A DNA stretch of 64,000 nucleotides from Tamarix chinensis (taxonomy: Eukaryota; Streptophyta; Magnoliopsida; Caryophyllales; Tamaricaceae): contig CM060180.1 in the NCBI GenBank assembly GCA_030549775.1, positions 86,131,172 to 86,195,171 of the forward strand, in the 5' to 3' direction. The translations under genes were made by a program, and so were the position numbers. The notes beneath the pieces are model-generated. The model saw nothing but the letters and a program-made list of their open reading frames with translations, ran no database searches and was not told the DNA's origin. How positions within the stretch are numbered: the stretch's first letter is position 1; each line of letters begins with the position of its first letter. Shown here piece after piece: positions 1 through 64,000 of this stretch.

Positions 1-831
1 ACAAAGGCTAACCATCTCATGCAAACCCTAGACTCCCCATGCATGTTTGGTCCATTCCCTTAATTTGTTCCCATTATTCCTCCTTTTGTCCTGCCATAGG
101 TCATAAGATATTTAGGTCATCCTTACCATTCTCTAGCCAACTCACTTTCCTCACTCTTTTTCATTTCTATCACAACCAAACCATACTATTTAGAGCTTCA
201 TATAATGCATGTCATGAGGGGTAATATTACATAAGTACATCCAAGTACAAGTAACAATACCTTATTACACATGTCATAAAATACATGCAACTTACCTTAG
301 CTCCATGCTTAGCAAGCTACACTACAAGAGCATAATCCATAATATATAAGGCACACACATAGCACATATTACACATACATTAGGCCTTAACTACATCCTT
401 ACCTAAAACGACACTAGGCTTGGAGCACGCTCCTACACCTCCTTACAGTTCAGACTTGGTTCACTTATAAGACGGAAATGCTAGGGTAATTTTCCCTCTT
501 ACCAACTTCATCATTATTTCCTACTTACCTTTATCATAGCCTAGTATTAGGGATATTAATAATAATAGTAGCTTTATTAGTAAAAATAGGGGCATTATTC
601 TTAAAATGGTTAACCATGCTATTATTAGTCAAAATAGGTTTATGTAGTTATATTGGTCAATGATAAGAAATTATTAACAATATTAATCATAATAAAGATA
701 ATAACTTTAATAATGATGATGATGATGATGATGATGATAGTAATAAAAATAGTAGTAAAGATAATGATAATAATAATAATAATGATAATAGTAATAATGA
801 TAATGATAATAATGATAAAAATATTAATACA

Positions 832-862
<31 letters not shown>

Positions 863-942
863 CTAGTAGTAGTAATAATAATAATAATACTAGTAATAAT
901 AAAAATAGTAATAATAATGATAATAACAACAACAACAACAAC

Positions 943-973
<31 letters not shown>

Positions 974-2610
974 GTTCAAATAATAATAACAATAATGCTA
1001 TTAATAATAATACTAGCAACGATAATGATAATGATAAAAATAATAGTAGTAGTAGTAATAATAATAGTAATAATAGTAATATTAATAATGATAATAATGA
1101 TGATGATTATGATGATAGTAACACTAATAAAATAAAATAATAATTACACTAATTATACTTAAGGGTTAGGAAGGTTAAGGCACAACCTGGTGGTGGTGGC
1201 AGCTAGGCGGCGACGGCGGTGGTAAAGGAAGTGGGGGTCAGAGAGGTCGCCTTTTGGGGATAGAAGAGGGAGAGTGAGAGGGTGCTAGTGGTGGTGGTGG
1301 ATTCCCTAGGTTGAGAGGGTTGGAGTGGTGGCGGTGGTGTAGTAAGGCGGCAGCACAGGTGGTGGTGGTTGTGGTGGCCGAAGGTGGTGGAGGAGGAGTA
1401 AGGATGAAAGAGAGGGAGAGAGGCAGAAAGGGAGAAAGGGAGAAAGGAAGGTATGGAAGGATTTTATGAGTGGATTGGTGGCAGGAGAGGTGGTGGTTGT
1501 GAAGGATAAGGTGGCATATGGTTGCGAGAGGGGCAGCGATGGGTGCAAAGTGGCAAGTCAAGCAGCTAGCTTTGCACGGTTAGGGTGGCTCGTGTAGAGG
1601 GAACTAGGGGTGGTGGTATGGTTCAATGGAGAGTAATGTAGGGAAGATTTTGGGAGGTGTTTTAGGCGACGGGGTTAGGCAACAACAGCAGGGATGAAAT
1701 TTGAAGCAACGGTGGCGCAAGGAGGTCAGATTTTCTAGGTAGGGAAAAAGGGACCGAATGGGATTGGTTAGGGGTATTTAAAGGCCATTGGAGGGAGGAT
1801 ATGACAAAGGGGGAAGAAGAAAAGGGGGAAGGTGAGGCAAAGCTCACCAACTGATGGTGGTAGGCCGGTATGAGCCTGCAAAATGGAAGCTACAGGTTTG
1901 GTTGGGAAGGAGAAAAGTTGAGGGAGGGGGCACGTGTGGGAGGAGGCATAGGACTGGTTGGGGCCAAAAAATGATAGGGAGAGAAGGGAGAGAGGTGGGC
2001 TAGCAGTACGATGGATGGGATGGTCGGTGACGTAGAGTTGTAGGCTTCGACATACAACGCGTGGGAGGGAGAAGGAGGAAGAAGGAGAGGGGTATCGGCC
2101 GGCCAATCTAGGGGAAAAAGAAAAGAAAGAAAAAGAAGAGGGAGCCAAGTGGGCGAGGAGGAGAGAAAAAAAGGGTGGCGGGCTGGGCCGCGTGAGGGAA
2201 AGAACAGAGGGAGAGGAGTTGGGCCACGAGAGGGGCTGGCCCAAACCAAGGAAGAAGGAAAAAAAAGGAGAAAGGAGGAAAAGAGAAAAGAAAAAGAAAA
2301 AGAAAAATAGGTTGGATGGGGTATTTAGAATATTTTGGTATTTTTAAATATTTCAAAATAATAAAATTCAGTAAAATAATAATTAAATTTATTTTTATAT
2401 TAATTTAAGATATTTTGGGTAATTTTTCCTAAATTATATTTTAATTAGCAAAATACCCTAATCTTCCCTCAATAAATTATTTATTATTGTCCTTTTATTT
2501 TTGTCTTAAATGCTCCCCTTATTTTAATAAAATAATATATTTAATTAATTTCCCTAATAAATTCCTATTTTAACATAATTTTTTAAGTTAGGGTTTTGGG
2601 ATATTTCAGT
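1..2610 (-). mobile_element. Right-hand part of a long LTR (family B), inserted in a gypsy 3' LTR
   Basis: This is the right part of a long LTR; its left end lies before the window. It follows the same order as the complete family-B LTR at 21515-25889: a CATGCAAACCCTA-type segment, a block with 'ttggagcacgctcctac', AAT/GAT microsatellite, a GC-rich purine-rich block (about 1180-2310), then an AT-rich tail ending GGATATTTCA at 2610. The LTR probably reads on the minus strand: the complement carries a TATA-like TTTAAATACCCC near 1770-1785, followed by a pyrimidine-rich leader. It splits the gypsy 3' LTR, which resumes at 2611. The expected 5-bp target duplication would be GTCTT (2611-2615); its partner is out of view. 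No coding capacity is claimed. Confidence 0.8.
690..1140. repeat. Degenerate trinucleotide microsatellite (AAT/GAT/AGT)
   Basis: About 450 bp of imperfect AAT, GAT, AGT and AAC triplets, including runs of GAT near 715-738 and AGT near 835-870. The equivalent position in the other family-B copies (23940-24310 and 46490-46990) is also filled with AAT-type triplets, so the block is a built-in part of the LTR and not a chance microsatellite. The long Ile/Met- or Leu-rich reading frames here come from the triplets and are not genes. Confidence 0.9.
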
Positions 2611-3065
2611 CTTAGTTTACCTTTCATAACCAAGTCTTAATCCAATTGGTCATAAACTAGCAAGATTAACTTAGTTAGTAGAATAATTAAACTAATACAC
2701 TGCATACCTATATCATACATTCAATCATCTACAATTACAAGTTATAAGATATTACAAAGTGTACATAAAATCTCAAAGCTAAGTAAAACCCTAACTATAC
2801 AATACATGCAATAATCATGTAACTAAGCTTTGTATCTTATAGCTTTATCTTCAATGCAACTTTATAACCCTTGTCTTGTCCTTGTCTTGTACACTATATA
2901 TATTTGGTGAATTATTATTCTTTTAAACATATATAATACCTACAAGAATCACTTATTAAAACAATATAAGCATTAGGATTTTCAAAAATAATTTGTACAA
3001 TCTCCAAGTATGATCATTCTTAACATGCTATAGAAGAAGAATGAGATTTAAATACTCATGCATCA
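2611..3065 (-). repeat. 3' LTR of the gypsy element, truncated
   Basis: It aligns with about 13726-14165 (for example 'agtttacctttca', 'aattaaacta', 'tacctacaagaatcac'). Its minus-strand start is TGATGCATGAGTATT at 3065. The missing part, equivalent to about 13411-13725, should lie left of the family-B LTR, outside the window. Confidence 0.85.
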
Positions 3066-3093
3066 TTCTCCTCTTGTAAAAGAGAATTTTCCC
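3066..3093 (-). other. Polypurine tract of the gypsy element
   Basis: On the minus strand, purine-rich sequence ending ACAAGAGGAGAA directly abuts the LTR start TGATGC at 3065. This is the position expected for the plus-strand primer of an LTR retrotransposon. Confidence 0.65.
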
Positions 3094-6000
3094 TCAATTT
3101 ATAATCACTATAATAATGATATAAATCATCAATATTGAAAGTTCTTGAAACTCCACCATAGGATTTAGGTACTTCCAATTCATAAGCACTATTCCGAAAA
3201 TTTCTTAAAATTGTAAATGTATGTCAGCTCTTAGAGTATTTTGTTTTTCTTAAGTTTGTAAGTATTTCTTTTCCTAAGTGTAACAAAACCAATTCTCTTG
3301 GTGAAAACAATTTGTGAATTCAATTTTTATTCGCTTAAGTTTTGTATTTAGCATTAGATTTCTCAATGTTGTTCTTAACTTACTCATGAAGTTTCTTTAA
3401 GAATTCAACTCTTTCTTTAGCATCATAGTTCTTAATATCACATTATTCTTTTTTTCCAACATATTAATAAGCAATTAAAGATTAAATCCATAGAAAACTT
3501 CAAACAAACTATTGATTTGAACTAGTAGGACTCCTATTATATGAAAATTCAGCATGTGTAAGTTTTATATTCCAATCTTTTGCACTATTGTTAACTAACT
3601 ATTTTGGTAAAGTTCCTAAGGTTTTATTAGTCCCTTTGGCTTTCCCATCCATTTAGGGATGATCGGATGTACTAAATAACAACTTAGTATCTAATATATG
3701 CCAAAGTGTTTTCTGAAATCCTCCATATGAGTTGTATCATCAATTTATTACAAGGAATAAAATGTGCCATTATAGAAAATATATTTACCACTACCATAAT
3801 AAAATCATGTACACCTTGTGTCATTGGGAACCCTAGGATAAAGTCCATACTAACCCCCTCCTATGGTTGACTAAGAACTGGTAAAGTAGTATACGAACTC
3901 TTATGGAAAAAAATCTTACTCTTTTAATAAGTCACACATCTCCTAATAATAGCTTATACTAATTTTATCATTCGTGACAAATAGAAATATTATTGTAATA
4001 TATCTATAGTTGTATACACACCAAAATGACCAGTTATACCCCCCATATACTTCTTTAACAAGTAAATCACATACATTAGATTAAGATATACACAATTTAT
4101 TAAGCTTGAAAAGAAAGACATATTTAAGTACATAATTACCACGACTATGATATTTTCTACATACATCATAAATATCAAAGAAATCTTCATCTTTTTCATA
4201 TGATTCTTTCAAAATTTCAAAACCTAATAGCTTAGATTTAAACATAACAAGTATCGAATATCTTTTCAATAGTGCATCTACCACCATGTTTTCTATACCA
4301 TCAAAATTCTTAACAAAAAACATGAAGGATTGTAAGAAACTAACCCATTTTACATGCTTCAGACAAATTTTATTTTATCCACAAAAATATTTCAAACTTT
4401 CAGGGTCAAAATGTAAAATAAATGGTTTAGGTCTTAATTAATGACTGCATATTTCTAGGCTTCTTATGATGGCATAGAGTTCTTTATCATACATAGAGTA
4501 ATTCAATTTCTCCCCATTTAATTTTTCACTAAAGAATGCAATGGCCATTTTTCTTATAAGATTACACTCATATCCCTACCCCACTAGCATCACATGTCAC
4601 TTCAAATAATTTATCATAGTTAGGTAAGGATAATACTGGTACATTACATAGCTTGTCCTTTAAAGTATTGAAGCCTTTAGTTGCATCATCTCCCCATTTG
4701 AATTTACATTTCTTTGTAAGATGAGTAATTGGCATGGCAATAGTTGAAAAGTCCTTGATGAATCTTCTATAAAAACTTTATAGCACATAGAAACTCCTCA
4801 CCTCTTTAATATCTTTAGAGGCCAATTTAGAATAACTTAAATCTTTGTGTGATATACTTTTATACCTTCCCTTCTTATAATATAACTAAGGAAAACAACA
4901 CTCAAAAGCATAAAGTCACATTTTTCTATGGAGTTTAGCTTCCCTTAGTTTATTAAATAATTACCTTGAATGACTAAGGTGATCGTGCTCATTTTTACTA
5001 TACATAAGCATATTGTATAAGTAAACCACAATGAATTTTCCAATAAAAGGATAAAGAATTTCATTCATTATTATCATAAATAAACTAGGTGTTGTACATA
5101 AACCAAAAGGCATCACAGTCTATTCATAAATATCATATTTCATATTAAATGTCATTTTCCATTCATCCCCTTCTCTTATCCTCATTCAATGATATCCACT
5201 CCTTAGATTAATTTTTTAGAATACTTGTAACCCACATAATTCATCTAACATGTCATATAATCTAAGTATAAGAAATCAATATTTGATGGTTATATTATTC
5301 ACAGCTCTAGAGTCAATATACATGCGCCACATACCTTCTATTTTTGGAACAAGTAATATAGGTACATGATATGGACTCATATCCGCTCTCACATATCCTT
5401 TTTCTATGATATATTGTAATTGTTTTTGTAATTATTTAGCTTCTTCTAGATTATATCTATATGCATGTAGCTTAGATAAAGTTACACCAAGCATTAATTC
5501 TATAGCATGTTGTATTTCTCTTTTAGGTGGTAATCCAGGCAATATGTCATCAAGAAATACATCATGATACTCATCAATATGCTCATTTAATCAAGGAATA
5601 CTATCATTTTTCTACCCTTATAGGGATTCTTTGATAATCAAAGTATAACAACTACCTTCTTCCTTTTTATATCCTATCATAGCCATTTCATGAAAAAATA
5701 AACTCTTTTTATTCTTGACTATGCTATCATTATCACATTTAAAAGGTTTAATTTTGTGCTTTTTCTTATCTTTCTCAATTAGATACTCATTAGTAATACC
5801 ATTATGAATAGCACATATATCATATTGTCATGGCCTATCTAATACGGTTTCACATGCATCTATAGGCACGATATCACATAGCACATCATCATGATAATTA
5901 CTAATTCGAATAAGATTAGGGTTCATTTGGTTATTTTAACTCCTTTATCTTTGTTGAGAAATTTAAGAGAATAAGATTTTATATGTGGTGTTGTATCTAA

Positions 6001-8192
6001 CCCCAACTCCTTCACCATCCTATGATTAGCCATATTTATATATGATCCACTATTAATGATAACTTGACAAACCATCTCTCTCATTCTTCCTTTGGTCTTT
6101 AATATCTTATCTCATTAATTGGGTTACTCATTAGCTTGAATTTTAATAACTCTTTGCAACACATAACAAGAATTTCCCTAATCCTCATATTCACTTTAAA
6201 TTACTTCATTCGACTTGAACTCGAGGTCTTCATTACAAGTCTCCATAGCTTTAGTTTCTTAAGAATTGGTTGGGAAATTCTCTATCAAAGTGTCCATATC
6301 CTCAACATTTAAAGTATTACCTTGCAGAGACCTAGTTGAACATGGCCTTTCCTTTCTCCTTATTGGTAGGCCCTTACTTCTTATCAATATTTGTGCACTT
6401 GAGGCACCCGAACCATACTTTGGACCTTGTGCATTTGAGTAGTACTTTTTAAAAGGATTATTTTGCTTGACATGAGGCTTATTAGACTTAATTTACTTTT
6501 CAAATATTAAAGATAACTTAATAATATCATAAATAAATTCATATAAATAAGTTTCAATTTATCTCAAATTATCATATTAAAGCCACCTAGAAATCTAGCA
6601 CCTACTTGTTCTTTTTTTCTCATGAATATCATATATAAGTGTTAATTTCTCAAAATCGCTAACATATTCTTCAATATTTATAATTCCTTTCTTAAGAGTA
6701 GTTAATTTAATATAATTTTCTTACTCATACTCCTTAAGTACAAACTTCTTTATCAAATATTTTGTAAGCTTATCCTAATACTTGATTTTAGATTTTCCTT
6801 CTCTTTCTCTAGTCCTTTTCAAATTATCATACAATACCCTAGAAAACTTTTAAAATTAAGAGTATATAGTTTACACTTTGGCACATCATGATAATCCTTA
6901 AATTCAAATATAGCATCTAATTCATGTACCCATTCAAAAAATAATTCAATGTCAAGTTTACCATCAAAATTAAGAACATCACATTTTATTCCTTTATCTT
7001 CTCTATGGTGATGTCTTGGTTGTTGGTCATAGAATGTTTGATTTCCTCCACTTCCTTGTGACTCTTCTTCAAATTCTACACATGATTATAGATCTCTTCC
7101 TTTTTTTGGAGTGATTTACCTTGCCGAACTTCCCATTTGATCTCTATGGAACTCCCTTTTGTATTGCACATTGTTGACCAAATTTTACTTAGCAAATTGT
7201 AACTCTATCATTTACAATTGAGTTTTGATGGCAAGAAGTTATCTTCATTGAGCATTGGTTTCATCTATATTATTTGAAAGATTTTGGCTTACTACAAAAA
7301 GAGATTTAAAATTATTCTCTTCCTTCATTGGTGTCAGCAAACACACTTTAACAATTTATTAGTACTTTTAGGATTTTGGTTAGGAAACCCAAATTAAATA
7401 TGGCTAGCTCTTAGCCTTTGGTTGGTTCTTACTAGATTTTTGGACTCAAATTGATTAATCACAATGCCAAAAATCAAATATATCATAAACATAAATTTAT
7501 TTTCACACCGAACACAATTCTTATTAAGTTCTTGATATAGAATTCAACACAACTAACTCTAAGTCACTTAATATAGAATTAATGTTTTTGATGTCATATC
7601 ATGTAATATGTATAAATCAAGATTAAACATTAATCAACATGAAATATATGTAGGAAACTCTCAAAACAACATATCCAAATTCTTTAGTACACATGGTTTA
7701 AGGTTTAATAAGTAGAAGGCACACAATTAACACAAATATTTCATGTTTCAACAATAATCAAGTCATAATTATTAGCTAATGGATAATCTATTTCCCCCGC
7801 CTAATTTGCTTACCATAGATAAGTAATTAAAAGGCATGATTTAGACTTAGTCAAGTGGAAGATCATGCAGAAAAAGTTTCATCAAGACAAATAAAACATA
7901 ATTTATCAACACACACAGTTTAGCTCCCTGTATCATTTGAAAAACTAGCATGCATCTATCTATCCTTGTACAATTTTTTCATTCTAACATTCAATAATTA
8001 TTTCAATATTATCATGCCTAATTGCATATCTTATCTCACAGTCAAATTTAGACAAGTACATATGCAAGTACAAACCACAAATAGTCAAGCACTTGATGGA
8101 CACATTCAATAGCTATGAAGAACAATCAATAACATGGTTGTGTTGCTGATCATGGTGCAATTGATGGTTTCAATGTGGAGGAAGGGATGTAC
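3066..8192 (-). pseudogene. Decayed gypsy gag-pol (gag, PR, RT, RNase H, IN)
   Basis: Reading the minus strand from 8192 down: a gag segment at about 7085-6830 (a Retrotrans_gag-like stretch with FEWVHELDAIFEFKDY); a protease remnant near 6095-5940 (VIINSGSYINMANHRMVKELGL); reverse transcriptase about 5400-4960, with IDSRA and VMPFG motifs; RNase H about 4550-4430 (FFSEKLNGEKLNYS, DKELYAI); the RNase H/integrase linker and zinc region about 4323-3990 (GHFG); and the integrase core about 3860-3500 (MDFILGFPMTQ, LTHAEFSYN). Stops and frameshifts interrupt every section, so it cannot give a polyprotein. The protease DSG motif reads NSG, and the RT FDDIL-type active site reads LYNML. Family assignment rests on motif order and is firm; the clade (chromovirus) is tentative. 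Confidence 0.85.
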
Positions 8193-8870
8193 TGTAACAC
8201 CCCCAAAATTCACTACTAAAAAATTTTGTTAATTAAAAGGAAGATTATCGGAAGCAGATAAATAAAACGTGAACTTTGGGAGTATTACCGCCACACTTAG
8301 TACCAAATCGGTTCACTCATACCGTTCTAGTACCAAGTGCTAAGGCTAAGAAAATAAAATACAATTCGAAAGACATTCAACATGCATAAATCAGAGTAAA
8401 TTGTAAGAACTTCAACATATTTAAATCAGAGTAGCGCATCAAATCGTTTTCAGGAATAAAATCCACCGATGGTGGTTAAAGTACCAACATAACATCAAAA
8501 CCAGGAAATTAAACGAAGAAGGAGGGAAAACCCTAACGATACCGGATAACTCCTTACTCTCTTTCTCGTAGCCCACTTGAGTAGCACCTGAAAATACCTG
8601 CAAGGGCACTACCCATTGAATAGGCAGGGGCCCCATAAAGGGAATCCCTTCAGTACTACGGTACTGAGTAACCCTTTAATACCACACTTAAAGACAGGCC
8701 CGCATACGGCACACAATGCAAGCCACACACATATAAATAATGAGAGATGCATAAATAACAATAACATACATAATACTTTATAAGTCACGATCGATACTTT
8801 GGGCCTTAAGCCATTATTCCATCATCATTCCATCAATATCATATTTTATATCCATGTGAGTGCGAGAACC

Positions 8871-9313
8871 CCACTATTATAGCCGGTGGACCGGAAGGTA
8901 TACACTCAGGGCAGAACGCCTCTGACCACTATTATTGCCGGTGGACCGGAAGATAAACACACAGGGCAGAACGCACCTGACCACTATTATTTGCCGGTGG
9001 ACCGGTCTGGCCCCGACTCACATGGTGTTCCACTATAAGTGATTAGTATTTTTCCATAATCTTATTCACATACATAACCGATTTTATTGAGCTCGGGACC
9101 CCCAATATTATTGTCGGTGGACCGGAATACAGATAACTCATCATCCAGAGCACAACACTCCTAGCCACTATTATAACCGGTGGACCGAGATATATAAGAA
9201 TCATCATCCAGGGCACAACTCTCCTGGCCACTATTATAACCGGTGGACCGGGATACATATAACTCATCATCCAGGGCACAACGCTCCTGGCCACTATTAT
9301 AACCGGTGGGCCG
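8871..9313. repeat. Seven copies of a CCACTATTAT...CCGGTGGACCGG hairpin motif
   Basis: Each copy reads CCACTATTAT, then 2-4 variable bases, then CCGGTGGACCGG or a close variant. CCGGT and ACCGG pair around a GG loop. Copies are about 45-70 bp apart, separated by 'cagggcacaac'-like text in the later ones. Related arrays occur at 22231-22545, 40167-40240, 44553-44830 and, inverted, at 48968-49610. They are therefore a standard part of these LTRs. The role is unknown. Confidence 0.85.
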
Positions 9314-10039
9314 GTACTCAATATCATAATCATCTGGGCCCGGCTCATTAATATTTCACTTCAATAATAGTATCTTTCCTTTCTTTAATCAGCACATCAA
9401 TCATATTTATTTGTCTCGAATGGGAGATCGATAACCCGGAACACAAAGGTACACCGGTCGTACCGGTGCATACCAGCTACTCAGTACCCTTCAACCATGA
9501 ACCCAAGGACGCAAATGTACCCTGGTCATACTGGTGCATAAAGCTAACTCAGTACCCTACCGACAAGGACACCTAATCCATAAGTATGCATACCCCCTAA
9601 CTAGGTCCGTAGAGCTAGAAAGAGTAAGATATAGGGCCTGGCTGGGGCACAAAGGCACACTAGCAAATACCAGAATAATCGTGGACTAAACCACGTCCTT
9701 AGGGTAGCGACCCCTAAGGAGTCACCATTCCCGATCTCGAGGTCTTTCACTTTAAGTAATAGCATCTTAATTAAGGTGATCACCAAAAGCACGATAATCA
9801 GATACTTATTCACTTTCAATCGTTCCGATATCATTAGTCATTTCTTATTCAGATGATTATCCAGGATATCACAAAGAGATCATTAAGGCCATACTAATTA
9901 TCAAATACTCTTACTTGGCTAATCAGCATTATTTGAATCATATTATAATGTTCCACAATCTCAAAGACATGTTAGGTGCAAATTACTCATTTTCCCTTTC
10001 CTTATATAATTGTTAAGTATCCATTCCTTACTCGCCAAA

Positions 10040-11170
10040 TTACCGTATTACCCTTTAGGTTACATAATTACCAAATTACCCCTTGTCCAATTTAGATTAC
10101 CAAGATTATCCCCTACACTTTTTAGATCACCATTCACCCCTCATAATTACTACACTTATCATATTTCCCATTTGGTTGGTTATATTACCAAGTCGCCCTT
10201 CTCCTTTATTAAAATTACAAAATTGCCCTTGAGTTGGATAAATTACTAAATCACCCTCCTTCATTATCATGATTACTAGTTTGCCCCTTTAGTTGGTTAA
10301 ATAATTATCACTTTACCCTTTAATCGGCTAAATTACCAAATTGCCCCTTCACTTGGATAAATTACCAAATTGCCCTTCTCCTTTATTATAATTACCAGTT
10401 TACCTCTCTCAATTATTTTAACTGTCATTTACCCTTTTCAATTATCATAAATTCCAAATTAACCTTCCTCATAATTAATTTACCCTTCTTCATAATTATA
10501 ATTACCAATTTTACCCTTCTCCATATTTAAAATTACCATAATGCCCTTTAATTGGTTAATTTACCAAATTACCCTTCTGTAGCATCATACTTATCCAATT
10601 GCCCTTCTACAATCATAATTTTAATTTCTAAATTATCTTTTGTCGTTATCATAATTACCACGTTACCCCTTACTCCCAAGTTTACCATAATATCCTTTTA
10701 TTTACAAAATTACCATTTTACCCCTTACATCCAATTTTACCATAATTTCCTTTTATTTATGAAAACTACCACCATACATCTTTTACTTTACAAATTACTA
10801 TTTTACCCTTTCACATCCAAGATTACCATCTTTATCTTACCATACATAATTACCATTTTGCCCTTCTTTCCCAAATTACCATATTACCCCTTTACTTATA
10901 AATTACCACTTCACCATTCACTTATAGAATTTACCATATTACCCTTTGCTTATGAAATTACGATTTTGCCCCTTTACCTCCAAAATTACCATAGTGCCCT
11001 CCTTCATCCAAAATTACTATTTTACCCCTACTTCCAAAATTACCATTTTACCCTTCTTTCTCACAACTTACAATTTTATCCTTTACTTGTAAATTATCAT
11101 TTAACCATTTAATCATAAAATTTCCATATTATTCTTTTATCTCAAAAATTACCGAAATACCCTTTTCACT
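10040..11170. repeat. Quasi-periodic TTACCAAATTACCC-type array in the LTR
   Basis: Over about 1.1 kb the plus strand repeats variants of 'attaccaaattaccctt', with units of about 15-30 bp, highly degenerate and with no fixed period. The same kind of array fills 40915-42130 in the second family-A LTR. The 186-residue reading frame across it is an artefact of the repeat, not a gene. Confidence 0.8.
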
Positions 11171-11819
11171 TATAAAATTTCCACTCAACCCCTTTATTCA
11201 CCATTTTTATGAATTTACTAACACTACATAAAATAATGATATTAATACTTCATTTTTATCATCTAAGTCCACCAACTTGTCATTTTTCAACATAATACTC
11301 ATTAGCAACTACACACATTGATTTATATACCTCATAAGCATAATTACTAAAATACCCTTAAACAATAACATCATTCATGCATTAACAACATGGTACATCA
11401 TAAACAAGTATTTAACATTTCTATCCATATTCCAACTCCTTCTTTATTTAACATACCTACATATGGCACAAAAGTTATCATGTTTTTTTCTTTTTAACAA
11501 ATAATATAAGAAACCATAAACATATCATGCTAAGCATACAAAACATGCATAAAATCATACTAAACCCTAAATGTGCTAGCATGCGTTTTTCCATATATTT
11601 AAGGGAGAATTAACGGTTACCTTAATCCCGCAAAATATCAAATCTTACCAAGCATAATTAGCAACTCAACACCTAAAAATAATATCCATCATTATTGTTA
11701 GAAATAAGAAGTTAAAAAGGATAAAACTTTATAAAATTTAATTAGTAAAACACTTAACATAAAATACTATTATACCTTAAAAATTAGCTAAATGATTTCC
11801 AAAATCAAGGGGGAGCTCA

Positions 11820-13030
11820 CGCTACATGGGCAGCGTGAGTTTCATGCAAAAACCATGGGGGAAAAAGGCTCAAAGAGGGTGAAGGGAGCAAAATACATTA
11901 TTTTCGGGTTAGGGTATTTAGGCTAGAAAAGAAGGTGGTTGGGGGAGGTTCTAAGGCAAGGGAATGGTACAGAAGTGAAGAGGGGGTGTAGGTGGAGGCT
12001 AAGGGTGGTTTCACGGCGGCATAGGGCGGCGGAGACGGCCACGGAAAAGCGGCGAAGTTGGCTGCCGAGGAGGGTCGAGGGAAAGGGGTTGTGAAGGAAG
12101 GAAAAGGAGAGGGAAAAATGGAGGGGTTCAAGGGTTGTTTTCGGCCAACTAATGGATGGCGGTTGTAGAGGGGGTTGCAGGGTGTCGAACGGTGGGTTGG
12201 GTGGCGGCAGAGGTGGCCGGACGGCGGTGGAAGCGGCAGTTGCAGGTGGCTCGGTGGTAAGGGGGAAAAGCTGGGAAGAAAAAGGAAAAGGAGGAGAAGG
12301 GAGGAAGTGTAGGGCTCGAGGGGCGGCGTGGTGGTGCAGGGTGGTAGTAGACGGTGGCAGAAGGTGGCGCAGGGGTTGGGCTTGGTGGTTCGAGCGGCGG
12401 CGGGCGGCGGTGATCAATAACGGGGAAGAAAAATGGGGAAGAAGGAAGGAGAGAGGAGAGAGCTCGGGGAAGGAGAAAAGGCTCGAAAGTGGGGCAGAAG
12501 GGAGCTGGGGTGGTGAGGAAAAAGAAGAGGGAGAAGAGAGGGGCAGGGCTGGCCGGCGATCGGTGCTGCAGATGGTGGCAGGGGAAAAGAGGGAAGAAGA
12601 AGGGAAGAACCGGGGCACGCGGGGTATGGTCCAAGGCTGGTTTGGCTCGAAAAGGGAAGGAAAACGACAGGGGAAGAGAGAGAGGGAGAGGGAGTAGGTG
12701 GTGGTGGCAGGCGGCCGCAGTTGCAGGCAGGCATGGCGACAGGAGCAGGTCGGGCGTGGGAGAAGGAAGAAGAAAGGAATGGCGGGCGGCTGGACCAGCG
12801 CAGGAAAGGAGGGAGTCGGCCGGTCCAGGAGGAAAAAATAAAGGAAGGAGGCGGGCTGGGGAGACGGGTGTGCGCAAGGGAGGAGCAGGGCTGGGGGAGC
12901 GGGCCTGGCCCAATCGTGCGGGGGAGAGGGCTAGCCTGGCAAGGCAGCCCGAGGGAGGAAGGAAAAAAGAAAAAAGAAAAGAAGAAAGAGGAAAAGGGAA
13001 AAAGGGTAAAAAGGGGAATGGAAAATAGGA
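11820..13030 (-). promoter_or_regulatory. GC-rich, purine-skewed block of LTR A (putative promoter/leader)
   Basis: About 1.2 kb that is strongly G+A-rich on the plus strand and GC-rich against an AT-rich surround. The complement carries a TATA-like element near 11905-11920, so a minus-strand transcript would read upstream sequence out of this block. Because the pyrimidine-rich strand hardly makes stop codons, it shows long Pro/Ser/Leu frames (up to 254 codons) that I do not accept as coding. Counterparts lie at 1180-2310, 24370-25440, 42770-43800 and 47050-48270. Confidence 0.5.
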
Positions 13031-13390
13031 AAAAAATAATTTAATTTAATTTATAAAATCATAAAATATAATATTCTTGGTAAATTATTTAATTTCATAA
13101 TTTAATTCATTATAATCTAAAATATTAGTTTAAAAAGGATAAGGTTGGTAAAATATTAGTTTGGAAAATTATTGAAATAAAATAATATGATACATAGCAA
13201 AATATTTATTTTTAATTTGTTAAATACTCTTATCCAAATTTACATACTCTAAAATCCATACAATAATTAAAATAAATAATCTTAAAGCAATTTTATTCCA
13301 AATAAAAGTAATTTATTAAAATATAAGTTTTCGAAAATTTTGGGGTATTACATGTACTCCAAAGGTTGGAAGGTCAAGATGAAAAGCCAA

Positions 13391-13406
13391 CCTGACTTTG
13401 ATACCA
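13391..13406 (-). other. Primer-binding site of the gypsy element (tRNA-Met type)
   Basis: On the minus strand it reads TGGTATCAAAGTCAGG, close to the plant initiator-Met primer site TGGTATCAGAGC. It begins 4 bp after the 5' LTR end at 13411, as expected for LTR retrotransposons. Confidence 0.8.
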
Positions 13407-13410
13407 AAAT

Positions 13411-14165
13411 TGATGTGGAATATAATAGAGAAATTATTCTTTCACAACGTATGCTATTTTCTTCTTCCTTTGAGGATGACAATGATGGTCAAATATAGTT
13501 ATATGCTCAAAAACGCTCTTCAAATTCAGGATTGGATCTTCAAAAAGACTACTTTATTTATAAGGAGAAATCATAAAGTTTTCTCTTTAAAACAACATCA
13601 ACTCTCAAAATCAACTCACATGTATAGAAGGGGAGAATTTTGAAAAATTCTTAAGACTTTATTCAACTTGATTTTATGCATGTACAAGTCGACCATCATA
13701 TATATACATACACACACACACATAAGGTGGTATTAGTTTACCTTTCACTAACCAAGTTAATCTAACTGGTCTTAAACTACAAAGATTAGCTTAGTTAGTA
13801 AAAGAATTAAACTAACACACTACATGCTTATATCATACTTAAAATCATATACAATTAAAAGTTATAAGACATTATAAAGTATACATAAAATCTCAAAGCT
13901 AAATAAAACCCTAAACATGCAATAATCAAGAAACCAAGATTTGTATCTTATAGATTTCTCTTCAATGTAATTTTGTAAATATTGTCTTATACACTAGATA
14001 TCATCCATGAATTCTTCTTCTTGAAAACAGATATAATACCTACAAGAATCACTAAATAAAATACTAGTAGCATTAGAGTTTTCAAGAATAATTGATACCA
14101 TCTCTAAGTATGTTAACTCTTGAGAACCTATAGAATAATAGTGAGATTGAGATACTCCTACATCA
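13411..14165 (-). repeat. 5' LTR of the gypsy element, 755 bp
   Basis: Minus-strand start TGATGTAGGAGTATC at 14165, and end ...CACATCA at 13411 next to the primer-binding site. It aligns with 2611-3065 over its upper part. Short CA and TA runs occur at 13700-13722. The right flank is ATGTG (14166-14170). Confidence 0.85.
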
Positions 14166-14567
14166 ATGTGAGTCTTGTGTGTCAAAATATTTATATATAA
14201 GTATTTTGGTCTCATAAAATGAAGGATAATGTTATACAACCTTATATAATTGATTTACCTTCATAATAATTTAACTTGGCGTACTCAATACATAAAAAAG
14301 GGATATACCCATTAATTTTATCACCTGCTCAATCCCATAAGTAAGTGAAGTTGTGCTGATTAGCAAGGATGACCTAAAGATGTATAATTTTATTATCAAT
14401 CATATGACACATGAGTGTAGATTTTCTAATGGATTTCTTTTTTATTGTTTCTTAAGAGACCAAGGTATTTCTTTGGTATTAGCTTTTGAGTTATTATACT
14501 TCTAATGTATTTTCTATATTGGTCTTAGGACTGGCATGACCCTAATTTATAAATCTAAAATTAGTAT
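14166..14567. other. Unassigned AT-rich stretch between two LTRs
   Basis: About 400 bp of AT-rich sequence with no coding frame or repeat that I recognise. It is probably decayed retrotransposon or target DNA. Confidence 0.4.
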
Positions 14568-15445
14568 TGATGTGGTTTTTATCAAAGTAACGGAAGGTTG
14601 GATCAAAATTTGTATTAGAATCTGTCACCCACAATCTAATGCAAAAAAATAAAGTGATTTGGTGGATTATAGACGAAGAATTTGATGTTACAAGATGAAG
14701 GTGTTTCCGCAGATTTGAAGGTGTTCAAATGTGTCTTGTGAAGATAGATTTGAGGAAGGATTAATCCCGAATTTTCCTTGCTCAATACAGACCCAAAAGG
14801 GAGGATTAGACTTTAGCTCTCTTGCTCAAAGTTTTATCAAAATTCTTATTATTCATTCTATTTAATTCTCTGCCCACAAAGTTGTGCACAACATGGTTTA
14901 TATAGGAGAAGGAATAAGCTTGGTGGTGACTAGCTTAAACCATCCGAGTTTAGTCCCTTAATTCAGCCCATTAATCATGGTTGAATTAAGCCCATATTAA
15001 CCTTAATCCAAAGAATAATATCATTGGTTAAATGATACAAAGGATTAATATTACAAAGCTATACAATAGACTAAGATACATACATGAAATTATAGCCATA
15101 CCCTAACTTACATAAAATATACTTAGGGTTAGGGTTTACAACAAGTTTATAAAAATAATGAATATCATCACTCTATCTCTTGTTGTAATGTATCATCCCA
15201 TGTATGTCATAGTCTTGCATGACTTGGAATACTTGTACACATCAATTTTATGAACATCATCTTCTTGCAAATATGTAACATACCTACAAGAATAACTTGA
15301 ATGGTTTTTAATGTCAAGCATATTAGAATTATCAAGAATATTTAACATGATAGGCTCCAATATTATGAAAGCTAAATCATCTTCCTTACCTTGAGGATTA
15401 GAATGAATATGACAATCATTATGTTCAATGGATGCTCCTGCATCA
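14568..15445 (-). repeat. Related gypsy LTR fragment, 878 bp (probable old solo LTR)
   Basis: Its minus-strand start TGATGCAGGAGCATCC at 15445 and its end beginning TGATGTGG (plus) at 14568 match the ends of the LTR at 13411-14165. The middle shares 'tacctacaagaat' and similar words, and the complement has a TATA-like TATATAAACC near 14900-14915. No adjacent primer site and no convincing target duplication were found, so it is either an old solo LTR or one end of a lost element. Confidence 0.65.
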
Positions 15446-15660
15446 CTTATTACATATTATGCCATCTTATTTACACACTCTATCTTATTATGTTTTACTA
15501 GTTTGGGAACTTGGCCTTATATTAAGCATGAGGCACAAGATGAAATGTCTATCTTGTATTAGATATAGTGATACTACCCCATTTTTCCTAAGATTGTTTT
15601 ATATGTGTGCTTCCACAAGTGTTTTAAAATGAAATATTTTGATAGTGAAAAATGGAGGCG

Positions 15661-16359
15661 TGATGTGATCTTCTACTGAAACATCCACAAAAGTGACCAT
15701 CATAATCCACTCTCAAATAGCCACTTAAGGAATCAAATGAAGATGGAAATAATGGTGAATTTGGGTAAGATGAAATATGATAATTGCTAAAATATAACTT
15801 CTAAAAACCTCACAAAGATAACCCCTACAAAGATCTTTAAAGACACCTTTGAATAAAAATCAAAGGAAGAACACACAAATAATCCTCTCATTATCACTCT
15901 CAACTTCACATATTAATTGAAAGATTTAATTACTCACAAAGAGACTTTTTGGTTTTACTCAATATTAGACAATTTACAATGATAAAATGGATGCCATATT
16001 TATAGGTTTAAACCCACAAAATACATTGCCAACTAGCTATATTACATGTTGGGATAGGGGGAATTAGTTAAAACAAGTCTTAATTGACTAGGAAACCCTA
16101 AAAAATAATTTCCAAATCCTAGTTGACTTTCCATGTCCAAACCCTTTAATTTTTCATCTTGATATAGTCAAACTCCTTGCATGTTATGAGGTTGTGTTTG
16201 GAATACTATCTTGCAAAAGCTATTAATTTATGGCTTAATCTTCAAGAAAGTGTTATAGTACATTAATATATCTTAAAGATTGTCAAGAACCATTCCAAAC
16301 ATATCCAATAAATATGTTTAGAGTTATAAGCAAATCGACATTGACATTAGGGTGTTACA
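15661..16359 (-). repeat. LTR-like segment, about 699 bp
   Basis: The plus strand starts TGATGTGATC and ends TTAGGGTGTTACA. The complement has a TATA-like CCTATAAATATGG near 15990-16005. This looks like a third minus-strand LTR, but the flanks show no target duplication and its boundaries are uncertain. Confidence 0.45.
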
Positions 16360-16554
16360 TGTATCTTTACCAACTACTACTCTAATCCCTAAGTAATAAA
16401 TATTTGTAATCACCTCCTTCCATACTTTGATCACCTAAATGAAGAGTATAAAAAATAGATAAAATATTTATAGCAAGGGCTATAATAAAAGAGAGAGGAT
16501 AATAAACCCTTGGGGATAAAAAAAATGTAGACTTGAAATAAGCTTGAACCAAAT

Positions 16555-19500
16555 TGTAATACCCCAAATTTTTATCTAATCTTAATTCTAATTAATTTAT
16601 ATGTTAACTTCATGCTAACCTCAAATAATTGATAGAATTAATTTATCCTAATTCCTTAACCCTAAATCTAATCATAATCCTAATTATAGGTCACTTATAT
16701 TTTAAGTTAACCCTAACCTCAGATATATGATAAATTAATTTTTTTCTAATTTCCTAATTTAAAATTCAAACATTCTTCTAGTCCTAACATAAAATTATTT
16801 TCCTTTCCCTTCCCCTCTTTCTCTTTTCTTTTCCTTTTACTACGTCGAGAAAACAAGCAGCTAAGCATCCCTCCTAACCTATAAAAATCTAAATCATAAT
16901 ATTTATTAATAATGATTTTATTATAATTAATAGATGGTTAATAAAGGAGGTGAGCAAGGATCTTATGCATTTTACTCTTGCTACCATTAGGGTGGAAAAG
17001 AGGGCGGTTACTACTAGTGCTAGAGTATGAGCTACTATAAAACGCAAAAAAAGTGCTTGTACTTTAAGCAAAATTCATATGCCACAAAAGGATGACTATA
17101 ACCGGAACACCCCGTATTTTTTAAATTCTATTTTATTAACCTTAATTATTTTATAAGTGTAATTTAATAAAAATATTTAATTAATTTAATTGTATCAACA
17201 ATTTCAAATTTATATTAGAATTTAATTAATCGTTGTCCTTATAGATTATTCTAGATAAGTTTGTTTGTGACCATGATTTTATTATATTCATATAAATTTG
17301 ATTTTCATTTAAAAATATATTTTTTTTCTTTCTCATATTTGGATTTTTAATATTTTAGATTAATTTTTTTATTATAACTTCATTGTATAATTACGACTTT
17401 ATTTTAGAGTTATATTTTATTAACGAAATAAAATATTTCAATTATAAACTTTCCTTTAAAATAGTAAAATTATTTTAATGATTTTTATCCATAGAAAATA
17501 TTTTCGTCATTAAATTTATTTATTTTTACAATTTCATGAAAATCTTAAGAAAGTTTTAAATTAAAAATATTTTAGTAACTTATTTATGATTTTCATTATG
17601 AAATTAATTTTTTTCTATTTTCCCCTTTTGGTTTATGGAAGATATTTTTCAAATATTATTTCAATTAATCTTCATCTTTTGAAATTTGGCTTAAATATTT
17701 TCTAGATAGATCTTAATATTTTTCAATAGTGTATTATGTATTTTTGTAAATTATATAAAACTATACCCTTATTAGTATTATCTTCCGAAAGTGTTTTCCA
17801 AATCCTTTAAATAGTTTTTATATTGATTTTATACCTTTAGATCTTTATGAAAGGATTTTTGTTAATTGAGTTTCAAATAAAGTTATCCGTAAACATTTTT
17901 TTTCAAGTAATTTATACCTTCTTAAGTACATATATATATATTTGTATAAAAAAAAAGTACACAACTTGTCCCCCCTTTTCCTTTTCCTTTTATCTCCCTC
18001 TTTTCTTTACTCCTCTCCCTATGCTTCCCTCATGCTCCTAAACCTCGATTCCCTCATACTCCTTCCTTTCCTTCTCCTTTGTCAACCACACCAGCACTCT
18101 AGCCTCCAATGCTGCCCACACCGCCATCATGATCGGTAAACCTCCACTACAACACACACCACCATTGTCAATGCTAGCAACAACCAGGTGCAGCAAGTAA
18201 CATAGCAGAGCACAACAGTAATGCCCTAGCGATGTCTGGCCACTGAGGGACCTCTCAACCAATGATTAGTTATCTCCCTCTGGTGGAGATCCCTCAATCT
18301 TCACTTCCTCCAATTAGTAATGTTTGTTTCGTATAAATTTTCAAAAACCCTAATTTTTAAATTCAATTGATTTTGTATATATTGGGTTTCATTAAGCTAA
18401 ATTAGTTGTTTACTTATGTATTTATGTGTTGTATGATTGAAATGGATAGGTTAATCGTATAGCATATATTAGAATTCTAGAATTTGAGATTTTGACCTTA
18501 TTATGTTCAAAATTTTCAGATTATCTAATTAAGCTATTTTTGATTAATTGATTTTACAATATAATTTAAAATCTATCTAATTTTATTTTAAAACCATCAA
18601 TTTGAGAAATTTATGCAGAGTTAATTGAAATTAGATTTCTAGGTCAAAACTCTTGCTTATTGAAATTTAATAGTATAATTTAGTTGTTTCGTTTAATGAA
18701 TTTTACAATATACTTTGAAATGTATTTAATTCATGTTAAAATTATTAATTTGGAAAAATTGGGTGAAATCCATCAAAATTGGATTTTTAGGTTAAAAATC
18801 TTCTAGATATAAATTGGATTGTATAATTAAGTTATTTAATTTAATTTATTATGCAATTTCTATTAGAATAGGTTTAGTTTCAATTTCAAACAATCAATTT
18901 ATTTATTTTATCAATTTTTTACTAGGTTTGTATTTATGGTTTAAAAACCCTAATGATTCTAAGTTGAAAATTTTATTTATTGTTTTTTATCAATAAATTA
19001 TACAATATGTTATAAAATATGTCTAAGTGTATTTCTAAATATTCAATCTATATAAATAAATAAAATTCAACCATATTGTACTTCAGGGCCTAAAATCCTA
19101 GCTTTCAAATAAAATTATAAAAAAAAAATTTCATTTGAATAGTTTTTTCTTCTTAAATTGTTTTATAGAAATATTTGAAATACCCTTAATTACGTTATAA
19201 CACCTTCAATTTAGATATACTATTCTGAATTGTTCGAAGTTTTTCTTTATGCTTTAAACCCCTAATTTTTGGGAATAGTTTTCTAAAAATTTAGCCATGG
19301 TTGATCTTCACATATTAATCAATTAATATGATTTATAATCCATTAAGGTGAGTCCCTAACTTATTTTTTGGATCAATTATCTATAGTTGATCGATCTAAC
19401 CTTTTGGATTGTAAACCTCAATTGTTTGAGTGAGTCTTGATAAAAACAATTACTCATTTTCTAATGTTATATGTTTCAATTAGTTTTATAATCTAGTCTT

Positions 19501-20453
19501 ACAATTTCTATTAGTGATCTAGAAAAACATTCTTATGGACTCTCAAGCTAGTGGCCTCCCTCTCTTTCTTATTTTGCTTAGCTAGCTTCAAACCTAGGTA
19601 AATCTCAACTTTTCTCTACTTATGGGTGTTTCGTGAGGATGGATCATTGTGCATGTGTTTAAAAGGTGAATGTTGTGCGACTCTTGTGGGTTGATATGTC
19701 AAACAAATTTACCTTGTATGATGCTTTATATTAATCATGAGGGTTAAGCAATTCATATTTTAGTTTATTGTTGAGCAAGCTAGGGTAAAAGTATGCATGA
19801 TAGAGTTGCTTGACTCTTTTGAGGAGGATAAATGTAAAAGTACGTGCATATACATGTTGGAATGGGATTGCATTTTCTATTTAGGAGTATGGTTGAGAAA
19901 AAATAACATGATATAAGCATAACTAGGTAGCAAAGCATTATGAGGTTGTTATCTTCAAGCATGGATAAGTGAAAGACATGTTAATATATATGTATCTTGA
20001 TTAATTGATTGGAAATCATCTTCATATGGCATGAAATGTTTTCCAAGTGATGGAGCACACTTTAGGGTTTTCTAGTCGTATGGTGCATTATGAAATGATA
20101 TGAATAAATGTTGATAACTTAATGCATCTCTCAATGAAATAGAGTGTCGAATATGTTGGGATAGTGTTAGGGTTGAGCATATCCCTAAGTAATGTTTGGG
20201 GTTGAGCATGTGTCTAAGTAATGTTCAGGGTGAAGCATGTCCCTAAGTAATGCCTAGGGCTGAGCATGTCTGTAAGTAATGATCAAGGCTAGACATCTCC
20301 CTAAGTAATGTCCATAAATGCTCAGCAGGTAATTTTTATTAATATACATATTGGCTAATATTTATTTACCATATAATTCATTATTCTAATATTCTTTTTA
20401 TTGTAGAAGCACGCCCAATATTTAGGGTTTAGTCAAGGATGAGAAGCTTGAGA
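16555..20453 (+). mobile_element. Decayed plus-strand LTR sequence(s)
   Basis: TGTAATACCCCAAATT at 16555 and AACACCCCGTATTTTT near 17106 both look like plant gypsy LTR starts, the second with a mutated TG. In the second unit a TATA-rich stretch (17930-17952) precedes a pyrimidine-rich block (17965-18300), the same promoter-leader arrangement seen inverted in LTR families A and B. The rest is very AT-rich, with a 29-bp tandem array near the right end. No open coding region. The CACTA element at 20454 interrupts it, and it may continue after 38237. The 3' end was not defined. Confidence 0.5.
20169..20313. repeat. 29-bp tandem repeat, five copies
   Basis: Five consecutive 29-bp units of the form AGGGTTGAGCATGTCCCTAA followed by GTAATGTTC, each with 2-7 substitutions. 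The phase is constant, with no insertions or deletions. It lies inside decayed LTR sequence just left of the CACTA element. Confidence 0.9.
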
Positions 20454-21125
20454 CACTATCCCGAGAAGGGGTTTTAATAATGGTTATTTGTGACACTACT
20501 CCGGGAAGGGGTTTTAATAACAGTTATTTTACAGTTTTAATAACGATTTTCAATCGTTATTGAACCACCCATTATTAAATCTTAAATAACGGTTCATAAC
20601 TGTCATAAAAAATATACAAAAGCCTGCAAATTTGTGTGTAAACTTCATATTTAATAACAATTTTCAAGTAAAAACTGTTGTTAAAAACAATGTTTTAATA
20701 ACGGTTCTTTAGTAAAACTGTTGTTAAAAACAAGGTTTCAATAACGGTTTTCAAGTAAAAACCGTTGTGAAAAACAATGTTTTAATAACGATTTTAACAA
20801 AAACTATTGTTAAAATATGATCAAATTAGGGTTTTAGTCATTGATTTATACATTTATTAAACCCTAATACGTATTAAATTAGCATAAAATAGAAATTAAA
20901 TGCATAGTTTTAATAACGGTTCTTACAAAAAACCGTTATTAAAACCTAAGTTTTAATAAAGATTTTCATAAGAACCGTTATTAAAACTTTATCATCCAAT
21001 TAGGATTTTAGTGATTGATTATTAATTTATTAAACCCTAATACGTATTAAATGAGCATAAATTTGAGATTAAATACGTGGTTTTAATAACGGTTCTTAAT
21101 AAGAACCTTTATTAAAACTATAGGC
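20454..21125. repeat. Left subterminal repeats of the CACTA element
   Basis: Repeated TTTTAATAACGGTT units and their complements, often paired as palindromes (for example 20907-20944, with a short 'cttacaaaa' spacer). In CACTA elements such subterminal repeats bind the element's regulatory protein. The first 40 bp (20454-20493) are tandemly duplicated at 20494-20533. Confidence 0.85.
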
Positions 21126-22230
21126 TTTTCTTAATGATGTTTCTATTTTGTTCTTGCCCACATACACAGTTGTATGATCAAATAATTACCAAATCTGTAA
21201 TGTAAAACAACATCAATTCATACCAAATCTGCAATCACACCATAATTTCAATCAATCTCTAATTGGTATGCATGTCTCAATGCATCGGCCATACTCAGGA
21301 ATCAAAATTAATAGGCATAACTCAGGAATCAAAATTAGTAGGCATACCACAACTTGGTAGCTCTACATCCCAAAGTAAAAATTTTAGAGATCTAGTGATG
21401 AAATCTGGAAGGGTTTCACAAAATTTCACTAGATCGTAAACGGAATCGAGCGCAGGGTTCGACTCGTCGAGTAATCAGTCTAAGGATTTCTCCTAAGGAA
21501 GATTAGAAACTCATTGTAACACCCCCAAATTTACTACTGAAAAATTTCATTAATTTAGAAGAAGTTTAGCGGAAGCAAGCAAATGAAATTGTAAATCCGG
21601 GGGTATTACCGCCACACTTAGTACCAGATCGATCCATAACTACTGACCCGATACTAAGTGCTAAGGCTAGAAAGAATAAAACCAGAAAAAATCATTCATA
21701 AAACACAAGTTTTACGAAATCAGAGTGCGAAGGTCAAAAGTTACATTCCGAAATACAATTTAAAAGGTCCATATACCAGAATACTTAAAATAACGGAATA
21801 GCAAAGTACGATAAAACCCTCGAAAAATTAAATACAACATTTGTATCCTCTAAAGACAAATACGATTAAACCACACAATTTTCGAAGGGTAAATATCCGG
21901 ACCGCTTACTCACTCATATCAAGCCTTCCACCCCAATTTAGTAACAGATCAACCTGCATCAAAGGTCTGCTCCCCACCATTGGTGGATCATCACAAGACC
22001 CAGTTAATCAAGGTAGTATCAGTACGGGTCCAGTACTGAGTAAGGGCGCAGGTGTGCTAAGGCCCACAGACAAAGATACAAAACATAGCAGACATAGCAT
22101 AGATACATAGATCGAATGCAATAACACATATAAACCACACAGGTTACAGACCAGATATCACTTTTCTTTTATCAGGTCTCTGAATATAATCGATCATCAT
22201 CTTATCCAGACCATGTGAGTGCGGGAACCC

Positions 22231-22545
22231 CACTATTATAGCCGGTGGAACGGTCGCGAGGGCCATGCCCTGCCACTATTATAGCCGGTGGAACGGTCGC
22301 GAGGGTAAGATACCCTGCCACTATTATAGCCGGTGGACCGGTCTGGCTCCGACTCACAAGGTATTCCACTGTAACCATTTATATTTTCCCATGACTTATC
22401 ACTTTTACCTTTTGAGTTTGTTGAGCACGAAATCCCCCACTATTATAGCCGGTGGAACGGTCGCGAGGACTTATGCCCCGCCACTATTATAGCCGGTGGA
22501 ACGGTCGCGAGGGTAAGATACCCTGCCACTATTATAGCCGGTGGA
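22231..22545. repeat. Six hairpin motifs (CCACTATTAT..CCGGTGG) in LTR B
   Basis: Six copies in two groups of three (near 22231, 22273, 22317 and 22438, 22480, 22525). Within each group the first two copies read CCGGTGGAACGGTCGCGAGG, and the third reads CCGGTGGACCGGTCTGG. The doubling of a three-copy module points to a local duplication. Confidence 0.85.
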
Positions 22546-23939
22546 CCGGTCTGGGTTCGGCTCAACATCTTTCTCTGTAAGTCGTTAGTGTCTTAATGTA
22601 TCTTATTCGAGGGCATATCTTTTGTCATGCATGGCCAGAGATCTCAACACATCACATCAAGACTGACGACATAATCTTACTATCACATGCTAATGAAAAC
22701 ATAAGTACACGACTTGTTTCCAAGCCACATTACCCACGCAACAAGTAAGATAACGGCATTTAGAATACAACACATTATTCATATAAGGCATCCACAACAC
22801 ATAGGATATAGGTCACACATCCAATCTTATCTATATCCTCACTCGGTTTAGGTTACCGAGCTGTCTCCTATGCTTATATTAGGCCACTAAACACCCTTTG
22901 GTAATTACCATACTTTTCACATTTCTCGCACTAAAAACCCAAACATTACCCTCAAACTCGACTCTCCCACATAATTCACTCTTCCTCATACATTCTTATT
23001 ATTTTCCTTTCCTTTTTCCACCTTCTTAAGTTAGGGTTTCTTTCCCAAACCCTAGTTGGTCCCTATGTACCCTTAATTTATCCCACGTACTATTTTTCAC
23101 CCCGAGCCTCCAAACTCCCAAACAAACTTTCCATTACCTTCCCTACGCCCCAGAGTAACTTTCCATACGTAAGGTTCGCCCCCATGCGGACCTTAACCAC
23201 CCCATGCAAACCCTAACACTTCCACCATGCCAACTCTATCATTCCCATGCAAACCCTAGTTTCCTTCTGACAACTTTACTCCTTCCACTCTCCCATTTAT
23301 TTAATTCCCCCTTTTCCCATCCATTTATTAATCATAAATTGCCTAGGTCATTCTTCCCTGCGTTAGCCAACGTACTTCCCTTTGGTTATCCTATTCGCTT
23401 ATGTTTCTCTTTCAAGCCCCCACTCCACAACTCCTCATCAAAACTCCTAGCATGCATGTCACATCACACCACTCTATCCTTGCACCATACCATATTAGTA
23501 CATATAAACAAGAGTACGAGGACGTACCTCGGTTCCAAGCTGCGCTACATGAATACACAAATAATATACAGACTAAAGCACACCACCGCATAAGGCATAC
23601 AAGGCAGGTAAAACATACAATACACACAGATGGCCTTAGCCTCGTCCTTACCTAACACGACACCGGTCTTGGAGCACGCTCCTACGCCTCCTCCGAGTGT
23701 CGACTTGACTCGCCTATAAGAGGGAAAATTGGGGTTACTTTTCCTCCGACCAAAACACTATTCTTTTCTATCTTACCCCTACTCTTTACCTTACCATTAG
23801 GGCGAAGAATAGTAATGTTACTTTTATAAGTGAAGTATGGTAAATATTCTCAAGGTAGTTAATCAAGCTACTACTAATAAAAGTAGCTACCATAATTTAA
23901 AGTAGTTTAATAATATTTGATATTAATGGTAGTAGTTCA

Positions 23940-24012
23940 ATGTTACTAATAATAATGATAATAGTGAATAATAATAATATTAATAATAATGATGATAGTA
24001 ATAATAGTAATA

Positions 24013-24052
<40 letters not shown>

Positions 24053-24163
24053 TAATAGTAATACTAGCAATAATAATAGCGATTATGATGTTAAAATAAA
24101 CTACTAAAGTTATGGCCCACTAGTATTAGTAAGACCAATAGTTATAAATGTTTCAAGGTTAGG

Positions 24164-24204
<41 letters not shown>

Positions 24205-24310
24205 CAATAGTAATAATAATAATGATAATAGTAATAATAATTATATTAATAATACTAATAATAATATTATTAGTGGTAATAATAATAATAATAGTAAGAA
24301 TAATATTAAT
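23940..24310. repeat. AAT microsatellites in LTR B
   Basis: Two main runs of AAT/ATA triplets (about 23940-24075 and 24168-24310), with occasional GAT and AGT units. It is the positional equivalent of 690-1140. Confidence 0.9.
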
Positions 24311-24369
24311 TATGCTACTAAAATAATTAGCACTTATATAATAAAGGTTTAGGGGTTGGGGAGTTTAGA

Positions 24370-25440
24370 GAACTACCTAGGGTGTGGGTGGCACAGGTGG
24401 CGGCGGCGGCGGCGGCGTTGGGGGGAGAAAGAGGGTAGAGAGGTGGTGCAGGGGAAAGGAAGGAAAAGGAGGGATTGGCAAGGGAAATAGAGGGCCTAGG
24501 AGGGTTGGGGAAGTTCCCTTGGTGGTTCTGGGAGGCAGAGGGGGCGCTGGGAGTGGCGGCACGGCGGTGGGCGCCGGTGCGAAGGGTGGCGGGGTTCGAG
24601 GTTCGCTTGGTCGGGAAGGGCACTTCGCGCGCTTGGGGCGGCGTGTGCAGGGTAAATCGAGGGCTGAGGGAGGCTTGGTTGGGTGGAGGGTGCTGCAGGG
24701 AAGGGTTTCGGGGGTGGTTAGGGCGGCGGAGATGGGTGGCGGCGATGGGGCAGCGATATGAAGAGGGGGCGGCGCAAGGAACGGTTTCTGGGTTGGGTCT
24801 TCGAAAAAGCCCGAGGTTGGGCTCGTGGGGGTATTTATAGGCTCGAAATGGGGAGGGGATCGAGAGAGGGGATAGAGGGAGGTACGGTTTGGCGGCGTTT
24901 GGCACGCCGGCCGGCAGGGGGTCGGCGCAGGTCTGCCATGGCAGACCTCTGCGCTGGTCGGGAAAAAGGGAGGAAAAGGTGCGGGTGGCCTAGGGAGTAT
25001 GAGGGTGCAGGTCGGTCGAGAGAGGGTGGCCGGCAGGGCAGAAAAGGGGAGGCGGCGTGCAGGCGGCGCGCAGGCGGCCTGAGCAGGGGGGCGTCGTGTT
25101 GCAGGCTGGCGTCGGGGCTGGCTGGCAGGCGCGAAGGAGGAAGAAGAAGAAAGGGCTGGGCCGGGCGGTTCGCGAGGAAAGAAAAGAAAGAAAAAAAAGG
25201 GGCAGACCGGCGGTTCGGGTGTGGGGAAGGTGCGTTTAAATGAAACGCAGTGCTGCCGATAAAAATGGGTCAAAACGCGGTGTGGCATGGGGCGGAAGGA
25301 GGACCTCGTGCGGTACGGGCTGGGCCGAAGGAAGAAAGGAAGGGAACTGGGCCGCCGGGCTGGCCCAGTTCGGGGAGAAGAAGAAAAAGAAAAAGAAAGG
25401 AAGAAGAAGAAAAAGAAAGAAAGAAAAGGAAAAGGAAAAG
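24370..25440 (-). promoter_or_regulatory. GC-rich block of LTR B with a TATA box (putative promoter)
   Basis: A GC-rich, plus-strand purine-rich block. On the complement CCTATAAATACCCCC (about 24829-24843) is a good TATA box, followed by a pyrimidine-rich leader. The 303-codon minus-strand frame at 24377-25288 is a low-complexity Pro/Ser/Ala run caused by the base skew and is not accepted as a gene. Confidence 0.55.
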
Positions 25441-27852
25441 AGAAAAATACTTATTTTGGGTATTTAAATTAATTAAAATATTTGGGATGTTTAAAAGTAA
25501 TAATATTTAAATAAAATAATATTTAAAATTTTTTTTTTAGGCTTAATTAGGATTTTTGAAAGATTTTCCATAATTTCTATTTTACTTAGTAAAACACCCT
25601 AATTTCTCCAATTAAATTATTTATAAAGTTATTATTAATTTCAAACTATTTTCTCCTTCTTATCTTAAATCAAAATAATTTATTTAGTTAATAATAATTT
25701 TTTTTTAATAAAATGCTTAATTAGCTAAAATACCAAAATTCCTCCTAACTAGAATACTTATAAATCTCTTCTTGATTTTCCTTAATTAAATACCCTTTCA
25801 TTTTAATAAAAGTAATTTATTTAAATAACTTTCTAATAAAACCTCTTTTAAATATAATTTATAAAATTAGGAATTTTCGGGGTATTTCACTCATAGTGCA
25901 GTTAAATCAACGGCTGCTGAAGTTATGAAGTAAAGAAGATCAAGAATAGATCGAGGAGAAGAAGCAAGAAGAATGCGAACGAGAAGGTCGCGCGAGAGAG
26001 AGGGAGAGTCGAGAGAGAGAGCAGAGAGCAAAGAGAATTTCCAGAAGTATCAAAACTTTATTCAGCCAAAAGCGTCGTCGATACATACGGTGGAGGCCAT
26101 ATTTATATGGCGTATACAATACAAGGTAAGCATATAAAATATATCGTAGGCCTATCAACAGCATACACGATTCAGCCCAAAAATACAGCCCAAGAATCAG
26201 CTGGTACACAACAAGGGTTTGACGGGTGATCAAAGGATTAACAACCCAAATACAAGTTTTATATGTCATAATAATACAAGGAATGAATGATACAAATAAT
26301 TTCCATTAGCTAGAAATTAATTTAGCTAATCATGGTTACCAAGGGACGAATAACCCACATTCCAACTAACCCAATTAATTTGGGTCGGGTGGCTGGTCAT
26401 ACAACAAACTTAATCCCCATTAGCCAATTTTGCCGGCGAATGCATCATATGGGATTTTCTAAACATAAAAGAAAATTTCTGCAACAATTCCTCTCAGCAG
26501 CTACAGCAACCTTTGATTCCATTCCCTATGTTTCGCATTAATTTCCTAATCAAGCACACAATAAGAAAAATAATTATAAGCACAAAGTGATTTATAACAA
26601 TTAATAGAATTATTCAAATACAAATTTTGGAGATTCATATCATCTAGCCTAGAAGACCGAAAGACATAGACAAAATACAAACCTGAACATGCATGTAGAA
26701 TATATAGATCGCTACCTAATACCGAATAAATGAGTTGGTGCACTGTCGTATGTACAACAAATTTAACAAATAAATCCTAATCCCCAAATACGTAGTATAT
26801 GGCAAGAAGGAGTCGAACCCACAAGGAATGACGTTTTAATCACTAATTTTGCTATTGATGTTATAAACCCATTGGTACAATTTCATTGATTCCTAACTAA
26901 ATTCAATTATACTAAAGCTTTAACCACGACTTTACAATTAGGGGAGGATTGAATTGATGATGGAATTAAAAAATCATACATTCACATAAAAGAATGATTC
27001 TAAATAGTTTAATGTTGACTTAAGAAATTCAGAATAATAATTTCTATACTTCCTCTCGACCTTAATAAATTGAATATGCTCTCAATTTATTTTTGCATCC
27101 AATTAATAACCTAGGTTACGAACACTAGATTCAATTAATAGTAGCATTATGAACGGGAAGTAGCCAACTACAATCATAATCACAAAAGCTCGGATCATGC
27201 AATTGTACGAATTAATGGTCTTTTTGCTACTACAGACAAATTAATTAACAATTACGGATTAATTTCATTGTCTTAGCAAAGATTAAATTCTAAACCAAAT
27301 AGGTGATCAATCTAATCAGTTCAAGAATCTTAATCTATGATATGGAATCATTCAATTCAGACCATTAATTCAATTAAACATCATGTAGAATCAAACATTG
27401 AAATTATGAAATGATAATTAAGTTATGATTCCATCTTCAATTCATCCTACCCTGTTCTACTTACTCAAATTTCTGCATATTCACAATTCATACATTTATA
27501 CAGAAATATTAAAAATTAATGACAATAACACATTCACAAATTCTATTATTTCAACAATTAGATAACAACGAAAGGATCACGAGTAAAATTGCATAAAAAT
27601 CACTTAAATTCTGCAAAATAGAAATACAGAAATTAACAAAGGAATAGAGAAACTTATCAATTGAAGTGCAGAATGTCAAATCATCAATAGAATTCAAGAA
27701 GATCAAAGATTGGAATTGTGCATTACATGTATATTCTAAAGGAATAAAGGGAGAAAAATACATTCGATCCCTCCTTTCGATATCCCGAACTCTGTTTTAT
27801 ATCCCATTTTTATCAGAAACAAGTTGCGTGGCAGTTATACATTTTTAACTGA

Positions 27853-27985
27853 AAACACGGTCCGTGTTTATGAAACACGGGACCCCCGTGTTTTCTTCCA
27901 ACCGTTCTGCTGACAAAGTTTTACCGACCGCCATTCGGGACTAATAACACGGTCCGTGTTATGGAAACACGGGACCCCCGTGTTT
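27853..27985. repeat. Two tandem double-hairpin units
   Basis: Each unit holds two palindromes. The first is AAACACGG-T-CCGTGTTT at 27853-27869 (a 7-bp-stem version at 27946-27960). The second is AAACACGGG-ACC-CCCGTGTTT at 27873-27893 and again at 27965-27985. The units repeat at about 93 bp. All four are perfect stems of 7-9 bp with loops of 1-3 nt. Confidence 0.9.
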
Positions 27986-28265
27986 TCTTCTCTTGCACTC
28001 AATTCCTTTGAAAGTTTGAGCTTCACTTCTCTTGATATATTTGTTCCTTTTCCAACTTTGCTCTCCTTGATTCGGCATTTCTTGATGTGTTTTCTACTTG
28101 ATTTCTTCTTCTCATTGATTTCTCCTTGAATTTCTTCAATTCTTTTCTTTCCTGTAAAACTTATTCAAAGGAGGAAAACTCGACGAAAAGATTAAATCTA
28201 GTAGAAATTATGAGGGATAAATGATATTTTTAAATACGAAAATAATCAATAAATCTCATCTATCA
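27974..28265 (+). repeat. 292-bp direct repeat, copy 1
   Basis: It matches 28821-29112 over exactly 292 bp, with two differences that I can see (a C/T near 28151 and a C/T near 28240). It begins at the loop of the hairpin at 27965-27985. After 28265 the text continues with 'aataccccc'. Confidence 0.93.
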
Positions 28266-28820
28266 AATACCCCCATACTTGAATTATTGCTTGTCCTCAA
28301 GCAATATCATAACATGCAATGAATACATCAAGAAATGTAAGAGAAACAGATCATGGAATACACAATTTATTAGATTGGAATTATTCATGTACGAAGTTCA
28401 ACTCGGACTGGGACTGAAAAAACTACTTGTAAATCATGAAATATCACTGATAGAAATATTTTTGGATCACATCTTATATCACCTTAAAAACAGTCTTATC
28501 AAATGCTCAAACGGTTTAAGAACGAAAATTATAATAATTAGTATCTCATCATGCAAATTAGATCAAGACTAATGAAATTCAATTTGGTAAATTCTTACTT
28601 TCGGAATGTGGGAACGCTCACTCTTTAGTGTATAGGGTATGATGTGTTTACTCTCAAATCTTCTCCAAATGATAATGATCGCCCATATGTTTGCCATTAT
28701 TCTCAATTCGCCACCACTGAAAAGAACTAAAGTATATAAGAATCAAAAGGTCTTAAATTTGGTTGTAATGGGGCTAGGGTTCTAAGGTGGGATGGAATTT
28801 TGGTATTGTAGCTAGACTCT

Positions 28821-29112
28821 ACCCCCGTGTTTTCTTCTCTTGCACTCAATTCCTTTGAAAGTTTGAGCTTCACTTCTCTTGATATATTTGTTCCTTTTCC
28901 AACTTTGCTCTCCTTGATTCGGCATTTCTTGATGTGTTTTCTACTTGATTTCTTCTTCTCATTGATTTCTCCTTGAATTTCTTCAATTCTTTTCTTTCTT
29001 GTAAAACTTATTCAAAGGAGGAAAACTCGACGAAAAGATTAAATCTAGTAGAAATTATGAGGGATAAATGATATTTTTAAATATGAAAATAATCAATAAA
29101 TCTCATCTATCA
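28821..29112 (+). repeat. 292-bp direct repeat, copy 2
   Basis: Second copy, 555 bp after the first ends. It starts 'acccccgtgttttc' without the left half of the hairpin that precedes copy 1, and ends 'catctatca' before 'tgagtgcac'. Near-identity points to a recent duplication. Confidence 0.93.
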
Positions 29113-29279
29113 TGAGTGCACATGCTTGGCACATTGGTCTCTAACTTCATCAATTCATCAACATTGTATTGATGGCCTCGTGCATAGTCATCGGTGAAAA
29201 ACTACAACGCCCAAGTTTCAATTAATATATAGTTAGTACTTAGGTCAAAAATATATATGCCATGATTCATTAATAGAAA

Positions 29280-32200
29280 AATATGGAAAAGCAGACATAC
29301 ATAGCTTGGATCTATGTTGACCGATATATTCTGGACTATCAAATCCATTACTCTACATACATAGTATCCACAATCATCACTGTTTTGCTGTTGTGGACAC
29401 TATCATATGAATTCAAGTAGCTCTCTAACTATTAGATATTAATTTGAATTAAAACAAAATACAAAATAGTTGGCTTCCTACTTACCATGACAGGCTCATA
29501 TTGAAGATTCTTTGGGTCTGGGACACCATTCTCACCTCTCCTTTGATATGCCATCTATAGTGCCCTAATAAATAGAGTTGGATACACAATATTGAAAGTA
29601 TATATACCTCAAATAATGAAAGTAGAATATATATGTATAAACAAGCTAATGAAGTAAGAAGTGAAAAGTATACTAACATGTCGATAAATTCCTTCCCACC
29701 ACGACGAGCGACTTCAAAAGGCACGTCATAGGTTCAAAGGGAATAAAAAAACATAGACTTTATTAAGATTAGGTCGGACGGCATACAAAACCCAATGTTC
29801 ATTTGCGAGGTGAGGAATGAGATAGAGCTTGTTGTATCCCTCAATCAAAATGTGATCCGCTAAATAGTTTATGTGTCTACCCTCTCTTATTGTACTACCG
29901 TCAGTTATGTAGTATGGGCACATAAACACAATAGAGGACAACATTCCCTCCATCGCAGCATAACTAACTACCAACCTATGGACGACAATAACAATGCATA
30001 TTTGTTATTAACTCATATAAGAGGTCATAAAAATTTCAATTATAGAAGAGTACTAAAATCTCAAGTATGAAATAATACTTACGTGACATAAATGGCAACA
30101 CATATGGTTGACATCCATTCCTAGTTATTAATGTCGCTTATGTCAACCATCGATATCATGTAAGTAGCATCATCCCTTTCAACATACTTAGGACGACAAT
30201 TAATAAAAATATAATTGTCCTAAGGTAGTTTTGGGCATAAAAATACAATAAAGCTAATGCTGGTGGAGGTTGGCTTATTTCTGAAGAAGAAATCTTTTGT
30301 GGGAAAACTGATTTTTCAGATTTAGCTCTATTTCCTTTAGCAACGCCCTCTTTTGTGTTGCTCGTTCTACTAGTACCTCACTTGGTTTTACTAGTAGGAG
30401 AAGCTTCTTCTTTGATTTCCTTTTTGATTCCTTAATTGATAATAATAAACAAAATATGTATTGAACATATATATATGAAAAAGGTATAAACAGTGCAACT
30501 ACTAAACAAGGTCTAATAAAGATGTCAAATGTTAATACCACTTCAGTAGTGAGACGTATTTGATCCGCAGGCCAAGGCACAAAGCTTCCATGAGCTTTTA
30601 GCATTGTGGCTGCCTCATCGCCCTCTTTATAACAAGGAAAGGGCACACTGTCAATGATTGGAGTGTCAATACTCACCAACCTTGTATTTAGGGCTAAGTT
30701 GTACCCGTGGACTGTTTGCGTTTGGGTACTGTGACTGATGCAGACCCTTCCTTTCACCAAAAGAGTTGAAAGGTCATTCTCTAACAAGTCACATTTATGC
30801 AAACCCTAAACAAAAATATTACACATTATTTATTATTTATTGCACCGAATACATTTAATAACAATTTATAGTTTGTAATACTTACCTCAGGAAGAGAAGA
30901 AAGACATGCATCAGCTTCACAACTATCTCTAATGCTATTTACATTAGGTATGTGAAACTGATCATGGTCGACTGAATTGGATGGCTTATACCCTTGAGAT
31001 TTAATAAATGACAACTCTTGCTCCATTGTTGCCATATATTCAAATTCCACGTTCAATTTCTGGGTGAGGATGGCGACTTGCTCATTAGTGCTACGAGAAC
31101 CACGAGATCGACCACATATGATCGTTATCATAACACGTAATCTAAGACCCCTATGTTTTCCAGGGTGTTCTACAATTCCTGTAGCCTAGGACACAATATT
31201 ATATTGGTCGACCCCCTTCTCACCATCTGATGCTTGAAGTTCATCCTATAATGTATATAATATTTGTTAATTTAGCTTATAGGAATAAGCATAATATAAA
31301 ATTTTTCTAAAAGAAAACTAAGTAGGGTTATAGATATCTATAAACTTATAATTTTTGTGGTTGCAACATCTACATCTTCAATAATATATCCATCTCTTGT
31401 TGTTCTAGCCTTCTTCCATAATGTACCAATATTGATGGATGAGGTACATGGGTCCAAGTCTTGGGCTACGAGCTATAAATCAAAAAATATTCTTATAATA
31501 TACCAATATTATAAAATTCGTCAATACATGTAAATAGATAAATCACAAAATGCATACCCTTTATGAACCATATTATGTTGGTATTTATTCTGCTTCACAA
31601 TCTCTTTATTTTTGGCACTTTTTTCCTATGTGGCAAGCTAAAACATAGTCACATAGTTATTTCAATATTATGCACAATATTAAGATCAATACAAAAAGTT
31701 AAATTGTTATCTAACAAATACCTTAAAATTTCCCATAAGATGATATGCAATAAATTAGTTCCAACTTTTTTTATCGATGAAACCGTATCGTTTGGGTGAA
31801 TTCTGCCGTAGAGAACCATCCCTCTTTCTGTACATTTTTCTATTAGCTAAATATGACCTAAATATTCTTAGATGCTCCCCACAATGTCTAAGAAGTCATT
31901 TCTTCCTACTATTTGGAATATTAAAAACTCTCTGCAAAATAAGACATATAAATGTATACCAATGTTAATGTATTAAAATTAATAACATTTGACATACAAA
32001 AATGATTACATAAAATATCAAATTTACCGTGATTTTCTTCCAAATATGCTCCTTATGACCCTTTGGAACCTTCTTCCAATTATTATAGGAGATAGGAACA
32101 CGGTTACAGGTCACAAGTAAAATGTAAGTCAAGAACATGTCTGCGTAAGGGCCAATGGGAAGATTGTAAGTACTCCATCCCAACTTGACCAATTCTCCTT

Positions 32201-32309
32201 TATTCCTCATATATGTGATGATTCTCATAATCTTAGGTCCTCTTTTCCCTTCTTCATCACTACTATCCCTATAAATATTTTTGTTGGTTATATCTCTACA
32301 AAAAATCAA
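29280..32309 (-). pseudogene. CACTA second gene: DUF8039 and Ulp1-like cysteine protease remnant
   Basis: Minus-strand exon remnants downstream of TNP2, where many plant CACTA elements carry a gene with a Ulp1-type (C48) peptidase. Visible parts: about 32309-32019 (plant-transposase-like, with GKRGPKIMRI); 31131-30890, ending CCTGAG before a GTAAGT donor; about 30807-30540, starting after a TTTAG acceptor, DUF8039-like (HGYNLALNTRLVSIDTP, AHGSFVPWP); 30432-30275; then the Ulp1 region, with catalytic His in HWVLYAV (29974-29726) and Cys in DDCGYYVCRVMD (about 29383-29345, Cys codon 29372-29370). The Asp expected after VYVF reads as FLFPLN, so the triad is probably incomplete. Several stops are present (for example near 30132). 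Splice signals survive better than the frame. Confidence 0.75.
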
Positions 32310-32620
32310 TAAATAAATTATGTTAGAACGTTATGTATTGAGCATAATGTACCATTATATTATCGATACAATAAATATCCTATCATAATGGTCAACAAAT
32401 GCATTTAAAAAAACCAGCACACATATCATATGTTACAATATTATTACCATCATTGCCTTCTTTTCCTTCTTTTTTTCACCTTGTTTTCGGATTAGTTTAA
32501 GGATCTGATACATATATTACTTCACGATGATCATCCCTGACATATATTTCCTCCTCATTAATTTTATTGTTATCATAGTTCAATAATTGAGTTGCTTGCA
32601 TAGCTGAGACACTCTTTATT

Positions 32621-35600
32621 CTAATTGGCATCATTTTTATCATCACATTCATTAGCATTTCTTTTCTTCATAAATAGTACCACAGACCATCTGTTATCAG
32701 TAGGATTAGTGACATAGAATACTTGTGTCACTTGTGATGCTAAGATGAATGGGTCTTGTTTATGCCTTACTCTATTAAGATCTATTAATGTGAATCCATC
32801 TTCATATCTAACCCCATAGCTATTATCAACCCATCTGCAGCCGAATACAAGGACTTTAAAGACAGTGTAATTTAACTCCCATATATGTTCAATCACACCA
32901 TAATAATTCATATCTGAATAAGTTGTATTTTTGTCTTTTGCACTAGCAACATGCATTGCCTCAGCCACTAAAGTCACCCCACTATTCTGCATTGTACTTT
33001 TCTCATCTTGTTCTTTTGTATAAAAGTGTAACCATTTATCACATAATTGGTATATTGAAAAACTTCATAACAAGGTTTCTGAGACAACCAATGTAGGGGT
33101 TTGGAAATTAAAGTTGGAGAATGTCCGATGAGTGGAATGATGAGATCTCTTATCCAATTGATAAAGGAGAGATTATATTTATCGATAATCCATTTCTCAA
33201 TCTTTGATGGATTTTCAATCCATAAAGAAATCATATGCTCTTCAATGTATGGTTGAACATCATCACTATTGTGTAATACATATAGATGTGTGCTTTACGA
33301 AACATGTCAGGGTCTACACGCCCAAACTATTTGCCCCTAATACCCTGTCCTTCAATTTTGCCTGCATGTCGAGACTTAGGAATACCAAGAGCTTCAATAT
33401 TTGACAAGTACTTTGTGCAAAACTCAATTGCCTCTTCCATAAGGTAACTCTCAATAATACATCCTTCTAGCCAATATCGATTCTTCACATAACATTTTAT
33501 CAACTTCATAAACCGTTCAAAGGGGTACATCTAATGCCCATGAATAGGTCCTAACATTTTTATCTCATAAACTAAATGAACGGTTAGATATACCATAATG
33601 TCAAAGAATGAAGGTAGAAAATACATTTCAATCTGGCCCAAAGTAATCACAATCCCTCTTTACAAAGTGTCCAAACTATCATAATGTATGACTTTAGAGC
33701 AGACGACATTAAAAAACCAACAAAGCCTCGTGATAGTAATTTGAACACATTTTGGAAAAATTCCATGTATAGCTATCGGCAACAAGTGCTGCATCAAAAT
33801 ATGACAATTATGAGACTTCATGTTAATTAATTTCAACTCTTTCATCGACACGAGCATTCTGACATTTGAAGAATAGCCTTCCAGAACCTTAACACTATAA
33901 AAGAATTCACAAAATGAAATTTTCTCTTTTTTGGAAAGAGTATGGCACGCCAGTGGTAAATATGTTCTTCTTCCGTTGTCTCGCGGTGCTAGTTCTCATC
34001 TAATACCCATTTATTCCATATCTATTCGAGAATTGATGCCATCTTTAGTCTTGCATGGAACATTAAATAATGTACAAACACGACTGTCCCATATATTTTT
34101 CTCAATATGCATCACATTAAGGGCATGTCTCACGTACAAAGATTCCCAATAAGGAAGGTGGAAGAATATTGACATCTTCTTCCACCCAACTGACCGAGGC
34201 TTATCTTTATTCTTCTTCCAAAACCTGACACTCAAATGTTTCATCTTCAGCCACACTTGTCGACCCGTCAACCGGATTAGTGCCTGCCTTTCTTCTCGGA
34301 ATCCATTGAACGCTTTTCGTTGCCTACGATAATGATAATTCTTCGATAAAAAACCTACGATGCCCATGGAACACAATCTTTCAGCCATGTGTCAGCTGAA
34401 CAAATGAAGTATTCTCCTCACATATCAGACATGCATAATGGCCTTTCACACTATAACCTAACAAGTTGCCATACACTAGAAAATCATTTATAGTACAGAA
34501 TAACATTGCTCTCAAAGTGAAATTTTTTTCACTATATGCATCAAATACTTCAACGCCCATGTCCCATAAGAACTTCAAATCATCAATCAAAGGTGCCAAA
34601 TAAATATCAATATCATTCCCAAGTTAGTTTGGCCCCGAAATGAGTAAAGACAGCATCATATACTTGTGTTTCATATAGAACCACAGAGGTAGATTGTATA
34701 TAACTAAAATCAAGTGCCATAAACTGTAGGTACCTTGATTGTGCGAATTTATTCTATCCGCAAAAAGCGCAAGGCGCACATTTCTTGCTTCTTTACCGAA
34801 TTCAGGAAACAAGCCATCAATCGTCATCCATTGTGGAGAGTCAGATGGATGTCTAAGAAGCTCGTCATCTATCTTCTCATCAACTTGGTATTATAGGAAA
34901 ATACCATAACACCTTAGCGGGCAACTTGTTCCTCTTGTATTGTGGTGCTTTGCATTCAGGATTAGGACAACTATCCAAAGATGCATTGTCATTGCGATAT
35001 AAAATACAATCATTAGGGCATGCATGTATCTTCTCATAACTCATGCCCATAGAGGATAGAATCTTCTTCGCTTCATAGGTATGATCAGGTAGAACGTTGT
35101 CATTAGGAAGCATATCCTTCACAAGTGAAAATAATTCTGTGAAACTCTTATCACTCCATCCGTTACATGCTTTTAAGTTATATAACCTTAAAGTAGTGGA
35201 TAATCGTGTAAATGTCTTACAATTACCATACAAAGGTTTCTCTGAGTCATTCAATAACTTCTTGAACATTTTTGGACAATCCCAAACACTTTCCTCAACC
35301 TTTTGAGTCATCTCCTCTAACGAATGTCCCTCATAGTTATCAAATAATGATCCACTACTATCCCTCCTAACATCATCATTATCGTATTTAGACTTTGTTT
35401 TCCCATACCATATCCAACAAGTGTAACTTATATCAATTCAATACACAAACAAATGATCTCTCAAATCATTAGCATTGACACGCTGAATATAAGCACACTT
35501 CAAACAACAACATATTATTCTACTTGAGTCCCGAGCATGTTCAACTGCAAACTTGATGAAAAACTCCACTCCTTCGCTATATTCTCTAGGTAGATGATTT

Positions 35601-35623
35601 GTAGACAACCATTTCTGATCCAT
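32621..35623 (-). pseudogene. CACTA TNP2-type transposase, broken
   Basis: Minus-strand domains in order: Transpos_assoc (35623-35441, MDQKWLSTNHLP start, then SYTCWIWYGK); TNP2/Transposase_21 (35311-34880 KVEESVWDCP; 34827-34381 MTIDGLFPEFGKEARNVRLA, NLPLWFYMKHKYMMLSLLIS; 34388-34011 YRRQRKAFNGFREE, LNVMHIEKN); DUF4218 (33857-33327, MYPFERFMKLIKCYVKNRYW); and DUF4216 (32992-32621, GCRWVDNSYGVRYEDGFTLI). This is the canonical order for plant CACTA transposases, which bind the element ends and catalyse excision. Breaks: an in-frame TGA at 35438-35440; a frameshift and deletion at 34880-34850; an in-frame TAA at 34624-34626; a frameshift at about 34385; more between 34011 and 33860. It cannot make a working transposase. 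Confidence 0.9.
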
Positions 35624-35742
35624 AGTTTTTCAATCTAGATATATCCCACCTGAAAGTAATTATTAAAAATCAATTGAATTATAAGTTTATAATTTGCAAA
35701 TTACTCATGCTTAGAAAGAATTAATCTCAAATGTATCATGTT

Positions 35743-35745
<3 letters not shown>

Positions 35746-35778
<33 letters not shown>

Positions 35779-35846
35779 GGAATCATGCTAACATGTTTCC
35801 AAAAAGATATTAATACTGATCAATGAAACTGCTCATACTTATAAAG

Positions 35847-35886
<40 letters not shown>

Positions 35887-36773
35887 CATACGTAGCAAAA
35901 CATTGTACAATAGTTCAAATTACAAAAGATATACATACTATAGGATTTAAGCAATAACAGCACTATATACATCAAAAGGTTGCTACAACCCAAATACCTA
36001 AAAAACAAAAACTTATATCCCTAAAACTAAATCCCTCGGTAGCCTCGTCGAGCCCGACTAAAAACTATAACTCTGAAAGTCCACTCATCATGATATATCA
36101 TCTAATCCTTGACATCATCGCAAGAGAGTCTACTCATGGATACTCTAGGGTAACCGGGGTGGATACTCCGAGGCAAGCTATGATGAAACCTCCACTCATC
36201 ATCCATGACCGTTAGTTCTCTCAATATCCTATCATACTCTTTTGCAAGCACCTCACCCTAAATAAATCTCGGGTGTGGTTCATCAGCATGGTAGACAAAC
36301 CACTACAAAAAAATAGACGTAGCCAACGCCCATGGCTCTATCTAAGGCAGGGTCAACAAAAGATGATACGATCTGAAATGGAAGGGGTGATAGGATGAGC
36401 CACTCGCGTACAAATGACATAGTTCATCACATAACCATATCATATGTGTCTGTACATCTGTATATGGCGCCATACGAAAATATGGTGGAGGGTATGTCAT
36501 CTTACTACCTACAAATGAGAACCACTAAATCTTATCATCAAGGTTTTTCTCAAAAGGATCTAAATTACAGAATATGTAAACTGATCGTCAACTAGCTAGA
36601 TAATACATAAATATATTCTAACAGATCTTAACCAACTATATAAAGCTAACGACATCAAACTATTTAAAATAAGGACATAATCTTTAGTTATATATTTAAC
36701 AAACTGGTTGAACATCAAACTATCATCAAATCGTTCAAGCTACGCATAGTAAAATCAAGTAGATATTAATAAG

Positions 36774-36812
<39 letters not shown>

Positions 36813-36850
36813 AAACCTAGCTACCTATAATTAAACCCTAATAAATCCTA

Positions 36851-36916
<66 letters not shown>

Positions 36917-37067
36917 GCCTGTCTATTTAATTTTTCACTTTTATATTTAGTATAATAATCGATAAACCCTAACCCTAATAAATTATAATACAACCTAACC
37001 CTAAACCTCATAAAACCCTAATCCTAAACCTCGCTAACTATAATTAAACCATAATATATAAATTCTA

Positions 37068-37128
<61 letters not shown>

Positions 37129-37130
37129 GT
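35746..37130. repeat. Cluster of TG, TA and TTA microsatellites 5' of the transposase gene
   Basis: (TG)n at about 35746-35775, (TA)n at 35853-35882, (TA)n at 36777-36810, (TTA)n at 36850-36916 and (TTA)n at 37068-37128; a (GT)n run follows at 37339-37356. The two TTA runs have matching flanks ('cctataattaaaccctaataa' before the first, a close variant before the second), so this is an imperfect tandem duplication of about 210-220 bp. Confidence 0.85.
36301..36324 (+). other. Isolated CACTA-type terminus motif
   Basis: CACTACAAAAAAATAGACG resembles the end of another CACTA family. No partner inverted end or flanking duplication was found nearby, so it may be a truncated element or a chance match inside the large element. 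Confidence 0.3.
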
Positions 37131-37968
37131 ACATAATTATTTCTCTCTATTTAATTATTCACTTTTATATATTCCTTATTTTCTATATCTATTTGATCCT
37201 CATTAAATAACAATCATTAACATATGCATCTCTAATTGAACTTTTCATTTAATGATGTGCATATGTAAAATATATTTTCATTTCATTATATCACATTTCC
37301 TATATCTTATAGCTAGTGTCCTATATTTATTAATGAAAGTGTGTGTGTGTGTGTGTATATAGTTTTTATGATGAGTGACATTATTAATAATTTGAAGTCT
37401 TTTATTTCTCTAGCTTCATATATAATTCTACACTCTCATACATGTTATATCTATATATGTAAAGTTCTCGGCCAACACATGCATTTGTTAATATATAACA
37501 GTAACGCAACAAATTTAACATCGGACAACAAAATATTTCACCCACACATTTTCGAACAACAAACTACAATTTTTCAATAAAAAACAAACACAGCCCTATA
37601 GCAACATGCATGCATATATATATATAAGTAGAGAAAAAGCTACGAGGAAAGAACAAAAACATATGTAAAAGGAGCGGCGGCGAGCAAGTTGAGAGCGGCA
37701 ACGATCTCCAAACACGATGGAGGACGAAGGTACAAGTGCTGGCTAGGTTCGAAAAAATGACAGCATGCACATACAAATCCAACAATGGCAGAGGGGTGGT
37801 GGAGAGTTGGCGGTGTGAGGGTTTCCCTTACTTGAGAGGAGCCAGAGTGTGGTGCACGGTGTGTTGGTGCGAGGGTTCGTAAGAGAAGGAGAGTAAGAGA
37901 GGGAAGTTGCAGAGAGTCTAAATTTTTGGCACAAAATAGAATTGAATGAAATAAAAGGCAGATTTGAG

Positions 37969-38234
37969 GTTTTAATAACGGTTCATGTAGGAACTGTTAT
38001 TAAAACTTTGAAACTTTTGACAACGATTCTTGTATGAACCATTATTAAAACCTCTTTCAATAACGGTTTTGCATGAACCGTTATTAAAACATCCATGCAA
38101 TGCCCTTTTAATAATGGTTTTTAACTATAACCATTATTAAAACTATCCCGGGCATTAATTTTCATGCATTTGACGATGGTTTTCGAACCACCATTATTAA
38201 TGTCCCGTTATTATTTCCCGTTTTTGTAGTAGTG
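37969..38234. repeat. Right subterminal repeats and terminus of the CACTA element
   Basis: At least four pairs of TTTTAATAACGG and its complement (37969-38150), mirroring the left end, followed by the terminal inverted repeat whose inward reading is CACTACTACAAAAACGGG. The flank AGA (38235-38237) matches the left flank. Confidence 0.88.
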
Positions 38235-38237
38235 AGA

Positions 38238-39078
38238 AGAATACCGTCGGATGATTATTACCCTACGTAATATTATTTACATTATGGACCCAAATTATAA
38301 TGGGTATGAGTGTTCTATCGACCCTTTCCCTAATGATGGTGATGTTATAGAGCTTTTGGTAGACATGTGGAGTGAGCCTAAGGTGATGGTGAATGCAGTT
38401 TTTGTGACAGGTACCTTAGTCAAATTAGAAGATTTTTTTTGCTTATGACCGAGCAAGGTCCCAGTAATGGATACCGATTTTATTTTTAGTACATGATATC
38501 TTGCACATTTTTTATAGAGAAGTCCAAAAATTGTGCTCCATTATCGGTGTTGAGATTAATAGCTGATATGGGTACATTAGGTGATGGGCACTTGGAGACG
38601 TACATGTTATACCAAGATGATCATCAATTTTGCTACCCCAGCTCATCCTTATCCCTCTTATTATACTAGATCATGGATTTGTTGTGGTGTAAACATAGGG
38701 AAGTATAAGGCGGATTGCTCCAATCGTGCATCATTTTGGAACACATAGCCACATCATCCATTAGACTTAAGTTCCCAATTTCATATATCAACATATTAGC
38801 ATGATGCCTTAGCCACTTTCCTTGGTTCCATTCTAAAACCCATCCAATAGTTCTTTATATAGTAATAGACAAAATATCAAGTGATGCCCCCATACATTAA
38901 GACATAAGTAGAGATGAATAATGATCTGATGGGTGGGTACGACCACTAGTTTAAAGAACAAAAGAAGGGTAGAGTTGATAAAGTTAATGGTTTTGATAAG
39001 CTAAATGAGGTGTAATTCACAATGGGAAGATTTAGACTCTCTTCTAGTGAAGAGGAGAAGGACAGACAACCTCTTGCA
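38238..39078. other. Unassigned stretch between the CACTA element and the LTR composite
   Basis: About 840 bp, moderately AT-rich. A 65-codon plus-strand frame (38251-38448) has no family signature that I recognise. It may continue the sequence interrupted by the CACTA element at 20453. The left target-site copy TTGCA of the composite lies at 39074-39078. Confidence 0.4.
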
Positions 39079-39394
39079 TGTAACAACCCAAAATTCACAA
39101 CTTTTTTTTTAAGTAGAATAATTTAAAATCGAAAACCAGTTAATTCTTGAGATGTTACCGCCACGCTTAGTACCAAACCGGTTCTTTCCGACTGTTTTAG
39201 TACCAAGTGCTAAGGCTAAGAAAAGATTAATATTAAACTCAAACCAAGAGTTCATGAAAGAATTAGAAGAATCATAACACCAAAGATCAGAGTACGCATA
39301 AAGGATTGTAATTCATATTCAAAAGAGAGATAAACTTACGATCGGTAAAAGATTTATTTTAAAATACGCAATACAAGTAATGAATCATAAAAGG

Positions 39395-42300
39395 TGTAGC
39401 ACCCCGAAAATTCACTATTGAAAAAAATTCTTCTAATTAAAAGAAACTTTGTGGAAGCAATTAATAAATAGTGAACTTTGGGAGTATTACCGCCACACTT
39501 AGTACCAGATCAGTTCACTCATACCGTTCCAGTACCAAGTGCTAAGGCTAAGAGAGTAAAATATCATTTTACGAGAAACTTAAGCACTTAAAAATCAGAG
39601 AAGCACAGTAAACACTTTACAAGAGAAAAATTCAACAACGGTGGTTACGAAATAACAAATACATTGAATTTAAAAGACACAAATTAAAACCCTAAAATTT
39701 CCGGACAGTACCTTACGTTCTTCCCCGAGAGCCCACTTGAATAGCACCTGAATACAACCTACAAGGGGTACTGCCCATTGAATAGGCAGGGGCCCACGAA
39801 GGGAACCCTTCAGTACTATGGTACTGAGTAACCCTTTAAAAACGCACTTAAAATACAGGCACACAATGTTACACATGATACTACTACATTCATATATAAC
39901 CATAGGTATAAACATGATATTCGGATCCACTTATTCGCACATCCAATAATTCAATCAGATACTAATAGCGGATATGTAGCATTCACTTTCATATATTCAC
40001 TTACTTAACAAGTCAACCAATATCAATAGGCCATAATGAGTAATCGATATATTTCGAGCCTTAAGGCCGTCGGTCCATCATTAATCAATCATCTCGATTA
40101 TTAGCATTTTTCCATAACTTAGTCACATCCAAAACAAATTTTATTGAGGGTAAAAACATCCTGGGCCACCATTAAATCCGGTGGATCAATACTCATGAAC
40201 ATCATCCAGGGCAAAATATCCTGGGCCACTATTATTTCCGGTGGATCAGTACTCATCATATAAATCAACTAGCCTCGACTCGTTAATCTTTCACTTTAAC
40301 AATTAGTATTTTCCCTTTTTATTTAGCACAACAATTCCATTTATTTGCCTCGATAGGGAGATCAAGAACCCAGGACACAAAGGTACACCAGTCGCACTGG
40401 TGCATAAAAGCTACTCAGTACCCTCCAACTAGTAACCCAGGGACGCAAAGGTACCACCCCCTAACTAGGTCTGTAGAGCTAGATAGAGTAGATATAGAGC
40501 ATGGCTGGGGCACAAAGGCACACCAGCAAATACCAAATAATCGTGGGCTAAACCACGTCTTTAGGGTAGCGACCCCTAAAGAGCCACCATTCCCGATCAC
40601 GAGGTCTTTTACTTTAAGTATTAGTGTCTTAGTTAATGGTGATCACAAAAGCACAACAATTAGATAATTATCCACTTTTAATTGTTCGGATATCATTAGA
40701 CATTTCTTATTCAAATGGTTGTTTAAGGTAACATGAATGAATCATTAAGGCCATTCTGAACTCATCTAATTCCGAATTAGAACTCGTTCTCGTGATACTT
40801 ACTAATAATCAAGTATTCTTACCTCGTTAATTAGCGTTATTAGAGTCATATTACGAATTCCACATTCACAACGATATATACTAGATACAAGCTACTCATT
40901 TTCCCCTTACTTATAAAATCACTAAGTCATCCCTTCCTTATATGATAAATTACCATATTATCCTCTTCGTTAGAAAATCACCAAGTTACCCCTTATTCGA
41001 TTTAGATTACCAAGTTATTAAGCATACTTATTAGGTCATTAATCCCCCTTAATAATTATTACACTTAATATACTTTCCATTTAGTTGGTTAGATTACCAC
41101 TTTGCCCTTTTTCCTTTATTATAATTAATAAATTATCCTTGAGTTGGCCAAATTTCTAAATTACCCTTCCTTATTATCCTAATTATCAAATTACCTTTAT
41201 TTCATTAATTACCAAATTACCGTCCTCTATTATCAATTACCAACTACCCTACTCCGTTATTAAAATTACCAAATTACCCCTGGTTGGTTAAATTACTAAA
41301 TTGCTCTTTTATATGATCATAATTACCAAACTACCCTTCTCCTTCATCAAATTTACTAAATCACCCCTTAGTCATTTAGATTACCCAAATTGCCCATCGT
41401 AATTGTCATGATTACCAAACTACCCTAATCCATTATTAAAATTACCAAAATACCCTCTAGTAGATTAAATTACCAAATTACCCCTCACATTTATCATATT
41501 TACCTATTTTACCCTTCTCCATTATTAAATTATCAAATTACCCTTTAGTTATTTAAATTATTATTTTACCCTTCTCAATTATTATAATTACCAATTTACT
41601 CCTTTCCAATTTCCACTTTTACCCCTTTGATTTACCAAAATTACCGTTTTTCCCCTTTACCTTCAAATTTACCATTTTACCCCTTAACTCCCAAAAATTA
41701 CCATATCGCCCTTTTACTTATAAAATTTCCATTTATCCTTGATTATAAAATTACTATCTTACCTCTTCTAATTTCCAAATTACATTATGCCCTTTAATCA
41801 CAAAATTACTATTTTACCCTTTAATTATAAAATTACAATTTTACCCCTTTTTTATAAAATTACCAAATTGCCCTTTTATCACAAATTACCAACTTGCCCC
41901 CTTTTATTACAAAATTACCCTTTATTACAAATTACAAAATTGCCCTTTGTATTATAAATTACCAATTTGCCCCTTTTATTACAAAATTACTATTTTACCC
42001 TCCTTTACTTCCAAAATGACCCATTTACCCCTTACTTCCAAAATTACCACTTATCCTTTTACTAACAAATTTACCATTTTACCCTTACCTCCAAAATTAC
42101 CAACTTATCCTTTTAATCAAGAATCACCATTTTACTCTTAATACACCCTTATTATTAAATTATTATTAATACTACATGAAATATTAACTTTAATGCCTCA
42201 TCCATGACTATTATAATTAATATAATTCTTATTAGCACATATATATATGTATTAGGCCATACTCTTGTACAATATACATTAATAAAATCCCCTAATGCTC

Positions 42301-44126
42301 AAAAAATATTAAACATGTATTAAATATCACAATAGCATATAACAACATGGATAATAATTACCATTTTCCTTAACAACCAATTTATCACCTCAAATAATAT
42401 TTCCATACATAGCAACAATCTATCATGCTTCCTTTTCATCAATCAACACAAGGACCACATATAATATACTAAACAACATATATCAAGCATAATACACATT
42501 AAAAATGCCTAATGTACTAACATGCGTTAATCCATGCATTTAAGCGAGATTTAACAATTACCTCGGTTTTTGCAAAAATGAACCTTACTGGTATTCCGGT
42601 TAAAGGTCCAAGCTTTGATTATAAAAACCAATACCTAAAAATAATATAAAGATTTATTACATTAGAAATAATAAAATCAAGTCATAAAACATTATAATGC
42701 TTAATTAATCAAATAATTAAATTAAAATAGTATTATACCTCAAAATTTTTACTCAAATAATTTAACAAGGGCGGGCAGCATGAGCTGCATGCAAGAAAAG
42801 TTGGAAGGGGGGCTCGAAGGTGGTAAAGGGGGGAGAAATGGGTATTTTCGGGTTGGTAGTTTGGGGCTAAGAAAGGAGGGGGTTAGGGGAGGATTTAGGG
42901 CAAGGGGATGGTATAGAGGTGGAGATGGGGTGTAAGTGGTGGTCGGGGATGCGTCGGAGGTGGCTAAAGGTGGCGGAAGTGGCGAGAAAGAGGCCGCGAA
43001 GAGGGGCTGCCGGGAAAGGGTCGAGATGCAGGCTGGCAAGGAAGCAAAATGGGGAGGAAAATGGAGGCTTTCAAGTGATGGTTTAGACCAAAGGAGGATT
43101 GGAAATTGTAGAGGGGGTTGCAGGGAGTAATAAGGTGGCTCAGGTGGCGGCAGAATCGGCGGGACGGCGGCAGAAGCGGTGGAGATTGGCGGCGAAACAA
43201 AACAGGGGAGAGAGGGGAGGAGAAGAAAGGAAAGAAGAGAGGATCAGGGGAAGGAATTTTGGGCTCGAAAAATGCCCGAATGGATCAGGAAAGGATGAAG
43301 AAAAAGGATGAGGAGAGAGAGGAGGGGATAGGGGCTCAGGGATGGCGTTAGGGTGGTAGGGGAATGGAGGTTGCAGGGAGAGGGGGAGAAAGGTGACAGT
43401 AGGGAGAGGGAGAGGGTGACAGGGTGGTGGGACCAGAAAATGACGCGAGGGAGAGACAAGGGAGTTAACGAGGGAGAGGGAGCTGCAGGTTGGGCGGCAA
43501 AAATGGTGGAGGGTGGCCGGGATTATCGTCGGTGATGGAGGAAGAAGAACGAAAGAAGAAGAAGAAGAAGAAAGGGTCGAGGGTGCTGCTGGGCGTGTGA
43601 GACGGGCGCACCGGCCAAAGGAAAGAAGCCCGGTCGAGGAAGAAAGAAAGGAAAAGGAGGAGGCGGCCGGGCTCACACACAAGAGAAGGCAGGGGGAACT
43701 GGGCCTGCAGCCCAGCGCGCATGGGGGGGAGAAAGGGTAGGTCGGCCAACCGGTGGCCCAAGGGAGGAAAAAGGAAAAAAGGGAAAAAGGGAAAAGAAAA
43801 AAATGGTTTTTAATTAAAATAATTTAATTTATAAATAATAAAGTAAAATATTTTTGGGTAATAAATTTACTTAATAATTTAATTTAATACAATTAAAATA
43901 TAAGGGTTTAAAAAGATAATTTAGTAAAATAATGGTTTGGGAGATTATTAAATAAAAGGGACATGATAAAATAATAAATATTTATTTTAATTTATTAAAT
44001 ATTTATATCCACATTTATATACTCAAAAATACACAAAATAATTAAATTAAAAGATTTAAAGGCTAATTTATCCAAAATAAAATTTATTTATTAAAACATA
44101 AGCTTTTAAAATTTTGGGAGATTACA
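39395..44126 (-). mobile_element. Solo LTR, family A, 4732 bp, TSD AAAGG
   Basis: It starts TGTAGCACCCC at 39395, ends GGGAGATTACA at 44126, and has perfect 5-bp duplications AAAGG (39390-39394 and 44127-44131). It has the same order of parts as 8193-13352: the conserved end, hairpin motifs (only two, degenerate, 40167-40240), a TTACC-type array (40915-42130), and a GC-rich purine-rich block (42770-43800). It interrupts the left arm of the composite, whose sequence continues directly at 44132. Confidence 0.92.
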
Positions 44127-44552
44127 AAAGGGGTAAATCCGATGTAAAGGAAATAGTAGAAGGAGGTAAAATAATAAGAAGAGGGAATCCGGCTACACTA
44201 TTCTCGAACTCAAAGCCAAAAATGTTCAACACACAACTCCGCTTGATGTGTCACCCACCTGTACAAAGTCAAAAGGGCCTACTACTCGTGGGAATGAGCA
44301 ACGCTCATAAAAGGGTGATCAGTACGCTACGTACTGAGCAAGGTAATCGTGCACTAAGGCCAACACATAACATCACATAAATAATGCAAAAGAAATAAAA
44401 TAGCATAATCCATCATGATAACATAATAACGTATAATCATTTGGGTAGATACATAAAGGCCCATTTATAGTCTAGATTAATTATTTAATTAATCTCTTAT
44501 TAGAACTCATTTCACACCATGCTTTTTATCAAATCCATATGAGTATGGGAAC

Positions 44553-44840
44553 CCCACTATTATAGCCGGTGGACCGGAAACACACAGGGCATAAAGCTCC
44601 TGACCACTATTATTCATTGTGGACCGGTTCGGCCCCTTCTTGCATGATGTTCTATTGTAAGTACTTAGTATCTTTCCCATGTATTGGCACAAATATGTTC
44701 AATTTTGTTAAGCATGGAATCCCCCACTATCATAGTCGGTGGACCGGAAATGCACATATACGAATCCTGACCACTATTATTACCGGTGGAACGGTTACAC
44801 ATAGGACATCATGCTCTAACCACTATTATTCGTCGATGGA
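44553..44840. repeat. Five hairpin motifs in the composite's left arm
   Basis: Five copies of the CCACTATTAT..CCGGTGGACCGG type near 44553, 44601, 44725, 44772 and 44819, several mutated (for example CATTGTGGACCGG). The same array appears inverted at 48968-49610. Confidence 0.8.
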
Positions 44841-46489
44841 CTGATCTAGGCTCGACTCAACAATCTTCCACTTTAAATGATTACTGTCTTAAGTGTATTA
44901 TTTGGAAATTTTCACCCTAAACATGCATGAATCACTACCTTACACTTTATCTTCCAACTGATCTGTATCATATCATAAGAACCCTGCACCTTCTAACTTG
45001 TCCAACAACCTTTCCTCTGTACTCAAAATCACACCAGAACTCCAACACCAAAATATATGGGTCAAGGCCCACTACTACACACCTTCAAGTCCACTCCACA
45101 TCTCACTTTAGGGTTCACCCCGAAACCCTAAGTTTAACTTTTGTGGTTCATCCCACTCCATTTCACACGACCCAAATCATTTTAACATTCCACACATCAC
45201 AACTCATAAATTTCACCCTCATAATTACACTTTAATCACCAAATATACATGACACCACAAAACCCTAAGCAGCTACACCAAACCCTAATTGTCTACACAA
45301 ACCCTAGCTCAGTCTCCTACGTACCATTATATTACTCAACGTACTATTTTTCATCCAAAGTGTTCAAACACCCAAACTACACTTACATTACCTTCCTCAC
45401 ACCCCAAATCAACTTTTCATACCTAAACTTCATGCCCATGCAAACGTTACACATCCCATGCAACCATTCGAATTTTTTATGCAAACCCTAAGCTCCCACG
45501 TGAAGCCCTAGATTCAACCATGCAAACCCTAGATCTATCCATATAAAACCCAAGATTCCGTCATACAAAATCCTAAATTCAATCCACACAAAACCCAAGG
45601 TTTCTCCATACAAAACCCTAAATTTAATCCATACAAACCATAGATTAGAATCTCTTATGTTACACCATAGATTAGATTATCCCATGTTACACCATAGATT
45701 AAATTCTCCCATATAAAACCATATATTATATTCTCCCATATAAAACCATAAATTATATTCTCCCATATGAAACCATAGATTATATTCTCCTATATAAAAC
45801 CATAAATTAGATTCTCCCATATAAGACCATAAATTAGATTCTCCCATATAAAACTATAGAAATTCTCCCACACAAAACCCTAAATTTCCCATTTTATTGC
45901 TCCACTCATAGATCATTAAAATACTTAGGTCAACTCACATCCCTTGGTCAACTTATTTCCCCATTCTCATTTTTCATCCTTTCCCCCATACAAACCATAT
46001 TAACATCCTCACATGCATGTCTTACAGGGTCACGACACATATCATCACATACCACAATATATCATCACATACGCATAGAACACATGCCATATAATGATAC
46101 AGAAACATACTTCAACTCCACGCCATACCACACATGAAATAAATATAATGATAAACATAGGATGCATAACATACAAAGCATATAATACACATCAACACAC
46201 AATAAGCCTTAGTAACACCCTTATCTAAAATGACACCGGCCTTGGAGCACACTCCTACGTCTCCTTATGACTTTAACTAATCTCACCTATATGAGGAAAA
46301 ACTAGAATTAGATTCCCTCCTATCAAAAATACTATTAATTATTATCTTATTCTAAGACTAGGCTTTTGATAAAATAATAAAATATTAATAATAATAACCA
46401 TTAACAAATTACTAAATTTGGCTAAAAATATCGGATATAATAGTAATAGCATAAAAGTTGATAATATAAGGTTGAAGATTTTATCCTAA

Positions 46490-46951
46490 TAATAATAATA
46501 ATGATACTAAAATAATAATAGTAAAGATACTAAAAATAATAACAATGATAGTATTAATAAGAATAATAATAATAATAGTGATACCAAAATAATAATAGTG
46601 ATAATATTAAAATAATAATAATAACGATAAAAATAATACTAAAAATACTAATAATGATCATAATAATAATAAGGATAATTATACTAATAATAATCGCATA
46701 ACAATAATAGTAATAATAGCAACACTAATAGTAAAATAGATGTAATAATAATAATGGAATAATAATAATCATTTTAAAATAGTAATAGTAATAATAATAA
46801 TAATAACAATAATAATAATAATAATAATAATAATATCATATTAATATTAATAGTAAAGATAATAGCAAAAATAAGAATAATAATAATAAAATCGAAATAA
46901 ATAAAAAAATATAATAGGGCTTCGACCCTCAATAGAAATAATAATAAAATC

Positions 46952-46988
<37 letters not shown>

Positions 46989-46990
46989 TA
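46490..46990. repeat. AAT microsatellite in the composite's left arm
   Basis: About 500 bp of AAT-type triplets with interruptions; the equivalent of 690-1140 and 23940-24310. The Ile-rich frame on the complement is an artefact. Confidence 0.85.
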
Positions 46991-47049
46991 TTTTGAATAA
47001 ATGAAATAAAATAAAATAAAGCTTGTAAAAATATGAAAAAAGGGTTGAG

Positions 47050-48270
47050 AGGGTCTAGGGTTCAACCTTAGGCTGGTGGTGACAGGCGGCACCGGCGATG
47101 GTGCACGGCGACTATGGTGATGACCGGAAAAAAAGAAGAAAAAGGGAAAAGTTGAATGCTAGGAAAATGAGAGGCAGAATGGAGGTGGGAGTTGGGGTGT
47201 TTAGGGTTGCCTAGGTGGAGAGGAATAGAATAAGGGTGATGGCACAACCAAAGGTGGTGGCGCACGGCAGCGACGATGGTGGCCAAATAAGGAAGAAGGA
47301 GAGAAAGAGAGGAGGAGAGGGAGGAAGAGGAAAAGGAGAGTAGGGGGACATATGGGAGGGTCTGTAGATGTTTTTGGGTGGTGTAGGAGGCAACGACAGT
47401 GGTGGAAGTGGTGGTGAATGGTAGCGCAAAGGGTGGCAGAGGCGGAGAATAAGTTGATTGGGAAAGGGACTTTGCACGGCCTAGGTGGCTCATGCAGGAA
47501 GAATCGAGGGATGAGGGAGGTTTAGGTAGTTAGAGGGCGGTGCAAGGATGAGTTTGGTAGGCAGATATAGCGACGAAGTTAGCCGGAGGCAGTGGAAATG
47601 ACATCTAAAGGAGTGGTGGCAGCAAAGTCGGAAAATTATGGGTAAGCAACCAAAACTCAATACATGGCTCAACCTGGGGGTATTTATAGGGTTTAAATGA
47701 GAGTGTGAGGTATGTGGGACGACGAGGGAATAGAGAAAGTAGGGTTAGGGTTCACCGGCGGTGTCATGTGGCTAGCAAAAATCCAGGTCGTGGTAGGGAA
47801 GGTGATAAGCTGGGATGAGGGGAAACATGCGAGAATAGGGGAGATTTGGTTGGGTGAAAAGGTCGACGGGTTAGCAGGGAAGAGGGAGAAGCGAAACTGT
47901 CGGTCAACGATGTGATCGGTGGTCGTGCAGGTCGTCAACGGGAAGGAGGAAGAAGGAAGAAGGGCGTGAACCGACGATTTGGGGAATAAAAGGAAGAAAG
48001 AAAAGAAGAGGGAGACCGGCTAGGAGACGGGCTAAATTTTTTAAATTAAATGATGCGTTTTAGGGGAAAAAGAAGCAAGGTGTCGTGCGGCGAGGGAGGA
48101 GGAAGGAAAAGGGGAACAGCTGCACAGGCTGGGCTAGCCGAAGGAAAGGAAAATAAGGATTGAGCTGTGGGAGGGCAGGCCCAATCGGGGGGAAAAAGAA
48201 GAGGAAAAGAAAAGGAGAAATGAAGAAAAGAAGAAAAAAGGAAAGAAAAAGGAAAAAGGGGAAAAGAAAA
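47050..48270 (-). promoter_or_regulatory. GC-rich block with a TATA box, composite's left arm
   Basis: A purine-rich, GC-rich block like those in the other LTRs. The complement has CCTATAAATACCCCC near 47680-47695, followed by a pyrimidine-rich leader, so minus-strand transcription would be expected. Minus-strand frames of 81-141 codons here are low-complexity. Confidence 0.5.
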
Positions 48271-48735
48271 ATAGTGGGTTGGGTTAATTAAATTAATTAG
48301 GATATTTGGGATATTTAAAAATAATAATATTTAAATAAAATAATATTTAAATCCCTTTTTAGGCTAATTTAGGATTTTTAAAAGGTTTTTCATAAATTCC
48401 ATTTTTAGTTAGCAAATTACTCTAATTTACTTCAATCAAATTATTTATAAAATTACTATTAATTTGGAACTATTTTATCCTCCTTATTTTAAATAAAATA
48501 ATTTATTTAATTAATTTCTAAAATAAAATCCTTAATTAGCTAAAATACCCAAATTTCTCTTAATTAAAATACTTATAATTTTTTTGATTTGCCCTAATTA
48601 ATTTCCTTTTATTTTAATAAAAATAATTAATTTAATTAATTTTTCTAATAAAATCTTATTTAACTATAATTTTTTAAATTAGAATTTTTGGGGCATTTTA
48701 TTACCTAGAATAAGGAAATAAGTGGACTTAGAGAT

Positions 48736-50347
48736 GTGTAGTAGTGGGCCTTGACCCACATATTTTGGTGTTGGAGTTTTGGTGTGAGCTTGAGTATAGA
48801 GGAAAGGTTGTTGGAAAAGTTAGAAGGTGTAGGGTCCTCATGATATGATAGGGGTCAGTTGGAGGATAAGTGTAAAATGAGTGATTCATGCATGTCTAGG
48901 GTGAAAGTTTCTGAATAAGACACCGTAATACATTAATCATTTAAAGTGGAAGATTATTGAGCCAGGCCTAGACTGGTCCACCAGTGAATAATAGTGGTTA
49001 GGGTATGATTTCCTATGTGTAGGGCTGTAAATGAGCTGAGCTAGTTCGGTATTCGGCTCTGCTCGGCTCGTTAAAAGCTCGGTTCGGCTCGTTCGTTTAG
49101 TTAAACGAGCCTAAAAGTGAGGCTCGGTTCATTTTTTGGCTTTGGCTCGTGAGCTCAGTTTGGCTCGGCTCGTTAAAAGCTCGGTTCGGCTCGTTCATTT
49201 AGTTAAACGAGCTGAGCCCAAACATCATTTTAGGCTCGTTTAGTTAAATGGGCCGAACCCAAGTCTAGGGGTATTCGGCTCAACTCGACTCGTTTATAGC
49301 CCTACCTATGTGTAACCAGTCCACCGGTAATAATAGTGTTCAGTCTTTGTACCTATGCGTTTCTAGTCCACCAGCTATAATAGTGGGGGATTCCGTGCTC
49401 AACAAAATCGAACATATTTGTGCCAAGACATGGAAAAGATACTAATTACTTACAGTGGAACACTGTGTGAGAAGGGGCCAGACCGGTCCACCGGCTGATA
49501 ATAGTAGTCAGGAGCTTTATGCCCTGTGTGTTTCCAATCTACCAGCTATAATAGTGGTCAGGAGCTTTAAGCCCTGTGTGTTTTCGATCCACCGGCTATA
49601 ATAGTGGGGTTTCCGTACTCGTATGGACTTGATAAAAGGCATGGTGTGAAAATAATTCGATAAAGGATTAATTAAGTAACTAATCTGGACTATATTGGAT
49701 CTTGGTGTATTCACCTAAACGTTCATATGCCTTTATGTTATTATGTTGGATTATGCTCTTTTTATTATCCTACATGGTTTATGTGAATTTTTATGTGTTG
49801 GCCTTAGTGCACGGTTACCTTACTCAGTATATAGCGTACTGATCACCCTTTTCATGGGTGCTGCTCATTCACACGAGTAGTAGGTCCTTCTGACTTTGTG
49901 TAGGTGGGCGAGACATCAGGGGGACTAAGTGTTGAGCTTGTGGTTGGCTGAATGTTTGAGAGTGTCGTGGTCATTTTCACTCTTCTCGTTATCTTATTTC
50001 CCTTATGTTATATCTTCTTGTATCGGATTTATCCTTTTTGATTTATTACTTAGTATTGAATATTTGAGATGAACTCTTTAACCATTGTACGATTATTTCT
50101 CTTTTTGGACATGAATTATAATTCTGTTATGCGTACTCTAATTTCTATGTTATGATCCTTTAATGCATTTTATGAACTCTCGGTTTAAGTGTGAAAATAA
50201 TCTTTTTAGCCTTAGCAATTGGTATTGGAACGGTCGGAGTGAACTGGTTTGGTACTAAGTGTGGCGGTAACATCCCCATAATTTACAGGTTTTTAAATTT
50301 TAAATTATCCCGCTTTAAAAAAAATTAGTGAATTTTAGGGTGTTACA
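48736..50347 (+). repeat. Inverted right arm of the composite
   Basis: Its reverse complement aligns with 39079-39394 joined to 44132-45095, including 'accgccacacttagtacca', the hairpin array and 'gggtcaaggcccactactac'. Without the MITE (49020-49304 plus its 8-bp duplication) it is about 1.3 kb, as in the left arm. Homology stops near 48736, equivalent to about 45095. By eye the arms differ at roughly one base in five to seven near the tip. Confidence 0.85.
49020..49304. mobile_element. hAT-like MITE, 285 bp, TSD CCTATGTG
   Basis: It starts TAGGGCTGTAAATGAGC and ends with the complement, CGTTTATAGCCCTA, giving inverted ends of about 20 bp with a few mismatches. The 8-bp duplications CCTATGTG (49012-49019 and 49305-49312) are the length made by hAT transposases. 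The inside repeats 'ggctcggctcgttaaaagctc'-like units with no coding region. The element is missing from the corresponding place in the left arm (near 44800), so it inserted after the arms formed. Confidence 0.92.
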
Positions 50348-50352
50348 TTGCA

Positions 50353-51350
50353 AATAATGATTTTTATGATAGTTAGGAGACCATTTTTTGCTTATATTTT
50401 TATTTTAACTTTGTATGGAATATATTGGTTCTATTTCTTTAACTTGTTTTTCTAAACCAAAATATTTTTAATAATTATCATGGATATGCTATTTTAGTTG
50501 ATCAAAACATACAATATAGATAAAAAAATGTAGTTAATTAATTCATCAACATATTTATCGATAAATACATAAAGTTATACAAAAAAAAAGAAATAGGGTT
50601 TTAAAGTTGCTGCGTTAAAATAAATCATGAGCCAAAGTTACCCCTTGGTTGATACCCATACCTATTCAATTATGATATAGCCAAACGCAATTACAATATG
50701 GCTCATCCTATTCAAAAATGCTTGGATTAGTATGTGTGTACCACTAATTAGATACATGTGGTAACATTGTGTTTTTCATCAATTTTAACTACAAGCATAT
50801 AAAGTATCATAACATGAGTGTGGGCAATATATATAGTATAAAGAAAATTATATGAAATATTAGTGAGAATAAAAGATATACTGATACGTATATAATAAAC
50901 TGTAAACACTTAAAGTGGTAATGATAAGATTGAGCTATTTGTTGTTAGGTGGAACTCCGTGTGGTATTCATGTATTTGATCCTAGATGACTCAGCAAATG
51001 AATATCACATTATACATCATCGCAAAGATATATCCAAAGTTAGGTTAACACCACCATTTCTTCATTGAAGTTTATCCCCTCTAAATTATTGGGCATTTCA
51101 TTTTGTTTAGCATTAGGATCTATAACAAATGTTCATACAATCCTTAATGAGATACCAATTCCCTATATATCTCTTCCCTAACATTTGGGCCTTCTTCCTT
51201 GGTACCTAAGAGTCATAGTGAAATCACTCTAAATCTATAATTTCTATCACCCAATATTATGGGACCATGGGAAATTATGGATGAGTTCATGAGTCATCCT
51301 AGTAGTATGCCTCCCACTGCTACTTCTTCCTCAATCCAATCAACTAGGGA
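50353..51350. other. AT-rich spacer, nothing recognised
   Basis: About 1 kb between the composite and the MULE remnant. I see no gene or structured repeat. Confidence 0.5.
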
Positions 51351-51359
51351 AAATGTGAC

Positions 51360-52870
51360 CTCTACCAGAATATAAACGACCACATCCTTGACCAGATCAA
51401 CTTCTCTTTTATAGGTGATTTCAAATAAGCATGTTTTGTGTGCTTTGACTCTAATGGTTCCCTCCTTGTGCTATTACTAGGGTAACATTTGTTTTGTTGA
51501 ACGTCTAGTTCTACCAAATTTGTCATTGCAAGTTTTAGAATTTCATCGATCAAATTAGAGTAGTATTATAGACATGATGGAAAATGATCAAGCATTATTC
51601 ACACCTTAGATGAAATGTTAGAAGAAAAGGGACATAAAATAGATTAACAATTAAATCATAGAAAGTAAATATTTCTTCACTTAGTCTAACAAAAGTAAAA
51701 GTCTTTTTATAATTGATGCACTAACCATATGGGGATGGATTGATAATCTCGTTTGTAAGAATGTATCTTATGTGCACATGGTATATCATGTATCAACTTG
51801 AAGTGAAATCTATATCCCAAAGGTCAGAACCAACTATATTTGACCTCTTTCTCTCCTCCTGAATTAAGCCCGCCACTTTATGACATACAATAAACGTGAG
51901 CTCCTTTAACAATATGTCATCTATAAAGTAATGTGGAATACTACTACATGACTAATGCATATCTTTTTTCATCTCATTAATTTAGAGTCTTATCAATGTG
52001 TTATTATTCATGCATCATATGTCAAAACTCATATGCGCTAATGATATATATTTCTTCAGCTTGCCATGTCCACTTTCCACCTTACTATTAAAAATTCACA
52101 ATATAAGTAATGGTTATTTAGTAATAAGTTAAATGATAATGGGTATTCATAATAACCATATTATACATATTGATCATATGAGTGCCAAAATGAAGAATTT
52201 TGTGAACCCATATAGAAACAAACCTCTTCTTATAATAATTCAATTAGGACTCATACACATTGCATCGGATGTGGAAATTTGCCCTATTTGTCATGCATAA
52301 GTAGAAGCTTGGTCTCATATGTCTTAAGTGTAGTTGATAGTAAAATCTTTCTCTATTTGCCTAGGAAACATTCTCTTGATGCTATACTTCCCATCTTTTT
52401 GTGTGGCATGAGAGAGAAAATTCTTACTAATGCGACATCTACATAAGAAGGAGGTTGCATTAAGAGAGACTTTAGATAATGCTTGTGTTAGTTTTAGTTC
52501 CCTATCAATGATCACCACATGTGATTTATAGGACTCTATTAATCTCTTTAATTTATGAAACACCTATTTATAGTTATCTTCATTTCCCTTTTGTCATAAA
52601 AATGCTAAGGCAATGGTAAAATTATTAACACTAGGCACACAACAAATGACTTTTAAGAAAGAAAGATTGTACTTATTAGTTTTATATGTGCAATCCAAAC
52701 AAATGATGTACATATAAACATGTAACAAAGTAATAAAATATGAGATTACAAATATAATATCACTAACTACATCAGAGCCATGCAACCAACAATGCCATGA
52801 ATGATATTCGTTGGTTTTCATGAAGTGCAACAACTACTGCTTAACTGTTCATCCCATATAACTCTACCCC
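51360..52870 (-). pseudogene. MULE/FAR1-type transposase remnant
   Basis: On the minus strand, 52833-52597 ends with a block like the one before the MULE transposase core (CCVPSVNNFTIALAFL). After two in-frame stops it continues as VFHKLKRLIESYKSHVVIID and RELKLTQALSKV, then a CRCRISKN segment (52563-52324). This corresponds to the MULE transposase domain found in Mutator-like elements and FAR1-related proteins; the Asp of IIDREL is kept, but the His of the usual CRWHI-like motif is lost. Both stops fall where family members usually have Trp. A further frame at 51553-51362 may belong to the C-terminal part but has no clear motif. Long terminal inverted repeats were not located. It could come from a FAR1-like gene, though its state and setting favour a transposon relic. 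Confidence 0.7.
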
Positions 52871-54700
52871 TTGAAATTTATGGCTATTGCTGTAGATTTT
52901 CATAAGTATCACAATATTATTCCCATCACCTTATTTCAACTTAGTAATAATCTTCATTGGTTTGACATTTATCAGGGTTAGTTGTGCACCAATCTATATT
53001 CACTAGGAGATAATAGACAAGTAAATAAATGCCCTTAAAAATACTTTCCTAATTTATGATTATGTATACCACAATATATCTGTAATATCCAACCACTACA
53101 AGTGTCTTTCCTTTCATGTATCTTGAATTCATAACTATACTTTGTAGATCCGGTAGATTGAACACTTTTATAATTCAATAAAGATTCTCTTCTGCATACA
53201 CTGCCTCTCTTATGATGTGTGCAAACCCTACCTTTTTTTTGATCTTTTGATACCTAAAACCATATTATGTGGCCTTATCATTTTTTATCCTAATGATTCA
53301 TGATTATTAAAAATCTTTTGTGCAGCAAACAATCCACTCTAATAAGTATTAATTAGATCTTGATAATGTAATTAACAAAATAATATGAAATTATAAGGAA
53401 TACACAAATATAAAAATGAATAATAAAAAATTATGGAAGGAGGGTTTTTGGGTAATTTTCCTATTAGAGTATAAAAGCATAAGGTGAATGGCCAGTCAAA
53501 AATATACTCCTACTAGTGAATGGTTTGTGACAAATGCACCATTCTAGGTTAAGTGTTTGTCAGCCTTACTCTTTGACTAGTGAGACACCCATCAACCTTG
53601 CTCCCTAATGGGTGAGACGCTTACCATCCTTGTACTTTAATAGGTAAAATACCAAGATTTAATAAGGAAATTCAAGTCATTTATCAATAGGGTCCCAAAA
53701 TTTTGAAAAAAATAACATACCATTGTTTTATCAAGCTTTTCATGACTAAAATAATCATAATCATTATTATCTTATTCTATAATTATTGTATTGAAGATTG
53801 AGTGAACTGAACATTAAAGATTAATAGAGGAGAAGAGAGAACAGAGACGTGCAGAGAAGAGTGGAGAAATGAATGGGCTAATATGGTCAAACAAAATAAA
53901 TAAATAAATGGATTTTGAGGGGTGCCAACTTAGTAAAATAGGCATACAATTAACAACTACCCTTGATTAATAATCTCTTAAACATTCATTTGAGGCTTAT
54001 TTAGATATTCTCTAGAAGTACATTTATAAGTATCACATTATATATAGGCAATGATTATACGTTCATTTACAATAATTTGTTTCAAACCAAATATAATTTT
54101 ATACATAAACTAGCTAAGTATGATGTCTTACTATAATCTTAAATTAAAAAAAAAAACTATATGTGCATATATAAATTAAGTAAATAATTGACTTTTAATG
54201 AAATATATGAAAATAATTAAACTATTTTTATCACTAGATTATTTGAAATGAGTTTATATTTGAGTCAAGTTTGAACACCAATATTTGTAAAAAAAAAAAA
54301 GCCTAAAACATGTGCATATATAAGTCGAGTCAATAACTGATCAAACTTATTTATTAATGAACTAAGTTTGAAAACAAATATTTATATCTTATTTAATCTG
54401 AATTAATTTAATTTATTTAATAAAACCTAAATTTAAAATGGGGTGGTGACTCAATTCGACTTATGAATATCTTTACGAATAAATATTTATTTATTTTGTT
54501 TGAATTTTACAAAAATTTAATGTAGTATTAATAAAGACCTTTTCATTACTACTTTTATTATTAATTTTTATCAGTGCTACTATTGTTATAAATTATAATT
54601 ATAATGACAAAGATCATTGTTAGTTTTATAATATTTTTTTTATTATTAAAATTTTATTTGAACTGCATTACGCTTGAATATATTTATTTATATTTTATTA
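52871..54700. other. AT-rich spacer upstream of the KH gene
   Basis: No gene recognised. Near 53570-53640 two imperfect copies of a unit like 'gtgagacacccatcaacctt' occur. 53690-54700 is very AT-rich. Confidence 0.5.
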
Positions 54701-54783
54701 TATTTGTATACGTTCCCGCGTACCACATTTCTTTAGGCATGAAAATATCTCCAGTAGCGATAGCGTCCGCTGCTGCCGACGTG

Positions 54784-54790
54784 TATTTAA
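54784..54790 (+). promoter_or_regulatory. Possible TATA box of the KH gene
   Basis: TATTTAA within GTGTATTTAAGAAGG, 179 bp before the start codon, at the change from AT-rich spacer to mixed-composition 5' sequence. The match is only moderate. Confidence 0.35.
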
Positions 54791-54903
54791 GAAGGAAGGC
54801 CACAAAACCCTACCCAAAAATATTGATATTTATCTCGCCTACTTGTTTGCCTTTTTCATGTAGGCATCGGTTCTCTCCCTCTTATCTTCCGTCGGTTCGC
54901 CCT

Positions 54904-54912
54904 AAACCCTAA
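54904..54912 (+). promoter_or_regulatory. Telo-box in the 5' region
   Basis: AAACCCTAA, 57 bp upstream of the start codon and followed by CCC. Telo-boxes near transcription starts are common in plant genes for translation and RNA-related proteins. It is one short match in a genome region rich in CCCTAA words. Confidence 0.4.
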
Positions 54913-54968
54913 CCCAGTTTCCCGTTCTTCGTTTTCCTGCCGAGTTTTGTTGGTTTTTGGATCCAACT

Positions 54969-57900
54969 ATGGCAGAGGAGGCTGGACCTGCACTGAGTCC
55001 TCCCGCACCGTTAGATCACCACAAGCGGAAGCACGACGAATTGGAATCAGAGGAAGCGCCTGAATCAACACCGGCTACTGAGGAGCCTGCTGGTGATCTG
55101 AGCTTGGAACCGGACGGCGTGAGGAAGGACGTAGATTTTACTGAGGATCAAGTTTCTGATTCTTTCGATGCTAAGCGACCTCGTTTGGATGAAAAACCTG
55201 ACGGCTTGGGTACTTTTCTCACACTTTATTTGTCGCTGTTCTCCCTTGATTTAGGCTTTTGAGCTTCCAGATATAGGATTTATGTTCTTCGTCCGTGATT
55301 CTTATTTACTTCATGTTGTTAATTTACTGTAGTTTGTTAGGAGTGTCATTCGATTAGGTTATGAGCGAACCCTTTTTATTCATTTTGTGTTTGGCATGAT
55401 GCGGTGATCTCTTTTCTGGTCTTTTGCAGCCAATGAGAATGGACATGAAGTGGCTGAAAAGGAGAATGCCGAGCTTCCTGAGAAAAATGCTGAAGCGAAT
55501 GAAGATCATGAGAATCAAATGGCTGTTGTGGAACAACCTCCCGGTGAAGAATCGGTGCGCGACAATTATACTAATGATGAAATGCATGTTCCCGGGAACG
55601 TGCATGAAAGACCCGCTGCTGCTGACGATTCAAAGATGGAGGATGAGCAACCTCCATCCTGCACTGACAATGACCAGTCGGATAATGCTTTGAACCCTGT
55701 TCAGGATGAGGGTCTTAAGTCTGATGTCCCTCAACAGAGAGACGATTCTGCAGAGCAATATCTTGATTCTGGGAGTCAAACCATGTCCCGGAAAATAGAA
55801 GTTCCTAATAACAAGGTTGTTTTTTAGAGCTAACTTCAAGCTGTTGCTGTCGACCTTTATTTCTCCTGAATGCAATTTGGATTTTTTGCGTTTGGATTTT
55901 TGGTCGAAGGGAAAGGTAGGATCTGATAATCGGGAGCATGTGAGTTTCCCGCTGGCCGGTACTAGTTCTTTACCAACTTTGGTGACAAAATGCCGTGGAC
56001 TTTTGTTCACAGTTATCAATTATAATCTTAAAAAAGATAAAATAAAATAATGTGCTTCATATAAACTTTGGTAGTGAAACAAGGAATTAATGTTTCACCT
56101 AGTCATTTCATCTGACATGTCCCACCACAGGTTATCATTCAATATGAAGATTACCAGGCTCCTGTGTTGGCTATGGAGTCTTGCCTGTTCGAAGCCCTGG
56201 GGGTTGAGATCTCCATTAATAAGCTGGTGATGCTGCTGATAGATTTAATCTTAAAACATAGACTTTGGTTTAATTCAAGTGTTGCATAGCTGCACTTTTA
56301 TCAAAGGAGGGGTACATATACAGGAGAGTATCTCAAGGAAGGAATAAAAATCATTCTTGAGGAGTAAAAATTTTCAGGACTAACCATCCCTGTCCGCTTT
56401 TTCACCTAATGCCGACATTTTTTATATTTTCATTTCCCATACATTCTTTGACATTTTTCTCACCTATGTCGGACTTCTGCAATAGTGAGTACCAACACTT
56501 GTCAAAATCCCAGCATAAGAGACCTGAAACATAGTTCTGCCTGATGCTTGTCAGTTCTACCAAATCCTAGCACAAGACCCCTAAAACATAGTTCTGACTG
56601 ATGCATGTTTGATCTATTTAAGTCCAATCAAGGGTATGTTCCACCCAAATGTGGGGTAATGCACACAGAATATTTCGGGGATGAAAAACTTGGTTTGAAA
56701 CTCCATTACAAGTTTATGAATTCTGGTTACAACCTTCAAAACTCTATCACAGCCTCTTTACTGTAGCACTAGCCAGTGGCTACAAGCTTCCTGCTAGAGC
56801 CTTTTCTTGCCTAAAAGGGTCATAACCCATTAGAATGATGTGTTAGATTGCTTTAGGTAGTTTTTATTCGTTCAGAGGAGCACTGAACTAGAGAAGAGCG
56901 GCAAGAGTGATAATGTGGCAGCTGAGGCAAGTTAAGTGCTCAGCAAATGAGGAGTTCTGTTTTCTATCCTAGCGATTCTCCTGCCTCAAACTTGGGATCA
57001 TTCAAGCCCAACCCACTTAATTAGTATCCATGTCTCACTTTTAATCATTAATATTTGTGTATAAACTGATTGTTATTACGGTGAGTTAGGATATAATTGT
57101 TATTTAATAGGTATTTAAATTCTAGTACAATTAATAATTTAATACATATATGTTATATGTTTTTACGTCTCCTGATATCCTCATTTTCTAGTGCTTTGAG
57201 GATTGCCGATTCCCTGCTTCATGCATTCATTATTTTTGTTTGTGTCCCCTTTTCCTGCAAATTGAGTTTTCTTTGAACTTAACAAAAATGATTGAAGTAC
57301 ATGGCAATGCCTAATTATTTTTCTTAAGTATAGGTTCAGTTCAATACAGCTAGCTTTTGGAGTACAATACACAATTGCAATCTATTTTAAGTTACTCTTT
57401 GATTAATGGCATTGAAATGTCGACTACATTTTGATTGCTTATAATCATTTTACAGGTTGGGGTTCTTATTGGCAAGGCTGGAGATACAATAAGACTTCTG
57501 CAATCCAATTCTGGTGCCAAAATTCAGATAACAAGGGATGCTGATGCTGATCCACGATCCTCTACTCGGCCAGTGGAACTTGTGGGAACCCTTGAAAGTA
57601 TAAACAAGGCAGAAAGTCTGATACGTGATGTTATAGCGGAGGTTTGGTTTGGGCATCTGAATGTGAATATTAAGACTACTTTTACTGGAAATCCCTTTAT
57701 ATATGGAACTTCAGAATTTGTTCTTTTTATTTTTTTTCCACATTAATGCTGTTCATTTATGAGCCTCAGCTTGCATAACCTATCTTTCACTTGTTTAATA
57801 GGCTGATGCAGGAGGCTCACCTTCGCTTGTGGCCAGGGGATTCACTACAGTAGTGCCCGTTGGAGATGCAGAACAGATTGAGCTACAAGTACCTAATGAG

Positions 57901-60900
57901 AAGGTGATGTTTGTATCAATGAGTTTGATGAGATGGCTAAATAATGTTATTTTTCTTTGTAATGTTTTATATGATAATGTTATTTTCAGAGGTTGAATTT
58001 TGTTGCCTCAGGTTGGTATGATAATAGGAAAAGGTGGGGAAACCATAAAAAGTCTGCAGACAAGATCTGGCGCTCGTATCCAGGTACTTGGTATATGTTG
58101 CAAACTTCATCGATGTGTTTGGTTGAAAGTTAAGGAGTCTAGAGGCTCATAGACAGTATTATCTTTGCCTCCAAATGTAGTTGGTTCCACAACATCTTCC
58201 TGAAGGTGACCGATCTAAAGAAAGAACAGTGCGAGTGAGTGGTGATAAAAAGCAGATTGAGACGGCTAGGGAGCTCATAAAAGAAGTTATGAGCCAGGTA
58301 CTCAAAATCTCCTGTGTTTGCAAATTCTTTTTAATGTACATGTATATTGTATTGCAACTAGAATTGCAATGACTGTTAGATATTATGCTTTTGATCCTGA
58401 ACTCTGCCAATTGTTTGTGTGGTCTGGCATCTCGGAGGGGTGGTTTGGCTGTCTTAAGCTGATTGTGCAAACTGTGGTGAAGTATTTGACAAGATTCTAC
58501 AGTTTTTAAGCATTGATATTAGGCTGATGTTTGCGGTCCTTGCAATTTGACCATGTGATCTGACATCATGGAGGGGTGTTTTCTGTCTTATGAAAAGTGT
58601 GGAAATGTTGTGATGTTTTTGGGAAGATTTTACAGTTCTTAAATATGGATAGGGCTGATTGTGGGATATTTTCATTGCAGTCATTCCCTAGGAGCACAAG
58701 CACCCTGTGAAATACGGTTATTTTCTTTTGTGATCAGTTTGACATGAATTTGGATTAATTAAAGCATGTCCCTGAAGCATGAAAACCTACCTTTGCCTAA
58801 CTATACTGTCTGAAATTATGTATACTGAATACTGGCAAAGGCTCATTTTTTATATTTAGTCACTGCATGATATCATGATCTTGCAAGTCCGTATCTTTTG
58901 CCATGCGCATCTGCCAAATTGATTTTACATGAAAGCTGTAGGCTTGTTGGCGGCTTACTGACAAAAATAATATTTATATGCTTTTTTATGTGCAGAGGTT
59001 GGTCTAGATGATGCATGTTATTCAGTGTTAAATCATGCGGTTGGGTTCCGTTTTCTGGCTGGTGCCTTTCTGACAACATAATTTTGCTGGAACACAGTTT
59101 GTAATTAGATGTACTTAGGTTGCCTTAACTCACGGCGTAAACAATTTATTAGCAATTGTTCCTTTCCAGAAATATATGCTACTAATCCCTGATAGAACCA
59201 TGCTTTATGCCTGAGGTTTTCTGGGGTGATTCTTGGTATCCAACTGCTCAGAGAATCTAATCATGAATGGAGGGGCTGCATATGCATGATACAGGTAGCA
59301 TGAATCATGTGCCTAAGTGGCTCCATATGTATCTTGAGGGAAATTTCATGGTGATGCTATGGGGAGCGTCTGTAGAGAAGCTTTTGAGAGTTAAATAATA
59401 CATGATCATTTGCTGAGGACCTGAGGTCCATTGATGTTGTTAGGGGTCTTATATTCAATCCTGGATATGGGTTGCGATATTTTTTTAATGTTGAAAGTGC
59501 CAATTCCGAACTGGTTGGCTTCAAAAATGCAGATTCGGCTAATGCCTTTCACATGCGGTCAGCTTTGCCTTCTTGGTGTTACCACTATTCACCCTCATCC
59601 ACTGAAGAGAGGTATCAGGCATTCATTGCAGGATGAAAATAGTTGGTAAGATGCTTTGAGACTTGAAAGCTGAAAACAATCATATTAGAAGCAGCATGAT
59701 TCATTTCATGAACCTCCACGTGGTGTCCACATATTCCTTATTTCTCGTGTACTTACTATATTAAGCAAGTAGTCATGATGGACCCATATGCTTCTTATGG
59801 TTCAGTGTCAGTTCATATTAATACTAAGTTTTAGGTATGTTATTGGTGCTCTAGTTTTTTTGTTTACACCTCCGTAGTCTGGAGTATGCTTCTCTTGTAT
59901 TTATCTGTTAGTAATTGTCTGCATATCTTGATACTGTTGTGCATCATGCAATGAACGAAAGATGAAATGTCAGATTTGAGTGTGGCTTCCTCTTGAACCA
60001 TTAATGCAATGCCATGATGCCCCTCTTCTTCATCTTCTGGTATTTGCTTATTCATCATTATTTGCAGTTGTAGTGTGGAGAAAAAAGGTTTGTAAAGAGC
60101 CTTATCTGAGGATTAGTTCTTGAGCATTGATTTTTCTTTAGTTTTTTAATAAATGCGAGTTGCATATCACATGGCATAAGCTATTCTAGCATGTTTGAGG
60201 TATTTTCTGAATCTAAGCATTGAAACCCTTTAGGAGTAAAACTGAGGTTTTGCACTTGTGTAATAGTTTCCATTATGCATTTTTCACGACTTTTTCTGAG
60301 GGGCCAGAATGGAATGTTATTGATATATGAAAGCAAGGGAACAGCTTCTGAAGGTTACATCTAGCCTCCTCCTATCATGGATATTCATTACTTGGAGTGT
60401 TAATGCCATCCAACAGGGCTTCTTTTGATTTAGAGTGTCTGTATGCGGCTTATGCCACTGGATAATGCTTCTGAAAATGAATTGAATGGTCACTCATAAG
60501 TTCTTGATTTTCCAAGTTAGCTGATGTGTCATGTCTGGCGGTACTTGTGGTTGATTGCTAATGTTATTGGCGGACTTTTCAAAGTATGTGTGCATAACTG
60601 TGTTTATTATTGCTGGAAACAATGTACAAGTTGTGGTACTAGGATACAGTGATTACTGACTGCAAGTTTGTGTTTAATAGACAATCTATGATGTGATTGA
60701 TGCTTTTTGCTTATATTTGTCTGATCCTTGCTTGATCTATTCCCTTCCGGACACACATACACACATATATTTCTTCTTCTTATATATACTCCGTATCACA
60801 TGTATTTTGAGCTTAGCTGCAATGTTGTAGACTAATAGTTATGTAATCTGGCTGGTTTGTTGCAGTAAGTTTGACTTCTAACCATCTCTTTTTGTAATTT

Positions 60901-62168
60901 CTTTTCACTAGCCGATGAGGCCTTCACCGCTGTCCAATAATTATAATCAGCAGGCTTATCGTCCTCGTGGTCCTGCTGGTCCACCTCAATGGGGAGGCCG
61001 TGGTCCAAACACTCTGCAGCCATTGCCCTATGATTACCAGCAGCGAGGTCCACACCCGAGTCATAATCAACAGTTTCTGACATCTTATGGTGCCTATCAT
61101 TCACATGTAACCCCTAGGGGCAGCTTTGGATCAGGCTGGGAGCAAAGGCCTCCCATGCAAGGACCACCTCAGAGTGGCGGCTATGATTATTATGGACAAG
61201 GGGGACATATGGCTAATGTTCCTGCATCTGCACCACATTCTTCTCATGCCTCTGGTCATCCATCCATGGCTTCTTCTGTGGGACCTCCCAATTCTCAGGC
61301 TAATTATAATTATGGACAGCCTCGAGGTCCAGACTGTGGTCAATCAGCTCCTTATTCTCAAACGGTAGCTCCCCACCAGGGCTATGGACAGGGATTTGCT
61401 GAGCCGAAGTATGAAAACCAGGGTCCTGTCCAGCAGCCTTACGGGGCTCATCTGTCATCTCAGCCAGGAAGTTACCCAGATGCTCAAGTCTATCCCCCTC
61501 ATCAGCATTTTAATCGGCCACCAGCTTATGGTATGATATCACAAGGTCCTCAGTCGTATGCCCCATCAGCTGCTGGCCAGGTTGGTGATGCGTCTTACCA
61601 AGCTCCCAATGCATCAACACAACCTTATGGTCAGAATGTGGCTCCACAGCCAACGTATCCATATTCCTCGAGTGGGATAGCACAAGCTCCATATGGTTCT
61701 GCACCTGCAACGAATGATGGTTATAATCAGCCTCCACCAGCATCTGGAGCTGTGCCAGCTTATCAACAGCAGGCTGCGCAGCCTGTTCCTGGGTATGGTC
61801 AGCCTGTGGCACAGCAGGTTCCTGTGTATGCACAAACCTCAGCCCCAGCAGCTGCTTATGGTCAATATCCATCTTCTCAACCTGGTTACAGTGAACAGTC
61901 AGCTCCGGCAGCTGCTACTTATGCCTATCAGGGACAGACCGATCCTGCTTATGCTGGAGGTCAAGCCTATAGTGCAGCCCCCACTGGGCAACAGGGTTAT
62001 GCTCAGCCGGCACCCGCTCAAGCAAGCTATGATCAGTCTGCACAGTCTGGTAGTTATGCAGGTAATCCCCCTGTTGGTGCACTTGGGTACGGTAAAAGTT
62101 TGTCACCACAACCTCAGCCTGGCTACCCTCCATATGATTCTTCCCAGATGTATGGTGCAGGGCGTTGA
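54969..62168 (+). CDS. Two-KH-domain RNA/ssDNA-binding protein, plant FUBP-like, seven exons, 786 aa
   Basis: Coding exons: 54969-55209, 55430-55815, 57456-57641, 57802-57903, 58012-58083, 58181-58297 and 60912-62168. All six introns are GT-AG and the frame is kept throughout. Residues 1-201 are acidic and polar, with two basic clusters (HHKRKH 17-22, KRPR 69-72) that may be nuclear signals. KH1 spans about 202-271 with the GKAG loop at 215-218; KH2 spans about 296-368 with GKGG at 311-314. These GxxG loops bind single-stranded nucleic acid. Residues 369-786, all in the last exon, form a Pro/Gln/Tyr/Gly/Ala-rich tail with almost no acidic residues. The layout matches plant KH proteins related to far-upstream-element-binding proteins (RNA processing or transcription); target and partners are unknown. 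The start is the first ATG, in frame with a TTG at 54957. Intron 6 (2.6 kb) is the largest. Confidence 0.93.
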
Positions 62169-62700
62169 AAACCTTTTTTACTGCTTGTAGTGGGTATCTA
62201 ACTTTTGTACTTCTATGTTTGACTATCTGAGGTTCATCTCAGAAAAATGAATAGAGATTGGTTCTGTTTTTCAGTCTGCACTCTTTTGACAGTATTCTTC
62301 AGATGTTCCGGATGTGTCATCGCTTTTTCGTTGCAGCATTCATGCTTCTTGTTTTCAGGTTATGATTGCTTATTTGTTTTAGGGGCTCCGGATAATGCTC
62401 ATACCAACGTGGTTTGGATCTCCCGGCTTGTTGGGGTCGAATTGGCCGTGGGCAGGCATTCCTAATCCGTGGGGAGCGTTTTTTTTGGTGAGAGTATGGG
62501 AGCTACAAAATAGGTATTTCTCGGAAAGGTCTGGCGTATCGTCTGTTTAGAACAAAAGCAATGACATGTATAGAGAACTATAATTAGGGTCCTGTGTTTT
62601 CCGCCTTATATTCAGGAGTAAAATTCTATAATTACGAATATAATTTAAAATTAGTAATAAAATAGGGTTGTTAGTTACATTGTGCAAGTATAGTGGGCAA
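62169..62700 (+). other. Probable 3' UTR of the KH gene
   Basis: The text after the stop is mixed and T-rich, unlike the AT-rich spacer beyond about 62640. An AATAAA at about 62657-62662 could be the poly(A) signal, roughly 490 bp after the stop; weaker A-rich words (near 62246) could act earlier. The 72-codon frame at 62247-62465 lies in this UTR and is not accepted as a gene. Confidence 0.45.
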
Positions 62701-64000
62701 TAGGGTAGGGTGGGTATATGTCGGATTATAGTGGGTCGAGTTGGTTGTAGGGTGGATTGAGTTATTTTAGGTTTGGAATTTTCTTTGGGTGATTTTATTG
62801 TTTGGTTCGGGTTGGATTCAGATAGTATTAATTTGAGTTGTATCGGGTTAATTTATTAGATTGATGTTAATTTAGGTTAATTTAGTGTAGGTTTGAATTG
62901 GGTTGAGTTTTGATTATTTTAGCTTAGCTTGTTGGGTTAGATGTAGGTTAAACAAGCTTGTGTTTGAGTAATTTCATGGATGAGTTAATTTGACGGTTGG
63001 AGTTTGAATTAATTTAACATATTGGATATTTTATGTTTTGATAGGTCATATTAAATTAAGGTTGAGTTAATTTTAAGTTGGAGCATGTTGAATTTGAGTC
63101 TAATTTAACATTTATTATAAAAAATAATCTAATCTATTAACCAAATATGAATTTTGATTTCATGTAAGTTTGTAATTAAATATATATTATTAATTATTAT
63201 TTGTTTATTATTAATTTGAGTCTAATTAAATATTTATTATCAAAATTAATTTAATTTATTAACTAAGTATGGATTTTTACTTCATGTAAGTTTGTAATTA
63301 AACATATATTATTAATTATTATTTATTTATTAATATGATTTTTTAATGTTATATTTTTATATAAAAAATTAATAAGGTTAGATTATTGTTGATAAATAAG
63401 TGTGTCCATATTGAAAATAAGAAAAAAAGTTAAATTTTTAAAATGATATATTTTTAAAAGTTTTAAATAAATAATAAGATGGGTTATTTTTTATTATCAT
63501 AATAGCTTAATGTTATTTTTAGTTTTGTGGAATTGATGTCGGATTAGGTTGGTAAATGATTGGGTTGATGACGAGTTAGATTGATAATTGATTGAATCGA
63601 TATTGGTGGTTAGGTTAAATATATTTGGGCTAAAGTTAGGTTGAATTAATTTTTTTTAACCCTACATCTAAGAATTGAGTTGATACTTCTATAATTTTTT
63701 TTTCATGCATTAATTTTATTCTAGCCTCTGTTTAGCTCTTTATCAATTCTCTCATATTATGGATGACTTGCCAAATATATGAACAATTAAATACTTCATC
63801 TGTATAAAAAAATTATTTTATTATTAAATTTTTGTATAACAAAAAATTATTTGAAAAAAATTAAAGTCTATTTTAGATATTTACTTTTAGTATTTTTTAA
63901 TTATATAAATATTAAATATTTTATTATCTTTTAATAATAATGTAATTGTAATTTTAACGTTAATTTTATTACTTTTTAAACAAATTTATAATTTAACATA
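62700..64000. other. AT-rich downstream spacer
   Basis: First a GGGTTGAGTT/TAGGTTGA-like repetitive stretch (62700-63080), then very AT-rich sequence containing the tandem duplication at 63091-63334. No gene seen. Confidence 0.5.
63091..63334. repeat. 122-bp tandem duplication
   Basis: Two adjacent copies (63091-63212 and 63213-63334), both starting AATTTGAGTCTAATT and sharing 'catgtaagtttgtaattaaa'. They differ at about ten positions by eye. Confidence 0.85.

Follow-up and report, generated by a model that had tools for sequence, protein, structure and literature searches.

Introduction

Composite LTR retrotransposon elements in plants that carry target site duplications (TSDs) have been explained by template switches during reverse transcription, their members lying in the same orientation (Sabot and Schulman 2007, PMC1950507). 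Autointegration of element DNA gives rise to inverted 2-LTR circles and truncated circles, as described in PMC4751563. Among the titles and abstract openings covered by our literature search, we recognised no report of an LTR unit integrated with two ends of the same kind (like ends). Here we analyse such a unit, located at positions 39079..50347 of a window of 64,000 nt from Tamarix chinensis (GCA_030549775.1, CM060180.1:86,131,172-86,195,171, forward strand).

Results

The same LTR terminus faces outward at both borders of the unit, at 39079 and at 50347. On the left side, TTGCA (39074..39078) stands directly against TGTAACAACCC, which starts at 39079, and on the right side ...GGGTGTTACA ends at 50347 and is directly followed by the second copy of TTGCA (50348..50352). 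The 5-bp duplication is exact, and from the base composition TTGCA is expected at any single position with a probability of about 0.001. A preliminary description of this DNA had claimed the like ends, the exact TSD and a random match of about 1 in 1000, and all three stand. The pattern of an ordinary solo LTR, with one start and one end sharing a TSD, is not seen here, since the unit ends in one terminus twice; we also agree with the earlier dismissal of a simple inversion of an ordinary element. With a nested LTR and a 283-bp insert excluded, the inverted similarity between the two arms amounts to 80.6% identity over 1268 aligned columns, which far exceeds a terminal motif in length. Judged from a related subfamily with shared termini, the outward end common to both sides is predicted to be the PBS-side (U5) end, which would put the left LTR (LTR A) on the minus strand and the right one (LTR B) on the plus strand.

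The unit consists of a complete LTR A, interrupted by a nested solo LTR and followed by the inverted terminal ~1.3 kb of LTR B. LTR A measures 4885 bp and is complete, as are 12 other copies in the genome with lengths of 4.9-5.5 kb. Its first 316 bp from the outer, PBS-side end occupy 39079..39394 (minus strand). The nested solo LTR of 4732 bp (39395..44126, minus strand) is bordered by AAAGG at 39390..39394 and 44127..44131; it belongs to another subfamily than A, its nearest copy within the window being that at 8193-13352. The remainder of LTR A (44132..48700, minus strand) runs up to the other terminus, GGGGCATTTTA, which ends at 48700 and adjoins the B fragment. The outer end of A reads TGT..C and not TGA..T. 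We considered that A might be a chimera of two LTR types and rejected this, as three further loci (L014, L025 and L016) are complete A-type copies whose far ends are of the same sort.

The fragment of LTR B (48701..50347, plus strand) begins at the insertion site, which lies ~1.3 kb away from the PBS-side end, and runs to that end; the far terminus of A meets it without filler at 48700/48701. Its first bases, TTACC (48701..48705), would represent the right-hand TSD copy expected for an insertion of A into B. Read alone, A is flanked by TTGCA and TTACC, which match in 3 of 5 positions, while its far terminus, that of the putative guest, lies in the putative host at a recurrent site. The 283-bp insert in B (49022..49304) resembles a small DNA transposon, with terminal inverted similarity and a 10-bp TSD at 49012-49021 and 49305-49314. 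A continuation of B to the left of A was not found by self-comparison of the window. The arms are indeed unequal in length, as first described, because the left one is a complete LTR with the 4732-bp solo LTR inside and the right one comprises only the terminal ~1.3 kb with the 283-bp insert; the layout given for them at first has to be replaced by this one.

The family shows the TG...CA ends and 5-bp TSDs of a Ty3-type LTR retrotransposon family, and its LTR ends are imperfect inverted repeats. The window contains three solo LTRs whose TSDs are perfect. Among 19 copies followed in the genome, 12 have a far end and a TSD (7 perfect, 5 with one mismatch), one has a far end without a TSD match, and 6 were left without assignment. 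A PBS, gag and a PPT between two LTRs were seen in one C1-type element only. It has LTRs of 4691 and 4690 bp, the PBS TGGTATCAGAGC, a PPT-like tract, AAGGGGGTAGTGA, and a Ty3-type gag frame (PF03732, E 1.7e-18; PF19259, 8.2e-14). For the L-type subfamily, to which A and B belong, this internal arrangement was not seen, and solo LTRs are its only observed form. A chance LTR frame had no match in a protein search, nor did three window frames in Pfam.

The ancestry of the two arms was assessed with copies from the whole genome. The left arm is nearest to L014 (87%) and the right arm to L002 (88%). A supported fork (99/98) that holds 21 of the 30 tree rows includes the left arm and excludes the right one, and the AU test rejects a tree joining both arms as sisters (p 2.4e-34, at face value). 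When only the five window copies were compared, the arms had been the closest pair and looked like sisters, which was overturned by adding the genome copies. The tree thus assigns the arms to different lineages of the family. Their branch lengths (0.096 and 0.077) do not show B to be older than A.

The junction of A and B falls on a site of recurrent insertion: three other loci have ordinary nested elements of the family there, with matching TSDs. Two of them, C5 and C1, show the same junction with a different LTR inserted in a B-type LTR that resumes beyond it (TSDs ACCCT and AACCT). The guests at C5 and C1 and LTR A are independent insertions, with a similarity of 61-68% in their final 500 bp. 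A composite family sharing the junction had first been suggested by these loci and was rejected once both turned out to be separate ordinary nests. The third nest, detected among 12 loci not selected for the junction, places a complete gag-only element within about 3 bp of the site (TSD CTAGG). Nesting is common in this family, as at least 4 of the 19 LTRs followed for at least 5 kb contain or lead into a further LTR of the family; none of these 19 is like-ended with a TSD. Among 40 scored matches there is no second copy of the window's composite. About 26 bases past the junction are included in 12 of these 40 matches, at least one of them (L014) inside an uninterrupted LTR, and the sequence of the insertion site itself resembles an LTR far end. 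The join of A and B may therefore reflect similarity instead of insertion.

The window unit is not the only like-ended one with a TSD in this genome. A second one, L031, comprises 633 bp flanked by CATAA, and no LTR far terminus is present at its inner join. Both units display one terminus at both outer ends together with a TSD, as expected for integration of like-ended DNA. L031 was also considered as an amplified unit; this was rejected, since none of the other loci among the 40 scored (L031 included) matches across its junction.

Discussion

We favour, with a probability of about 0.52, the reading that an older solo LTR, B, received A as an insertion, and that a later deletion removed the other part of B exactly to the end of A, leaving the TSD of B in place. 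B would have been an ordinary solo LTR on the plus strand with TTGCA on each side. Integrase would then have put A, or an element later reduced to A, in opposite orientation into the preferred site ~1.3 kb from the PBS-side end of B. Finally, a deletion would have taken the remaining ~3.6 kb of B, as far as B's TSD, and with it the left TSD copy of A, joining TTGCA to the outer terminus of A. LTR ends that are inverted repeats become direct repeats in such a nest, and this deletion would probably have proceeded via annealing of TGnAAnACCCCaAAA, a short and imperfect direct repeat to which the outer termini of B and A contribute. The second solo LTR would have entered A, and the small element B, at times not fixed relative to the deletion.

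This nest with a subsequent deletion is supported by the filler-free contact of A and B, the same junction in other nests, the non-sister arms and the frequency of nesting. The anatomy, the distinct origins of the arms and the ordinary nests at this site in other places are observed, whereas for this locus the former solo LTR B, the deletion and a nest-like origin of the A/B junction are inferred. The weak step is the exactness of the deletion, which must have stopped precisely at the terminus on either side. When the lost part of B is represented by three complete copies from the genome, 10-12 of 15 positions agree in the terminal pair, and 2,940 to 73,100 of 18-19.5 million pairs are equal or better, so that homology alone does not predict the deletion. 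A high terminal match (15 of 17) is reached only with the end of another subfamily, that of the 8193-13352 copy. Also against this reading, the outer end of A bears no trace of the usual far terminus, and L031 would need two deletions. Because the left TSD copy of A is absent by hypothesis, a nest at this very locus is not provable.

A possible though clearly less probable course of events is that two cDNAs of different origin became joined, either prior to integration or in its course, that the product, with its two U5 ends, entered the chromosome at TTGCA by integration, and that A became solo later. Integrase might have inserted A by its U3 end into a B cDNA, at the preferred site of the LTR, or one integrase complex might have used the U5 ends of two cDNAs whose free tails were joined. 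We know of no demonstration of such a route. It predicts the exact outer termini, the TSD and the inner terminus of A without further coincidence and is compatible with arms of different lineages; L031, a second TSD-flanked like-ended unit whose inner join lacks a far terminus, would fit as well, and for TSD-bearing complexes in plants a template switch, in same-orientation cases, is published (PMC1950507). However, the inner junction coincides with an insertion site in the chromosome that has been used at three further loci, solo formation is required in addition, and neither a second copy of the composite among the 40 scored matches nor a like-ended unit with a TSD among the 19 followed LTRs was found. 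Should this course apply, which we suggest tentatively, a plant LTR integrase can insert two-U5-end DNA from two joined cDNAs, and the window unit and L031 would be fossils of a small, countable share of insertions. Repair by template switching after a break near one end of a normally inserted LTR, with inverted copying of the PBS-side end primed through the terminal inverted repeat and retention of the TSD, is improbable. It draws on the similarity of LTR termini and would explain L031 by one event, but leaves unexplained why the copied stretch ends exactly at the terminus of A and at the insertion site.

Two unrelated insertions with a chance match of TTGCA are very unlikely: although A taken alone has flanks that agree in three of five bases, the 1 in 1000 match would have to be accompanied by A landing exactly at the broken edge of B, of which the window self-comparison found no continuation on the other side. 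Least credible is the origin proposed in the preliminary description, a single linear molecule with two like ends from aberrant reverse transcription, by self-priming, or from self-integration. The like ends and the exact TSD had spoken for it, as had the pairing of the arms among the five window copies. The same description had named arms in different subfamilies predating the insertion as evidence to the contrary, and the outcome of that comparison goes against it: with the genome copies added the arms fall in different lineages, so that a single self-primed or self-integrated molecule is unsupported, and self-primed strong-stop DNA and intramolecular self-integration were rejected on this ground. 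Moreover, a complete LTR terminus lies inside the unit.

If the origin is mundane, a nest plus a deletion can mimic a single insertion with an exact TSD, which is a trap for TSD-based LTR annotation and dating. If it is not, the locus would provide chromosomal evidence that like-ended DNA can be integrated. In both cases, this genome allows a direct count of like-ended units with and without TSDs and of nests at the preferred site.

Comparison with known systems

The gag-only C1-type relative, with its 4.7-kb LTRs, PBS, Ty3-type gag frame and PPT-like tract, resembles gag-only non-autonomous elements (TR-GAG) and LARDs. The L-type subfamily of A and B differs in that it is known here from solo LTRs only. 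Autointegration likewise brings element DNA into itself, possibly in inverted orientation, whereas the products cited above from PMC4751563 are circles, unlike the integrated linear unit described here. The complexes of Sabot and Schulman (2007, PMC1950507) also unite two family members in one TSD-flanked composite. They differ, however, in having a shared third LTR, the same orientation and highly similar outer LTRs, while the unit analysed here is inverted with arms of different lineages; outer LTRs nearly identical at insertion, as a template-switching complex would have, are not found, as the arms are not sisters by the AU test. Nested solo LTRs of plant LTR retrotransposons show the same arrangement of LTR in LTR with 5-bp TSDs within one family, as in the three ordinary nests at this genome's site. 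In contrast to these, the host LTR in the window unit lacks one side, and its TSD stands against the terminus of the guest.

The unit and its surroundings

Within the window (C10:86131172-86195171 of the 1.32-Gb genome), a large LTR family is represented by several solo LTRs. Those at 8193-13352 and 21515-25889 carry perfect TSDs (TGTAC and CTCAT, respectively), and another (39395-44126, perfect TSD AAAGG) is nested in the unit under study, which spans 39079-50347 and is flanked on the left and right by TTGCA. When the best 40 of 5,580 candidates for the first 601 bases of the 8193-13352 copy were scored, the 39 other relatives were 95-97% identical; its expansion therefore appears to be younger than that of the L-type subfamily, which includes both LTRs of the unit.

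Elsewhere in the window, a set of plus-strand frames (55408-62168) has the look of exons from a gene with KH domains. A protein search with one of them, 60912-62165, finds similarity to plant far-upstream-element-binding proteins (Chenopodium, Bienertia and Gossypium, at 53-56%, are among the best named relatives); searched alone, this frame had no Pfam match. A run of broken frames on the minus strand (29485-35437) resembles a CACTA-type transposase; two tested frames of this series had no Pfam match. Two direct 292-bp copies (27974-28265 and 28821-29112) are 99.3% identical and lack TG...CA ends.

Anatomy and orientation

Once its nested solo LTR and a small insert (283 bp) are disregarded, the unit is made up of two LTRs: on the left A, which is complete (4885 bp), and on the right B, of which the terminal ~1.3 kb is present, inverted relative to A. 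The other terminus of A, GGGGCATTTTA, ends at 48700 and is directly followed by B sequence. The two arms, i.e. the stretches of A and B sharing inverted similarity, are collinear and 80.6% alike over 1268 columns. Termini of these kinds are also found in complete copies of this type elsewhere: L014, L025 and L016 (5.0-5.3 kb) and nine further ones (4.9-5.5 kb). The ends of the insert (49022-49304) are similar in inverted orientation (GGGCT-TAAA); it is flanked by a 10-bp TSD and is rich in GCTCGGCTCG-type repeats.

A complete gag-only, Ty3-type element of the related C1-type subfamily is nested in an L-type LTR with TSD CTAGG (C11:80353000-80368390; loci L047, L053 and L054). The element has LTRs of 4691 and 4690 bp, separated by ~1.76 kb that includes a gag frame of 342 aa (matching Pfam PF03732, E 1.7e-18, and PF19259, 8.2e-14). 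Three bases after ...GGGGTGTTACA stands TGGTATCAGAGC, which we take to be the PBS by its motif, and a purine-rich (PPT-like) tract precedes the other end. Judged by the positions of these two features, TGTAACACCC represents the PBS-side (U5) end in reverse. With this end so identified, the unit has a U5 end at each outer border, and the U3 end of A adjoins B. For the L-type subfamily we infer the same orientation from the shared termini, since none of the L-type copies seen has an internal region.

Ancestry of the two arms

The preliminary description had suggested that the unit was inserted as one linear molecule with two like ends. In one search per arm, the best 40 of 7,822 and the best 40 of 14,256 candidates were scored and the loci of the best 10 and best 20 were kept, yielding 28 genome copies that are best matches and thus a non-random sample. 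In a comparison restricted to the five copies in the window, the arms appear as sisters (52 and 50 polarised changes). Once genome copies are added, they group apart: in the 30-arm tree, a 21-row fork with support 99/98 includes the left arm and excludes the right, and a tree constrained to unite the arms is worse by 119.7 log-likelihood units (AU p 2.4e-34), which speaks against a single-molecule origin. Each arm is nearer to other family members, the left to L014 (87%) and the right to L002 (88%) within this best-match set. Adding the copy from C5, a locus matching across the A/B junction, left both positions unchanged. The end branches of 0.096 and 0.077 do not give the order of insertion.

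A recurrent insertion site at the A/B junction

A query spanning the junction was searched and the best 40 of 4,646 candidates were scored. Besides the window, two of these loci (C5 and C1) match the whole or nearly whole query, and in twelve further cases the match starts ~26 bases ahead of the junction; these twelve include at least one uninterrupted LTR (L014). The sequence of the insertion site itself thus resembles the far end of an LTR. C5 and C1 are ordinary nests, with guest LTRs of 5401 bp (TSD ACCCT) and 3921 bp (TSD AACCT), respectively, and a host LTR that resumes on the far side. The final 500 bp of the two guests agree at only 61% with each other and at 62-68% with A, so these are separate insertions. 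Both nests were picked by the junction and are unusable for estimating rate or orientation bias. A third nest at the site, the gag-only element, came from a set of 12 loci chosen solely by their similarity to the arms. Not counting the window, this palindromic site inside the family LTR has been the target of at least three insertions of family elements, every one flanked by a separate TSD. It lies at LTR position ~1300 (window 48701; L032:520-5920; L033:2083-6003; L047/L054), and when empty reads like CTCTAGGGTTTTTCCCAAAAACCCTA, a short palindrome. In 40 family loci it was uninterrupted in 34, filled in one (L047) and unmatched by the pattern in five; four of 38 site-pattern hits, being chance or reverse matches, are not counted.

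Frequency of like-ended units

Nineteen genome LTRs (18 plus L012) were traced over at least 5 kb. An ordinary far end with a TSD was found in 12 (seven perfect, five with one mismatch), L048 has an ordinary far end with flanks agreeing in only 3/5, and six (L002, L003, L012, L013, L047 and L049) were undecided through nesting or range. No like-ended unit with a TSD occurred among the 19, L012 having been checked only for an exact flank repeat. Automatic flags in L013 (not an LTR end) and L014 (a duplicate of the ordinary end) were dropped. L049:4393-5933 is an inverted, internally shortened family LTR (1541 bp, TSD GTTAG) nested in another LTR.

Close partners were read from second matches in partly overlapping search lists, from which the window's own partner, 11 kb away, is absent. 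One of the 39 other candidates of an arm search (best 40 of 7,822) had such a partner, L031, and so supplies the further head-to-head LTR unit with a TSD that the preliminary description had proposed to look for. This unit (L031:3956-4588, C10:26954955-26955587; 633 bp) is like-ended (U5-U5) with a perfect 5-bp TSD, CATAA, and consists of ~92-96 bp of the PBS-side end, its first T replaced by C, followed by an inverted 545 bp. Among the 40 candidates scored for its junction, no other locus matched across it; each of the 36 second matches at other loci coincides with the LTR end of that same locus, as a palindromic query would produce. The search with the 8193-13352 subfamily (best 40 of 5,580) gave a single second match, which was not like-ended. 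The L031 arms are 86.3% alike over their short overlap, and many other copies resemble the left arm more closely (up to 93.7%); the 96 bases do not decide between one molecule and two.

Origin of the unit

An exact terminus of A adjoins B at a site known to take insertions, which points to placement of A into B by integrase. In the explanation that we favour at slightly better than even odds (about 0.52; the odds here are our own judgement), B would already have been chromosomal when A inserted, and a later deletion would have removed the other part of B exactly between TTGCA and the outer end of A. The LTR termini of the family are imperfect inverted repeats, so that a nest of A in B would contain direct repeats. 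The terminal pair matches in 10-12 of 15 bases with three copies standing in for the lost B, and thousands of other pairs are equally good; the count with other stand-ins agrees in direction. The exact deletion endpoints are therefore a real weakness of this explanation.

That coincidence is not needed if B was still cDNA when A joined it and the linear product with two U5 ends was then integrated. We regard this hypothetical route as a tentative second choice, of which L031 is the only other hint. Repair by template switching appears improbable, and two unrelated insertions whose flanks match by chance are more improbable still. A single molecule with two like ends is the least credible origin, given the separate grouping of the arms.

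Comparison with known systems

A literature search on titles and abstract openings found no recognisable report of an LTR insertion bounded by two like ends. The autointegration products described in PMC4751563 are inverted or truncated circles. In grasses, TSD-flanked LTR complexes have been attributed to template switching (PMC1950507), with two such complexes beside 20 recombinant ones among 400 LTR insertions in ~7 Mb (Table 1 therein). In those complexes the LTRs share one orientation and the outer ones are highly similar, neither of which applies to the Tamarix unit.
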